Position numbers and translations under genes: made by a program
From: Pelagibacteraceae bacterium AG-325-E08
GTDB taxonomy: Bacteria; Pseudomonadota; Alphaproteobacteria; Pelagibacterales; Pelagibacteraceae
Direction: 5' to 3'
Assembly (NCBI GenBank): GCA_003282985.1
Contig: QBYE01000005.1
Span: forward strand, 1 to 64,000
DNA length: 64,000 bases
In this document: in pieces, positions 1-64,000 of the stretch
Numbering within the stretch: the stretch's first letter is position 1
How the letters are laid out: every line of letters begins with the position of its first letter
Notes under the pieces: generated by a model
What the model was told of the DNA's origin: nothing
The model's database searches: none
Seen by the model: only the letters and a program-made list of their open reading frames with translations

Positions 1-1
1 G

Positions 2-454
2 CATAATCTCAATTACTCAGATACTCAAAGATGTATAAGAGCTTATGAAGTTAAGTCATTTACTAAAAGTTCTATTTATGATTGGTTTAAAAAAACTAAA
101 TCTAATTATGAACAGAAAGATTTTTATAAGATTTATATAGATTTTCCCAGAAATGAGCTTTTAGATAGAATTAGTTTAAGAGCCAAAGAAATGATCAAAA
201 AAGGAGCTGTATTGGAAGTAAAAAGATTTATTAAAATAAAAGTTCGTAAAGACAAGACAGCCCACAAAGCCATTGGGATTAATGAGATTGCTCAATATAT
301 TCAAAAAAAAATTGAAATTAATCAAGTTATTGAGAAAATATCAATAAAGACTAGGCAATATGCCAAAAGACAAAGCACTTGGGCTAGAGGTAATATGCAA
401 AATTGGATCAAAATGAATCCAATTGTCTTAAAGAAATTCTTAAAAAAAATTTAG
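2..454 (+). CDS. miaA: tRNA dimethylallyltransferase, C-terminal fragment (5' end outside window)
   Basis: Frame 2 is open from base 2; translation HNLNYSDTQRCIRAYEV...KAIGINEIAQYIQ...TRQYAKRQSTWARGN matches the MiaA C-terminal motifs. Confidence 0.9.
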   Translation, partial: HNLNYSDTQRCIRAYEVKSFTKSSIYDWFKKTKSNYEQKDFYKIYIDFPRNELLDRISLRAKEMIKKGAVLEVKRFIKIKVRKDKTAHKAIGINEIAQYIQKKIEINQVIEKISIKTRQYAKRQSTWARGNMQNWIKMNPIVLKKFLKKI

Positions 455-507
455 ATATCTCTTACTTAGCCTTGACCAATCAGCACAACTTCAGCTAGAT
501 TGGCCGA

Positions 508-2274
508 ATGTCCAAATTATATTCAGGTGCTGAAATAGTATTTAAATGTCTTGAAGATCAAGATGTTAAGTTTATTTTTGGATATCCAGGTGGAGCTGTA
601 CTACCAATTTATGATGAGCTTAAAAATCATTCAACTATTAAACATATCTTAGTCAGACATGAACAGGGTGCAGGACATGCAGCAGAGGGCTATGCAAGAT
701 CTTCAGGTAAACCTGGAGTAGTTCTGGTAACATCTGGTCCAGGTGCAACTAATGTTGTCACAGCTTTAACAGATGCTTACATGGACTCTGTTCCTCTAGT
801 ATGTATTTCAGGACAAGTGCCAACTCACTTAATTGGAACTGATGCTTTTCAAGAATGTGATACAACGGGAATAACAAGACCATGCACAAAACACAATTGG
901 TTAGTTAAAGATATTAAAGATTTACCTAAGATTATGCATGAAGCCTTTCGAGTTGCAACAACAGGAAGACCAGGCCCAGTACTAGTTGATATACCTAAAG
1001 ATATTCAATTTGCTAAGACAAATTATTCAAAACCAAAAATAGAAAAAAAAATTAATGGAAAAATACATAATAAATTTTCACAAAATGAAATTAATGAATT
1101 AATAAATTTAATTTCAAAAGCAAAAAAACCAGTAATTTACACTGGTGGTGGGGTTATTAATTCTGGTCCAAAAGCGAGTGAGTCTCTAAGGGAGTTTGTC
1201 AGATTAATTGGCTTTCCGATTACATCTACATTGCAAGGACTTGGTGCATTTCCAGGCGATGACAATCAATTTATAGGAATGCTAGGAATGCATGGAACCT
1301 ATGAAGCCAATAACGCCATGCATGATTGTGATTTATTAATTAATATTGGAGCAAGATTTGATGACAGGATCACAGGAAAGATAGATGAATTTTCACCAAG
1401 ATCAAAAAAGGTACACATTGATATTGATCCATCATCAATTAATAAAATTATAAAAGTAGATTTATCGATAGTTGGTGATGTTAATGAGGTTCTTAAAACT
1501 ACAATTAAAAAGATCAATAAAAAACAAAATGGTTCTAAGAAATCAAATAAGCAAAATATTTCTAAATGGTGGGAACAGATACAAAAATGGAGAACAAAAG
1601 ATTCTTTAGGTTTTGTTAATAGTGAAAAAACTATTAAACCTCAACATGCTGTTAAAAGACTATATGAATTAACAAAAAACCAAGATACCTTTGTAACTAC
1701 AGAAGTAGGGCAACATCAAATGTGGGCTGCACAACATTACAAATTTAACAAACCAAATAGATGGATGACATCTGGGGGACTTGGAACTATGGGATATGGT
1801 CTTCCTGCAGCTGTAGGTGTTCAAATCGCTCATCCAGATAAACTTGTTATTGATATAGCTGGAGAGGCTTCAGTTTTGATGACTATGCAAGAAATGTCTA
1901 CAGCTGTTCAATACAATTTACCTATCAAAATTTTTGTTTTAAATAATCAATATATGGGAATGGTAAGACAATGGCAGGAGCTATTACATGAAAAAAATTA
2001 TTCCGAAAGTTATTCAGAAGCTTTACCTGATTTTGTAAAATTAGCTGAGGCTTATGGATGTAAAGGAATTAAAGTTGATAATCCAGATGAACTTGATTCA
2101 AAGATTAAAGAAATGATTGATCACAACGGCCCTGTAATATTTGACTGTCAGGTTGATCCTAATGAAAACTGCTTTCCAATGATACCTTCTGGAAAGCCTC
2201 ACAATCAAATGATTTTAGGACCTAACGATAAAGAGGAAAATAAGATTACAGGAAAAGGCAAAGCATTAGTTTAA
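508..2274 (+). CDS. ilvB: Acetolactate synthase large subunit
   Basis: 588 aa ThDP enzyme; [51 protein letters not shown] motifs; followed by ilvH and ilvC. Confidence 0.96.
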
Positions 2275-2822
2275 TGGCAAAACCAAAATCAGCATATAGT
2301 ATACCAACTAAGATAGGTAAATTAGACACACACATTTTTGTTGTTTGGGTTGATAATGAATCTGGAGTATTAGCTCGAGTGGTGGGCTTGTTTTCTGGTA
2401 GAGGTTATAATATTGAGTCTTTGGCCGTGGCGGAAGTTGACGCAACAAAAAATATTTCTAGGATTACCATTGTAACTACAGGAACTCCTCAAGTAATAGA
2501 TCAAATTAAGTTACAATTGAAAAAATTAGTCCCTGTTCATAAAGTGGCTGATTTTAAAAGAGAGGATAAAAAAGTAATATTTAAAGAAATGGCTCTACTT
2601 AAAGTTGTTGGAAATAAAAAAAAGATAGAAAAAACACTTAAAGCCTGTAAAAGCTTTAATCCAGTTATATTGGATAAAACTAAACAATCCATTGTTATCC
2701 AAATTACTGCTTTAAGGAGAGAAATAGACAAAATGAGTAAAAAATTAAAACCTTTTGGCTTAACTAGCACATCAAGAACTGGAGCTATAGCTATGACAAG
2801 AGGGGCAGAAGTTTTTAAATAA
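2274..2822 (+). CDS. ilvH: Acetolactate synthase small (regulatory) subunit
   Basis: ACT-domain N-terminus (WVDNESGVLARVVGLFSGRGYNIESLAV); overlaps the ilvB stop by 1 nt. Confidence 0.95.
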   Translation: MAKPKSAYSIPTKIGKLDTHIFVVWVDNESGVLARVVGLFSGRGYNIESLAVAEVDATKNISRITIVTTGTPQVIDQIKLQLKKLVPVHKVADFKREDKKVIFKEMALLKVVGNKKKIEKTLKACKSFNPVILDKTKQSIVIQITALRREIDKMSKKLKPFGLTSTSRTGAIAMTRGAEVFK

Positions 2823-2826
2823 ATAA

Positions 2827-3864
<1,038 letters not shown>

Positions 3865-3950
3865 ACTTTAGCTCCATATTGGGGCGAAAATTATTATTTT
3901 ATTTTGCAATCTATACGAGAGGTTGTATATTTCTTAAATAAAATTTTTAT

Positions 3951-6562
<2,612 letters not shown>

Positions 6563-6567
6563 GAAAG

Positions 6568-7803
6568 ATGGCATCAAGTAGAGATGATTTTATAATAGCA
6601 ATCAGATCTGCTTTTTTAAAAAAAAGTACCCAGCAAAAATTTTCTTTACTTAGTTTAGTATTTACGTCGATTTTTATAATTGTATTATCTAATCTAGATT
6701 TTAAAGCTGTAAGATATCTTAAAATAGGAATTAATGAATTAGTTTACAGATCTTCTTTTGTAGTATCAATTCCAGAAAACATTATTAAGGATACATTTAT
6801 AGAAGTAACTGACTATGCAACTTTCTTTAATGATTATAAAAAAAAAAGATTAGAATTAAGTAAATTAAAATCAAACTTCGTCTCTAGTGAGATAATTCAA
6901 AATGAAAATAGAGAATTAAAAGAGTTAATCAATGACTATGTTTCAACTTCAGATAAAATTTTGGCAAAAATTATTGTCGATCATGAAAGCCCTTTTTTAA
7001 AAAGTATAATTATTAACAAAGGTAGTAAAGATAATATCAAAATTGGCACGAACATATACGATCAGTCATATTTAGTAGGTAGGGTAATTGAGGTTAATTT
7101 TAAGACCTCAAGAGTATTATTATTATCTGACCTAAATTCTAATGTTCCAGTTACGATTGCTCCTCAAAATATTCAGGCAATAGTTACAGGTACAGGAGAT
7201 AATTATGGTCAAATTAAATACATTAAAGATGGCCTTTCTAAAGAAATTGACGAAGAAAGTATAATTTATACCTCTGGAACAGGGGCAATTTTTAAAAGTG
7301 GAATTCCAATTGGAACACTGGAAATTATAGGAGAAAATTCATCGAATGAATTTAGTGTAGAATTTTATAGTGATTTTTCTCAACTTAAATATGTTTTTGC
7401 TGAAATAACAAGTACATCTGAGATTCCAGATCAAAATGTGTCTGAACCTGACAATGAAACTAACAATAGCATTAATGCAAAACTAAAAATTTTAGAAGAT
7501 GAACTTGAAATTATTGAGGAGACTAATTCTAAATTTTTAGAAGAAAATATAGATTTAAAAAGTGAAATAAATAATCTTAACAATAAGCTATTAATATTAA
7601 ATAATGAATTATCCTCTAAAAATATTACTATTAGTCAGTTTGATATCGATAAAACAGAATTAGAATTTTTAAGACTTAATTTAGAATTTGGGCATAAGTG
7701 TCGCAAATCTAATAAACTTTTTCAAAAATCTGTAGGTTTTGAACCTGGAAGTGATGAATATAAAAAGTGTGTTTTAAACAAGGGAGTAATAATTAATGAC
7801 TAG
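6568..7803 (+). CDS. mreC: Rod shape-determining protein MreC with C-terminal coiled-coil extension
   Basis: Position after mreB, N-terminal TM, MreC beta-domain features (INKGSKDNIKIG..., LVGRVIEV), coiled-coil-like C-terminus. Confidence 0.88.
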   Translation: MASSRDDFIIAIRSAFLKKSTQQKFSLLSLVFTSIFIIVLSNLDFKAVRYLKIGINELVYRSSFVVSIPENIIKDTFIEVTDYATFFNDYKKKRLELSKLKSNFVSSEIIQNENRELKELINDYVSTSDKILAKIIVDHESPFLKSIIINKGSKDNIKIGTNIYDQSYLVGRVIEVNFKTSRVLLLSDLNSNVPVTIAPQNIQAIVTGTGDNYGQIKYIKDGLSKEIDEESIIYTSGTGAIFKSGIPIGTLEIIGENSSNEFSVEFYSDFSQLKYVFAEITSTSEIPDQNVSEPDNETNNSINAKLKILEDELEIIEETNSKFLEENIDLKSEINNLNNKLLILNNELSSKNITISQFDIDKTELEFLRLNLEFGHKCRKSNKLFQKSVGFEPGSDEYKKCVLNKGVIIND

Positions 7804-8302
7804 TTTAAAATCTAAAGGTTTTTTCTCAAAATTTTACTCATGGTTGCCGATAGTTGTTTTATATGTGTCTGTATTAAATGAATTTGATGTTAATTATTTA
7901 AACCTTGACTTTTTCTCTTTCAATTTTCCTTTTATTTTAATCTTTTTTTTCACATTAAAAGATTTTAAAAACTTTGATTATCTTTTAGTTTTTTTGGCGG
8001 GATTGATTAATGATACTGTTGTAGGTTTACCTCTTGGTTTAAGCAGTTTATCTTTCATGATAATTTGTATAGCAACATCATATTTTCGAAATATTACAAT
8101 TAGACCCAATCAAGCAAAAGATTGGTTTTATTTTTTATTTATTATAATTTTAGTTAACTCTTTAAATTACTCAATCTTAACATTATTTTTTTCATATAAT
8201 TTAATATTATGGGGTTATGTAGTTAATACTTTTTTTACTTTCTTATTTTATCTTATTTTTCTGACAATATTTAAATTTTATCTAAAAGGTATAAATGATT
8301 AA
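7796..8302 (+). CDS. mreD: Rod shape-determining protein MreD
   Basis: Polytopic ~168 aa membrane protein between mreC and mrdA; GLINDTVVGLPLGLSSLSFM motif. Confidence 0.85.
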   Translation: MTSLKSKGFFSKFYSWLPIVVLYVSVLNEFDVNYLNLDFFSFNFPFILIFFFTLKDFKNFDYLLVFLAGLINDTVVGLPLGLSSLSFMIICIATSYFRNITIRPNQAKDWFYFLFIIILVNSLNYSILTLFFSYNLILWGYVVNTFFTFLFYLIFLTIFKFYLKGIND

Positions 8303-10178
8303 TTCATCTAGCGATAATGTAAAAAAACTTAATTCTATAAATAGAAGAATGTTTATTACTGGCTCAGTAAAGTTTTTTATAATGATTGGATTAGTAAGTA
8401 GGTTATTTTTTTTACAGGTTAAAGAAAATAAAAAATATTTAACTCTTTCAGATAAAAATAGAATAAGAGAATGGAAGTTAGCTCCTGTAAGGGGAGAATT
8501 TCATGATTATTTTGGAAATGTTATTGCGGGTAATTTTGAGGCATATCAATTACATATTATTCCAGAACAAGTAGAAGATTTTAGATATGTAATTTATAGA
8601 ATAAAAGATTTACTAGAATTGAGTGATAAAGAATTTAAAAGAATAATAAAAAAGAAAAATGAGATTAAGTCATGGGAAACTTTAATTGTATCAGACAATC
8701 TAAGTTGGAAAAAATTCTCAAAAATTAACAATCATCTTTATGATCTAAATGGTGTTAAGCCAGTTATTTCTATTTCTAGAAATTATCCTTTTGGATCTAA
8801 TTTTACCCATGTTATCGGATATGTAAGTCAGGCAAATGAGCAAGATATTGAAAATAATGAAGCGATAAAGAAAAATTTTGTACCTGGTCTTAAAATTGGA
8901 AAAGTAGGTTTAGAAAAATCTTTTGAAAAACAACTTATTGGCTCTAATGATATTGAGAGATATGAAGTAAATGCTTATGGAAGAAGAATTAGTCAGTTAG
9001 AATTTCAAAAAGGAGAGAAAGGTAAATCTCTTAGGTTAACAGTAGATACTAAAGTCCAACAATTATCCAATGAATTACTCAAGGATCAGGCTGGATCTAT
9101 CTGTGTCATGGATATTTATACAGGTGAGGTAATTGCAATGCATTCTTCTCCTTCATTTGATCCTAACCTATTTGTTTTTGGCATAAGCCAAGATGATTGG
9201 CAAATTATTCGTAATGATCCAATGAAACCATTAGTTAATAAAACGTTACAAGGAAATTACTCTCCTGGGTCAACTATTAAACCTATTGTTGCTTTATCAG
9301 CTTTAGAGAATGGAATCATTAATACTAATTTTACTGTTAATTGTAGGGGCCATAAGCATCCATTAGAACTCTATGGTCAAACTTATCATTGTTGGAAAAA
9401 ACAGGGGCATGGATTTATGAATTTAAGAAATGCAATGAAACAATCCTGTGATACCTATTTTTATGAGATAGCTCGAAAACTTGGAGTAGATCGATTAAGT
9501 GAAACTGCCAAAAAATTTGGATTAGGAAAAGAAGTTTTTGGCAATCTATTTAACATTGAAAAAAAAGGTTTAGTTCCAAGCACTCAATGGAAGAAAAATG
9601 CTTTAGGACAAAGTTGGGTATTGGGAGAGACTGTAATTACTGGAATTGGTCAAGGCTATATTCAAACAACTCCAATTCAATTATGTTTAATGACTGCTCA
9701 AATTGCGAATGGAGGCTATAAGATTTATCCAAAAATAGTTATGGATGATGAAAATAAGGTACCTCCAATAGATAAATTTACGCCATTGTATAAAAATTCT
9801 AAAAATATCAAGATTGTTCAAGATGCAATGTTTGCCTCAACCAATGAAGTAAGAGGAACTTCCTATAGATCTAGAATTGATGATCCAAAATATCAATTTG
9901 CAGGAAAAACTGGAACTGCTCAGGTTAAAAAAATTACTGAGAGAGATCGTGAATTAGATTTAAAAACTTTTCAAATTCCTTATGAAGAAAGAGATCACGC
10001 TCTTTATATAGCATATGGTCCTTATAAAAATCCACGTTATGCAGTTAGTATTTTAGTTGAGCATGGAGGAAATGGAAGCACTACAGCAGCTCCAATGGCA
10101 AAAAAATTATTTAAAACAATTATTGATAGACATCAATTAAGAGAGTCAATTAATAATAAAAAATATTTGGATATATAG
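8295..10178 (+). CDS. mrdA: Penicillin-binding protein 2
   Basis: Transpeptidase motifs YSPGSTIKP, SCDTYFYE, AGKTGTAQV. Confidence 0.95.
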   Translation: MINSSSDNVKKLNSINRRMFITGSVKFFIMIGLVSRLFFLQVKENKKYLTLSDKNRIREWKLAPVRGEFHDYFGNVIAGNFEAYQLHIIPEQVEDFRYVIYRIKDLLELSDKEFKRIIKKKNEIKSWETLIVSDNLSWKKFSKINNHLYDLNGVKPVISISRNYPFGSNFTHVIGYVSQANEQDIENNEAIKKNFVPGLKIGKVGLEKSFEKQLIGSNDIERYEVNAYGRRISQLEFQKGEKGKSLRLTVDTKVQQLSNELLKDQAGSICVMDIYTGEVIAMHSSPSFDPNLFVFGISQDDWQIIRNDPMKPLVNKTLQGNYSPGSTIKPIVALSALENGIINTNFTVNCRGHKHPLELYGQTYHCWKKQGHGFMNLRNAMKQSCDTYFYEIARKLGVDRLSETAKKFGLGKEVFGNLFNIEKKGLVPSTQWKKNALGQSWVLGETVITGIGQGYIQTTPIQLCLMTAQIANGGYKIYPKIVMDDENKVPPIDKFTPLYKNSKNIKIVQDAMFASTNEVRGTSYRSRIDDPKYQFAGKTGTAQVKKITERDRELDLKTFQIPYEERDHALYIAYGPYKNPRYAVSILVEHGGNGSTTAAPMAKKLFKTIIDRHQLRESINNKKYLDI

Positions 10179-11306
10179 ATGTATCAACATAATAGATTAA
10201 CAACAAATAATTTTAATTTTTTTTCAAAATTAGCAAATTTTGACTATGTTTTAATGGCATGTATTTTGTTGTTGGGTTTTATTAGTCTCGCTACGATGTA
10301 CTCAACTGATGGAGGAAAAATTTTATTTCATACCAAGAGTCATTTTACTAAGTTGATTGTTTTTACAATTATGATGTTGATATTTTCCTTTATTAACATC
10401 AAATTTTGGTTTTCTATTGGTTATTTTTTTTATGTTATAATAATTGGACTTTTAATTTGGACATATTTATTTGGAATTAAATCTTCAGGATCTCAAAGAT
10501 GGATAGATTTATATTTTATAAATTTACAGCCCTCAGAATTAATGAAGATATGTATCATTTTATGTTTGGCTAAATATTTTCATAGAATGAAATTAGAAAA
10601 CGTAAATTCACTTTATGCAATTTTATCATCTTTAATTATTATTTTGTTACCAATGGGTTTAGTAATTGTTCAACCTGATTTAGGAACTTCACTTTTAATA
10701 TCTATTAGTGGACTGGCTGTATTATGGTTTGCTGGAATAAATCATAAATATTTTATTTATACTATGATAGGATTTTTAATCTCTTTACCTTTTATAATCT
10801 CTTTTTTAAAGCCTTATCAAAAATTAAGAGTTTTAACTTTCTTAAATCCAGATAGAGATCCTCTAGGTGCAGGATATCAAATAATTCAATCTAAAATTGC
10901 TGTTGGTTCAGGAGGAATTTTTGGTAAAGGTTTTTTAAAAGGTACTCAAAGTTATTTAGAGTTTTTACCAGAAAAACATACAGATTTTATTTTCACATTA
11001 TTTTCTGAGGAATTTGGATTTATTGGTTCAGTATTTCTTCTTTTAATATATGCAATCATTATTTATAGGATAGTTGCAATTGGTGCTCAATCTAGAAGTT
11101 ATTTTGCAAAATTATTTTGTTACAGTTTTGCAGCATCAATTTTTGTTTACATCACAATTAATATGAGCATGGTACTTGGTTTGCTTCCAATAGTTGGATC
11201 ACCTTTGCCAATTATGTCCTATGGTGGGTCATCAATGTTAGCTACAATGATCGGCTTTGGAATAGTAATGAGTGCCAAAGTCCACAGTCAACAATCAATT
11301 GCATAA
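10179..11306 (+). CDS. mrdB: SEDS glycosyltransferase RodA
   Basis: Polytopic SEDS family; QPSELMKI, PDLGTSLL, EKHTDFIFTLFSEEFGF, SYGGSSML. Confidence 0.95.
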   Translation: MYQHNRLTTNNFNFFSKLANFDYVLMACILLLGFISLATMYSTDGGKILFHTKSHFTKLIVFTIMMLIFSFINIKFWFSIGYFFYVIIIGLLIWTYLFGIKSSGSQRWIDLYFINLQPSELMKICIILCLAKYFHRMKLENVNSLYAILSSLIIILLPMGLVIVQPDLGTSLLISISGLAVLWFAGINHKYFIYTMIGFLISLPFIISFLKPYQKLRVLTFLNPDRDPLGAGYQIIQSKIAVGSGGIFGKGFLKGTQSYLEFLPEKHTDFIFTLFSEEFGFIGSVFLLLIYAIIIYRIVAIGAQSRSYFAKLFCYSFAASIFVYITINMSMVLGLLPIVGSPLPIMSYGGSSMLATMIGFGIVMSAKVHSQQSIA

Positions 11307-11355
11307 GTATAATTTGTCACCTAATTTATTTTAAAAATTATTATATAAGTTTATT

Positions 11356-12597
11356 ATGAGTAATTTTTTAAAAGTTGGAATAATTGGTGCTGGTATTCAA
11401 GGAATATCCAATGCTTTATTTCTCCAAAAAAAGGGTTTTGATGTAACAGTTTTTGATAGAGAAGAGCCCGGCAGTCCGGCAGCATCGTATGGAAATGCAG
11501 GTCATTTTTCTCCATATGCTTCATTATCTTTAAATAGAACCGATGTATTAGCTGATGTACCAGCAATGTTAATGAGTTCTACAGGGCCATTGGCACTTAA
11601 ATGGAATTATGTTCCAAAAATGATTCCGTGGTTTATTAAATTTATTTTAAATACATCAAAAAATAAAATGATGCATACGGCAAGAAATATGCATCAAATT
11701 TTAGATTTAGCTTTGCCAGCATATGACGAATTATTTGATGAAATAGACTTAGAGGGATTAGTTGAAAATAAAGGAATACTATACATATGGAATGATAAAG
11801 ATTTAAAAAGTAGGGAATTAGAAATTAAAGTTAGAGAAGAATTAGGTGTCAAACAACAACTTGTAAGCAAAAATGAAATTCATGATTTAGAGCCTAACAT
11901 AAAACCATTTTATCATGCTGGCGTTTACTATCCTTATGCAAGACACGCAAGAAACCCAAAAAAGATTTTATTAAAACTTTTTGAACTTTTTTTAAAAAAA
12001 GGTGGAAAATTTAATAAAATGAATATTCAAGATATAAGTTTTGATGAAGAGAATCCTGTATTTGTGACTGATAACAACAGACATACTTTTGATAAAGTAG
12101 TTATTGCCTGTGGAGCATTTTCTAAAAAATTAACAGATAAGTTAGATGAAAAAATTCCTTTAGATACAGAACGGGGTTACCATGTGCATTTTAAAGATTG
12201 TGATCATCTTTTAAGTAGACCAGTAATATTTTCTAATCGAGGCTTTGGGATCACACCAATGGAGCAAGGATTAAGAGTTGTTGGAACAGTTGAGTTTGGT
12301 GGATTAGATAATCCTCTTTCAAAATCAAGAATTAAAAATTTAATTGATAATGCGAAATATATGTTGGGAGATTTACCTGATCATGAAGATGAATGGTTAG
12401 GATTTAGACCAACTTTACCAGACTTTTTACCCGTTATGGGACCATCAAAAAATCATAAAAATGTTTTCTATTGTTTTGGACATCATCATTTAGGATGGAC
12501 ATTAGGCCCAATTTCTGGAAAGATTGTTTCTGGAATGATAGCTAAAGAAAATACCAATTTAAATTTAGACCCTTATAGCTCAGCAAGATTCAATTAA
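11356..12597 (+). CDS. FAD-dependent D-amino acid dehydrogenase-like oxidoreductase (DadA family)
   Basis: N-terminal GxGxxG (VGIIGAGIQGISNALFLQKKGFDVTVFDRE), GWTLGPISGKIVSGMI C-terminus; DAO fold. Confidence 0.85.
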   Translation: MSNFLKVGIIGAGIQGISNALFLQKKGFDVTVFDREEPGSPAASYGNAGHFSPYASLSLNRTDVLADVPAMLMSSTGPLALKWNYVPKMIPWFIKFILNTSKNKMMHTARNMHQILDLALPAYDELFDEIDLEGLVENKGILYIWNDKDLKSRELEIKVREELGVKQQLVSKNEIHDLEPNIKPFYHAGVYYPYARHARNPKKILLKLFELFLKKGGKFNKMNIQDISFDEENPVFVTDNNRHTFDKVVIACGAFSKKLTDKLDEKIPLDTERGYHVHFKDCDHLLSRPVIFSNRGFGITPMEQGLRVVGTVEFGGLDNPLSKSRIKNLIDNAKYMLGDLPDHEDEWLGFRPTLPDFLPVMGPSKNHKNVFYCFGHHHLGWTLGPISGKIVSGMIAKENTNLNLDPYSSARFN

Positions 12598-12600
12598 TTC

Positions 12601-13494
12601 ATGCAAAATACCAAAGCATATATAATGCTGGTATGTGCTACATTATTCTGGGCAGGTAACTTTACATTAGGAAAGTTTGCTTATTTAGAAAATATACCTC
12701 CAAACTCTCTTGCATTTTTAAGGTGGTGCCTAGTATGGATAATTTTACTTCCATTCACTTATAAAGAGATATTGAAATTAAAAAATCAAATTAAAAGAAA
12801 CTTATCATTGTTCCTTATTTTAGGCTCTACCAGTGTGTGCATATTCACTTCACTTACTTATAATGCCTTGAATTATACTCAAGTAATCAATGCATCACTT
12901 TTTAATACTGCAATACCTGTAACAATAATTTTAGTTTGCTTTCTTTTAAAAATTGAAAAAACAAATATTTTTCAAATATCTGGATTACTGATTTCAGTTT
13001 TAGGGATTTTAGCTATTATTACTAGACTTGATCTTAATATTTTACTTACCTTAAATTTTAATAGTGGAGATTTATTCATGATCGGAGCAATAATCGCATG
13101 GGGAATATATTCTGCATATTTAAGAAAAAGAACTTTTAAAGTATCTTTACTTGCTCTGGTCCAAATAATTTGTACATTTGGATTAATTTTTCTTTTGCCA
13201 CTATTTATTTTAGATATAACACAGGGAAAAGTTATTGAGTTAAGTGAAAATCTTTTTTATATCTTAATCTATGTTGCAATATTTCCAAGCATTGGATCTT
13301 ATTATTGTTGGGCCGGGGCAGTTTCTATCATTGGAGCAAATAGAGCCGGCATATTCTTATCTCTAATTCCATTATTCAGCACAATAATGGCAATATTCTT
13401 TTATAATGAACAATTTAAATTTTTTCACTTGATTGGAGCAATTTTAATTATATTAGGTTTATTCTTATCAAATAAGGAAATAAAAAATGCTTAA
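12601..13494 (+). CDS. EamA/DMT-superfamily transporter
   Basis: ~10 TM, two EamA repeats (MLVCATLFWAGNFTLGKF...; GDLFMIGAIIAWGIYSAYLRK). Confidence 0.85.
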   Translation: MQNTKAYIMLVCATLFWAGNFTLGKFAYLENIPPNSLAFLRWCLVWIILLPFTYKEILKLKNQIKRNLSLFLILGSTSVCIFTSLTYNALNYTQVINASLFNTAIPVTIILVCFLLKIEKTNIFQISGLLISVLGILAIITRLDLNILLTLNFNSGDLFMIGAIIAWGIYSAYLRKRTFKVSLLALVQIICTFGLIFLLPLFILDITQGKVIELSENLFYILIYVAIFPSIGSYYCWAGAVSIIGANRAGIFLSLIPLFSTIMAIFFYNEQFKFFHLIGAILIILGLFLSNKEIKNA

Positions 13495-14437
13495 AGTTGC
13501 GATTTTAGATGATTATCAAAATGTTTCTCAACAATTTATTGATTTAGAAAAACTATCAGGGAAATATGAAATTAAAATTTTCAGTGAACCTTTTGTTGAT
13601 GAAGCAGATGTAATTGAGCAATTATCAGATTTTGAAGCATTATTGGTAATGCGAGAAAGAACTCCAATCACAAAAAAAATTATTGAAAATTTAACTAAAT
13701 TAAAATTTATTATTACAAGTGGATTAAGAAACAAATCTATTGATCTAGAGGCCGCCCAAAAAAGAAAAATTATAGTTTGTGGAACGGAATCGAATACTAA
13801 TCCAACTCCTGAGTTGACTTGGGCTTTAATACTTGGATTAGCTAGAAATTTTAAAGAGGAAATTGATAATATGTATCAAGGATACTGGCAGACAACAGTA
13901 GGGGTGGAACTTAAAGGAAAAATTTTGGGTTTAATTGGTTTAGGTAAAGTTGGATCACAAGTAGCTAAAATTGGAAAAGCTTTTGGCATGCAAGTCATGG
14001 CTTGGAGTGAAAATTTAAACTTAGATACCTGTAAGGAGCTAGATGTTTTGCCATGTAGTAAAGAAGATTTAATTAAGAATTCAGACTTTCTATCAATTCA
14101 TGTTCAAGGTGGAGAGAGATACAAAGATTGCATTACTTTAAAAGAGATGGATAAAATGAAAAAGACTTCTTTCTTAATAAACACCTCAAGAGGTCCAATT
14201 ATAAATGAAGATGATTTAATTATAGCTTTATCAACTAACGAAATTGCAGGAGCTGGAATTGATGTTTACGATAAAGAACCTTTACCTGAAAACAATAAAT
14301 TGAGATTTTTACCAAATGCTTTGCTTACCCCACATATTGGCTATGTGACAGCCGAAAATTACACTACTTATTATAATCAAATGATTGAGTCTTTAGAGTC
14401 TTGTGTAAATGGAAAACCTATTCGTATTATAGAATAA
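13487..14437 (+). CDS. D-2-hydroxyacid dehydrogenase family (NAD-dependent)
   Basis: GKILGLIGLGKVGSQVAKIGKAFGMQV Rossmann motif, NTSRGPIINEDDL, GAGIDVYDKEPLP. Confidence 0.9.
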   Translation: MLKVAILDDYQNVSQQFIDLEKLSGKYEIKIFSEPFVDEADVIEQLSDFEALLVMRERTPITKKIIENLTKLKFIITSGLRNKSIDLEAAQKRKIIVCGTESNTNPTPELTWALILGLARNFKEEIDNMYQGYWQTTVGVELKGKILGLIGLGKVGSQVAKIGKAFGMQVMAWSENLNLDTCKELDVLPCSKEDLIKNSDFLSIHVQGGERYKDCITLKEMDKMKKTSFLINTSRGPIINEDDLIIALSTNEIAGAGIDVYDKEPLPENNKLRFLPNALLTPHIGYVTAENYTTYYNQMIESLESCVNGKPIRIIE

Positions 14438-14439
14438 AA

Positions 14440-15333
14440 ATGGATTTGCCGGTTATTAATCATGAAGATTATTTTGCTAAAATTGGAGATGATCATAAAT
14501 TTCCAATTAATAAATTTAGTGAACTTGCAAAATATCTAATAGATCAAAAGATAGTAAAAGAATTTCATAAACCATATCCATGTTCTAACGAGACCTTAAA
14601 AAGGGCCCATTCGGAAAAATATATTAAAGATATTAAGAATAAAACTTTAGATAAAAATGGAGTAAAAAAAATTGGCTTCCCTTTAGTCGATAGTGTTGTT
14701 CAAAGATCCTTAGTGGCAACTGGGGGAACTGTTTTAGCATCAAAGCTTGCAATTAATTATGGTCTCGCTTGCAATACTGCTGGAGGTAGTCACCATGCAA
14801 ATTTTGAGGGTGGTGCTGGTTATTGTGTTTTTAATGATGTGGCAGTAGCTGCATATTATCTACTTGATAGAGGACTAGCAGGTAGAATTTTAATTGTTGA
14901 TTTAGATGTACATCAAGGAAATGGAAATTCAGATATATTTAAAGGTAATTCAAATGTATTTACTTTTAGCATGCACTCAAAATCAAACTATCCTGCTAAA
15001 AAATCAATAAGTGATCTAGATGTTGAACTTGAGGATAATTTAGAGGACAAACAATATCTTAAAACTCTCAAGTTTTATTTAAATGAGCTAAATGAAGAAA
15101 ATTTTGATTATGTTTTTTATATAGCTGGTGTTGATATTCATCATAACGACCGTTTAGGTAAATTAAAAATTTCTGATGAAGGAATTAAAGAAAGAGATGA
15201 ACTTGTCACAGAAAACTTCTTTTCAAAGGGTATCCCCCTTTGTGGTGTTTTAGGAGGGGGTTATAACAAAGACTTTTATAAATTAGTCGAATTGCACTCA
15301 TTTTTACACCAATCATGTGCTAAATTATTATAA
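14440..15333 (+). CDS. Histone deacetylase-like family protein
   Basis: GGSHHANFEGGAGYCVFNDVAVAA, IVDLDVHQGNG, LGGGYNKDFY motifs; ATG at 14440 preferred over the longer ORF start at 14401. Confidence 0.88.
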   Translation: MDLPVINHEDYFAKIGDDHKFPINKFSELAKYLIDQKIVKEFHKPYPCSNETLKRAHSEKYIKDIKNKTLDKNGVKKIGFPLVDSVVQRSLVATGGTVLASKLAINYGLACNTAGGSHHANFEGGAGYCVFNDVAVAAYYLLDRGLAGRILIVDLDVHQGNGNSDIFKGNSNVFTFSMHSKSNYPAKKSISDLDVELEDNLEDKQYLKTLKFYLNELNEENFDYVFYIAGVDIHHNDRLGKLKISDEGIKERDELVTENFFSKGIPLCGVLGGGYNKDFYKLVELHSFLHQSCAKLL

Positions 15334-15337
15334 TTTT

Positions 15338-15706
15338 ATGGTAAAAAAAAATTCTAATCTAACAGCAGAACAAAAATTAGTAATGTTTGAAGATGGTACT
15401 GAACCACCTGGCACTAGTGAATTAAACAACGAAAAAAGAGAAGGCAGTTATCATTGTGCCAATTGTGGAATAAAATTATTTAATTCAAATAGCAAATATG
15501 AAAGTGGTTCTGGTTGGCCTTCTTTTTATGAGTCTTTACCAGAAGTATTTGAAACTAAAACAGATCATTTATTAGGTTACGCTAGAACAGAGTATCATTG
15601 TAAAAATTGTGGTGGACATCATGGTCACATATTTGAAGATGGACCTCAACCAACTGGAAAAAGATATTGTAATAATGGGATTTGCTTAGTTTTTAAAGAA
15701 AAATAA
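15338..15706 (+). CDS. msrB: Peptide-methionine (R)-S-oxide reductase (MsrB family)
   Basis: Two CxxC pairs (CANCG, CKNCGGHHGHIF), SGSGWPSFYE, RYCNNG; ATG at 15338 preferred. Confidence 0.9.
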   Translation: MVKKNSNLTAEQKLVMFEDGTEPPGTSELNNEKREGSYHCANCGIKLFNSNSKYESGSGWPSFYESLPEVFETKTDHLLGYARTEYHCKNCGGHHGHIFEDGPQPTGKRYCNNGICLVFKEK

Positions 15707-16047
15707 TGATTATTAAGTACATTAGCTTTTTAACTGGAATTATTTGGTCATACTCAATAATAAAAACACAATCAATTTTTAGTAAGAAAGCTGGAATAAT
15801 ATTCAAAATTTTTATTACAAAAGTTTCTTGGCTTACTTTTGTTGTGGCTTGTTACTTCGGTTATAAAAACTTTACGATTAAATCTACTATAATCGGTGTT
15901 ACAATTGGAATTTTGTTAGTAAATATTGGTTTTTATTTACTAAAAAAATATATAAATCAAAAGTTTAACGAAAAACAAATAACAATTTTTAAAAGTTTTT
16001 TTGAATATTCTTTGATTTTTTTAATAGTTTACTTCGTTTTATTTTAA
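15706..16047 (+). CDS. Hypothetical membrane protein
   Basis: 113 aa, several hydrophobic helices; start overlaps the msrB stop (TAATG). Confidence 0.65.
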   Translation: MIIKYISFLTGIIWSYSIIKTQSIFSKKAGIIFKIFITKVSWLTFVVACYFGYKNFTIKSTIIGVTIGILLVNIGFYLLKKYINQKFNEKQITIFKSFFEYSLIFLIVYFVLF

Positions 16048-16293
16048 GAGATCTTTTAATTTATTTTCTTTTTCTAAAGCTCTGACTTCATCGTAGCCAC
16101 CAATGTGTTCTTCATTAAAGAAAATCTGAGGAATTGTTCTTTTCCCATTAGCTTTTTTAATCATTTCATCCATAGCACCATCTATTTTTCCAATATCAAT
16201 TTCATTATAAGTAGCATTATTTCTAGTTAATAATCTTTTAGCTGCATCACAATAATTACAAAATGGACCTGTATAAATTGTTATTTTTTTCAT
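16039..16293 (-). CDS. grxC: Glutaredoxin 3
   Basis: ITIYTGPFCNYCDAAKRLL, RTIPQIFFNEEHIGGYDEV. Confidence 0.93.
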   Translation of the reverse strand: MKKITIYTGPFCNYCDAAKRLLTRNNATYNEIDIGKIDGAMDEMIKKANGKRTIPQIFFNEEHIGGYDEVRALEKENKLKDLLK

Positions 16294-16296
16294 TGT

Positions 16297-16593
16297 TTAA
16301 AGATAGTCACCTTTTTTTATTTTACTAGTAATTTGTTTTCTAGAGTATTCAAACTTTTTTCTATGCTTTATACTTTTTTGATTTACTCTTTTTCTCCATA
16401 ATCTAAATGATGATGGTTTGAGAGATCGTCTCATTATTTTAATTACATCAGATTCTTTGTAACCAGTTTTTTTTTCAATTTCCTCAAAAGTGATTCTATC
16501 TGCCCAAGCAGCCCAGATGACCCAATCTGGACTTTCAACATTTGGCTCAGGATTTTTGACTCGGGTAATTGGGGTGTGACCTTTTTTTTTCAT
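16297..16593 (-). CDS. TIGR03643/DUF2805-like conserved protein
   Basis: WVIWAAWADRITFEEIEKKTGYKESDVIKIMRRSLKPSSFRLWRKRV matches my recollection of this family. Confidence 0.8.
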   Translation of the reverse strand: MKKKGHTPITRVKNPEPNVESPDWVIWAAWADRITFEEIEKKTGYKESDVIKIMRRSLKPSSFRLWRKRVNQKSIKHRKKFEYSRKQITSKIKKGDYL

Positions 16594-16655
16594 AAATTCC
16601 TTATATTTGAAAAAAATCGATAATGCATTTTTTTTCAGATCTGATATATTATTAT

Positions 16656-16710
16656 AGATAGTCCTTCTTAGCCATCTTTAGCTCCCGGTTTTTAAGGGCT
16701 ATCTTTTTTT
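16656..16710 (+). ncRNA. Candidate structured leader / attenuator or small RNA with terminator-like hairpin abutting a LysE-family start codon
   Basis: 11-bp stem agatagtcctt (16656-16666) / aagggctatct (16694-16704) with one U-G wobble, 27-nt loop, U tract to 16710; CDS starts at 16713. Confidence 0.5.
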
Positions 16711-16712
16711 AA

Positions 16713-17327
16713 ATGCTCCCCTTAAATTATTTTCTTTTTTTACAGATTATAATTTTTCTTTTTATCACACCTGGTACTCCTAGAATTGTTATTATCTCAT
16801 ATTCAATGAATTACGGAGTTCAAAAATGTATTTGGACTGCATTAGGAGATATTACCGCAAACTTAATTCAAGCTACTTTAGTTATATTTGTTTTGGGTAG
16901 TTTTTTTTCGGATAACCCAAATTTTTTAAGTATATTAAAATGGATAGGTGTAATTTATTTACTTTATTTAGCTTATGATGTTTACAAAACAGCGCCAAAG
17001 AATATTAATTCAGATGTGATTTCTTCAAAAAGTTTTTTTTCTTTTTTTAAAGATGGTTTTTTAGTTGCAGGTACAAGTCCAAAGGCTTGGTTGTTTTTTC
17101 CATTAATATTCCCACAGTTTATAGATTTTAATTCAAATTATGTTGTTCAATTTTTTATTTTAATAACAACTTATGTAGTTTTAGATTTTTTATCTTTGAT
17201 TGGTTACGCTTTACTTGCACAAAAACTTATTACTTGGATAAAAACAAATCCAAAAACAATTAATACAATCTCAGCGAGTGTTTTAGTTCTAATTGCTCTA
17301 ATAATTATTATTTCACAACAATATTAA
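16713..17327 (+). CDS. LysE/RhtB-family amino acid exporter
   Basis: LysE-type N-terminus (FLFITPGTPRIVIISYSMNYG), 6 TM-like segments. Confidence 0.8.
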   Translation: MLPLNYFLFLQIIIFLFITPGTPRIVIISYSMNYGVQKCIWTALGDITANLIQATLVIFVLGSFFSDNPNFLSILKWIGVIYLLYLAYDVYKTAPKNINSDVISSKSFFSFFKDGFLVAGTSPKAWLFFPLIFPQFIDFNSNYVVQFFILITTYVVLDFLSLIGYALLAQKLITWIKTNPKTINTISASVLVLIALIIIISQQY

Positions 17328-17352
17328 AAAAACTTATTGCACCTTTTGTCTC

Positions 17353-17381
17353 TTGCAAAACAACTGTTTTCTTTATTTAAT
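17353..17381 (+). promoter_or_regulatory. Candidate sigma70-type promoter for the substrate-binding protein gene at 17417
   Basis: TTGCAA - 17 nt - TTTAAT upstream of the SD-containing start (aacaagggaaataaaatg). Confidence 0.4.
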
Positions 17382-17416
17382 TAGTAATTAATTAATTAAT
17401 TAACAAGGGAAATAAA

Positions 17417-18658
17417 ATGAAAATAAATAAAATAATCTTAAGTTTTATTTCTGCAATAGCATTATTATTATCTACTTCAGTAACATCTTTTGCAAAAGTT
17501 GTTGGTGATAAGATAGTTTTAGGTTCTGCTATTTCATTAACTGGAAAATATTCCTCAAATGGTGTTCACACTCAAAACGGTTATAATATGGCCGTTGACA
17601 GAATCAACAGCATGGGTGGAGTTAAAGTTGGTGGAAAAACTTATAAGTTTGAAATCATTTATTATGATGATGAGTCAAACCCAAAAAGAGCAGCACAACT
17701 TGCAGAAAGATTAATCTCACAAGATGGTGTTGAGTTTATGCTTGGCCCATACAGTTCTGGATTAACAAAAGCAATCGCTCCAGTAACAGAAAAATATGGT
17801 GTACCAATGGTAGAAGCTAATGGTGCATCTAGATCATTATTTACAAAAGGATATAAATATTTATTTGCAGTGCTTGCACCAGCAAATTTATATCTAGATG
17901 TAGCGATTGATTTAGCTGTTGAAAAGAACGGTGGCAAGCCTGTAAAAATAGCACAAGCTTTTGAACAAGATGCTTTCTCACAAGATGTGAGATTAGGTAT
18001 TTTAGAAGCTGCTGAAAGAACAGGTTCAAAAATCATTATTGATGACAAGTTACCAAAAGAACTAAATGATATGGCTGCAACTTTAGCTAAAGTTAAAGCT
18101 GTAAAACCAGATGTTCTTGTAGTTTCAGGTCATACAAAAGGTGCATTAACTGCAATCAGACAAATAGCTGAGATGAAAGTTGATGTTCCAATGTTAGCAA
18201 TGACTCACTGTGATGCTGCAAAATTATCTAAGCAACATGGTAAAAATTCTGAGTATGCATTATGTGCATCTCAATGGCATAAGACTCTATCTTACAAAGA
18301 TAAGTTCTTTGGAAATGGAATGAAATATGCTGCTGACTTTGAAAAAGAGTTCAAATATGACCCACCATATCAAGCGGCTGAGTCATCTGCAGCTTTATTA
18401 GTTTTTAAAGATGCATTTGAAAGAGCAAATTCTTTTGATAAGAAAAAAGTAAGAGATGCTCTAGCAGCTACTAATATGCAAACTTTTTATGGAAACATAA
18501 AATTTGCACCTGGTGGTCAAAATGTTGACAAGCCAATGGTATTATTCCAAGTTATGTGTAATGCTGATGGAAGTAAGTGTGAAAATAAAGTTGTAGCTCC
18601 AACTAAATGGGCTTCAGCTAAATTGATCCACCCAATTCCAAGCTGGTCAGAAAGATAA
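17417..18658 (+). CDS. Branched-chain-amino-acid-type ABC transporter substrate-binding protein (LivK-like)
   Basis: Signal peptide; type I periplasmic binding protein (VLGSAISLTGKYSSNGVHTQNGY...); upstream of livHMGF-like genes. Confidence 0.9.
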   Translation: MKINKIILSFISAIALLLSTSVTSFAKVVGDKIVLGSAISLTGKYSSNGVHTQNGYNMAVDRINSMGGVKVGGKTYKFEIIYYDDESNPKRAAQLAERLISQDGVEFMLGPYSSGLTKAIAPVTEKYGVPMVEANGASRSLFTKGYKYLFAVLAPANLYLDVAIDLAVEKNGGKPVKIAQAFEQDAFSQDVRLGILEAAERTGSKIIIDDKLPKELNDMAATLAKVKAVKPDVLVVSGHTKGALTAIRQIAEMKVDVPMLAMTHCDAAKLSKQHGKNSEYALCASQWHKTLSYKDKFFGNGMKYAADFEKEFKYDPPYQAAESSAALLVFKDAFERANSFDKKKVRDALAATNMQTFYGNIKFAPGGQNVDKPMVLFQVMCNADGSKCENKVVAPTKWASAKLIHPIPSWSER

Positions 18659-18671
18659 TATCTAATATTTG

Positions 18672-18706
18672 AAATGCCCCCTAGTTCTAGGGGGCATTTT
18701 TTTATA
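18672..18706 (+). terminator. Intrinsic terminator / hairpin between the LivK-like and LivH-like genes
   Basis: aaatgccccct-agttct-agggggcatttttttt: perfect GC-rich stem plus U tract. Confidence 0.9.
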
Positions 18707-18720
18707 ACAGTATCTAAATT

Positions 18721-19614
18721 ATGGATTTTTTAATATTCCAAGTTCCAATGTTAACTCTACAAGCAACGCTTGATGGAATTCTATTAGGAATATTATTTGC
18801 ATTAATTGCTTACGGTATGGCTCTTCAATGGGGAGTCATGAATATTATCAATATTGCTCAAGGTGATTTAGTTATTTTAGGTGGATACATTGCTTACTTT
18901 ATGTATCTGTGGGGAATTCATCCTGCATGGGGAGTGATTGTTTCACCATTTATAATGTATTTTGTGGGGGTAGGAATTTATAAATTGGTTATTAATAAAG
19001 TAGTGGATAGAGATCTATTTATCTCAATTCTAGCAACATTTGGAATAAGTATTTTATTTATGCAATTAATGAACTTTGCATTTGGTGCTGATGTTGTTCT
19101 TGCAAACTCTGGCTATGGAACAACAATGTTATTTGATAACTCCGTAACATTGCCAAATTCTAAAATATTTTCAGCATTCATTAGTATTGTTTTTGCAATA
19201 GGTTTAGTTGTTTATATGAAAAAATCTAAACTTGGCAGAGCAATTAGAGCTACAGCTCAAAATGCGCGTGCAGCAAAGATTTTAGGTGTTGATACAGAAA
19301 AAGTTTATGCTGCTACATTTGGTATTAATGCTGCTTTATGTGGTGTTGCTGGAGCTTTAATATCAATTACTTTTACAATTCATCCTTACATGGGATTACC
19401 TTATACAATTAGATCTTTTATGATTGTGATTGTCGCGGGATTAGGAAATCTTCCTGGTGTAGCAATGTCAGGAATGGGACTAGGAGTTTTTGAAGAATTT
19501 GCTGATTATATTTTAGGTACAGAATTTAGAATTGGTTCAGTATTTTTATTATTAGTTTTGATTTTAGTTTATAGAAGATTTAAATTATCAAGAAAAAGAG
19601 AGTATTTAAAATAA
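18721..19614 (+). CDS. livH: LivH-type ABC permease
   Basis: GILLGILFALIAYGMALQWGVMNIINIAQGDLVILGGY; polytopic. Confidence 0.9.
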   Translation: MDFLIFQVPMLTLQATLDGILLGILFALIAYGMALQWGVMNIINIAQGDLVILGGYIAYFMYLWGIHPAWGVIVSPFIMYFVGVGIYKLVINKVVDRDLFISILATFGISILFMQLMNFAFGADVVLANSGYGTTMLFDNSVTLPNSKIFSAFISIVFAIGLVVYMKKSKLGRAIRATAQNARAAKILGVDTEKVYAATFGINAALCGVAGALISITFTIHPYMGLPYTIRSFMIVIVAGLGNLPGVAMSGMGLGVFEEFADYILGTEFRIGSVFLLLVLILVYRRFKLSRKREYLK

Positions 19615-20663
19615 TGAATAAGAATATTATTTTATATGCAGCATTGTTAATTTTTGGATTAGCTGCGCCATTTATATTTCCAGCTTTTAAAGTTCAACTA
19701 TCAATACTATGTGTTTTAATTGTTTTAGCTCTTACTTGGAATATTCAAGGTGGGGAAATGGGTTACAACACCTTTGGAAATATACTATTTTATGGACTTG
19801 GAATGTACCTTTGTGCATCAGTTCAAGTGGGAATGTTTTTTCCACTAGCTGAATGGACTGAAAGTGGTGGGGAGAAAACATTTGTACATACTCCAACTCA
19901 ATTTTTTCAAGGAATGGCTATGGGTCTTGTTGTTGCTGCAGTAATCCCAACAATTGTTGCTGGATTAATTGGTTACTCAATTTTAGGATTAAGAGGCCAT
20001 TACTTTGCAATTTGCACTTTAGGTTTAGGAGTTGCAGCTGGTGAGATTTCAGGTGGTATAGAAATTATAGGAGCTGGACAAGGTTTTACAACTCCACCTT
20101 TCCCAGATGTAGGAAGCTTGGAAGCAAGAGGTGAATTCTTTTACTTCTTGAGTTTCATGGCAGTTGTTTTGACTTTTATTACAGTCAAATCAATTTATTC
20201 AACAAGATTTAAATTAATACTAAATGCAATAAGAGACAATGAAGACAAAGCTGAGGCAATGGGAATTCAAACAATGAAATATAAAATTATTGGTTGGATG
20301 ATATCTGCATTTTTTTGTGGACTAGCTGGAGGAATTATGGGTGGTCTAGTTGGTTATATAGACTCAACTGATGTTGCATTTGATGGAAGAGAGATGGGAG
20401 TGTTCATGGTCTTGATGGCTATCTTAGGTGGAAAAGGAACTTTATGGGGACCTGTTATTGGAGCAACTGTATTTCATATCTTCAAAGAAGGTTTTTGGAC
20501 ATTCTTCTTAGGTTGGCAATATGTTGCACTAGGAGTTCTTATAGTTGTAATTGTAATTTATTTCCCGGAAGGAATAATGGGATGGTTAAGAGAGAAATAC
20601 CCAGAGAGATTTGGGGAAGTAGTTGATGAAGCAGATCGAAAAGCGCAGGTAGAATTAAAATGA
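19614..20663 (+). CDS. livM: LivM-type ABC permease
   Basis: LTWNIQGGEMGYNTFGNILFYGLGMY, RDNEDKAEAMGIQTMKYKIIGW motifs. Confidence 0.9.
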   Translation: MNKNIILYAALLIFGLAAPFIFPAFKVQLSILCVLIVLALTWNIQGGEMGYNTFGNILFYGLGMYLCASVQVGMFFPLAEWTESGGEKTFVHTPTQFFQGMAMGLVVAAVIPTIVAGLIGYSILGLRGHYFAICTLGLGVAAGEISGGIEIIGAGQGFTTPPFPDVGSLEARGEFFYFLSFMAVVLTFITVKSIYSTRFKLILNAIRDNEDKAEAMGIQTMKYKIIGWMISAFFCGLAGGIMGGLVGYIDSTDVAFDGREMGVFMVLMAILGGKGTLWGPVIGATVFHIFKEGFWTFFLGWQYVALGVLIVVIVIYFPEGIMGWLREKYPERFGEVVDEADRKAQVELK

Positions 20664-21400
20664 GTATTTTAGAAGTTAGTAATGTAAGTAAATCATTTGG
20701 TGGTGTAAAAGCCAATGTTGACATTTCAATGAAAGTTGAGAAAGGAAAAATTGTTGGTCTAATAGGACCAAATGGTTCAGGTAAAACAACTTTATTTAAT
20801 TCTATTGTCGGCACTTATCCAATCGATAACGGATCAATTAAATTTAATGAGAAAGAAGTATCAGAATTACCTGTTCCAGTAATAGCAAAACTTGGTTTAT
20901 TAAGAACATTTCAACAAACTAGAATTTATGGAAAATTAAATTGTGTAGAGAATATGCTAATTAGTCATAAAGGAAGTGACGCAAGCTTATTCACAATTTT
21001 TTCAAAAATTCCAAAAGACTTAACAGAAAAGGCAGAAAATTTATTAAATTTTGTTGGATTATATCAAAAACGAAACTTAAGAGCTGGCGATTTATCTTTT
21101 GGACAACAAAAATTATTAGAATTAGCAATGGCGCTTATGAATGAACCTGAAATGTTGCTATTAGATGAACCAACCGCTGGTATCAATCCTACTTTAATAA
21201 ATGGAATTATAGATAGATTAATTAAAGTTAATCAAGATTTTGGTATTACACTTTTAGTTATCGAACATAATATGAAAGTAATTATGCAATTAGCTGAAGA
21301 TATTTTTTGTTTAGCACATGGCAAGATGCTTGCAAATGGATCACCAGATGAAATTAAAAATGATAAGCGTGTTATCGATGCTTATTTGGGAGCACAATAA
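20660..21400 (+). CDS. livG: LivG-type ABC ATPase
   Basis: Walker A GPNGSGKTT, LSFGQQKLLELA, Walker B LLLDEPTAG. Confidence 0.92.
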   Translation: MSILEVSNVSKSFGGVKANVDISMKVEKGKIVGLIGPNGSGKTTLFNSIVGTYPIDNGSIKFNEKEVSELPVPVIAKLGLLRTFQQTRIYGKLNCVENMLISHKGSDASLFTIFSKIPKDLTEKAENLLNFVGLYQKRNLRAGDLSFGQQKLLELAMALMNEPEMLLLDEPTAGINPTLINGIIDRLIKVNQDFGITLLVIEHNMKVIMQLAEDIFCLAHGKMLANGSPDEIKNDKRVIDAYLGAQ

Positions 21401-22185
21401 TGTCAAATCAATATGAAGTTTTGGGTAAAGCTCCTGTTGCTGAGGATTTAAAGAACCTATCTCCTAATGATGTTCATTTAACAATAAAGAATCTCAATGC
21501 TGGTTATGGTAAAATGGAAATACTTCATAATTTTGAACTTTTTGTAAGTAAGGCACAATCACTTTGTTTAATAGGTCCTAACGGAGCAGGAAAATCCACA
21601 ATACTCCATTCAATTTATGGATTTACAAATATTTTTTCTGGAAAAATAGAAATAGATGGAAAAGAAATTACAAATCTTTCTCCTGCTGAAAAACTTAAAT
21701 CAGTTGGAATAGCCTATATTCTTCAGGATAATTCAGTTTTTCCAGATATGACAGTAGAAGAAAATTTATTAATGGGCGGGTTTATTAAAGATAAAACAGA
21801 AGAGTCTTATGAAGAAGCAGAAAAAATTCTTCAAAAATATGAAAGATTAGGAAATAGAAGATATCAACCAGCAAAAGTATTATCTGGGGGAGAAAGAAGA
21901 TTATTGGAAATTTCTAGAGCATTAGTGATGAAACCATCAGTTTTATTAGTTGATGAACCATCAATTGGTTTAGAGCCTAGATATATAGATATGGTATTTG
22001 AAATTTTGAGAGATCTACAACAGAATGAAAAAAAAACTATTATTCTTGTAGAGCAGAATGCAAAAAAAGGTCTTGAGTTTGCAGATATTGGTTATGTTTT
22101 GGTTTCTGGACAAACTGCAATAGCTGGTAAAGGAGACGATCTTTTAAATAATCCTGATGTCGGTCGCTTATTTTTAGGCGGTTAA
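21400..22185 (+). CDS. livF: LivF-type ABC ATPase
   Basis: GPNGAGKST, LSGGERRLLEISRAL, LVDEPSIGL. Confidence 0.92.
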   Translation: MSNQYEVLGKAPVAEDLKNLSPNDVHLTIKNLNAGYGKMEILHNFELFVSKAQSLCLIGPNGAGKSTILHSIYGFTNIFSGKIEIDGKEITNLSPAEKLKSVGIAYILQDNSVFPDMTVEENLLMGGFIKDKTEESYEEAEKILQKYERLGNRRYQPAKVLSGGERRLLEISRALVMKPSVLLVDEPSIGLEPRYIDMVFEILRDLQQNEKKTIILVEQNAKKGLEFADIGYVLVSGQTAIAGKGDDLLNNPDVGRLFLGG

Positions 22186-22889
22186 TGATTAAAAAAGAAT
22201 TATTTTTTAGAGGATTTAAATCAATTTTAAAACCTGATAGTCCCGCAATAGCACTAGGATGTTGTTTCATCGCTATTGGTGCGCTTCTTAAAAATATAGG
22301 TTTTAATATTCAGGAAAGCATTTTTTCTACAATGTTAATTTATGCTTTACCAGGCTCATTAGTCATGGCTGAGTCAATTTTAGTAGGTGCTTCGTTGCTA
22401 AGTATTTTTATTGCAGTTTGGTTTGTTAATGCAAGACTTTATCCAATGGCAGTTTCTTTATTCCCTTTGATGATGGATGAAAAACAACCAAAATGGAAAT
22501 ATTATTTATCTTGTCATTTCATTGCTGTCTCAGCTTGGTTAATTATGAAAAGTAACTATGAGACGATTGAAAAAAAAGATCGAGTTGATTTCTGGATAGG
22601 CATAGGTTCTGCAACATGGAGTGTTGCAGTTGTGTCAACAATTCTTGGTTTTTATTTATCTGATTATCTAAATAAAGATATGTTAATGGGTTTAGCTATT
22701 TTAAATCCAATCTATTTTACATGTATGTTGGTAGGAGCGATGAAAACAATTCAAATTAGTTTATCAGTTATCCTTGGAGGAATATTAGGTCCGTTTTTTT
22801 ATTTTTTTTCACCAGAATGGTCAATTTTACTTGGAGGATTAATTGCAGGATCGATATCTTATTTAATTGGAGAAAAAAATGTCAATTAA
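22185..22889 (+). CDS. azlC: AzlC-family branched-chain amino acid exporter subunit
   Basis: FRGFKSILKPDSPAIALGCCFIAIGALLKNIGF...; followed by an AzlD-sized membrane protein. Confidence 0.82.
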   Translation: MIKKELFFRGFKSILKPDSPAIALGCCFIAIGALLKNIGFNIQESIFSTMLIYALPGSLVMAESILVGASLLSIFIAVWFVNARLYPMAVSLFPLMMDEKQPKWKYYLSCHFIAVSAWLIMKSNYETIEKKDRVDFWIGIGSATWSVAVVSTILGFYLSDYLNKDMLMGLAILNPIYFTCMLVGAMKTIQISLSVILGGILGPFFYFFSPEWSILLGGLIAGSISYLIGEKNVN

Positions 22890-23202
22890 TATTCTATTAT
22901 CAATAATTGTAACTTCATTGGCAACTTATATATCAAGATTCTTAGGAGTTTTGTCATCAATTAGAATTAAAGAAACTTCAAAAATATTTCGTTGGTTCAA
23001 TTGTTTGGCTTATTCAACACTAGCAGCGCTTATTGCACGAACTATAATATTTCCTGTTGGGGCGTTATCTGACGCAAGTTATTTAAGTAGAATTTTAGTT
23101 GTCATGTTGAGTTTAGGGATTTTTTTTGTTACAAAAAAAAACTTTGTTTACCCTACAGTATTTTCAGCAATTGCAATGAGCTTAATTAATAATTATTTTT
23201 AA
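22879..23202 (+). CDS. azlD: AzlD-family membrane protein
   Basis: Small polytopic protein, SLATYISRFLGV...FNCLAYSTLAALIARTI; overlaps azlC. Confidence 0.8.
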   Translation: MSINILLSIIVTSLATYISRFLGVLSSIRIKETSKIFRWFNCLAYSTLAALIARTIIFPVGALSDASYLSRILVVMLSLGIFFVTKKNFVYPTVFSAIAMSLINNYF

Positions 23203-23243
23203 GACTTTAAAAACTTGTTATAATTGGATAAATTATTTTAATT

Positions 23244-24155
23244 ATGAATGACATATCAGGATTTGAAATTTTACCCAATAAAGTTTCCCCTAGAATAATC
23301 GATATTAAGATTAAAAATGAAACTATTGAAAAATTAATTTTCCCTTTTAAAAAATTTGATCTAACAGCAATTGAGTACAAACCATTTACGAGATTTACAA
23401 TTGCAAAAAGTTTAGATGACTTAACTCAGAATAAACTTAGTATTTTATTAAATAAAATTATCAGAGATAGAAAATTAGGGTGTTTTATAATTGGTCCAGA
23501 AGATAAAAATTCTAATATTGATGATATCTTTTTGGTCAAGTTGTCTACTGCAATATCTCATTTAATTGGTAACCCCAATCATGACTCTATGGCAGGAAAG
23601 TACTATGCAAGATTTCATGTAAAACATGTAGATAAGAGTGACTCATATTTAAGAAAAGCTTATACCAACATGGATCTTCATACTGATGGAACATATGTAA
23701 AAGAAGTAACCGATTGGCTTTTGATGACAAAGATTGAAGAAAAAAATGCTGAAGGTGGTGAAACAGCAATGCTACACTTAGATGATTGGGAATACTGTGA
23801 GGAATTATTTAACGATCCAGTGGGTAAAGAAAATTTTGTTTGGTCTTCACCAAAAAGTAAAAATATAGATTATAAAGTTGAACATCCAGTATTTTCAAAA
23901 GATGAAAATGGAAAAGCTCAAATTTCATACATTGATCAATTTCCTGAACCAAAAAATATGTCTCAAGGAAATTTTTTGCAAAAACTATCTGATTGTCTGG
24001 AGGAGAGTAAAAATAAAGTCATAACAAAATTACCAGTCGGCTCAGCTATTGTAGCAAACAATTATTTTTGGTTACATGGCAGACGTCCATTCAAAGAAAA
24101 CAAAGATTTGAGCAGAGAACTCTTGAGAATTAGGGGTTCATTTTTCCAAAATTAA
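23244..24155 (+). CDS. glaH: CsiD/GlaH-type Fe(II)/2-oxoglutarate-dependent glutarate 2-hydroxylase family
   Basis: Collinear with E. coli CsiD as recalled: ALEYKxFxRF/AIEYKPFTRF, YYARFHVKHVDKSDSYLRKA, MDLHTDGTYVKEVTDWLLM (HxD), LHLDDWE, FWLHGRRPF. Confidence 0.88.
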   Translation: MNDISGFEILPNKVSPRIIDIKIKNETIEKLIFPFKKFDLTAIEYKPFTRFTIAKSLDDLTQNKLSILLNKIIRDRKLGCFIIGPEDKNSNIDDIFLVKLSTAISHLIGNPNHDSMAGKYYARFHVKHVDKSDSYLRKAYTNMDLHTDGTYVKEVTDWLLMTKIEEKNAEGGETAMLHLDDWEYCEELFNDPVGKENFVWSSPKSKNIDYKVEHPVFSKDENGKAQISYIDQFPEPKNMSQGNFLQKLSDCLEESKNKVITKLPVGSAIVANNYFWLHGRRPFKENKDLSRELLRIRGSFFQN

Positions 24156-24189
24156 ACTATCATCCCTTAAATAAGAAATTTATAAATTT

Positions 24190-24957
24190 ATGAAATTAGG
24201 ATTTATTGGAACAGGAAAAATAGCTTCTTCAGTTATTTTAGGAGTATGTAAATCTAAGATAAAGTTTAGACAAATAATAGTATCACCAAGAAATAAGAGA
24301 ATAGCAAACAATTTAAAGAAAAAATTTAAAAAAGTAAGTATTGCGAAAAACAATCAAGATGTAATTAACAAATCAAATTGGATATTTTTATCTGTCACTC
24401 CAAAAGTAGGAGATAAAATTATTAAAGACTTAAAATTTAAATCTAATCAAACAATTATAAGTTTTATTTCAACAATAAATCTTTCTGAACTTAAAAAAAT
24501 GATCAAAGTAAAATCTAAAATTGTTAGAGCAATACCACTGCCTCCAATTTCTATCAAGAAAGGCCCAGTTCCTATTTGTCCACCTAATAGACAAGTAAAA
24601 AGTTTTTTTGATAAAATTGGATCTACCATAGAAATTAAAAATGAAAAACTGTCTATTAATTTTTGGTCGACATCTGGGATGATGGCGTCTTATTACGAAA
24701 TGTTAAGAGTAATGAGTAATTGGCTTGTAAAAAAAGGCATAAAGAAACAAGATGCTCAAAAATATATAACTTCATTATTTTTAGCTTTGTCAGAGGATGC
24801 AGTTGTAAATTCTAACAAGGATTTAAAATATTTAGTGAAAGAGTCTCAAACACCAAAGGGACTTAACCAACAAGGTCTTAATACGATGTCAAAAAAAGGT
24901 GTTTATAAATCTGTTGTTAATACTTTAAACAGTATTCACAAAAGATTGAATAAATAA
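24190..24957 (+). CDS. proC: Pyrroline-5-carboxylate reductase family protein
   Basis: MKLGFIGTGKIASSVILGV Rossmann N-terminus, SVTPKVGDKI, TPKGLNQQGLNTM at C-terminus. Confidence 0.78.
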   Translation: MKLGFIGTGKIASSVILGVCKSKIKFRQIIVSPRNKRIANNLKKKFKKVSIAKNNQDVINKSNWIFLSVTPKVGDKIIKDLKFKSNQTIISFISTINLSELKKMIKVKSKIVRAIPLPPISIKKGPVPICPPNRQVKSFFDKIGSTIEIKNEKLSINFWSTSGMMASYYEMLRVMSNWLVKKGIKKQDAQKYITSLFLALSEDAVVNSNKDLKYLVKESQTPKGLNQQGLNTMSKKGVYKSVVNTLNSIHKRLNK

Positions 24958-24960
24958 TTA

Positions 24961-25749
24961 ATGTCTCAAAATATTTTAGAAATTAATAATCTTTCAAAAT
25001 TTTTTGGAGGATTGGCTGCTGTATCGGATTGTTCATTAAAAGTAAAAAGGGGAACTATCACAGGGATCATAGGTCCGAATGGATCTGGTAAAACAACTTT
25101 ATTTAATTTAATAGCTGGAAATTTAAAATCATCTAATGGAAATGTTAAATTTAATAATGAAGATATTACAGATACTCCATCATATGAATTATTCTCTAAA
25201 GGTTTATTGAGAACTTTTCAAATTGCACATGAATTTACGAATTTATCTGTCCTAGAAAATCTAATGATGGTACCTGGAAATCAATCTGGTGAAAAATTAA
25301 CGAATGTTTTGTTAAAACCTTCTCTTGTTGCGAAAGAAGAAAATTTAATTAAAGAAAAAGCAAAAGAGGTAGTAGAATTTTTAAATTTAAGTCACCTTTC
25401 AAATGAACTTGCTGGAAATCTATCTGAAGGTCAAAAAAAACTCTTAGAGCTTGGTAGAACAATGATGGTTGATGCAAAATTAGTATTATTAGATGAGGTT
25501 GGTGCTGGAGTTAATAGAACATTGCTTAAAGATTTAGGCACTGCAATTCAAAAATTAAATCAAGAAAAAGGTTATACTTTTTGTATGATTGAACATGATA
25601 TGGATTTTATAGGGAGACTTTGTGATCCAGTTATTGTTATGGCGGAAGGTTCAGTTTTATTCGAGGGTACTGTAGAAAACGCAAAAAAAGATCAAAAGGT
25701 TATAGAGAGTTATTTAGGTAGAGGATCAAAATTAAAGGATAAAAACTGA
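24961..25749 (+). CDS. LivG-type ABC ATPase (second system)
   Basis: GPNGSGKTTLFNLIAG, LSEGQKKLLELGRTMM, LLLDEVGAGVN. Confidence 0.92.
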   Translation: MSQNILEINNLSKFFGGLAAVSDCSLKVKRGTITGIIGPNGSGKTTLFNLIAGNLKSSNGNVKFNNEDITDTPSYELFSKGLLRTFQIAHEFTNLSVLENLMMVPGNQSGEKLTNVLLKPSLVAKEENLIKEKAKEVVEFLNLSHLSNELAGNLSEGQKKLLELGRTMMVDAKLVLLDEVGAGVNRTLLKDLGTAIQKLNQEKGYTFCMIEHDMDFIGRLCDPVIVMAEGSVLFEGTVENAKKDQKVIESYLGRGSKLKDKN

Positions 25750-26456
25750 TGGCTTTCTTTGAGGGAAATAAAATGACTGGTGGTTATGGAAATGGTCCTG
25801 ATATTATTCACTCATGTTCTGTTACTGTTGATAGGGGGGAAATTGTATCTATTCTTGGACCCAACGGTGCAGGAAAATCTACAGCTATGAAGGCTATGTT
25901 AGGACTTCTTAATTTAAAGTCAGGTACAGTAACTATAGATGGAAAAGATATTTCAAACTTGTCACCCCAAGATCGAGTGAAACAAGGAATTTCATTTGTA
26001 CCTCAAACTAAAAATGTATTTGCAGGTATGACTGTTGAGGAAAATTTGGAGATGGGAGCATTTTTATTTGATAAAGATTTAAAAAAATTGATAGATGATA
26101 TTTTTGATTTATTTCCAATTTTAAAAGAAAAAAGAAATCAATTAGTTGGAGAGCTATCAGGAGGACAAAGACAACAAGTTGCTTTAGGAAGAGCATTGAT
26201 GATAAAGCCTTCAGTATTAATGTTAGATGAACCTACAGCTGGAGTTTCTCCGATAGTAATGGATGAGTTATTTGATCATATAATAAAAGTAAAAAAAACT
26301 AATGTTGCCATACTTATGGTTGAACAAAATGCCAAACAAGCATTAAACATTTCTGATAGAGGATACGTATTAGTAACAGGAGAGAATCGTTATTCTGGTA
26401 CGGGAAAGGAATTGTTGAATGACTCAAGAGTAAGAAGCTCATTCTTAGGTGGTTAA
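25749..26456 (+). CDS. LivF-type ABC ATPase (second system)
   Basis: GPNGAGKSTAMKAMLGLL, LSGGQRQQVALGRALM, MLDEPTAGVSP. Confidence 0.92.
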   Translation: MAFFEGNKMTGGYGNGPDIIHSCSVTVDRGEIVSILGPNGAGKSTAMKAMLGLLNLKSGTVTIDGKDISNLSPQDRVKQGISFVPQTKNVFAGMTVEENLEMGAFLFDKDLKKLIDDIFDLFPILKEKRNQLVGELSGGQRQQVALGRALMIKPSVLMLDEPTAGVSPIVMDELFDHIIKVKKTNVAILMVEQNAKQALNISDRGYVLVTGENRYSGTGKELLNDSRVRSSFLGG

Positions 26457-27467
26457 ATGGATTTTATAAACGCAATTATTCTTTTACTAAACTATATATT
26501 TATTCCAGCTTTAACTTATGGTTCACAGTTAGCACTAGGCGCAATATTCGTGACATTGATTTATGGTATTTTAAGATTTGCCAATTTTGCTACCGGGGAC
26601 ATGATGTCATTTGGAACTATGGCGGCAATTTTGTTTACTTGGTATTTTCAATCCTTGGGTGTTTCGTTGGGTGTTTTGCCAACAGCACTTATAGCTATTC
26701 CATTTGCAATCATTTTTATGATTTTTTATATGCTATTGATTGATAAATTTGTTTTCAAATACTATAGAAATCAAAAAAGCCCACCTGTTCAACTTGCTAT
26801 GGTTAGTATAGGTGTGATGTTTGTTACTCAAGCAGTAGTAAGAATTATTATAGGGCCTTCAGATAGAAGATTTTTTGATGGTGAGAAATTCATAATTAAA
26901 GCAGGTGAATTTAAAGAAATTACAGGTTTAAATGAAGGTCTTGCAATTAAATCAACTCAAATATTAACTATACTGGTAACACTAATTTTAGTTTCAACTC
27001 TTTTTTGGTTTTTGAACAAAACTAAGACTGGAAAAAGTATGAAAGCTTATTCGGACAATGAAGATCTAGCTTTACTCTCAGGAATAGATCCCAAAAAAAT
27101 AGTTATGATTACTTGGATAATTGCTGGAATATTAGCAACTATTGGCGGAACTCTTTATGGTTTAGACAAAAGCTTTAAACCATTCACATACTTTAACAAT
27201 ATGCTACCCATATTCGCTGCAGCAATAGTTGGGGGAATTGGTAATCCTTTTGGAGCATTTTTAGGAGGATATGTAATTGCTTTCTCCGAAATATTTTTAA
27301 CATATGCTTATAAGAAATTTTTTATGTATGTTTTACCAGAAAGTATGGAGCCTGATGGTTTAGTTCAGTTACTTTCAACCGATTACAAATTTGCAGTTTC
27401 TTTTTCAATATTAGTAATTGTGTTGTTATACCGACCGTCTGGAATATTTAAAGGTAAGGTATTGTGA
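26457..27467 (+). CDS. LivH-type ABC permease (second system)
   Basis: GAIFVTLIYGILRFANFATGDMMSFG; YSDNEDLALLSGIDPKKIV. Confidence 0.9.
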   Translation: MDFINAIILLLNYIFIPALTYGSQLALGAIFVTLIYGILRFANFATGDMMSFGTMAAILFTWYFQSLGVSLGVLPTALIAIPFAIIFMIFYMLLIDKFVFKYYRNQKSPPVQLAMVSIGVMFVTQAVVRIIIGPSDRRFFDGEKFIIKAGEFKEITGLNEGLAIKSTQILTILVTLILVSTLFWFLNKTKTGKSMKAYSDNEDLALLSGIDPKKIVMITWIIAGILATIGGTLYGLDKSFKPFTYFNNMLPIFAAAIVGGIGNPFGAFLGGYVIAFSEIFLTYAYKKFFMYVLPESMEPDGLVQLLSTDYKFAVSFSILVIVLLYRPSGIFKGKVL

Positions 27468-28834
27468 GAAAAAACCTAAACGTAATTGCTGCCTACAGTA
27501 TTATGATGGGATTAATCATACTTGTTGGAATATTTCAGTCATGGAATATTGCTTTATCAATATTTAATCTTTGTTTAATCTCAGCTGTCATGACGATGGG
27601 TGCTAATATCCAATGGGGTTATGCTGGTCTAATTAATTTTGGAATAATGGGTTATACAGCTTTAGGTGGCTTAGCAGCAGTTTTAATTTCAGTTAATCCA
27701 GTTCAGGAAGCTTGGAGTGTAGGAGGTTCTAATATTTTACTTAGCTTATTCTTAATTATAGGAATGGTATTGGCTATAAGATATGTTTTAAAAAAATATG
27801 ATAAATCAAAACTTCGAACTTATATAATTGCCACAATTATCATTTCAGGAATTATTTTAGTTAGATTTATTTCTGAGCCTGGTATTGAAGCAATAGAAGA
27901 AGTAAATCCTGCTAAAACAGGTTTTCTTGGTGGCTTTGGATTACCAATTATTTTTTCATGGATAGTAGGGGCAGTATTTGCAGGTGGTTTAGCCTTTATT
28001 ATTGGTAAAGTAGCTTTAGGCCTAAGAGCTGATTACTTAGCAATAGCAACTCTACTTATTTCAGAAATCGTAATAGCAATTATTAAACATGAAGACTGGT
28101 TAACAAGAGGTGTTAAAAATGTAATAGGCCTGAAGCGCCCAGCACCATATGAAGTAGATCTTCAGCAAACAGATTGGTTCATAAATTTAATTGAAAAATT
28201 TAATTTCAGTAAATTAAATTTGATACAAGATTTTTCAGAAAGACAAAGTGCACTTAACCAGTTGGTTATTGAAGGTTCTTCAATTTTCGTAAAACTTTGT
28301 TATTCAGGATTATTTTTAGTTGTAGTAATTATTCTTTTAATATTAACACAGAAAGCTCTTTATTCTCCATGGGGACGAATGATGAGAGCGATAAGAGATA
28401 ATGAAGAGGCAGCAAATGCCATGGGTAAAAATGTTGTTAAGCAACATCTTCTAATATTTGTTTTAGGCTCAGCTATAGTTGGAATTGCCGGAGCAATGTT
28501 AGTAACTCAAGATGGGTTATTTACCCCTGGAAGCTACAGACCAATGCGATATACTTTTTTAATTTGGGTAATGGTAATTGTTGGAGGAAGTGGAAATAAT
28601 TTTGGTGCAATTTTAGGTGGTTTCGCAGTTTGGTTTTTATGGATTGAAGCTGCACCAATTGCACTCTTTGTAATTAATCTAACTACATCTGGATTAGCTG
28701 ATACTCATTTTTTAAAACAACATTTAATTGAAAGTGTTCCTTACTTTAGGTTTTTAATGATGGGAATAGGCTTATTATTAATTATGAGATACAGACCAAA
28801 AGGTATACTTCCTGAAAAAATAGAAATAAAATGA
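27464..28834 (+). CDS. LivM-type ABC permease (second system), GTG start
   Basis: GANIQWGYAGLINFGIMGYTALGG; RAIRDNEEAANAMGKNVVKQHL; RPKGILPE C-terminus. Confidence 0.9.
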   Translation: MRKNLNVIAAYSIMMGLIILVGIFQSWNIALSIFNLCLISAVMTMGANIQWGYAGLINFGIMGYTALGGLAAVLISVNPVQEAWSVGGSNILLSLFLIIGMVLAIRYVLKKYDKSKLRTYIIATIIISGIILVRFISEPGIEAIEEVNPAKTGFLGGFGLPIIFSWIVGAVFAGGLAFIIGKVALGLRADYLAIATLLISEIVIAIIKHEDWLTRGVKNVIGLKRPAPYEVDLQQTDWFINLIEKFNFSKLNLIQDFSERQSALNQLVIEGSSIFVKLCYSGLFLVVVIILLILTQKALYSPWGRMMRAIRDNEEAANAMGKNVVKQHLLIFVLGSAIVGIAGAMLVTQDGLFTPGSYRPMRYTFLIWVMVIVGGSGNNFGAILGGFAVWFLWIEAAPIALFVINLTTSGLADTHFLKQHLIESVPYFRFLMMGIGLLLIMRYRPKGILPEKIEIK

Positions 28835-28838
28835 AATT

Positions 28839-28910
28839 ATGAAATATATTATAACAGGTGCTGCAATAGCTTGGGCTTTGTATATAGCAGATAAATATAT
28901 TTTTTTTTAA
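28839..28910 (+). CDS. Candidate 23-aa hydrophobic micropeptide downstream of livM
   Basis: ATG..TAA encodes MKYIITGAAIAWALYIADKYIFF; 4 nt after livM stop. Too short for the ORF track. Confidence 0.35.
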   Translation: MKYIITGAAIAWALYIADKYIFF

Positions 28911-28913
28911 AAA

Positions 28914-28953
28914 AAACCCCCAACAAACCAATGCTGGGGGTTTAAATTTTAAG
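28914..28953 (-). terminator. Intrinsic terminator for the minus-strand LivK-like gene
   Basis: aaaccccca...tgggggttt stem; read on minus it is followed by a U-rich tract (ttttttttaaaaaaaa). Confidence 0.85.
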
Positions 28954-28958
28954 ATAAA

Positions 28959-30164
28959 TTATCTTTGTTTTTTAGTTTTGAATTTTCCGCCTTTAATTTC
29001 TTGTTCTAAGAAAGAACCTTCAGCCTCACCGACGCTAGTAAAAGTAACTCCAGTTGCACCCTCATAATCAACTTTTTTACCTTTTGCTAGTAAATCCAAA
29101 CCTTTTTTTAGTTCACCTGGATAAATTTTTGTTCCAGGACCATTAGCAACATCCATCACATTTTTTGCAATTGATGCTCTATCAGCTGATCCACCTGCTT
29201 GCATTGCTAAAATAATTAAAGCAGCAGCATCATAAGATTCACCAGTGTAAGGACCTGAGCTATCGATACCAGCAGCTTTTGCTACATTACCGAATACACC
29301 TGCACCTTTACCAGTTGAACCTGGCATTGAACCAAAAGATTTTTTCAAGTCTTTTCCAAATGCATCAACTAACGACTGACCGATCATACCATCAGATAAA
29401 ATGAATTTATCAAACGCACCAGAGTCTAGAGAGGCTTGGATAATTCCTTTACCACCTTGGTCTAAGTAACCAATTACAGCTACTGCATCACCACCTGCTG
29501 AAGCAAGAGTTGCTACTTCAGAAGAGTAATCCGCTTTACCATCTTCATGAGCGGTTACAGTAGTTACTTTGATACCATGAGCTTCAACAGCTGCTTTGTA
29601 AACATCTGCTAAACCTTTTCCATAGTCATTGTTAGTATAAGTGATTGCAACACTTTTAACTTTTCTATCTTTCGTAATATCAGCTAAAATTTGACCACCT
29701 CTAGCATCAGATGGAGCAGTTCTGAAGAAATACCCTTTGTCATCTAAAGTAGTTAATCCTGGTGATGTAGCTGATGGTGAAATCATTACTACACCGTTTG
29801 GTACAGCAACATTTGAAGCTATTGCTCCAGTTACACCTGAACAGTCTGCGCCCATAATAGCCGCTACACCTTGCGCAATAACACCTTCAGCTGCTGCGGT
29901 TGCCGCTGCTGAGTCCACACAAGTAGAATCTGCTCTTACTACTGAAATAGTTTCCCCACCTAATAGTGATCCTGAGTCTGAAGCTTCTTTGAAAGCAAGC
30001 TCAGCAGAGGCAGCCATTGCTGGTGTTAGAGATTCAATAGGACCAGTAAATCCTAATATAATTCCCATTTTAACATCTGCAAATGTATTCGTTGTAAAAG
30101 TTGAAACGAATATAAAAGCAGCAATAAATAGTTTTTTCATTATCTTCCTTTTAATTGTTAACAA
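28959..30164 (-). CDS. LivK-type ABC substrate-binding protein (second system)
   Basis: Signal peptide; MGIILGFTGPIESLTPAMAASAELAFKEA, CSGVTGAIASNVAVPNGVVMISPSATSPGLT. Confidence 0.9.
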   Translation of the reverse strand: MLTIKRKIMKKLFIAAFIFVSTFTTNTFADVKMGIILGFTGPIESLTPAMAASAELAFKEASDSGSLLGGETISVVRADSTCVDSAAATAAAEGVIAQGVAAIMGADCSGVTGAIASNVAVPNGVVMISPSATSPGLTTLDDKGYFFRTAPSDARGGQILADITKDRKVKSVAITYTNNDYGKGLADVYKAAVEAHGIKVTTVTAHEDGKADYSSEVATLASAGGDAVAVIGYLDQGGKGIIQASLDSGAFDKFILSDGMIGQSLVDAFGKDLKKSFGSMPGSTGKGAGVFGNVAKAAGIDSSGPYTGESYDAAALIILAMQAGGSADRASIAKNVMDVANGPGTKIYPGELKKGLDLLAKGKKVDYEGATGVTFTSVGEAEGSFLEQEIKGGKFKTKKQR

Positions 30165-30215
30165 TTTATAAAAGATAAATTAAATCTAATTTTCAAAAAA
30201 TTTTCAATAACCAAT

Positions 30216-31073
30216 TTAACTTATTTTATGCAGAAAGATTACAGAACTAATCACAATAATGCCGCCTATTACAAATAAGAATGACGGAACCTCTCCAAAT
30301 ATAAGAAAACTTAGCAAAATACCAAAGATTGGAAACAAGGAATAGAAGGGAAAAATTTTACCTACTGTATAAAATTTATACAAATAGAACATTAATAGAT
30401 GTGCACATAAAGAAACAATAATTGCTTGGTATGAAATTAATATCCAAGACTCCATTTCAATTAGTCTGATATTCTTAATTACCTCACCTTCTAATATTGA
30501 TGAAATAAAAATTAAAATAACAAAACCAAAAAGACCTGTGCTTGCATTAATTAGACTGATACTTAAATCTTTTAATTGTCTAGAGTAAACTTGTGCTAAC
30601 CCAAAAAATAATGCCATTAAACTCGCAAATAATAAACCAAGAAAATTGTCAGTTAGTTTTGGATCAAAAAATATTATTAGAATCCCTAAAAAAGAAGTAA
30701 AAATTAATATCCACTTTTTTCTACTGATGTTTTCATCAAGTATAAAAGCACTTGCAATAATACCAAATGGAATTGCCAATTGTGATCCTAGTATTATTGG
30801 AGAAATTATAGAAGAATGGAATAATGATAAGTTCATAAATACGTAAACCATTACTCCCATAGATAATGAAAAGAATATTAAGGACTTATAATATTTTTTT
30901 TTTGGTAATTTGAACTTCCAAAATGGAATTAAAATCAATAACACTAATGCCATACGCAGGGACGCCATTAGTATTGGTGGTACCGAATTGTTTAAAGCCA
31001 ATTTAGCTACAGGAAAAGCACTACCATGTGCAGCCATTATAAAGAGTAAAATTAATAAATGTTTGATTGGCAA
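30216..31073 (-). CDS. EamA/DMT-family transporter (probable TTG start at 31073)
   Basis: Two EamA repeats (AAHGSAFPVAKLALNNSVPPILMASLRMALVLLILIPFW...). Track ORF extends to 31208 inside the ALDH gene; TTG at 31073-31071 is the best in-frame start just after the ALDH stop. Confidence 0.75.
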   Translation of the reverse strand: MPIKHLLILLFIMAAHGSAFPVAKLALNNSVPPILMASLRMALVLLILIPFWKFKLPKKKYYKSLIFFSLSMGVMVYVFMNLSLFHSSIISPIILGSQLAIPFGIIASAFILDENISRKKWILIFTSFLGILIIFFDPKLTDNFLGLLFASLMALFFGLAQVYSRQLKDLSISLINASTGLFGFVILIFISSILEGEVIKNIRLIEMESWILISYQAIIVSLCAHLLMFYLYKFYTVGKIFPFYSLFPIFGILLSFLIFGEVPSFLFVIGGIIVISSVIFLHKIS

Positions 31074-31077
31074 ATCA

Positions 31078-32559
31078 TTAACCCATTGTGAATGGATCAG
31101 ACATTGGCTTATCAGAGGAGTTATACCAAGTTGTTTTAATTCTCGTATACTCTTTAATTGACTCGATACCCGCTTCTTTTCCATAGCCACTATCTTTAAT
31201 TCCACCAAAAGGTGCCATTGGAGATATTAATCGATAAGTATTTATAAATACTATCCCAGCTCTTATTGCTTTTGAAACCCTAAGGCCTCTTGCAAAGTTA
31301 GATGTATAAACTCCAGATGATAATCCATATTTGTTATCATTCATTTTTTTTATAACTTCTTCTTCTTTATCAAATTTCATAACGGATAATATTGGTCCAA
31401 ACAATTCATTCTCTGCTACTGGAAGGTTATGATTTTCACATTCAATAATTGTTGCAGGAAAATAATAACCTTTATTTGAAACAGATGATCTCTCACCACC
31501 ACATCTTATTTTTCCACCTTGTTCAGTAGTTGCCTTAATATTTTTTTCTATATTTTCTAATTGTTTAAAACTATTTAAAGGTCCCATCTGAGTATCTTCC
31601 TCCATAGGTCCACCTAATTTTATTTTTTTTGCTTTAGTTATCAATTTGTCTAAAAATTCATTATAGATTTTAGATTGTAAATAGAGTCTTGATCCAGCAA
31701 TACAACTTTGCCCACTAGCACCAAATATTCCTGCAGTAATTCCATTTAAAGCATTTTCTTGATCAGCATCATCAAACACTACGACAGGACTTTTTCCACC
31801 AAGTTCTAAACTTACTTGTGATAAATTTTCAGCAGAATTTTTTACAATATGTTTGGCTGTTTCAGGGCCACCAGTGAATGCAATTCTTTCCACAAAATTG
31901 TGTGTAGTTAGTGCTTTACCACATGGTTCTCCTAATCCGGTAATTATATTAATTACTCCTTTGGGTATTCCAGTTTTTTCTATTAATTTTGCAAATTCTA
32001 AAAGGGTTACTGGGGCAAGTTCTGATGCTTTTATTACTACTGTATTTCCCATAGCAAGTGCAGGAGCAAGCTTTACAGCAGTCAATAGCATTTGAGAATT
32101 CCAAGGAATAATTGCTGCTACAACACCAATCGGTATCCTTGTTGTAGTAACTTGCATGTCAGGTTTATCAATTGGAACTACAGTTCCTTCAACTTTGTCA
32201 GCCAGTCCAGCAAAATAATCATAATATTCTGCAATATAATTAGCCTGGGTTTTTGTTTCTCTATAAATTTTTCCAGTATCTATAGTTTCTATTTTTCCAA
32301 GATGCTCTGCATTTTCTCTTAGTTGATCTGCAATTAATCTTAAGTATTTTGCTCTATCTCTCGGGTGAAGTATTGACCAACTATTTTCAAAAGCATTTTG
32401 TGCTGATTGAACAGCTTTATCTACATCTTTCTCATTAGCTTCAGGAACTGTTGCCCACACCTCATTGTTTTCTGGGTTAAGAGTTTGTATTTTCTTACCC
32501 GATGAGGAGTCTACCCACTCACCATTTATATACATTTTAAAATTTTGAATTTTTTGCAT
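31078..32559 (-). CDS. NAD(P)-dependent aldehyde dehydrogenase
   Basis: LELGGKSPVVVFDDAD, GQSCIAGSRLY catalytic Cys, PFGGIKDSGYGKEAGIE. Confidence 0.93.
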   Translation of the reverse strand: MQKIQNFKMYINGEWVDSSSGKKIQTLNPENNEVWATVPEANEKDVDKAVQSAQNAFENSWSILHPRDRAKYLRLIADQLRENAEHLGKIETIDTGKIYRETKTQANYIAEYYDYFAGLADKVEGTVVPIDKPDMQVTTTRIPIGVVAAIIPWNSQMLLTAVKLAPALAMGNTVVIKASELAPVTLLEFAKLIEKTGIPKGVINIITGLGEPCGKALTTHNFVERIAFTGGPETAKHIVKNSAENLSQVSLELGGKSPVVVFDDADQENALNGITAGIFGASGQSCIAGSRLYLQSKIYNEFLDKLITKAKKIKLGGPMEEDTQMGPLNSFKQLENIEKNIKATTEQGGKIRCGGERSSVSNKGYYFPATIIECENHNLPVAENELFGPILSVMKFDKEEEVIKKMNDNKYGLSSGVYTSNFARGLRVSKAIRAGIVFINTYRLISPMAPFGGIKDSGYGKEAGIESIKEYTRIKTTWYNSSDKPMSDPFTMG

Positions 32560-33342
32560 TTAATTATTAATAAAATTCTTGATATTCATATTAACATCAT
32601 CTGCACACTCTATACTACAAAGATGTTTTCCATTTTTAATTTCAATAAAAATTGAATTAGGTAGGTCTTTAGCTAATTCTTGAGACATTTTTGGAGTCGA
32701 TCCTGGGTCATTAGATCCAGTCATAATTAAAGTCTTTGAAGTAATTTTTTTGATTATTAATGAATTATCGTTGTGATTAGCAAATAATTCGTAAGCTTTA
32801 AGAAAGTTTTTATGATCCTCGGGTTCTTTAGTTAGTATTTTCATAAACAAATCGTAAGTAGAAGGATTGTTTTCTAGATAATTATCACTAAACCATCTTT
32901 TTAGTGCTTGTTTTGATATTGGTTTATTTAGTTTAGCTTGGTTATATCTATCTAAAACTAGTGCTCTTTCAGATTCAGATCTTTTATAAGTTGTCCCGAT
33001 TAATATAAGCTTATTAACTTTATCTTGGTAATTTGAGGCAAAGTCTAAGGCTATTAGAGATCCAAGAGAAAACCCAACAAGATTAATCTTATCTACTTGG
33101 AGATTATTTAGTATTTCATCAAGTTGTTTCGTAAAATCATTGAAGGTTAACTTTTCTTTTTTACAAGGTGTTTTTCCATGACCCAATAAATCATATGTAA
33201 TTATAGAAAATTCATTTAATTTACTAATTTGTGATTGCCACATTTGATGATCAAGGCCAACTCCATGAATAAAAACCAATGGAGTTGTGTTTTTTTTTAA
33301 AAAAAAATAGTGATTTTGATTTGAATCAAAATTATCAGACAT
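32560..33342 (-). CDS. Alpha/beta hydrolase
   Basis: FIHGVGLDHQMWQSQI, VGFSLGSLIALDFA nucleophile elbow, GKHLCSIECAD His region. Confidence 0.85.
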   Translation of the reverse strand: MSDNFDSNQNHYFFLKKNTTPLVFIHGVGLDHQMWQSQISKLNEFSIITYDLLGHGKTPCKKEKLTFNDFTKQLDEILNNLQVDKINLVGFSLGSLIALDFASNYQDKVNKLILIGTTYKRSESERALVLDRYNQAKLNKPISKQALKRWFSDNYLENNPSTYDLFMKILTKEPEDHKNFLKAYELFANHNDNSLIIKKITSKTLIMTGSNDPGSTPKMSQELAKDLPNSIFIEIKNGKHLCSIECADDVNMNIKNFINN

Positions 33343-33346
33343 TAAA

Positions 33347-33934
33347 TTATTTTGGATCTAAACCCATTTCTTTCATATCTTGATAACGATCTCCAGTTCT
33401 GGCATGTGCTCTACCACTTGAAGCACCTCCGATTGCAATTACTATTTCATCATCAAATGGTGCATCGTGAATTGTAAACTCATGAGTTAAATAATAAGGT
33501 CTTAAACCTGAGTCGGTTTTATGCATCATTGGTATAGATATTTTAGAGCCTGCAGGACCTCTAGTGTTTGTAAAACTTAAATAAGATGTTCCACCAACAG
33601 CATCTCTAAATTTATTTCCAAATCTTAAGGTATGAATGAATGCTGATGCATGTTCAATTTCACCGTTTAAGCCAACAGTTCCTGCTTTACCATAAGCTAA
33701 AATTTTTTCTGGTGATCCAATTTCTTTTATTAATTCTGGAACTAAAATATCACCAAGTTTTGGAGCCAAATCTAAAATGATTGGTTTTAAATCTTCGACA
33801 AAACCTTTTCCAGCCCAAGGATTTTTGAACACAGCAGCTACTGATACTAATAAGACTGGTTCTTTAGCTTTCTTTCCACCCTCAATGAAAGTTTTATCAA
33901 CAAACTTTGTAAACTTTCTAAGTTCTAAATCCAT
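33347..33934 (-). CDS. 'Amino acid synthesis' (AA_synth / DUF1185) family protein
   Basis: ~195 aa; AVFKNPWAGKGFVEDL, YGKAGTVGLNGEIEHASAFIHTLRFGNKFRDAVGG, GGASSGRAHARTGDRYQDM match my recollection of this family. Confidence 0.78.
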   Translation of the reverse strand: MDLELRKFTKFVDKTFIEGGKKAKEPVLLVSVAAVFKNPWAGKGFVEDLKPIILDLAPKLGDILVPELIKEIGSPEKILAYGKAGTVGLNGEIEHASAFIHTLRFGNKFRDAVGGTSYLSFTNTRGPAGSKISIPMMHKTDSGLRPYYLTHEFTIHDAPFDDEIVIAIGGASSGRAHARTGDRYQDMKEMGLDPK

Positions 33935-35100
33935 TAACTTGCTTTTTCTATATTAGAAGAGTCTAAATTAATTTTTGGAATTACCTCGTCATTAAATAAT
34001 TTAATGCTTCTCATGCAAGCTTTATGATCTATACCGGGGAAGTTTGACCAAACTTGTAGATTTTGTAAATTTAATTCAGATTTTAATTCGTTAATTTTAC
34101 TAACAACATACTCAGGAGTACCAAATAATAAATTTCTTTTATGAAGAAAATCATAGTTTAGTAAATCCAATTTATGTTTTGTCTCAGGAAGTTCTTCGCC
34201 AGGATCCATGTGATTTCCTAAGCCTCTCCAATGACAAACCCATTTCATATAATTAATGATGTGTTCACCAGCCATTTTTTCTGCTTCTTCCATAGTTTCA
34301 GCAACAAACATATCTCTTACTAAAGATATACCTTCTCCTAATGGAACATCTCTATTTTCAGCCTTTGATTTTGCATCTCTATAAATTTCAAATCTTTTCT
34401 TTAAAGCTTTAACAGTTGGTATCCACATAATTGTATTTAAACCATTCTGTGCAGCCCACTCAATTGATCTAGCGCCATCAACAACTTGCCAAATAGGAGG
34501 ATGCGGTGATTGTTTTGGTTTAGGAACGATACTTATTTTTTTTATTTCATTTGTTTTTGTATCTAAAAATTTTTCACTTGGCGGACTCATATCATGTTGC
34601 CAAACAAAGTTTGGTGATGGATAAGTATAAAATTCACCTTGGTGATTAAAAAACTCTTCTGTCCAAGCTTTTTTCATGATTGTTAAAGACTCTTCGAATA
34701 GTCTAAAATTTTTAGCTTGGTCTTTAAGATCAGCCTCTTTATTCATATTTATTGCTTCTCTTCCATAAATCCCTCGGCCAATACCTACATCAACTCTGCC
34801 ACCTGATAATTGATCTAGTAAAGCTATGTCTTCTGCTAATCTTATTGGGTTATGAAATGTAATGACATTGCAGGCTTGTCCAATTCTTATTTGTTTAGTT
34901 CTAGCTGCTGCATCAACACCCATCATTAATGGATTAGTACAGGACTCCATTCCTTCATGATTAAAATGATGCTCAGTATACCAAATTGAGTCCCAATTAT
35001 TTTCATCACAAAAAGTTGTGATCTCTTTAGTTTCATCAAGTAGTTGATTATATGGCTTGTGATTCCAATTCGTGGTGTTGCAAAAATAACCAAATTTCAT
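33934..35100 (-). CDS. LLM-class (bacterial luciferase-like) flavin-dependent monooxygenase
   Basis: WYTEHHFNHEG, AARTKQIRIGQACNVITFHNPIRLAEDIALLDQLSGGRVDVGIGRG, GTPEYVVSKI. Confidence 0.9.
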   Translation of the reverse strand: MKFGYFCNTTNWNHKPYNQLLDETKEITTFCDENNWDSIWYTEHHFNHEGMESCTNPLMMGVDAAARTKQIRIGQACNVITFHNPIRLAEDIALLDQLSGGRVDVGIGRGIYGREAINMNKEADLKDQAKNFRLFEESLTIMKKAWTEEFFNHQGEFYTYPSPNFVWQHDMSPPSEKFLDTKTNEIKKISIVPKPKQSPHPPIWQVVDGARSIEWAAQNGLNTIMWIPTVKALKKRFEIYRDAKSKAENRDVPLGEGISLVRDMFVAETMEEAEKMAGEHIINYMKWVCHWRGLGNHMDPGEELPETKHKLDLLNYDFLHKRNLLFGTPEYVVSKINELKSELNLQNLQVWSNFPGIDHKACMRSIKLFNDEVIPKINLDSSNIEKAS

Positions 35101-35240
35101 TCGAACCTCCTTAAATAATCAAATCTAAGACGATCGATCCCACTTTCGTATTTTGTAAATATCGACGAGTTATGTATCGCTCAATCAAGACTGTAATTTA
35201 ACTAGACTATTTAATCAATATATATTTAATCAGCAATTAA

Positions 35241-35984
35241 ATGAAACTAACTAAAATAGAACCAAAATTTATTAAAAAACATAACCCAAGGGTAGGATTA
35301 ATTACTTTAGCAAGTGATTTTAGGATTGAAAAAGATTTTAACAATATAATTTATGGTAAAGACATAGACTTATTTTGTAACAGAATTCAAAGTTACAATC
35401 CCTTAACAAATGAAACATTAAAAAAAATGGCAGATGATATTCCTAAAGTTGTTAAGAATATCTTACCTGATCAAAAAATTGATTGTATAGCCTATGGATG
35501 TACTTCAGGAACAATTGCTGCAGGATATGCATCTATTTATGAAAAAGTTAATTCAACAAAACCAAATACAAAAGTTACAACACCAATTACATCTGCAATT
35601 AATGCATTAAAGGCACTTAAGATAAATAAATTATCTGTATTCACACCTTATACAGATGAAATAAATCAGTCAGTAATTAATTATTTTAAAAAAGAAAATA
35701 TAGAAATCACTGGACTAACTTATTTTGATATAGCCTCAGATTTAGATATAGGAAAAGTTAATCCAGATCATTTATTTGATGTTTTAAATAAAATAGATTT
35801 GTTAAATAGTGATGCATTGTTTGTTTCTTGTACTGCGTTACCCGTGTTATCAATTATTAAAGATCTAGAAAAAAAAATGAGTAAAATTGTTTTATCTAGC
35901 AATCAAACTTTAATATGGGACACACTTAAACAGATTGATTTTAAAAGTAAAGTTGAAGGCTACGGTGAATTATTTAATAATTAG
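35241..35984 (+). CDS. Asp/Glu racemase-superfamily protein resembling ectoine utilization protein EutA / maleate cis-trans isomerase
   Basis: RVGLITLASDFRIEKDF, IAYGCTSGTIAAG (Cys), VFTPYTDEINQSVINYF, LFVSCTALPVLSII (Cys), SSNQTLIWD. Confidence 0.8.
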   Translation: MKLTKIEPKFIKKHNPRVGLITLASDFRIEKDFNNIIYGKDIDLFCNRIQSYNPLTNETLKKMADDIPKVVKNILPDQKIDCIAYGCTSGTIAAGYASIYEKVNSTKPNTKVTTPITSAINALKALKINKLSVFTPYTDEINQSVINYFKKENIEITGLTYFDIASDLDIGKVNPDHLFDVLNKIDLLNSDALFVSCTALPVLSIIKDLEKKMSKIVLSSNQTLIWDTLKQIDFKSKVEGYGELFNN

Positions 35985-35987
35985 ATT

Positions 35988-37157
35988 ATGAATTTTACTA
36001 GAGAAGAATACAAATCAAGATTAAAAAAAGTCCAAGCTTCAATGCAGAAAAAAGGTATTGAACTTTTAATCTCACAAGATCCATCTAATATGAATTATTT
36101 AACAGGTTATGACGCTTGGTCATTTTATTATGCTCAATGTGTAATGGTACATATAAACGCCGATGAACCAATTTGTTTTGTTAGAAATCAAGATGCGGGA
36201 GGCGCATATATAAAAACCTATCTAAAAGATGAAAATATAATTAAGTATCATGAAAAATATATTCATACATGGCCGTTACACCCTTATGATGCTTTAGTAG
36301 ATCTTATTAAAGAAAGAAAGTGGGACAAACTCTCAGTAGGACTTGAAATGGATAGTCATTATTTCACCGCTTATTGTTACGAGAAAATTAAACAAGGTTT
36401 ACCAAATGCAAAAATTTTGGATTGTGAGCGGTTAGTAAATTGGGTTAGAGTTGTAAAATCTGATGCAGAAATAAAATTTATGAAAGCTGCATCTCAAATT
36501 TCTCAACTAGGAATGAAAAAGGCTTTTGAAGTTATCAGTCCAGGAGTAAGACAATGCGATGCAGTTTCAGAAATATATACTACATTAATAAAAGGAACTC
36601 CTGATTTTGGAGGAGATTATTCATCAATAGTTCCAATGATACCAACTGGAAAAGGTACATCTGCTTCACATTTAACGTGGTCAGAGGATAAATTTGTTGA
36701 AGGAGAAGCTACAATTATTGAATTATCAGGTGTTAATAAAAAATATCACTGTCCTATGGCTCGTACAGTTCTACTAGGAAAACCAGACCAAAAAAAAATT
36801 GATACTATGAAGAAGACTAATGAAGCGCTTCAAGCAGGAATAGATCTAGTTAAAGCAGGAAATACTGCTGATGATGTTGCTCAAGCTTTTTGGAAAGTGT
36901 TAGATAAATATGGAATAGATAAAACTTCAAGAACTGGATATTCCATTGGTATAGGATATCCACCTGATTGGGGCGAGCATACTTTAAATATTTCTAAAGA
37001 TGATATGACGGTTTTACAACCTAATGTTACTTTTCATATGATTGCAGTGATGCAATTTGGGAATTGGGGAGTTGAAGCATCTGAAGCAATTAGAGTTACA
37101 GATAAGGGTTATGAATTATTTTGTAACTTTTCTAAAGAACTTCATGTGAAAAGCTAG
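35988..37157 (+). CDS. M24-family (creatinase-fold) hydrolase resembling ectoine hydrolase DoeA/EutD
   Basis: YLTGYDAWSFYYAQCVMV, RNQDAGGAYIKT, GGDYSSIVPMIPTGKGTSASHLTW, KKYHCPMARTVLLGKP, SRTGYSIGIGYPPDWGEHTLNI match recalled DoeA/EutD sequences. Confidence 0.8.
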   Translation: MNFTREEYKSRLKKVQASMQKKGIELLISQDPSNMNYLTGYDAWSFYYAQCVMVHINADEPICFVRNQDAGGAYIKTYLKDENIIKYHEKYIHTWPLHPYDALVDLIKERKWDKLSVGLEMDSHYFTAYCYEKIKQGLPNAKILDCERLVNWVRVVKSDAEIKFMKAASQISQLGMKKAFEVISPGVRQCDAVSEIYTTLIKGTPDFGGDYSSIVPMIPTGKGTSASHLTWSEDKFVEGEATIIELSGVNKKYHCPMARTVLLGKPDQKKIDTMKKTNEALQAGIDLVKAGNTADDVAQAFWKVLDKYGIDKTSRTGYSIGIGYPPDWGEHTLNISKDDMTVLQPNVTFHMIAVMQFGNWGVEASEAIRVTDKGYELFCNFSKELHVKS

Positions 37158-37213
37158 TTATTAGGGGTTGATATTTACACTTACAAATGTTTTAAATTCA
37201 TAATTTTATTTCA

Positions 37214-38293
37214 ATGAATAAAGAATTCGTAAAATTTGACAAAGTAGATAAAAGTTATGACGGTAAAATACTTGTCGTAAAAGATCTTCAATTAGACATT
37301 GAAGAAGGAGAGTTTGTTACTATGTTAGGACCTTCTGGTTCTGGTAAGACTACTTGTTTAATGATGTTGGCTGGATTTGAAACACCAACCCATGGTGAAA
37401 TTTATTTAGACGGAAAAGCAATTTCAAGTATTCCACCCCATAAAAGAGGTATCGGAATGGTATTTCAAAATTACGCTTTGTTTCCACATATGACAGTTTA
37501 TGAAAATTTAGCATTTCCTTTAAGAGTTAGAAAAATTCCTAAAGATGAAGCAGATAAGAAAATTGATAAAGCTCTATCAATGGTTTCACTGCAAGGATTT
37601 GCTCAAAGAATGCCAGGTCAATTGTCTGGGGGACAGCAACAAAGAGTTGCAGTAGCGAGGTCACTAGTATTTGATCCACAACTAGTTTTAATGGATGAAC
37701 CTCTGGGTGCTTTAGATAAAAATTTGAGAGAGAGTATGCAGTATGAAATTAAACATATTCATGAAAGTATTGGTGTGACTGTTGTTTATGTAACACATGA
37801 CCAAAGTGAAGCTCTTACAATGTCAAATCGTATTGCAGTTTTCAATGATGGTAAAGTTCAACAGCTCTCAAGTCCTGATGAACTGTATGAAAAACCAGTT
37901 AATTCATTTGTTGCAGAATTTATTGGAGAAAATAATACTTTTGCTGGAGAAGTGTCAGATATTTCTGGTGGAAAATGTAAAGTGAAGTTAGCTAATGCAG
38001 AAATATTAGCAAATCCTATTTCTGTTAAAGGAAAAGGGGATAAAACTACCGTATCTTTAAGACCTGAGAGAGCTTTAATTAATCCAAGTGATAAGATGGA
38101 TAATGTTCATAACGGAAAAATTGAAGAAGTTATTTACCATGGTGACCATACTAGAGTCAGAATTAATTTATTAGGAAATTCTGAATTTATTCTCAAAGTA
38201 CCAAATAGTTCATCTAATCTTGATATTAAATTAGGTAATGAAATCAAGATTGGTTGGAATAGTGAAGATGCTAGAGCATTAGACCCAAAATAA
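37214..38293 (+). CDS. potA: Polyamine-type ABC transporter ATPase (PotA-like)
   Basis: GPSGSGKTTCLMMLAGFETPTHGEIYLDGKAI, LSGGQQQRVAVARSL, TOBE domain. Confidence 0.85.
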   Translation: MNKEFVKFDKVDKSYDGKILVVKDLQLDIEEGEFVTMLGPSGSGKTTCLMMLAGFETPTHGEIYLDGKAISSIPPHKRGIGMVFQNYALFPHMTVYENLAFPLRVRKIPKDEADKKIDKALSMVSLQGFAQRMPGQLSGGQQQRVAVARSLVFDPQLVLMDEPLGALDKNLRESMQYEIKHIHESIGVTVVYVTHDQSEALTMSNRIAVFNDGKVQQLSSPDELYEKPVNSFVAEFIGENNTFAGEVSDISGGKCKVKLANAEILANPISVKGKGDKTTVSLRPERALINPSDKMDNVHNGKIEEVIYHGDHTRVRINLLGNSEFILKVPNSSSNLDIKLGNEIKIGWNSEDARALDPK

Positions 38294-38331
38294 ACACCAA
38301 TTACATCTTGTATAACTTACAAAAAGGGCTG

Positions 38332-38360
38332 TTGACTCTCATTATCGATCTTGTTGTAAT
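38332..38360 (+). promoter_or_regulatory. Near-consensus sigma70-type promoter for the substrate-binding protein gene
   Basis: TTGACT (38332-38337), 17-nt spacer, TGTAAT (38355-38360), then SD ggagga before ATG 38396. Confidence 0.65.
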
Positions 38361-38395
38361 CTACTTTTATAAAAAAACGTTTAAACGGAGGAAAA

Positions 38396-39517
38396 ATGAA
38401 AACACTTAGTAAATTATTACTAGCCATTTCTTTTGCTATCTCTGTAACTACTTCAGCATTTGCAGTAACTGCAGTGTCTTGGGGTGGAGCTTACACAGAG
38501 TCTCAAAAGTTAGGTTATGGTGATCCTACTGGTAAAGCCCTTGGTATAACTATCAATTGGGTTGATTATTCAGGTGGATTATCTGAGATCAAAGCACAAA
38601 AAGAAGCTGGCAAAATTACGTGGGATATAATCGACGTATTTGCAATGGATACTATCAATGGATGTGATGAAGGATTATTTGTTGAATTTGATTTTGACAA
38701 AGATTTCCCACCTGCACCAGATGGAACTCCTGCAAGTAAAGATTTCTTTACTGCAATGCCAAGTAAATGTGCTGTAGGAAACATTTTATATTCTTGGAAC
38801 TACGCTTATAACAAAAACAATGTTAAAGGCACTCCAAAGACTATCAAAGATTTCTTTAACACTAAAAAATTCCCTGGAAAAAGAGCTATCTACAAAGGCG
38901 CTCTAACAAACTTAGAAATCGCTTTAGCTGCAGATGGAATTAAACCAGGAAAAGGTGGAGCAAAAATCTACAAAGCTTTAAATACTGAAAAAGGTGTTGA
39001 TAGAGCTATGAACAAGATCAAAGAATTATGCACAGATCCAAAAGGTGGATGTGTATTTTGGTCTGCAGGTGCTCAACCACCAGAACTATTAGTTTCGGGT
39101 GAAGTTGTAATGGCTACAGGTTGGAATGGTAGATTCTTCAATGCAGAAGTTGGAGAAGGTGCACCAATCGTACAAGTATGGGATGGACAAGGTCTTGACT
39201 ACGAGTATTTCGTACAAGTTAAGGGTGGACCAAACGATGCTAATGGTATGGCTAAAAAAGCTTTAGCTATGATGACTAGTACAGAGATGTTAGCAGGAAG
39301 TGCAAAATACATTGCATACGCTCCTTGGAGAAAATCTTCTATAGCGATTATGGAAGCAGGAGAGCCATGGTATAAAGATGGTAAAACTAACATGGTACCA
39401 CAAATGCCAACTGCACCACAAAACACTAAAAACTATTTCTTAGTTGACCCTATTTTCTGGGCTGACAACGGAACAGAGCTAGGTGAGAAGTGGGAAGCTA
39501 TGAAAGCTGGTCTATAA
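38396..39517 (+). CDS. Polyamine-type ABC transporter substrate-binding protein (PotD/PotF-like)
   Basis: Signal peptide; VSWGGAYTESQKLGYGDPTGKALGITINWVDYSGG; type II SBP; flanked by PotA- and PotBC-like genes. Confidence 0.87.
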   Translation: MKTLSKLLLAISFAISVTTSAFAVTAVSWGGAYTESQKLGYGDPTGKALGITINWVDYSGGLSEIKAQKEAGKITWDIIDVFAMDTINGCDEGLFVEFDFDKDFPPAPDGTPASKDFFTAMPSKCAVGNILYSWNYAYNKNNVKGTPKTIKDFFNTKKFPGKRAIYKGALTNLEIALAADGIKPGKGGAKIYKALNTEKGVDRAMNKIKELCTDPKGGCVFWSAGAQPPELLVSGEVVMATGWNGRFFNAEVGEGAPIVQVWDGQGLDYEYFVQVKGGPNDANGMAKKALAMMTSTEMLAGSAKYIAYAPWRKSSIAIMEAGEPWYKDGKTNMVPQMPTAPQNTKNYFLVDPIFWADNGTELGEKWEAMKAGL

Positions 39518-39555
39518 TTTAAGTTTTATTAAACTTAATTATATATTATAATTTA

Positions 39556-39585
39556 AGGGCGGTTATTTGATAACCGCCCTTTTTA
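39556..39585 (+). terminator. Intrinsic terminator downstream of the substrate-binding protein gene
   Basis: agggcggttat-ttg-ataaccgccct perfect 11-bp stem followed by ttttt. Confidence 0.9.
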
Positions 39586-39588
39586 TTT

Positions 39589-40842
39589 ATGAGCTCAGAA
39601 ACACAAAAAATTTTAACGACAGACGGTATACCTTTAGAAGTAAGTCTTAAGAAAGCCGAGAGAAGAAACAAGATAAAAGCTTTTTTACTTGTTGCTCCAC
39701 TATTATTATTTTTGATTATTACTTACGTGTTTCCAATTGGTGATATGCTTATGAGAAGTGTTGATGATAAAATGGTGACTGAAATGCTCCCTAAAACATT
39801 TAAAGCGATGGAAAAGTGGGATGGAAAAGAATTACCAGAAGAAGATGTTTTTAAAGCCTTCTATTTAGACTTTAGACAATTAGTTGATGAAAAGCGTGAA
39901 GGTAAATTATCAACTCAACTTAATTATACAAAAAATGGATTTAAAAGTATTATTAAAAAACTTAGAAGAAAATCAAAAAACTTTGAAGAAGGAAATTATA
40001 AAGAACAAATAATGGCAGTCCATAAAAGATGGGCTGATGTTGAATATTGGAAAGCAATTAAACGAAGAGCCCCAGCATATACAAGTCAAAAATATCTAAA
40101 AGGTATGGATATGTTTAAAAATGAAAATGGGGAAATTGTTAGTGTTTCTGAGGATAGAAGAATTCACAGAATTTTATGGCTTAGAACTTTAGAAATTGCA
40201 TTTTTTGTAACGCTATTTTGTTTTTTGATGGCTTACCCAATAGCTCATTTGTTAGCTACTTTACCCATGAAGTATAGTAACTTACTAATGATCTGCGTGT
40301 TGCTTCCGTTTTGGACGTCTCTTCTTGTAAGAACTGCTAGCTGGATGATTTTGTTACAACAGCAAGGTGTCGTAAATGATTTCTTTGTAGGAATAGGTTT
40401 AGTTGCTGATGATGCAAGGCCTGAGATGATGTACAATAAAACAGGGACATATGTTGCAATGACACAGATTCTGTTGCCTTTTATGGTTTTACCACTTTAC
40501 AGTGTTATGAAAACTATTTCACCAAGCTTAATGAGGGCTGGAAAATCATTAGGTGGAACACCAATAGTTGCGTTTTGGAAAGTTTATTTTCCTTTAACAA
40601 TTCCTGGAATTGGTGCTGGTTGTTTACTGTGCTTTATATTAGCAATTGGTTATTACATTACACCCGCCTTAGTTGGAGGAGCTTCAGGAACATTGATTAG
40701 TAACCAAATAGCATTTCACATGAAAAGTACACTTGATTGGAGTTTTGCATCAGCGATGGGTTTAATGTTGCTTGCTGGAGTTTTAGCAATTTACTGGGTT
40801 TATAATAAATTAGTTGGAATTGATAATATAAAGTTAGGATAA
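39589..40842 (+). CDS. Polyamine-type ABC permease (PotB-like) with a large insertion after TM1
   Basis: BPD permease EAA-like region (MRAGKSLGGTPIVAFWKVYFPLTIPG); ~130 aa charged segment after the first TM. Confidence 0.85.
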   Translation: MSSETQKILTTDGIPLEVSLKKAERRNKIKAFLLVAPLLLFLIITYVFPIGDMLMRSVDDKMVTEMLPKTFKAMEKWDGKELPEEDVFKAFYLDFRQLVDEKREGKLSTQLNYTKNGFKSIIKKLRRKSKNFEEGNYKEQIMAVHKRWADVEYWKAIKRRAPAYTSQKYLKGMDMFKNENGEIVSVSEDRRIHRILWLRTLEIAFFVTLFCFLMAYPIAHLLATLPMKYSNLLMICVLLPFWTSLLVRTASWMILLQQQGVVNDFFVGIGLVADDARPEMMYNKTGTYVAMTQILLPFMVLPLYSVMKTISPSLMRAGKSLGGTPIVAFWKVYFPLTIPGIGAGCLLCFILAIGYYITPALVGGASGTLISNQIAFHMKSTLDWSFASAMGLMLLAGVLAIYWVYNKLVGIDNIKLG

Positions 40843-40847
40843 ATAGA

Positions 40848-41702
40848 ATGGCTTTACCAAAACATACAGAACTACACTATAGGATTTGGCATTATTTTTA
40901 TTTAACAATCTGTGGTCTTGTCTTCTTTTTCTTAATTGCACCACTGTTTGTAATATTTCCACTATCTTTTAATGCTGAAGAATTTTTAAGTTTTTCAGAC
41001 GGAATGAAAAGTTTAGACCCAGATGCTTTCTCATTAAGATGGTACAAAGATATGGTTTATGGAACAAAAAATCCTTGGGGCTTAGCTGCCAAAAATAGTT
41101 TTATCATTGCAATTTTTGCAACAATTGGTTCAGTTTTATTGGGAACAGTTGCTGCTCTAGGTTTAAGTAGTAGGCATATGCCCTACAAAGGTATAATCAT
41201 GGCAGTTTTAATATCTCCAATGATTGTTCCATTAATTATTTCTGGTGTAGCAATATTTTTCTTTATGGCTAAAGCTGGTTTAGCAGCAACTCATACAGGT
41301 ATAGTTCTAGCACATATTATTCTAGGTACACCATTTGTAGTTATTACTGTTACTGCTACTTTATCAGGATTTGATCATAGTGTTACGAGAGCCGCGGCAA
41401 GTCTTGGTAGTAATCCAGTTAATACTTTTATGAAAATTACTTTACCTTTAATTTTACCCGGTGTGATATCTGGAGGACTTTTTGCTTTTGTAACTTCTTT
41501 TGATGAAGTTGTAGTAGTTTTATTTTTAGCAGGTTTAGAAAACACGACTATACCAATTCAAATGTGGACAGGTCTAAGAGAACAGTTAAGTCCAACTATT
41601 CTTGCTGTTGCAACTTGTCTAATTATTTTATCAACATTAATATTAGTAACCGCTGAACTTTTAAGAAGAAGATCTGAGAGACTCAGAGGAATAAACCGAT
41701 AG
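40848..41702 (+). CDS. Polyamine-type ABC permease (PotC-like)
   Basis: TRAAASLGSNPVNTFMKITLPLILPGVISGGLFAFVTSFDEVVVVLF. Confidence 0.88.
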   Translation: MALPKHTELHYRIWHYFYLTICGLVFFFLIAPLFVIFPLSFNAEEFLSFSDGMKSLDPDAFSLRWYKDMVYGTKNPWGLAAKNSFIIAIFATIGSVLLGTVAALGLSSRHMPYKGIIMAVLISPMIVPLIISGVAIFFFMAKAGLAATHTGIVLAHIILGTPFVVITVTATLSGFDHSVTRAAASLGSNPVNTFMKITLPLILPGVISGGLFAFVTSFDEVVVVLFLAGLENTTIPIQMWTGLREQLSPTILAVATCLIILSTLILVTAELLRRRSERLRGINR

Positions 41703-41715
41703 TAAAAATCATCTA

Positions 41716-43938
41716 ATGAAGATTAAGAATGTAGTGGTGATTGGCTCAGGAACAATGGGAAGTGGTATTGCTGCTCATTTATGTAATGCAAATGTGCCTG
41801 TAACTTTACTTGATTTAAAAACAGAAATTAGTGAAAAAGCAAGAGATAAAATCCATAAGTCTAGACCTCCGTTATTAATTGACAAATCAAAAATTAATAA
41901 CATCAAAGTTGGAAATATTTCTGACGACTTTGGTGTAGTCAAAGACGCTGATTGGATAGTTGAAGCTGTAGTTGAAAGAATTGATATTAAACATCAAATT
42001 TATGAAAAGATATTTAAAGCAAGAAAAGAGGGGGCTATTGTTTCTTCCAATACATCCTCAATTCCAATAAAAGTTTTATCTGAACATTTAACAGATACTG
42101 AGAAAAAAGATTTTTGTATCACACATTTTTTTAACCCTGTTAGATACATGGGTTTATTAGAAATAGTAAAAAATGAAAATAATGATCTTAAAAAAATTAA
42201 TCAGTTAAAGGAATTCTGTGAAATTGAATTAGGTAAAGGAGCTATTGTTTGTAATGATACCCCAGGATTTTTAGGAAATAGAGTTGGTGTTTATGCCATG
42301 CAAATAGCAATGACTGAGGCTTTTAAGATGAAACTTTCAGTCGAAGAAGCAGATGCAATTTTTGGAAGACCAATGGGAATTCCAAAAACAGGAGTATTTG
42401 GTTTATATGATTTAATCGGTATTGATTTGATGGCCGATGTATTAAAAAGTTTTATCAAAGAATTACCAGAGACCGATGAATTTCACGAAGTTGCAAAAGA
42501 AATTCCATTAGTGAAAAAATTAATTGAGACTGGCTACACTGGAAGAAAAGGAAAAGGTGGATTTTATAGAATGAACAAAACTGGAGCTATAAAAGTTATG
42601 GAAGCTATCAATCTAGAGTCTGGTGATTATTCACCTAGTAAAAAGATTGATGTTAAATCAGACAAGGTAGATCTTAAAGGATTGATCAATAGAAAAGACA
42701 ATTATGGTGAATATGCTTGGTCTGTAATATCAAAAATAATTAAATATGCATCTTCATTAGTTCCAGGAATTACAAAAGAATTTAATGATATTGATGAAGC
42801 AATGAGGCTTGGATTTAACTGGGCCAAAGGACCTTTTGAAATGCTTGAAGAAATTGGGGTTAAAAATTTCTTTGATAAAGTTGATGATTTTTCAGGAAAT
42901 AGTTTCTTGGAAAAATTATCTGAATCTAAGAATGAAAATTTTTATGGTGAAAGACAAAAATATACAAATATTGAAACTTTAGGAAAAGTTAAGAAAACAG
43001 CATCAAGTTCTGATGGAAATGATTCTGCTAAAATTTATAGGTTTAATGATTATAATATCGTTGAGTTTACCACTAAAGCTAATGCTCTGGATTATGACTC
43101 CATGGATGCCCTGAAAAAAGCAACTGATAAACCTTTAATTATAATTAATGAAAGTATGCAATTTTCTGCAGGTGTAAACTTAACTTACACAATGCAATTT
43201 GCTGACAAAAATGATTTTAAATCTATTGAAAAATTTATTAAATACTTCCAAGAAACATGTAAGCATTTAAAATATTCAAAATACCCAGTAATTTCTGCTC
43301 CTTCTGGATTAACATTGGGCGGTGGATTCGAAGTAATGGTGCAAAGTAATTTTGTAGCTTCGCATACAAATATTGTAGTTGGACTAGTTGAAACTATTGT
43401 CGGTTTAATTCCTGCAGGTGGCGGATGTAAGGAAATGTTAGCAAGATGGCTTGATACTGATGAAGCAAAATCAGATCCTAATTTTGCTTCCCTAAAAGTT
43501 TTTGATATCATTGGGTATGGTAAGACAGCCACGTCACCTGTTGAAGCAGAACCTTTGAAATACTTAAGGCCAAGTGATAAAAAAATAATGAATAGAAATA
43601 GTTTATTAGAAGTTTCTAAAAAGATCTTAAACGAAAATAAAGATTTTAAACCACCTGAAGAACTAAGTTTTAAATTACCTGGAAAAGCTGTAAGAGGTGA
43701 AATGGATAAAATTTTAGAAAAACTTTATAATGATAAAGTGATATTAGATCATGGAGTTGAGGTTGCTAAGGAACTTGCACATGTTTTGAGTGGTGGTGAT
43801 ACTACAATTGATAAAACTTTATCTGAAGATGATTTGTTTAAATTAGAGCTTGATGCTTTTATGAAACTGATTGAAACTCAAAAAACACAAGATAGAATTA
43901 AACATACTCTCTCAACTGGCAAGCCTCTAGTTAACTAA
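41716..43938 (+). CDS. 3-hydroxyacyl-CoA dehydrogenase / enoyl-CoA hydratase fusion (FadN-like order)
   Basis: N-terminal VVIGSGTMGSGIAAHLCNANVPVTLLD, HFFNPVRYMGLLEIV; C-terminal crotonase part with LGGGFEVMVQSN. Confidence 0.85.
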   Translation: MKIKNVVVIGSGTMGSGIAAHLCNANVPVTLLDLKTEISEKARDKIHKSRPPLLIDKSKINNIKVGNISDDFGVVKDADWIVEAVVERIDIKHQIYEKIFKARKEGAIVSSNTSSIPIKVLSEHLTDTEKKDFCITHFFNPVRYMGLLEIVKNENNDLKKINQLKEFCEIELGKGAIVCNDTPGFLGNRVGVYAMQIAMTEAFKMKLSVEEADAIFGRPMGIPKTGVFGLYDLIGIDLMADVLKSFIKELPETDEFHEVAKEIPLVKKLIETGYTGRKGKGGFYRMNKTGAIKVMEAINLESGDYSPSKKIDVKSDKVDLKGLINRKDNYGEYAWSVISKIIKYASSLVPGITKEFNDIDEAMRLGFNWAKGPFEMLEEIGVKNFFDKVDDFSGNSFLEKLSESKNENFYGERQKYTNIETLGKVKKTASSSDGNDSAKIYRFNDYNIVEFTTKANALDYDSMDALKKATDKPLIIINESMQFSAGVNLTYTMQFADKNDFKSIEKFIKYFQETCKHLKYSKYPVISAPSGLTLGGGFEVMVQSNFVASHTNIVVGLVETIVGLIPAGGGCKEMLARWLDTDEAKSDPNFASLKVFDIIGYGKTATSPVEAEPLKYLRPSDKKIMNRNSLLEVSKKILNENKDFKPPEELSFKLPGKAVRGEMDKILEKLYNDKVILDHGVEVAKELAHVLSGGDTTIDKTLSEDDLFKLELDAFMKLIETQKTQDRIKHTLSTGKPLVN

Positions 43939-44574
43939 CATTCTTAAAGAATTTATAAAGTCAGGCCTTAGTACATATTGAGATTTATCTAAATATTTTA
44001 TTGTCCCCAAAGTTTCCAATCCATAAATTACTTTTCCAATAGGGGTATACTCAGTTTCATATAATGGTTCATCTCTAAGAATTATAAAGAATTGACTATC
44101 TTCAGTATTATATTTTTGTGTTCTAGCAAAACCAACACTGCCTTTATCAAAATTAAATGGAGAATCTACTTCTGAGTTAATCGTTCCTAATCCAGATTTT
44201 CCAGTTCCAATTTTTCCATAGTCAATATTTTCCTTTTTACCAAACTCTAAGTCTCCTGCTTGAACAAGTGTATCTTTGATTACTCTATGAAAAGCAATAT
44301 CATCATATGCTTTAGATCTAACTAGTTCTTTAAATCTTTTTACAGCCTCAGGTGAAATTTCAGGGTAAAGTTCAATAATAACATTTCCACATGTAACATT
44401 TAAAATGGCAATATTTCTTGGATTATCAAAATTAATCTTTTGAGGATCATAACTTTTTATAAATAAACATTTGTCTTTTATCAAAAAGAAAGAACCAAAA
44501 AAAAATATCGCTAAAATAACAATAAAAGTAAAAATTATTTTTTCTAAATTTGATGCTCTTATTTTTTTGATCAT
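43927..44574 (-). CDS. Membrane-anchored cyclophilin-type peptidyl-prolyl isomerase
   Basis: N-terminal TM; IIELYPEISPEAVKRFKELV, YDDIAFHRVIKDTLVQAGDLEFG, DSQFFIIL. Confidence 0.85.
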   Translation of the reverse strand: MIKKIRASNLEKIIFTFIVILAIFFFGSFFLIKDKCLFIKSYDPQKINFDNPRNIAILNVTCGNVIIELYPEISPEAVKRFKELVRSKAYDDIAFHRVIKDTLVQAGDLEFGKKENIDYGKIGTGKSGLGTINSEVDSPFNFDKGSVGFARTQKYNTEDSQFFIILRDEPLYETEYTPIGKVIYGLETLGTIKYLDKSQYVLRPDFINSLRMLVN

Positions 44575-45305
44575 AAAATAAAATTTTGATCAATTTTGAG
44601 TAGATTACTTTTAATAAACTGTATTTTTCTTTTTAAAATTGGATCAAGATTATTTAAATTTACTCCAATCATTAAATGGGAAAAAACCTCTGCCATATCC
44701 TCAGAAGCGGTAGATTGAGAATATTCAGAAAAAAAACCTTTAGTTCTAATATAAGTACTTAGCCCTAATTTATCTGTACAGGTGGAGCATTCAGCATATT
44801 CGAATTCTTTGACATTAAATTTAGACCAGACGTCTTCGTCAAATAATTGCTTAAAACTATCATTTATAATATGGAATACTTCATGGTGGATTACACGTTC
44901 AAAATAATCTTCGTTAAATTTGATATCTAAGATTAATGTTTTCATTACATGATCAGGGATTCCAGCAGTATTAATATTTGATATGGATAAATCCTCACAC
45001 AGGACTATGTATTTAAGATTAATTTTTTTAAGAAATTCTTGACTATATCTATTTAAATTTTTTTTAATTATTTTGTATTTTTGATCGAGAATTTTCTTTT
45101 TAGAATTATAACAATTTATATTTTTTTCAACACCGAGCGTAAAAGGTTGTTTAGCATATAAATATCTCAGTTTGTTTGAAGTTTTAATGTCATAAATTTC
45201 TAAATTTGGAATTTTTATAAGATTATAAATAGTATCAGCTTGAGTTTGAGTAAAAATAAATAAAGATAGTATAATTAATCTAATTAAGCTCATAAATTTA
45301 CACAT
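44571..45305 (-). CDS. Putative secreted HExxH zinc metallopeptidase-like protein
   Basis: Signal peptide-like N-terminus (LIILSLFIFTQTQADT) and HHEVFHIIND (HExxH); CSTC pair; EDMAEVFSHL downstream acid. Confidence 0.55.
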   Translation of the reverse strand: MCKFMSLIRLIILSLFIFTQTQADTIYNLIKIPNLEIYDIKTSNKLRYLYAKQPFTLGVEKNINCYNSKKKILDQKYKIIKKNLNRYSQEFLKKINLKYIVLCEDLSISNINTAGIPDHVMKTLILDIKFNEDYFERVIHHEVFHIINDSFKQLFDEDVWSKFNVKEFEYAECSTCTDKLGLSTYIRTKGFFSEYSQSTASEDMAEVFSHLMIGVNLNNLDPILKRKIQFIKSNLLKIDQNFIL

Positions 45306-45346
45306 AGAAGATATTCCAATTTAGATGAATGTGATACAATTTTACT

Positions 45347-46306
45347 GTGAAAAAAAAAAGAAATAAAGATCCAATCCAACCAGTAAGTGGAACTAAAGTG
45401 CCACGGTTTGCTGGACCTTCAACATTTGCAAGATTACCTGAGCTAAGAGATGTGGAGAGTTGTGATGTTGCAATTGTCGGGATTCCATTTGATGCTGGAA
45501 CCAGTTACAGACCAGGTGCAAGATTTGGACCCCAAAGTATTAGACAAGCCTCCAGACACTTAAGAACAAATTACCATCCAAGCTATGATGTTGAACCTTT
45601 TAAAGTACAACAGGTAGCTGATGCAGGAGATATTACTTGCAACCCATTTAATATTGAAGAAGCAATTAAACAAATAGAGGTAGGAGCTGAAGAATTATTG
45701 AATAAAGTTGGGGGAATTATAAGTCTTGGTGGTGACCACACAATTGCATTTCCATTGTTAAAAGCTGTTAATAAAATTAATAATGGTCCAGTAGCTTTAG
45801 TGCATTTTGATGCTCACCTAGATACTTGGGATACTTATTTTGGTGCACCTTACACTCACGGTACGCCTTTTAGAAGAGCAAGGGAAGAAAATTTATTTTT
45901 AGATGATGCTTCAATGCACGTAGGTATAAGAGGACCTTTGTACAGTAGAGATGATATCAAAAATGATGAAAGTTTTGGATTTAAGATTATTCATTGTGAT
46001 GAGTTTCAAACTCAAGGAACTGATAAAATTGCTGAAAGAATTAAAAAAAGAGTTGGAGATAACCCTTTATATTTATCTATTGATATAGATGTATTAGATC
46101 CTGCTTTTGCCCCTGGAACTGGTACACCAGAAATTGCTGGAATGACTTCAAGAGAAATGGTTAATACTATAAGAGGTTTATCAGGTTTAAATTTAATTTC
46201 AGCTGATGTTGTTGAGGTTTCACCAGCTTATGATCATGCTGAAGTAACCTCTCTTGCTGCAGCAACAATAGTTTATGAATTAACTAATTTGTTTGCAAAA
46301 AAATAA
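45347..46306 (+). CDS. speB: Agmatinase/ureohydrolase family enzyme (GTG start)
   Basis: ISLGGDHTIAFPLL, VHFDAHLDTWD, SIDIDVLDPAFAPGTGTPE metal motifs. Exact guanidino substrate not assignable. Confidence 0.85.
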   Translation: MKKKRNKDPIQPVSGTKVPRFAGPSTFARLPELRDVESCDVAIVGIPFDAGTSYRPGARFGPQSIRQASRHLRTNYHPSYDVEPFKVQQVADAGDITCNPFNIEEAIKQIEVGAEELLNKVGGIISLGGDHTIAFPLLKAVNKINNGPVALVHFDAHLDTWDTYFGAPYTHGTPFRRAREENLFLDDASMHVGIRGPLYSRDDIKNDESFGFKIIHCDEFQTQGTDKIAERIKKRVGDNPLYLSIDIDVLDPAFAPGTGTPEIAGMTSREMVNTIRGLSGLNLISADVVEVSPAYDHAEVTSLAAATIVYELTNLFAKK

Positions 46307-46326
46307 GGAAAGGTTAGGAGTCTGCT

Positions 46327-47760
46327 ATGGAAAATAAAAAAAATTTTTATATAGATGGTAAATGGGTAACAGCAATAAGCAAAGAAGAAATTAAAGTAAT
46401 CAACCCTGCTACAGAAGAAGAATGTGCTGTAATATCATTAGGAAACAAAGAAGATGTTGACCTAGCAGTAAATGCTGCAAAAAAAGCTTATAGTTCATGG
46501 GCATTTTCACCGAAAGAAGAAAGAATAAGATTATTAGAAAAACTTTATGAGAATTATAAAAAAAGATGGGCGGATATTGCCAATGCAATTACTGTTGAAA
46601 TGGGTGCTCCAAAAGACTTTGCTACAAAACTTCAAGCTGGAACAGGTGCCGCCCATTTAAAGTCTTTTATTAGGTATTTAAAAAATTTTGAATTTGAAAA
46701 ACCATTAGGTGAACATGCTCCAAACCAAAGACTTATTTATGAACCAAAAGGAGTTTGTGCATTAATAACACCTTGGAATTGGCCAATGAACCAAGTTTGC
46801 TTAAAAGTTATGCCTGCAATAGCTTCTGGATGCACAATGGTTTTAAAACCATCAGAGCTTGCGCCATTATCATCAATGATACTTGCTGAATTGATAGATG
46901 ATACCAAATTTCCTGCAGGAGTGTTCAATTTAGTTAATGGAGATGGAGCCACAACAGGCGATGCACTAACAAGCCACCCGGATATAAATATGATTTCTTT
47001 TACAGGATCAACTAGAGCAGGAGCTTTAATCTCTCAAAATGCTGCTAAAGATTTTAAAAGAGTAAGTTTAGAATTAGGAGGCAAAGGTGCTAATATTATT
47101 TTTAAGGATGCTGATCCTGAAGCAATTGAAAGAGGTGCGTTAAGATGTTTTAGAAATTCAGGTCAATCATGTAATGCTCCTACAAGAATGTTAGTAGAGA
47201 AATCTATGTATAATGATGCAATAGAAAGATTGAAAAAATATACAGAAAATTTTGAGGTAGGTGACCCTAAAAAAGAAGGAGAGCATATAGGCCCAGTGAT
47301 TTCTGAAACTCAATATAATAAAATTCAAACTTTAATTAAAAAGGGAATTGATGAAGGTGCTAAATTAGTTGCAGGTGGACCAGGTAAACCATCAGGACTA
47401 GATAAAGGCTATTTTGTTAAACCCACTGTATTTGCAGATGTAAATAATAATATGGAAGTCGCAAGAACAGAAATTTTTGGACCAGTATTATCGGTAATTC
47501 CATTTGAAACCGAAGAAGAAGCAATTGAAATTGCCAATGACACACCTTATGGATTAACAAACTATATTCAAACTAAAGACTCAGAAAAAGTAAAAAGAGT
47601 TGCGAGAAAACTGAGATCAGGAATGGTTGATGTAAATGGAGCTGGTATTGCAGTTGATGCTCCATTTGGAGGTTTTAAACATTCAGGAATTGGTAGAGAA
47701 GCGGGTGAACATGGCCTTGAGGAATTTTTGGAAGTAAAATCTGTGGGTGGCTGGAGTTAA
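46327..47760 (+). CDS. NAD-dependent aldehyde dehydrogenase
   Basis: LELGGKGANIIFKDADPE, GQSCNAPTRMLV, PFGGFKHSGIGREAGEHGLEEFLEVKS. Confidence 0.93.
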   Translation: MENKKNFYIDGKWVTAISKEEIKVINPATEEECAVISLGNKEDVDLAVNAAKKAYSSWAFSPKEERIRLLEKLYENYKKRWADIANAITVEMGAPKDFATKLQAGTGAAHLKSFIRYLKNFEFEKPLGEHAPNQRLIYEPKGVCALITPWNWPMNQVCLKVMPAIASGCTMVLKPSELAPLSSMILAELIDDTKFPAGVFNLVNGDGATTGDALTSHPDINMISFTGSTRAGALISQNAAKDFKRVSLELGGKGANIIFKDADPEAIERGALRCFRNSGQSCNAPTRMLVEKSMYNDAIERLKKYTENFEVGDPKKEGEHIGPVISETQYNKIQTLIKKGIDEGAKLVAGGPGKPSGLDKGYFVKPTVFADVNNNMEVARTEIFGPVLSVIPFETEEEAIEIANDTPYGLTNYIQTKDSEKVKRVARKLRSGMVDVNGAGIAVDAPFGGFKHSGIGREAGEHGLEEFLEVKSVGGWS

Positions 47761-48953
47761 TTTAGAAGAGATTGTTTTTTTAAACCATCTAAAAACTTTA
47801 AACACTTTTTTAATTCATTTAGTTCAATAAATTCATCTACTTTGTGAGCTTGTTCAATTGAGCCTGGACCACATACAACTGTACTCATGCCAATTTCCTG
47901 AAATAATCCTGCCTCTGTTCCAAAAGACACAACTTCTCTTGAATTATCACCAGTGAGACTTGAGACTAACTCACAAGCCTCAGATTTTTCAACTCGATCG
48001 AATCCTGTTACTTCACCTATTATTTCTTTTCTAATATTTGATTTAGAAAAAACTTTTTTCATTTCTGGCAAAAGAATATCATTCGCGTATTCATCAATTT
48101 TTTTATTTAAAAAAACACCATCTTCTTTAACAACTGGTCTCGTTTCCCAATTAATATGACACTTATCAGCTATAACATTATGAGCAATACCTCCAAATAT
48201 TCCTCCTACTTGTAAAGTTGAAAAAGGTGGATCAAATATAGAGTCTTTTGGTGCTCTTTTTTTGAGTTCATTTCTTAATTCAATTAATTTTGATGCATAT
48301 CTTGCCGCAAATTCAACAGCACTCACACCCTTATGAGGAGCAGAGCTGTGTCCTGCTAAACCTTCAAAATAAGTTGTATATTCATAACAACCTTTGTGAG
48401 CATCTATGATTTTCATTTTAGTAGGTTCACCAATAATACAAATTCCATCTTGAATATTTCTTTTTTGAAGTTCTTTGATTAAAATAGGAGCTCCTAAACA
48501 TGCTGTCTCTTCATCAAAGGTAAATGAAAAATGGATATCTCTATTCAAATTTATTTTTGCATAAATTGGAGCAAAAGCTAAAGTGCATGCTATAAAACCT
48601 TTCATGTCACAAGAACCTCTACCATAAAGTTTGTCATCCTTAATTGTTGCTTTAAAAGGATCAGTGCTCCAACTTTTAGAGACAGGAACTGTATCTGTAT
48701 GACCAGATAAAATTATTGGTTTAGCACCATTAGATTTTTTTGCTTTAATAGATGCAAAAAGATTCACTCTTTTTTTTTCATTATCAAATGTTTTAAAAGA
48801 TGTTGCGCCAATTTTTTTTAGTAAATTTTCACAATAATTTATTAATTCACTATTATCTTCTCCTGAAATAGTCCTAAAACCTATTAGATCTGATAAAATT
48901 TTTACAGAATTATTATATAATTCTTCTAAATTAATATCTGTACTCATAACCAA
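47757..48953 (-). CDS. argE: Acetylornithine deacetylase-like M20 peptidase
   Basis: ILSGHTDTVPVS, YGRGSCDMKGFIA, DEETACLGA, WETRPV. Confidence 0.85.
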   Translation of the reverse strand: MVMSTDINLEELYNNSVKILSDLIGFRTISGEDNSELINYCENLLKKIGATSFKTFDNEKKRVNLFASIKAKKSNGAKPIILSGHTDTVPVSKSWSTDPFKATIKDDKLYGRGSCDMKGFIACTLAFAPIYAKINLNRDIHFSFTFDEETACLGAPILIKELQKRNIQDGICIIGEPTKMKIIDAHKGCYEYTTYFEGLAGHSSAPHKGVSAVEFAARYASKLIELRNELKKRAPKDSIFDPPFSTLQVGGIFGGIAHNVIADKCHINWETRPVVKEDGVFLNKKIDEYANDILLPEMKKVFSKSNIRKEIIGEVTGFDRVEKSEACELVSSLTGDNSREVVSFGTEAGLFQEIGMSTVVCGPGSIEQAHKVDEFIELNELKKCLKFLDGLKKQSLLN

Positions 48954-48976
48954 TAATTAATATAAATACTGCATTT

Positions 48977-49318
48977 ATGAAAGAAGAAATAACATACGAT
49001 ATTTTTGATAAAGTTGATATTAGAGTTGGAACAGTGGTTTCAGTAAAGAAAAATGAAAAAGCTAGAAAACCCTCATTGGTTGTTGAAGTAGATTTTGGAG
49101 AAGAAATTGGTATTAAGCAATCATCAGCTCAGATTACTCATTACTACAATGAAGAAAATTTAAAAGGTAAACAGGTTATAGGTGTTTGCAATTTTGCTGA
49201 AAAAAATATTGCTGGAGTAGTTTCACAAGTTTTGATTTTAGGTTCAATCGATAAAGAAGGAAAAGTAATCTTAGTACATCCATCTCAAAAATCTGAAAAC
49301 GGTCTTCCTATAGCCTAA
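48977..49318 (+). CDS. csaA: CsaA-like tRNA-binding domain protein
   Basis: FDKVDIRVGTVVSVKKNEKARKPSLVVEVDFG, IGVCNFAEKNIAGVVSQVLILG. Confidence 0.88.
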   Translation: MKEEITYDIFDKVDIRVGTVVSVKKNEKARKPSLVVEVDFGEEIGIKQSSAQITHYYNEENLKGKQVIGVCNFAEKNIAGVVSQVLILGSIDKEGKVILVHPSQKSENGLPIA

Positions 49319-49322
49319 TTTC

Positions 49323-49913
49323 ATGCACCCTGAAATTTTATCAATGGCTTTATTTTGGATAGTAGCAGCCTACACCCCAGGTCCGAACAATGTAATAGCT
49401 TCTTATTCAGGTTTTAATTTTGGTATAAAAAAAACATTACCACATATTTTTGGAGTTGCATTAGGATTTACTTTTCTGATTTTTCTATTAACAATTGGTT
49501 TAGTTAATGTCTTCAAAATATTTCCTATTATTCAAGTTTCTTTAAAATATTTAGGAAGTATTTTTTTAGTTTACTTAGCTTATAAAATTTATTTTTCTAA
49601 GATAGATAGTGAGAAAAAAAATGAAAACCCAGTAAAGTTCATTGAGACATTTCTTTTTCAATTCTTAAATCCTAAAGGTGTATTAATTGGTATAATTATT
49701 GTATCAACTTATGTCGAACATGGAGAGAACTATGTGAAATATGCGACTCAAGTTATTCTTTTTGCATTCTTAGTTTCTTTAAGCAGCATTACTTTTTGGA
49801 CATTTGTAGGTAAATATCTTAGGAAATTTGCGACAAATGAGAAATTTATTAAATACTTTAATTGTGTTATGTCACTGCTTCTTATTTTAAGCATAATTAC
49901 TTTTTATATATAA
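49323..49913 (+). CDS. LysE/RhtB-family transporter
   Basis: YTPGPNNVIASYSGFNFGIKKTLPHIFGVALGF. Confidence 0.87.
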   Translation: MHPEILSMALFWIVAAYTPGPNNVIASYSGFNFGIKKTLPHIFGVALGFTFLIFLLTIGLVNVFKIFPIIQVSLKYLGSIFLVYLAYKIYFSKIDSEKKNENPVKFIETFLFQFLNPKGVLIGIIIVSTYVEHGENYVKYATQVILFAFLVSLSSITFWTFVGKYLRKFATNEKFIKYFNCVMSLLLILSIITFYI

Positions 49914-49916
49914 TAC

Positions 49917-52586
49917 ATGAAACCAGGTACAAAAAATTCATACAATTCATTAACAGATTTAAAGATTAATAATAAAGACTTTAAAATTTTTTCTTTATCT
50001 AAAGCTGAGACTAATGGCCTAGATGGTATATCAAAGCTACCCAAATCCCTTAAGGTATTACTTGAAAATCTTTTAAGATATGAAGATGACTTGTCAGTTA
50101 CTAAAAATCAAATTGAAGCAATAAAAAATTGGCTAAAAGAAAAAAAATCTAAAACTGAAATAGCATATAGACCAGCAAGAGTTTTACTTCAAGACTATAC
50201 TGGAATACCTGCAGTAGCAGATCTTGCTGCTATGCGAGAAGCTGTTAAGGACAAAAATAAAGATCCAAATACAATTAACCCTCTTTCAGCTGTAGACCTT
50301 GTTATTGACCACTCGGTACAAGTAGACCAATCTGCAAAAGCAGACTCTTTTGATAAAAATGTTGAAATTGAATTTAATAGAAATGGAGAACGATACTCTT
50401 TTCTTAAATGGGGACAACAGGCATTTAATAACTTTAGAATAGTTCCACCAGGAACGGGGATTTGTCATCAAGTTAATCTTGAATATCTTTCAAAAGTTGT
50501 TTGGTCAGCTGAGTACGAAGGTCAAAATTATTTATTTCCTGATACACTTGTTGGTACAGATAGTCATACAACAATGGTTAATGGCTTGTCTGTTTTAGGA
50601 TGGGGTGTTGGAGGTATAGAAGCAGAAGCAGGAATGTTAGGTCAGCCAATATCTATGTTAATTCCAGAAGTTATTGGTTTTGAAGTAAAAAATAAAATGC
50701 CTGAGGGCACTACAGCTACCGACTTAGTTTTAACAGTTGTTAAGATGTTAAGAGATAAGGGTGTTGTTGGAAAATTTGTAGAGTTTTATGGTGATGGTTT
50801 GAAGAATTTAACTCTAGCTGATCGAGCAACAATAGCAAATATGGCTCCAGAGTATGGTGCAACGTGTGGATTTTTTCCAATAGATGATGAGACATTAAAA
50901 TATTTAAAATTTTCTGGAAGAGATCAGTCCACAGTAAAAATAGTGGAGGAGTATGCAAAAGCTCAAGGATTATGGGCGAGTGATGATATTGAATTTACAG
51001 ATGCTTTAACTCTGGATATGTCTACAATAGTACCTACAATTTCTGGACCAAAAAGACCTCAAGACAAAGTTTTGCTAACTGATGCATCAACAAGCTTTAA
51101 AAAAAGTTTTAAAGAAATAACTAATAAAAAAGATTTCTCAATAGCTAAAGTTCCTAATACTGATTATGAAATAAAAGATGGATCTATTCTAATTGCAGCA
51201 ATTACATCTTGCACAAATACTTCAAATCCAAACGTTCTTATAGGAGCAGGTTTGCTTGCAAAAAAAGCTGTAGAGCTTGGTCTTGATGTAAAACCTTGGG
51301 TAAAAACTTCGTTAGCTCCAGGGTCTCAAGTGGTTACAGATTATTTAGCCAAAGCTGGCTTAAACATTTATTTAGACAAATTAGGTTTTAATTTGGTTGG
51401 TTATGGCTGCACTACATGCATTGGAAATTCTGGTCCATTGGCAGATAATATAGTTGAAGCTATCCAAAAAGAAGATATTTACGGTGTTTCAGTTTTATCT
51501 GGAAATAGAAATTTTGAAGGAAGAATTTCTCCTCATATTAAAGCAAATTATTTAGCATCTCCTCCTTTAGTAGTTGCTTATGCTTTAGCGGGACATATGG
51601 AATTTGATTTGTACAAAGACTCTTTTGGAAAAGGTAAAAATGGAAATGATATTTTTATGAAAGATATTTGGCCGACTAATAAAGAAATAGAAGAAACTCT
51701 TAAATCATCTTTAAACGCTGAAATGTTTGTTAAAAGATACTCAAATGTTTCTGAAGGACCAAAACAGTGGCAAGAAATCAAAACAGAAAAAACAAGCATT
51801 TATAATTGGGAAGAAAATTCTACCTATGTAAAAAAACCTCCTTTTTTTGACAACCTTCCAGATGAACCAGAGGGTTTTCAAGAAATTAAAGATGCTAGAC
51901 CATTACTGATCTTAGGTGATATGGTCACGACAGATCACATTTCACCCGCTGGAAATATTCAGAAAGAAAGCCCTACTGGTGAATATTTTATGAAACATCA
52001 AATATTACCCAAAGATTATAATTCCTATGGTTCAAGAAGAGGTAATCATGAAGTCATGATGAGAGGAACTTTTGCTAATATAAGAATTAGGAATGAAATG
52101 GCCCCAGGTACAGAGGGGGGTTTTACTAAGCTATACCCTGAAGATAAAGTAATGCCAATTTATGATGCAGTTGTGGAATATAAAAAAAGAGGAACAGACC
52201 TAGTTGTTATTGGAGGCAAAGAGTATGGAACAGGTTCTTCTAGAGATTGGGCTGCTAAAGGAACAAAACTATTAGGAGTAAAAACTGTAATTGCTGAAAG
52301 CTTTGAAAGAATTCATAGATCAAATTTGATTGGTATGGGTATTTTACCATTACAATTTATTGATAAAATAGATAGAAAAAAACTTAATTTAATTGGATCT
52401 GAGTTAATAAGTGTAATGGAAATTGAAAATGGAATTAACCCTTCTGATAAGATTAAGGTTGAAATAAAGTATGCCTCAGGAGAGATCAAAAAGATTCAAA
52501 CATTATGTAGGATCGATACTAAAAATGAATTAGAGTATTATAAAAACGGAGGCATATTACAATATGTCCTTAGAAATATGATTTAA
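49917..52586 (+). CDS. acnA: Aconitate hydratase
   Basis: DYTGIPAVADLAAMREA, VGTDSHTTMVNGLSVLGWGVGGIEAEA, SCTNTSNPNVLIGAGLLAKKA, YGTGSSRDWAAKGT. Confidence 0.97.
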   Translation: MKPGTKNSYNSLTDLKINNKDFKIFSLSKAETNGLDGISKLPKSLKVLLENLLRYEDDLSVTKNQIEAIKNWLKEKKSKTEIAYRPARVLLQDYTGIPAVADLAAMREAVKDKNKDPNTINPLSAVDLVIDHSVQVDQSAKADSFDKNVEIEFNRNGERYSFLKWGQQAFNNFRIVPPGTGICHQVNLEYLSKVVWSAEYEGQNYLFPDTLVGTDSHTTMVNGLSVLGWGVGGIEAEAGMLGQPISMLIPEVIGFEVKNKMPEGTTATDLVLTVVKMLRDKGVVGKFVEFYGDGLKNLTLADRATIANMAPEYGATCGFFPIDDETLKYLKFSGRDQSTVKIVEEYAKAQGLWASDDIEFTDALTLDMSTIVPTISGPKRPQDKVLLTDASTSFKKSFKEITNKKDFSIAKVPNTDYEIKDGSILIAAITSCTNTSNPNVLIGAGLLAKKAVELGLDVKPWVKTSLAPGSQVVTDYLAKAGLNIYLDKLGFNLVGYGCTTCIGNSGPLADNIVEAIQKEDIYGVSVLSGNRNFEGRISPHIKANYLASPPLVVAYALAGHMEFDLYKDSFGKGKNGNDIFMKDIWPTNKEIEETLKSSLNAEMFVKRYSNVSEGPKQWQEIKTEKTSIYNWEENSTYVKKPPFFDNLPDEPEGFQEIKDARPLLILGDMVTTDHISPAGNIQKESPTGEYFMKHQILPKDYNSYGSRRGNHEVMMRGTFANIRIRNEMAPGTEGGFTKLYPEDKVMPIYDAVVEYKKRGTDLVVIGGKEYGTGSSRDWAAKGTKLLGVKTVIAESFERIHRSNLIGMGILPLQFIDKIDRKKLNLIGSELISVMEIENGINPSDKIKVEIKYASGEIKKIQTLCRIDTKNELEYYKNGGILQYVLRNMI

Positions 52587-52588
52587 AT

Positions 52589-53233
52589 ATGGATGAAGAA
52601 ATCTCAATAATTGATAGCAATACAAGAAATCAAAAAATTAAAGATTTTTTTATAAATAATAAAAAAATATTAGCAACAATTACAATTTTTTTAATATTTT
52701 CAATATTAAGTTTTTACATATATCAAATTTATAAAGACCAACATAAAGAGAAGATTTCAAATAGATATAATAGTGCAATAATTGAACATAAGAACGGTGA
52801 TGACTCTAAAATTATCTTTGAGATGAAAGAAATTATTGAGGATAAAAACAGCACATATTCTCCTTTGGCACTATATTATTTGATCGACGAAAATTTGATA
52901 AAAGACAAAAATGAAATTAATTATTTATTTGATGTTCTTATAAATAAAACTTCCTTAGATTATGAAATTAAAAATCTTATAATATATAAAAAGGCTCTTT
53001 TTAATGCTGATACGACTAATGAAAATGAATTATTGAATATATTGAACCCCATCATTAATTCAAAAAGCATTTGGAAGTCACATGGATTATATTTATTGGC
53101 AGAATATTTTTACTCAAAAAATGAAAAACAAAAGTCAAAAGAATTTTTTAATCAAATACTAAATACAAAAAATGCTAATACGGATATAATAAAAGAAACC
53201 CAAAAAAGATTAAACCGAGATCTTAGTGAATAA
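52589..53233 (+). CDS. YfgM/TPR-like membrane-anchored protein
   Basis: N-terminal TM followed by helical region, directly upstream of BamB-like gene. Confidence 0.6.
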   Translation: MDEEISIIDSNTRNQKIKDFFINNKKILATITIFLIFSILSFYIYQIYKDQHKEKISNRYNSAIIEHKNGDDSKIIFEMKEIIEDKNSTYSPLALYYLIDENLIKDKNEINYLFDVLINKTSLDYEIKNLIIYKKALFNADTTNENELLNILNPIINSKSIWKSHGLYLLAEYFYSKNEKQKSKEFFNQILNTKNANTDIIKETQKRLNRDLSE

Positions 53234-54524
53234 ACTATTAATATTTATCTTAATTTCTTTTCTTCTAAATAATTGTTCATTAAACAAGAATTCAAAACTA
53301 TGGAATGAGAAAGAAAAAATTGAAAATGTAAACAAGAATTTAAAAAAAATTCTTGTTGAAAAAGAAAATGTAGTGAGTGAATTAAATGCTTCATTAAAAT
53401 TAAACTTGTCTAAAAGTCAAAATAATAAAAAAACTAATAATAAACTCAATAACTTTGGATCACTGGAATATGAAGGACATCTTAATAAAATTGCAACTCA
53501 TAAATTTTCAAAATTTGAAAATTTTGCGCAATCTAATTTTGAACCATTATTTTTAGATAATGGTTTAATATTTTTTAATAAAAAAGGAGACATCATAAGA
53601 ATTGATGAAAATAAAAAAATTTCTTGGAAAAAAAATTATTATTCTAAAAATGAAAAAAAATTAAATCTAATTTTGTCACTTTCTTTGGTAAATAATAACT
53701 TAATAGTAGCTGATAACGTGTCAAAAATCTTTTCAATTAATAGCAATTCAGGAGATTTAATATGGTCTAATAAAAGTGATTATCCATTTAATTCAGAAAT
53801 AAAAATTAAAGATAACAAATTTTTTGTAGTTGATTATAAAAATATTTTAAGATGTTTTTATTTAAATGATGGTTCTGAATGTTGGAATGTACAGACAGAA
53901 GACTCTTTTACTGTTTCAAAATCAAAATTTTCGTTAATAATTAAAGATAACTTAATTATTTTTAATAATTCAATAGGGGATATTACAGCAGTTGACATAT
54001 CCTCAGGATTAATACAATGGCAACTTCCCACCCAAAAAAGCACTATTACTAATGAGACGTATAATTTTAACTACTCAAAATTAATAAGTGATGGTAATTC
54101 AATTTATTTTTCAAATAATAAAGATCAATTTTATTCAGTTGATTTGAAAACTGGAACAACTAATTGGATTAATGAAATTAATTCTATTTTAACACCTATT
54201 ATAGTTGATGATTTTATTTTTACCGTTTCAAATAGTGGACATCTTTTTACTCTTCAAAACAAACAGGGTAATATAATTAAGATTAACAATCTTTATAAAA
54301 ATTATGATCAAAAAAAAAGAAAGAATTTAAAACCAACAGGTTTTTCTATTGGTAGTAATAAACTTTATCTAAGTAATTCAGATGGAAGTTTAATAATAAT
54401 AAATTTAAATTCAGGAGATGTGTTAAAAGCTGAAAAAGTTGCTCGCAACTTTATATCGAAACCTTACATTCAAGGTGGAAATTTATTTGTTGTTAAAAAT
54501 GGATCTATAATTCAATATGATTAA
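53226..54524 (+). CDS. bamB: PQQ-like beta-propeller lipoprotein (BamB-like)
   Basis: Lipobox-like ISFLLNNCS; repeated blades (NSGDLIWSNKSD, SSGLIQWQLP, KTGTTNWINE); GTG start. Confidence 0.75.
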   Translation: MNKLLIFILISFLLNNCSLNKNSKLWNEKEKIENVNKNLKKILVEKENVVSELNASLKLNLSKSQNNKKTNNKLNNFGSLEYEGHLNKIATHKFSKFENFAQSNFEPLFLDNGLIFFNKKGDIIRIDENKKISWKKNYYSKNEKKLNLILSLSLVNNNLIVADNVSKIFSINSNSGDLIWSNKSDYPFNSEIKIKDNKFFVVDYKNILRCFYLNDGSECWNVQTEDSFTVSKSKFSLIIKDNLIIFNNSIGDITAVDISSGLIQWQLPTQKSTITNETYNFNYSKLISDGNSIYFSNNKDQFYSVDLKTGTTNWINEINSILTPIIVDDFIFTVSNSGHLFTLQNKQGNIIKINNLYKNYDQKKRKNLKPTGFSIGSNKLYLSNSDGSLIIINLNSGDVLKAEKVARNFISKPYIQGGNLFVVKNGSIIQYD

Positions 54525-54526
54525 AT

Positions 54527-54955
54527 ATGTTTTTAAGATTCTTAGAAAAAATTGGAAGAAAAAAAGTTGTTTTAGATAGAGGACCCTCCCATCCTAGATA
54601 TGCTGAAGCTAAACCATGGATGAATAGGTACTATGTTCTTTTGAGACATAGACCAAAATGGTTTCCCTTTAACATCTTGATCCATGAAATGTTGGCTGAT
54701 GATCATGGAGACGGAGTTCATAATCATACATTTCCTTATATTACGATAATATTAAGAGGAGGTTATTGGGAAACTTTGACCACAGGAAAATTTTGGAGAC
54801 CACCAGGATACATTGGTTTTAGATCAGCTAATAATTTACATAGAGTTGATTTAAAACCTGGTACGAAGCCTTTAACTATATTTATTTCAGGTCCTTTTGG
54901 ATTGAGACGTGGACCAAGATCAGAGTACGGAATAGATTTTAAAACAAAAAAATGA
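54527..54955 (+). CDS. Cupin-like conserved hypothetical protein
   Basis: HGDGVHNHTFPYITIILRGGYWE ... GYIGFRSANNLHRVDLKPGTKPLTIFISGP. Confidence 0.6.
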   Translation: MFLRFLEKIGRKKVVLDRGPSHPRYAEAKPWMNRYYVLLRHRPKWFPFNILIHEMLADDHGDGVHNHTFPYITIILRGGYWETLTTGKFWRPPGYIGFRSANNLHRVDLKPGTKPLTIFISGPFGLRRGPRSEYGIDFKTKK

Positions 54956-55998
54956 ATTTAAACAAATTATTTTTAAATCATTGTGAAGATAAGCAATATG
55001 AAATTAATCAAAATCAAATTGATATAATAGATAAACTTAAGGAATTCTATTCAAGTAATTTTAATCAAAATTTTCTAAAAAAATTTTTTAAAAAAGAGAA
55101 GAACAAATTAGGATTCTACTTAGTTGGAGATGTAGGAGTTGGTAAAACGATGATTCTTAATTTTTTTTTTAAAACATTAAAGGAAAAAAAATTGAGACTT
55201 CATTTTAATGAATTTATGATTAAATTTCATAATCATATTTTTGAAAATAAAGATAAGGAAAATGGAATCAAAAATTTTGTAAAAGATTTAAGTAAAAAAA
55301 CTGAAATTCTTTACTTTGATGAATTTCAAGTCACTAATATCGTTGATGCAATGATTTTAGGAAGATTGTTTGAAAAGATATTTGAGGAAAATATTAAAGT
55401 TATTTTTTCGTCAAATATACTTATAAAAGACCTTTATAAAGATGGTTTGCAAAGAGATCAATTTATTCCATTTATTAAAATTTTAGAAAATTATTGTTTT
55501 CAGAAGGAACTATTAATTGATGAGGATTATCGCTCAAGTAAAAATGTGAATTTAGAAAGATTTTTATCTCCAATTGATAAATCAACAAATTTTATATTTA
55601 ATAAATATTTTAGAAAAGTTACTAAGAATAAAAAAAAGACACTAAAAATTTTAGAAATAAAAGGACGTCAATTAAGATTAGAAAATTTTTATGATGGAGT
55701 TATAAAATTTAACTTTGATGAATTATTTGATAAAAACTTAGGATCTGAGGATTATATAGCGATCGCTGATATTAGTGACTTTATCTTTATTATAAACTTA
55801 CCTAAATTTGATAAAAATAATTCTAATCAACAACAAAGATTTATTACTTTTATTGATATTATTTATGAAAAAAGAATTCCATTAATGATTACATCTGAGG
55901 AAAATTTAAAATTTTTAGAATCATCTAATAATTTGAATGAACCATTTAAAAGAACCATCAGTCGATTACATGAACTAACCTCAAAGAATTATTCATAG
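54952..55998 (+). CDS. zapE: AFG1/ZapE-like ATPase
   Basis: GFYLVGDVGVGKTMILNFFF, LYFDEFQVTNIVDAMILGRLFEKIF, ISRLHEL. Confidence 0.9.
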   Translation: MNLNKLFLNHCEDKQYEINQNQIDIIDKLKEFYSSNFNQNFLKKFFKKEKNKLGFYLVGDVGVGKTMILNFFFKTLKEKKLRLHFNEFMIKFHNHIFENKDKENGIKNFVKDLSKKTEILYFDEFQVTNIVDAMILGRLFEKIFEENIKVIFSSNILIKDLYKDGLQRDQFIPFIKILENYCFQKELLIDEDYRSSKNVNLERFLSPIDKSTNFIFNKYFRKVTKNKKKTLKILEIKGRQLRLENFYDGVIKFNFDELFDKNLGSEDYIAIADISDFIFIINLPKFDKNNSNQQQRFITFIDIIYEKRIPLMITSEENLKFLESSNNLNEPFKRTISRLHELTSKNYS

Positions 55999-56001
55999 AA
56001 A

Positions 56002-56421
56002 ATGAGACAAGAATTTTTGAATTATCAAATCAATACAAATGGTCAACAGCTTTACGAGTTCACTTCAGAAATTGTTCAATGGGTAAACAAAAATAAATTT
56101 AAAAATGGTATTTTAAATTTAAATATTCAACATACTAGCGCATCATTAGTTGTTCAAGAAAATGCAGATCCAGATGTTCGAACAGATTTAATAAATTATT
56201 TTGATAAACTTGTTCCAATGGATAAATCTCTTTATATTCATACCACAGAAGGTAAAGATGATATGCCAGCTCATATTAAATCCTCTTTAACAAATAATCA
56301 GATAACTTTAAGCATTAAAAATAGCAAAATTATACTTGGAACATGGCAGGGATTATATCTTTTTGAACATAGATTAGATCCTCAAATAAGAAAAATTTTA
56401 TTCCATTTTTTAGGTGATTAA
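56002..56421 (+). CDS. YjbQ/UPF0047 family protein
   Basis: LNIQHTSASLVVQENADPDVRTDL, DDMPAHIKSSLT, LGTWQGLYLFEHR. Confidence 0.92.
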   Translation: MRQEFLNYQINTNGQQLYEFTSEIVQWVNKNKFKNGILNLNIQHTSASLVVQENADPDVRTDLINYFDKLVPMDKSLYIHTTEGKDDMPAHIKSSLTNNQITLSIKNSKIILGTWQGLYLFEHRLDPQIRKILFHFLGD

Positions 56422-56426
56422 AATTT

Positions 56427-56888
56427 TTATCGGTATGGATCGTAAGCCCACTGTAATATTGCTTGTCTTTGTCTCTTTCTACATCCTAAGTCACCTTTTT
56501 CACAATTTTTTTCTATTGCCAAAACGTGTCTTCTAAAGTTTTTCCATCTTTTAATTTGGATTTCGTCTATATGAGGAATTCTTCTTCCATTAGTATATCT
56601 ACAATACCATTGAAACCAACCCAGAGGATCCTCTTTGAAAATCCATCCCTTTTCAATCCAGTGTTCTCTTGATAATCCTGATACCACTTTAAATCTATTG
56701 AGATTAACATCAAAAGTTTTGCTAATTTTTACGTTTTTAAACCATATTTTTGGATATTCTTTTACATTTAATCCAAAATAAGATCCTCCAAACACTCCTA
56801 ACTCCATCATTCTTTTTGGTGTTAATTCTGGCTTAAAAATTTTATAAAAATCTAAATTATCGACTTTCTTTTTTAAAATTTTTTTCAT
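56427..56888 (-). CDS. Conserved hypothetical protein
   Basis: 153 aa; LGWFQWYCRYTNGRRIPHIDEIQIKRWKNFRRH and RQRQAILQWAYDPYR motifs. Confidence 0.7.
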   Translation of the reverse strand: MKKILKKKVDNLDFYKIFKPELTPKRMMELGVFGGSYFGLNVKEYPKIWFKNVKISKTFDVNLNRFKVVSGLSREHWIEKGWIFKEDPLGWFQWYCRYTNGRRIPHIDEIQIKRWKNFRRHVLAIEKNCEKGDLGCRKRQRQAILQWAYDPYR

Positions 56889-56900
56889 TAAAACACTATT

Positions 56901-58028
56901 TTATTGATTTATTAATTTTTGATACATTTCTTTGTCTGTATCTCCCTCACATCCAATTAGTAAAACATTTGAATTTTTATTTAGTTGCATTTTTTCTTTT
57001 ATTTTCTCATTTTCACAACTTGAAATTAAACTTATTACTCCCGGTGTTGAGTTTTCTCCTGCAATAATTTTTTCATCACTAAAGTTTGCATTTCCAAGTA
57101 ATTTCATAGTTTTTGCAATATCATCATCTGGTAAACTAATACAATATTTAACTGAATTTTTTAATATTTCCCATGGGACCAAAGATACTTCTCCACAAGA
57201 CATTCCACCCATTAAACTTTCTCTTATAATGTCAATTTTTTCTATTTTGCCTGTTCTAATGCTTTCCAAAACACATGCTGCACTATCAGGTTCTACAACT
57301 ACAGTTATTGGTATATTTTTAAGATATCTTGCAACACCAGCAATCATTGCTCCAGCCATACCACCCACACCTGCTTGTAAAATTATGTGAGAAATTTTGT
57401 TATGATCAAGCTGGTCAACAATTTCTTTCATCATAACTGCATATCCAGCCATAGTATATTTTGGAACAGTAATATATTCTTTCCAAGCAACATCTTGAAT
57501 TATCTGCCAATTATTTTTGGTTGATTGTTTAATACATTCAATTAATGAACTTTCATAATTACCTTTTACTTTAATTACATCTGCGCCGAGATCAGACATC
57601 ACTTTACCTCTAGCATCGGTAACATATTCACTAATAAAAATTTTGCATTTAAGACCTAGTCTTTTAGCACCCCATGCTACTGATCTTCCATGATTACCTG
57701 CAGTCGCCGTTGCAACTATGATATCTTTATTTCCTTTTGTAACTTTTTCTACAGCATATGCCCCTCCAAGTGCTTTGAAAGACTTTAGGTCAAAACGTTT
57801 ACTCTCATCTTTATAAAAAATTTTATTTAGATTTAATTCTTTTGATAATTTATTTAATTCTACCAAAGGAGTTGGAGAATATCCTTTCCAATTAGATATT
57901 TTTGTATAAGCATCATCAATATCATCTTTGGATAATGAATTTAAAATTTGATTTTTGTTAAAAGAGAACTTTTGGTTTTCAAGAAATTCGGTAAGTTTCC
58001 ATAAATGACCATTAGACAAGATTGACAT
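56901..58028 (-). CDS. Diaminopropionate ammonia-lyase-like PLP enzyme (fold type II)
   Basis: FKALGGAYAV PLP Lys motif, ATATAGNHGRSVAWGAKRLG, LQAGVGGMAGAM. Confidence 0.82.
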   Translation of the reverse strand: MSILSNGHLWKLTEFLENQKFSFNKNQILNSLSKDDIDDAYTKISNWKGYSPTPLVELNKLSKELNLNKIFYKDESKRFDLKSFKALGGAYAVEKVTKGNKDIIVATATAGNHGRSVAWGAKRLGLKCKIFISEYVTDARGKVMSDLGADVIKVKGNYESSLIECIKQSTKNNWQIIQDVAWKEYITVPKYTMAGYAVMMKEIVDQLDHNKISHIILQAGVGGMAGAMIAGVARYLKNIPITVVVEPDSAACVLESIRTGKIEKIDIIRESLMGGMSCGEVSLVPWEILKNSVKYCISLPDDDIAKTMKLLGNANFSDEKIIAGENSTPGVISLISSCENEKIKEKMQLNKNSNVLLIGCEGDTDKEMYQKLINQ

Positions 58029-58031
58029 ATC

Positions 58032-59357
58032 TTAGCAGTCTAACGTATTATCTCTTTCCCACCTAGTAATAGCTTTTGTTTTGTCAAAATTTTCTTTTTG
58101 TTTAAATTGGTTAATTTCAGAATTTTTAAGTTTAATATAACTATTGATAACCTCTTTACCAAAAGCATCATTTATATCTTTATTACTTTTAAGTTTTTCA
58201 AGTGATTGATCTAATTCGTTTGGAAGCTTTGGAAGATTAGGATATTTTTTATGATCCTCATACATATTACAATCTAATGGTTTTCCTGGATCAATCTTAT
58301 TTTTTAAACCATCTAAACCTGCAGCTAATACACTAGCTTGTAACAAATATGGATTTACAGACCCATCCATTAACCTTAATTCAAATCTACCAGGATCTGG
58401 AATTCTAATCATGTGCGTTCTATTGTTGCCAGTATAGGAAATACTACTAGGTGACCATGATGCTCCAGATTTAGTTGGAGGAGCATTTATTCTTCGATAA
58501 CTATTTATTGTTGGATTAAAAAAAGCTGATAATGAAGATGCATTCTTTATTACACCTCCAAGAAAATTATAAGCCATTTTACTTAAACCTAAATTATTAG
58601 ATTTATCTAAAAACTTATTTTTTTTACCATCCCAAACTGAGATGTGAGCATGACACCCATTGCCAGTTAAATTTTCAAAAGGTTTTGGCATAAACGTTGC
58701 TCTTAATCCATGTTTTTCTGCAATCGTCTTTACCATAAATTTAAAGAAAGTATGTCTATCAGCTGTAACTAAACAGTCATCATAATCCCAATTCATTTCA
58801 AATTGACCATTAGCATCCTCATGATCATTTTGATAAGGACCCCATCCCATTTCAATCATGCAATCACAAATTTCTTTAATTAGATCATATCTTCTCATTA
58901 AAGCTGATTGATCATAACAAGGTTTTGACTGAGTATCTCTGGGGTCAGCTATTGAATTACCATCTGTTGAAATGAGAAAATATTCACATTCAACACCAGA
59001 TTTCATCTGTAGACCCTTTTTTTTAAGTTTTTTAATTTGATCTTTTAGCATTACTCTTGGTGATGCTTCCACAGGCTTTCCATTCATCCAAAGATCGGAT
59101 GCTAACCAACCAACTTCTTTATTCCATGGTAATTGAATTAAACTATCAGGGTCTGGAATACCAAACATATCAGAGTCAGCAGGTGACATATCTAACCAAG
59201 CAGCAAATCCAGCAAATCCTGCTCCAGCTTCTTGCATTTCTTTTATAGCTCTTGTAGGAACCAATTTTGATCTTAATACTCCAAATAAGTCAACAAAACT
59301 TATTAAGAAGTATTTTATTTTTTTTTCTTTCGCAATTTTAAATAAGTTTTTTGACAT
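58032..59357 (-). CDS. glnT: Type III (GlnT-like) glutamine synthetase / gamma-glutamylmethylamide synthetase-like
   Basis: GVECEYFLIS, NDHEDANGQFEMNWDYDD, GNGCHAHISVWD, INSYRRINAPPTKSGASWSPSSISYTGNNRTHMIRIP, RFELRLMDGSVNPYL. Confidence 0.88.
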   Translation of the reverse strand: MSKNLFKIAKEKKIKYFLISFVDLFGVLRSKLVPTRAIKEMQEAGAGFAGFAAWLDMSPADSDMFGIPDPDSLIQLPWNKEVGWLASDLWMNGKPVEASPRVMLKDQIKKLKKKGLQMKSGVECEYFLISTDGNSIADPRDTQSKPCYDQSALMRRYDLIKEICDCMIEMGWGPYQNDHEDANGQFEMNWDYDDCLVTADRHTFFKFMVKTIAEKHGLRATFMPKPFENLTGNGCHAHISVWDGKKNKFLDKSNNLGLSKMAYNFLGGVIKNASSLSAFFNPTINSYRRINAPPTKSGASWSPSSISYTGNNRTHMIRIPDPGRFELRLMDGSVNPYLLQASVLAAGLDGLKNKIDPGKPLDCNMYEDHKKYPNLPKLPNELDQSLEKLKSNKDINDAFGKEVINSYIKLKNSEINQFKQKENFDKTKAITRWERDNTLDC

Positions 59358-59374
59358 GAATTAAATTAACATAA

Positions 59375-59530
59375 TTACCTAAAAAAAGAAAAAATTGTTT
59401 CTCTATAATATATAAGGTTAACAACAATAATTATTAATATAGCTAAAATAACTCCATACTTCGATTTTGGAAAAGCAACACCTCGCATTTTGCTAGGTCT
59501 TAATTCTTTATTATTTTCTTCTTCTTGCAT
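59375..59530 (-). CDS. Candidate 51-aa single-TM small protein
   Basis: Minus-strand ORF MQEEENNKELRPSKMRGVAFPKSKYGVILAILIIIVVNLIYYRETIFSFFR; below the ORF-track size cutoff; fills the gap between glnT-like and the Amt operon. Confidence 0.6.
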   Translation of the reverse strand: MQEEENNKELRPSKMRGVAFPKSKYGVILAILIIIVVNLIYYRETIFSFFR

Positions 59531-59551
59531 TTTATGATTGAAAATTAAAAA

Positions 59552-59576
59552 GGGCGCTACAATTCAAGTAGCGCCC
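59552..59576 (-). terminator. Intrinsic terminator downstream of the Amt/small-protein pair
   Basis: gggcgctac-aattcaa-gtagcgccc perfect 9-bp stem; minus-strand U tract (ctttttaatttt). Confidence 0.87.
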
Positions 59577-59592
59577 AAATTTTTATTTTGTA

Positions 59593-59823
59593 TTACCATT
59601 CAGCAATGTTGCTTTTATGATCATTAGCACTATGTCTTTTTCTTGCCAATCTTTCGAGCTCTTCACTCTCAGATTTTGCAGTCAAAACATGCCAACCGAT
59701 CCATATAACAAAGCCTAGGATAACCAGTAGTGTTTCACTTGAACCAGCACCAGGATAAATAGCACCTGCAACTTCTTCTGCAGGTTTATTTAGGTGATCG
59801 ATCCAGTTTGTAACTGTAGCCAT
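59593..59823 (-). CDS. Small membrane protein co-encoded with Amt
   Basis: 76 aa, one central TM (ETLLVILGFVIWIGWHVLTA); 12-nt gap after amt; GA-rich SD (aggagataat) upstream. Confidence 0.75.
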   Translation of the reverse strand: MATVTNWIDHLNKPAEEVAGAIYPGAGSSETLLVILGFVIWIGWHVLTAKSESEELERLARKRHSANDHKSNIAEW

Positions 59824-59835
59824 ATATTATCTCCT

Positions 59836-61236
59836 TTACCTGGTTGCGGATGAAACTGCTTTTTCATCACTCTTAGCAGACTCCATCATTTCATAGTCAA
59901 GCCCAGCTATTTCTACTTCTCGGGGGATCCTTAATTTACCCATACCATGAAGTACTTTAGCTATGACATAACCTGGTAACATTCCAAGAACACCAAACAT
60001 TATGATTGCCCCTAAGAACTGTCCTAACGGGTTAATTGAAGCATACGTTGTTCCATCCCACATAGCACCAACACTGTAACCAGATGCTGGATAACCGTTT
60101 AGAACAAAACCGCATATTACTAGACCAATAAATCCAGCATAACCATGTACTGCGACTGCACCTACTGCATCATCAATTTTGAACTTACGTTCAACCCAAT
60201 AATGTAGTTTGTATGAAATCACAACACCGATCATACCAATGATCATTGCTTGAATTGGATGATATAAATCATTTCCAGCTGAAGCACATATAATACCAGC
60301 TAGTCCACTTGAGTAAGTCCAGAAAGGATCACCTTTAGCAATCCAATAACCGGCTAATAATCCTCCTGACAATGACATCAAGAAGTTAAAAGTAATACCA
60401 CTAAGTGTAGTAGGGGTTACGTATATGTTTGTAGCTGTCCAATAACTTATTCCTTCCATCCCATATTCAGGTCCAAGGTCAAAGATTGGTATATTACATG
60501 CTGCATAAAATCCCCAGAATCCAGTATAAATTAAAAATAATCCTACTGTAACTAGCCAAGGATTTCTTGGTCCTATGTTTCTTGGCTCACCACTAGATGA
60601 AAACTTACCAATTCGTGGTCCCAAAACCATTAGAACACCCAAAGCAAATCCACCTGCAATTGCGTGAATTACTCCTGAGGCATAAGCGTCATGATATCCT
60701 AAAATTTTAAGCATCCATCCATCGAAGTGCCATCCCCAAGCAGCATCAATTGTCCAAAAAACAGATCCAATCGCAATTGCTAAAATTCCAAATGCAAAAG
60801 TAGTTATTCTTTCAATGATTGCTCCTGAAACGATAGAAGCAGCTGTCCATGAGAACAGTAAGAATGCAGCCCAGAACACTCCACTTATGTGGTCACCTAA
60901 GTTAACCGCCATGTATTCTGTATTAGCTAAATACCACTTTGCACTAAAAGTACTGTCGTCAGTGATAAGAGCTGTGCTTTCATTCATTATTGAAGGAGCA
61001 ATTCCTGGTCCTGTTGGAAAAGCCCAATAAATCCACCAACCAAATAAAAACCAAGTTACTGTTACCAACGGTATCAGCATTGTATTTTTCATAAGAGTAT
61101 GTTGATGGTGTTTGTATCGTGATGCACCAACTTCATACATACAGAAACCGACGTGAATTAAAAACATCAGTACCACTGTCACCCAGTAGTAAAATTCTGT
61201 AAATATAGTAGTAAGAGCACCTAACTGATCAGTCAT
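59836..61236 (-). CDS. amt: Ammonium transporter
   Basis: Polytopic; GVIHAIAGGFALGVLMVLGPRIGKF, AVGAVAVHGYAGFIGLVICGF (twin His regions). Confidence 0.93.
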   Translation of the reverse strand: MTDQLGALTTIFTEFYYWVTVVLMFLIHVGFCMYEVGASRYKHHQHTLMKNTMLIPLVTVTWFLFGWWIYWAFPTGPGIAPSIMNESTALITDDSTFSAKWYLANTEYMAVNLGDHISGVFWAAFLLFSWTAASIVSGAIIERITTFAFGILAIAIGSVFWTIDAAWGWHFDGWMLKILGYHDAYASGVIHAIAGGFALGVLMVLGPRIGKFSSSGEPRNIGPRNPWLVTVGLFLIYTGFWGFYAACNIPIFDLGPEYGMEGISYWTATNIYVTPTTLSGITFNFLMSLSGGLLAGYWIAKGDPFWTYSSGLAGIICASAGNDLYHPIQAMIIGMIGVVISYKLHYWVERKFKIDDAVGAVAVHGYAGFIGLVICGFVLNGYPASGYSVGAMWDGTTYASINPLGQFLGAIIMFGVLGMLPGYVIAKVLHGMGKLRIPREVEIAGLDYEMMESAKSDEKAVSSATR

Positions 61237-61305
61237 ATTCTCTCTCCATATTAGTTTTCAAAAGCCTATTAAATTTTCTAAGGTGTGACAAATGAAACAA
61301 CTACA

Positions 61306-61333
61306 AAAAACCTAATATAAACGTCAGGTTTTT
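61306..61333 (-). terminator. Candidate intrinsic terminator downstream of the 61361-63998 cluster
   Basis: aaaaacct ... aggttttt 8-bp stem, A/U tracts on both sides. Confidence 0.55.
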
Positions 61334-61360
61334 AAAAAAAAACAACTTAAGATTGTGGAA

Positions 61361-61777
61361 TTAAAATTTTAGATAAGCTTTTTTTAAATCTACAAGAGGA
61401 TGTTTTGGAGACATTTGAAATTTAACTAGTAACTCTCTAGCTATCATATCTCTATCCTGCTGATTTTCTGGTAACTTTATTGACTTTGGAATTGTAACCC
61501 ATCCATTTGCATTTCTGCAAAACACCGCAGGTTTTCCCTCTTCATAACCCATATGAACATCTTCTAACCAGTTAAGATCATCCCAGCCCATAGCTTCTAC
61601 ATATTTTTTTAGGAATGGCGTTATTTTTTTATAATCTGGAAGTAAGTTTACATCATATCTATAACCAATATGTTGGCCAATTAATTTTTCTCTAGCAGTT
61701 TCCTTAAAAGTACCAAGTTTCATTTTCTTTTCTTTTTTTGATTTACTTTTAATTTTACTATTTTTTTTCTTGGGCAT
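61361..61777 (-). CDS. Conserved hypothetical protein with Lys-rich N-terminus, downstream of GlxD/MgsC-like gene
   Basis: 138 aa; IGQHIGYRYDVNLLPDYKKITPFLKKYVEAMGWDDLNWLEDVHMGYEEGKPAVFCRNANGWVTIPKSIKLP. Confidence 0.75.
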   Translation of the reverse strand: MPKKKNSKIKSKSKKEKKMKLGTFKETAREKLIGQHIGYRYDVNLLPDYKKITPFLKKYVEAMGWDDLNWLEDVHMGYEEGKPAVFCRNANGWVTIPKSIKLPENQQDRDMIARELLVKFQMSPKHPLVDLKKAYLKF

Positions 61778-61785
61778 GATTATCT

Positions 61786-63195
61786 TTATATTTTATGATA
61801 GTTATCAACTCCAACAGTATAGTTTGTTCCTGCCAATGGTACTTTTGCTAAAGCAGAAGCTTCAGATGTTAATGCAGCTAAATCTTCTGGCTCTAAAGAG
61901 TGAATATTAGTTTTTCCACAAGCTCTAGCTAAAAGTTGTGCTTCTAAAGTCATAGAATGTAAATAATTATATACTCTTAAAGCTGCATCATCAGGATTTA
62001 ATCTTGCTCTTAATTTTGGATCTTGAGTAGCAACGCCTACTGGACATCTTCCTGTATGACAGTGGTAACATTCTCCAGCTTTTACTCCCATTTCTTTTTC
62101 AAAATTTGCTTCAGGAATGTCTTTATTACAATTTAATGCAATCATTGAACCAGTTCCGATTGCAATTGCGTCAGCACCTAATGCTAAAGCTTTCGCCATA
62201 TCAGCACCATCTCTTACTCCACCAGCATAAATTAAAGTTACTTTTCCAGTCTTACCAACATCATCTAAGGCTCTTCTAGCTTCTCTGATGGCAGCAATTC
62301 CAGGAATACCAGTATTTGCTGCAGCTATGTGGGGACCAGCACCGGTAGAACCTTCCATTCCATCTAAATAAATAGAATCAGGATCACACTTAGCCGCCAT
62401 ACGAACATCATCATAAACTTTTGAAGCACCAAGTTTTAGTTGAATAGGTACTCTATTTTTAGTCAATTGTCTTAATTCTTCAACTTTTAAAGCTAGATCA
62501 TCTGGACCTAACCAATCAGGGTGTCTTGCTGGAGATCTTTGGTCAATACCAGAAGGTAATGATCTCATTTCAGCTACTTGGTCAGTAACTTTCTGACCCA
62601 TTAAATGTCCTCCCATCCCAACTTTTTGTCCTTGTCCGATAAATACTTCTATTCCATCTGCTAGTTGAGCGTGATGTGGGTTAAACCCATACCTTGATTG
62701 AATACATTGATAAAACCATTTTTCAGAATATCTTCTTTCATCAGGTATCATTCCACCTTCACCTGAACAAGTTGCACTTCCAGCCATTGTTGCTCCTCTA
62801 GCTAAAGCAGTTTTTGCTTCATAAGAGAGAGCACCAAAACTCATTCCAGTAATATATACAGGAATATCTAATTCAATCGGATTCTCACATCTTGGTCCAA
62901 TTACAGTTTTAGTTTCACATTTTTCTCTATAACCCTCAATAACAAATCTTGTAAGTGTCCCAGGTAAGAAAACTAAATCATCAAAAGTTGGAATTTTTTT
63001 CATCAATGCCATACCACGCATTCTGTATCTTCCTAATTGTGCTTTAATATGAATGTCGTCTATAACTTCTGGAGTAAAAATAGCATTATGACCTAATAAA
63101 CTTTTATTTCTTTTTCCCTCTTCATGTGCATGGACATCAGCTTTTCCACCAACTCCTTTACCATTAGATTTTTTTTTCTTTTTTCTTTTTGCCAT
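61786..63195 (-). CDS. Glutamate synthase-like FMN/Fe-S subunit (GlxD / N-methylglutamate synthase MgsC-like)
   Basis: ITGMSFGALSYEAKTALARGA, GGVRDGADMAKALALGADAIAIGT, CYHCHTGRCPVGVATQDP (3Fe-4S type Cys). Confidence 0.88.
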   Translation of the reverse strand: MAKRKKKKKSNGKGVGGKADVHAHEEGKRNKSLLGHNAIFTPEVIDDIHIKAQLGRYRMRGMALMKKIPTFDDLVFLPGTLTRFVIEGYREKCETKTVIGPRCENPIELDIPVYITGMSFGALSYEAKTALARGATMAGSATCSGEGGMIPDERRYSEKWFYQCIQSRYGFNPHHAQLADGIEVFIGQGQKVGMGGHLMGQKVTDQVAEMRSLPSGIDQRSPARHPDWLGPDDLALKVEELRQLTKNRVPIQLKLGASKVYDDVRMAAKCDPDSIYLDGMEGSTGAGPHIAAANTGIPGIAAIREARRALDDVGKTGKVTLIYAGGVRDGADMAKALALGADAIAIGTGSMIALNCNKDIPEANFEKEMGVKAGECYHCHTGRCPVGVATQDPKLRARLNPDDAALRVYNYLHSMTLEAQLLARACGKTNIHSLEPEDLAALTSEASALAKVPLAGTNYTVGVDNYHKI

Positions 63196-63998
63196 TAGAT
63201 AGCTCCTTTTTTTTCAGTTGGTTCTAAATTGTCATAATTCCAAAGTTTTTTTCCAGCTACTATTTTTTTCATTTTACTCACGTCAAAATTTTCACCAATT
63301 TCAGCAACTTTTAATTTTCTTTTTAGCCAATCTTGATCACTTTTTGTTAACTCTGAGTCTACAGCATCACTACCATAAGACCCAATTTGTCCACCTATGA
63401 AAATTGTCCCATCATACATCGAGTCACCTAAATTAATTCCTACATCTCCAAGTATAATAATTCTTCCTCGTTGCATCATAAATCCAGTAAATGCTCCAGC
63501 ATCACCACCAATTATTATTGTTCCACCCTTCATGTCTATTCCAGTTCTTGCGCCAACACTTCCTTTACAAATTAAATCACCACCTCTGATTGCAGCTCCA
63601 AAACATGATCCTGCATTTTTTTCAATTACAACTTTTCCAGCCATTAAGTTTTCTGCACATGACCATCCAACTCTCCCATTAATTCTAACAGTAGGACCAT
63701 CACATGATCCCATTCCAAAATAACCTAAACTTCCTTCAAAAATTAAATTTAATTTATTCAAAATACCAACACCTAAACTATGTTTTCCTTGAGGATTTTT
63801 AATTACGATCGTTCCAAAGCCCTGACTCATTAAATTATCTATTTCTTTATTAGCTTCAGCAGCTGTCATATCTTTAACATCTAGATTAGTTCTTTTATTA
63901 AAATCAACATCATAAGTACCAAAGTAATAAAAATTTTCTGCTTCGTCAGGATTAAAGAATTTTTGTTGAGTTCTTCCTGTTAAAACTTCTGTATGCAT
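63195..63998 (-). CDS. Glutamate synthase GXGXG-domain protein (GlxC / MgsB-like); may be truncated by the window edge
   Basis: Repeated G-rich beta-helix (GRVGWSCAENLMAGKVVIEKNAGSCFGAAIRGGDLICKGSVGARTGIDMKGGTIIIGGDAGAFTGFMMQRG). Confidence 0.87.
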   Translation of the reverse strand: MHTEVLTGRTQQKFFNPDEAENFYYFGTYDVDFNKRTNLDVKDMTAAEANKEIDNLMSQGFGTIVIKNPQGKHSLGVGILNKLNLIFEGSLGYFGMGSCDGPTVRINGRVGWSCAENLMAGKVVIEKNAGSCFGAAIRGGDLICKGSVGARTGIDMKGGTIIIGGDAGAFTGFMMQRGRIIILGDVGINLGDSMYDGTIFIGGQIGSYGSDAVDSELTKSDQDWLKRKLKVAEIGENFDVSKMKKIVAGKKLWNYDNLEPTEKKGAI

Positions 63999-64000
63999 AC

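Follow-up and report, generated by a model that had tools for sequence, protein, structure and literature searches.

The minus-strand operon at 30216-35100 of the window, the 64,000-nt stretch of contig QBYE01000005.1 analysed here from the SAR11 genome Pelagibacteraceae bacterium AG-325-E08, likely encodes a catabolic module of the Tgn type that acts on a pyridine betaine, an N-methylated pyridine carboxylate, and probably opens an algal N-methylated pyridine compound for use as food. Judged from sequence relatedness, this gene set is related to the trigonelline pathway TgnABCDEF, reportedly described in Acinetobacter baylyi by Perchat and colleagues (PNAS, 2018), but carries a different putative ring-opening oxygenase. 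Our reading is based on observed gene content, relatedness, conserved catalytic residues and synteny, from which we infer every reaction, substrate and uptake system of the module. The operon and its downstream flank comprise:

33934-35100, minus strand: LLM-class flavin monooxygenase, predicted ring-opening oxygenase (Pfam Bac_luciferase)
33347-33934, minus strand: AA_synth protein (PF06684), putative TgnF-type accessory protein (Pfam E=2.4e-64)
32560-33342, minus strand: alpha/beta-hydrolase, TgnD-like, predicted N-formyl/enamide hydrolase (Pfam Abhydrolase_1)
31078-32559, minus strand: aldehyde dehydrogenase (ALDH), TgnC-type, predicted to convert the ring-cleavage aldehyde to a carboxylate (Pfam Aldedh)
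30216-31073, minus strand: EamA/DMT transporter, a variable member, TTG start (Pfam EamA)
28959-30140, minus strand: Liv-type periplasmic binding protein (Peripla_BP_6)
28914-28943, minus strand: terminator-like hairpin 3' of the binding-protein gene (12-bp stem and T tract)
24961-28834, plus strand: LivG-LivF-LivH-LivM ABC permease/ATPase genes, convergent with the operon

Pfam matches to all five operon genes upheld the identities given in the initial annotation (LLM, AA_synth, hydrolase, ALDH and EamA), and the tight packing it described is evident in a 1-bp overlap followed by gaps of 4 bp, 0 bp and 4 bp. As listed, the EamA reading frame (330 aa, reaching 31208) extends too far; translation likely starts at the TTG at 31073, giving 285 aa, in agreement with a 285-aa homologue in another SAR11 genome. 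This gene is missing or divergent in several SAR11 loci. It is followed after 75 bp, on the same strand, by the gene for the Liv-type binding protein, through which the minus-strand unit probably extends and which in 41 of 62 SAR11 loci lies no farther than 2.5 kb downstream of ALDH. The hairpin at 28943-28914 was the sole terminator-like match in 28700-35400, with 2.7 expected by chance in the scan. The binding protein is a possible candidate for substrate uptake, and the Liv ABC genes were co-located in either SAR11 variant as well as in L167, from a second Pelagibacterales family. LLM, AA_synth, hydrolase and ALDH were contiguous in every SAR11 locus long enough to show their order (67/67), so this gene order is not due to chance.

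These genes had initially been matched to no named pathway, a view overturned by neighbourhood comparison. The gene set recurs in Rhizobiales, Rhodobacterales, Burkholderiales and Enterobacterales, and like sets that include a flavin reductase were found in Chimaeribacter, Leisingera, S. meliloti pSymA, Rhizobium, Agrobacterium, Thalassospira and Aminobacter. On an Acinetobacter PK01 plasmid (L169), AA_synth and alpha/beta-hydrolase genes accompany an SSADH gene and three genes named tgnA, tgnB and tgnC by NCBI annotation, names transferred by homology. The ALDH of the window shares 51% identity with this annotated TgnC but 33% with the SSADH nearby, and the cluster ALDHs, those of SAR11 included, formed one clade apart from SSADH in our tree. 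Since the TgnC-type ALDH is conserved, a similar ring-cleavage aldehyde would be expected. The window AA_synth protein shares 54% identity with the TgnF-type protein adjoining tgnABC on the plasmid; across the class scan, TgnF-type proteins fell at 49-63% and other PF06684 members at 41% or less, with a gap between. Its PDB relatives are 2qtp and 3byq, and TgnF is homologous to a DUF1185 protein (PMC7913881). The hydrolase, tentatively a TgnD-type member, is about 26-27% identical to TgnD-type proteins (27% to the plasmid protein), and its triad S92/D212/H240, together with R121, R132, R149 and W150, is invariant in 16 cluster hydrolases, TgnD-type members included. The combination of LLM oxygenase, TgnC-type ALDH, TgnD-like hydrolase and TgnF-type AA_synth in one operon resembles the Tgn pathway, and as a conserved unit it supports the proposed route of oxidation, aldehyde oxidation and hydrolysis for an N-containing compound.

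The SAR11 module differs from the Tgn pathway foremost in its oxygenase, which at approximately 25% identity to TgnB (30% over 162 aa in the plasmid comparison) and with a place in a separate LLM lineage (support 99/99) is not a TgnB orthologue and is predicted to be a non-orthologous replacement. W40/E43/H44/H45 are invariant in cluster LLMs (H44/H45 counted in 15), and the EHH motif is in register with luciferase alpha (1brl). G220 and G441, two genomes from outside SAR11, also have a type-III or related LLM in their Tgn-like clusters, and three LLM lineages in all accompany the Tgn-type module. A TgnA-type flavin reductase (PF01613) was detected neither in the source genome (89% complete) nor in five complete cluster-bearing SAR11 genomes. 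With an LLM of another lineage and no TgnA-type reductase found, the substrate may differ from trigonelline. No second ALDH that might act as TgnE (SSADH) lies in the operon. Elsewhere, the genome encodes a 40% SSADH relative, which cluster-less SAR11 also carry. Further differences are the nearby Liv-type importer, the EamA transporter and a second SAR11 variant in which a ThDP-dependent enzyme is inserted, as it is in other Alphaproteobacteria. It is plausible, albeit still tentative, that SAR11 opens a pyridine betaine or similar N-heterocycle of marine origin by a pathway of its own, which pairs an oxygenase from a different LLM lineage with downstream enzymes of the Tgn type, does without a dedicated reductase and includes, within a second clade, an undescribed ThDP-dependent step.

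In the proposed pathway, the LLM oxygenase would open the ring next to the nitrogen (C5-C6 in trigonelline) using FMNH2 from a reductase encoded elsewhere, yielding an aldehyde-bearing N-formyl enamine. This ring-cleavage aldehyde would be oxidized to a carboxylate by the TgnC-type ALDH, and the TgnD-like hydrolase would remove the N-formyl group and split the product, whilst the TgnF-type AA_synth protein may act as an accessory, its reported role in the parent pathway being dehydrogenase stimulation. The products from trigonelline would thereby be formate, CO2, methylamine and succinate semialdehyde, and from homarine, by analogy, formate and a precursor of N-methylglutamate. Either methylamine or N-methylglutamate could then feed genes on the same contig:

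58032-59357, minus strand: type III GS-like ligase (TIGR03105, 632 bits; cut-off 469.6)
61786-63998, minus strand: MgsC/MgsB-like (N-methylglutamate synthase) genes (Glu_synthase domain)

The ligase is probably a gamma-glutamylmethylamide synthetase (GmaS), with matches to PDB 7cql (E=9e-173) and to the glutamate--methylamine ligase 9qur (E=2e-102), and is a possible methylamine sink. An MgsA-like gene continues beyond the window, as read from the order of genes over 61786-64981 (G000:C5).

Trigonelline and homarine are the leading substrate candidates, both of them choices within the Tgn-type module, and nothing here tells them apart. Homarine (N-methylpicolinate) has a reasonable though less than even chance: the LLM would open C5-C6, the ALDH would form the carboxylate and the hydrolase would remove the N-formyl group, after which reduction would give N-methylglutamate, to be converted to glutamate by N-methylglutamate dehydrogenase (Mgd). 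TgnA/TgnB have been argued on steric grounds to be unlikely to act on homarine (Heal et al., PMC8269262); a different oxygenase would therefore be expected, as found. Homarine also occurs in Synechococcus and diatoms (PMC8269262), Mgd has been reported as active in its catabolism (PMC13390433), and two full-length Sox/Mgd-type alpha-subunit paralogues are carried by most SAR11 genomes tested. Against this, the Sox/Mgd paralogues are present in cluster-less SAR11 too, and the TgnF-type AA_synth (family f22) travels only with type-I TgnB in the class sample. The operon also has no dedicated imine reductase; the P5C reductase gene at 24190-24957 was rejected for this role, being the only ProC-like gene, a single-copy housekeeping candidate also found in cluster-less SAR11. 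Ocean concentration was likewise set aside as an argument for homarine, since a published correction places it near trigonelline levels in the subtropical gyre; that correction also withdrew an R. pomeroyi growth test. The genome resembles the homarine catabolism pathway (hom genes), reportedly described by Ferrer-Gonzalez and colleagues (Nat Microbiol, 2026), in its possible substrate class and in encoding N-methylglutamate chemistry.

Perhaps a one-in-three claim falls to trigonelline itself, in which case another LLM would perform the reaction of TgnB in its place. This reading would be consistent with the 51-54% conservation of the TgnC- and TgnF-type partners, with the SSADH relative elsewhere in the genome and with GmaS/Mgs genes that could take up freed methylamine, but the oxygenase and the hydrolase, which would act directly on ring and amide, are the diverged enzymes, and TgnE is absent from the operon. 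The presence of Sox/Mgd and SSADH could not serve to discriminate between the two compounds, as both occur with and without the cluster. Somewhat unlikely is a different N-heterocycle or betaine, for which the downstream enzymes of the module would be reused and the ThDP variant would serve a different product. The three LLM lineages, the variety of importers found with the module (Pot, ProXWV, cytosine permease and Liv) and the inserted ThDP enzyme in SAR11 and other Alphaproteobacteria favour such a substrate, whilst conservation of the TgnC-type ALDH argues for a similar ring-cleavage aldehyde.

The initial annotation had also joined the operon to a plus-strand half in a single pathway:

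35101-35240, no strand: divergent intergenic region between LLM and EutA-like genes (140 bp)
35241-35984, plus strand: EutA-like gene, Asp/Glu racemase/arylmalonate decarboxylase superfamily (TIGR02990)
35988-37157, plus strand: DoeA-like M24 hydrolase (TIGR02993; PDB DoeA 6twk, E=9e-108)
37214-41702, plus strand: Pot-type ABC importer (binding protein SBP_bac_8)

The head-to-head arrangement across the 140-bp gap is real; a scan of this region for promoter-like sequences found nothing above chance. A single pathway that takes in the Pot importer together with both enzymes of the EutA-like/DoeA-like pair is nevertheless improbable. Of 65 SAR11 loci whose sequence can show the arrangement, 45 have the halves head-to-head, but this holds for none of the 10 ThDP-variant loci, where the Pot importer is not beside the LLM either. 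In one complete SAR11 genome, five other genes part the two halves. Outside SAR11, the M24 gene was found in no Tgn-type cluster examined, and only one locus (L151) has an EutA-superfamily neighbour, a distant one (26%). Because the linkage is not general, we regard the plus-strand half as a separate unit and reject it as a pathway member: in relatives its link to the minus strand is dispersed, whereas the minus-strand core stays together. The plus-strand pair shares superfamilies with ectoine/hydroxyectoine utilization (EutA, DoeA/EutD), and the DoeA-like protein is close to 6twk, but both fall below their NCBIfam equivalog cut-offs (TIGR02990, 185 bits against 318; TIGR02993, 470 against 613) and neither DoeB nor EutB/C lies alongside.

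Rut-like pyrimidine degradation, which the LLM oxygenase, alpha/beta-hydrolase and chorismate-mutase-fold protein superficially recall (RutA/D/C), is highly improbable and was rejected, as no Rut-specific family reached its cut-off (hydrolase 80 bits for RutD against 238.5), the RutA model was not among the LLM matches, RutB and RutC were not beside the operon and no RutF-type PF01613 protein was found in the genome. In Arthrobacter 68b, pyridine is degraded by pyrABCDE, in which a two-component flavin monooxygenase cleaves the ring before a dehydrogenase and an amidohydrolase act; our operon would share with it the logic of direct ring cleavage.

The operon oxygenase was found in 50 of the 148 Pelagibacterales genomes sampled, and few cell types in the ocean are as abundant as SAR11. 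The cluster is also present in HTCC9565, a SAR11 strain in culture. If trigonelline or homarine is indeed degraded, SAR11 would draw down an osmolyte of algae and cyanobacteria, supplying methylamine or N-methylglutamate in turn, and these genes could serve as markers in metatranscriptomes. The PF06684 name 'amino acid synthesis' appears misleading, with most of the neighbourhoods examined suggesting N-heterocycle catabolism.

The five minus-strand genes of the initial annotation were all found, and their successive spacings from LLM to EamA are a 1-bp overlap, 4, 0 and 4 bp:

33934-35100, minus strand, LLM monooxygenase
33347-33934, minus strand, AA_synth protein (PF06684)
32560-33342, minus strand, alpha/beta-hydrolase
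31078-32559, minus strand, aldehyde dehydrogenase (ALDH)
31073 (TTG start) to 30216, minus strand, EamA protein, 285 aa
28959-30140, minus strand, Liv-type binding protein, 75 bp after EamA

Judging by a homologue from another SAR11 genome, the EamA start appears better placed at TTG 31073 than at 31208. The Liv-type binding protein gene lies 75 bp further along the minus strand, and the scanned region contains only one terminator-like hairpin, located beyond this gene, which may therefore be part of the operon transcript. The source genome (G000) belongs to Pelagibacterales (1.02 Mb, 89% complete), with SAR11 single-cell genomes and HTCC9565 as the closest named relatives.

The initial annotation could match the operon to no named pathway, a view overturned by its kinship with the trigonelline (Tgn) module. 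AA_synth, alpha/beta-hydrolase, flavin reductase, LLM and ALDH genes are grouped on annotated plasmids of Chimaeribacter, Leisingera, Rhizobium, Agrobacterium, Thalassospira and Aminobacter, and on pSymA of S. meliloti they lie beside nodL/noeAB with Pot-type ABC genes and a succinate-semialdehyde dehydrogenase (SSADH). On the Acinetobacter PK01 plasmid, three genes of the set are labelled tgnA, tgnB and tgnC, labels that are NCBI annotation rather than experiment on PK01. A study of coumarin degradation (PMC7913881) recorded homology between TgnF, from the trigonelline pathway of A. baylyi, and a DUF1185/PF06684 protein. The window ALDH resembles PK01 TgnC (51% identity, vs 33% to the SSADH near TgnC) and the AA_synth its PK01-cluster counterpart (54%), with 27% for the hydrolase and 30% for the LLM, the latter over 162 residues only. 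The operon is best read as a Tgn-type module in which the oxygenase has been replaced; it differs from the Tgn pathway in using a type III LLM instead of TgnB and in having neither a dedicated PF01613 reductase nor an SSADH within the operon. A different PF06684 subfamily occurs as tandem pairs within operons on Sagittula and Sulfitobacter plasmids (L213, L214), accompanied by an XDH-type hydroxylase, 6-hydroxynicotinate reductase, UPF0280, a Rieske oxygenase, a Liv-type ABC importer and MarR, in what looks like a further pyridine-ring pathway.

The minus-strand operon is real and conserved. Among 80 named SAR11 loci picked by AA_synth similarity, a sample for which the fractions hold rather than for SAR11 overall, LLM-AA_synth-hydrolase-ALDH was unbroken in 67/67 loci with both ends visible, save for insertion of a ThDP enzyme; 45 of the 65 with room to show it had EutA head-to-head, no more than 400 bp away, and a Liv-type binding protein lay within 2.5 kb downstream in 41 of 62. 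On these counts the unit is the four-gene core; the presence of EamA, of the importer genes and of the EutA/DoeA/Pot half varies between loci. The operon's LLM was found in 50 of 148 Pelagibacterales genomes. The ThDP insertion is seen in a SAR11 subclade and in other Alphaproteobacteria:

L065 8304-10004 (also loci L076, L166, L167, L161, L162 and L164), ThDP-dependent enzyme in a Tgn-type operon

This 566-aa enzyme sits between LLM and AA_synth in SAR11 loci with LLMs 75-78% identical; it also occurs in another family of Pelagibacterales (L167) and adjoins the module in genomes G303, G308 and G377. Its nearest models, sulfoacetaldehyde acetyltransferase (Xsc) and acetolactate synthase, both score under their cut-offs.

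In a tree of 58 LLM proteins, with long branches flagged, type I, to which annotated TgnB belongs, and type II (Agrobacterium/R. etli, Aminobacter and others) were separated from type III, comprising the SAR11 proteins and that of genome G220 (locus L139), with 99/99 support and a branch of 1.64. Module-unlinked LLMs (Peribacillus, G375/G132/G226) grouped on the type III side, as did, outside SAR11, those in the Tgn-like clusters of G220 and G441. A Rieske ring-hydroxylating oxygenase (L139 12573-13778) adjoins the G220 cluster, and that genome has a flavin reductase. Mean identities between types I and III (LLM 25%, hydrolase 26%, ALDH 51%, AA_synth 55%) indicate that LLM and hydrolase, the pair predicted to touch the ring and amide, diverged whilst ALDH and the accessory AA_synth stayed alike, a pattern that would fit either a changed substrate or an oxygenase swapped with the substrate kept. 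Catalytic positions were retained: all of 15 cluster LLMs share W40, E43, H44 and H45, the EHH motif aligning in register with bacterial luciferase alpha; S92, D212 and H240, together with R121, R132, R149 and W150, are invariant in 16 hydrolases; and C286 and E252 are kept across the ALDH set.

No PF01613 flavin reductase was detected in the 89% complete source genome or in five complete cluster-bearing SAR11 genomes, using a search that did recover the family from G020 and from 13 of 14 controls. As PF03358 FMN_red proteins occur in 9/9 Pelagibacterales genomes tested, reduced flavin may be supplied from elsewhere, making these proteins candidate FMNH2 sources for the LLM. An SSADH relative (40%) is encoded on another contig (G000:C2), and cluster-less SAR11 have one too; Sox/Mgd-type subunits likewise do not follow cluster presence or absence. 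A possible methylamine sink is offered by MgsABC-like genes on the operon's contig and a GS-like ligase:

58032-59357 (in the 58032-63998 gene group), minus strand, type III GS-like ligase, probable GmaS, above family cut-off

Its best PDB match is 7cql, and it also matches glutamate-methylamine ligase 9qur. The group (58032-63998, continuing on G000:C5 to 66474) comprises the probable GmaS and MgsABC (methylamine to N-methylglutamate), an ammonium transporter and a second GS-like gene, and is adjoined at 56901-58028 by a diaminopropionate ammonia-lyase-type PLP enzyme (392 bits vs cut-off 276).

In the parent pathway the ring is cut directly at C5-C6, the aldehyde is oxidised and the N-formyl group is hydrolysed off. 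On homarine, the same three steps would yield an N-methylglutamate precursor, consistent with the reported action of Mgd in homarine catabolism (PMC13390433). Heal et al. argued that homarine would hinder TgnAB sterically (PMC8269262), which makes a different oxygenase attractive for this substrate. Abundance is not decisive, since Heal et al. later corrected their homarine values downwards by a factor of 25 and retracted the growth test. The substrate is probably one of the closely related pyridine betaines: granted a Tgn-type module, homarine and trigonelline are about equally possible, and another N-heterocycle is only slightly less so. A 2026 paper reportedly places its homarine operon in SAR11 also; if that operon is the present one, novelty drops.

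The plus-strand half, which the initial annotation had joined to the pathway, is best treated as a separate, often adjoining operon. Its M24 gene was in none of the Tgn-type clusters read outside SAR11, where a EutA-superfamily neighbour appeared in one only (L151), distant at 26%. The EutA-like and DoeA-like proteins both fall under the ectoine equivalog cut-offs (185 bits vs 318; 470 vs 613), although the latter strongly matches PDB DoeA. Among annotated plasmids, the nearest relative of the EutA-like protein comes from Photobacterium (L170 7001-13437); the genes around it encode an M20 aminoacylase, a TRAP transporter and an M24 peptidase, a setting suggestive of an ectoine-like unit.

Elsewhere in the window, a glutarate dioxygenase GlaH/CsiD gene (23244-24155; 457 bits vs cut-off 333) adjoins the sole ProC-like gene and a Liv-type importer, and at 45347-47760 an aldehyde dehydrogenase comes after an agmatinase-family protein that scores above its cut-off, possibly forming a guanidino-compound route with it.
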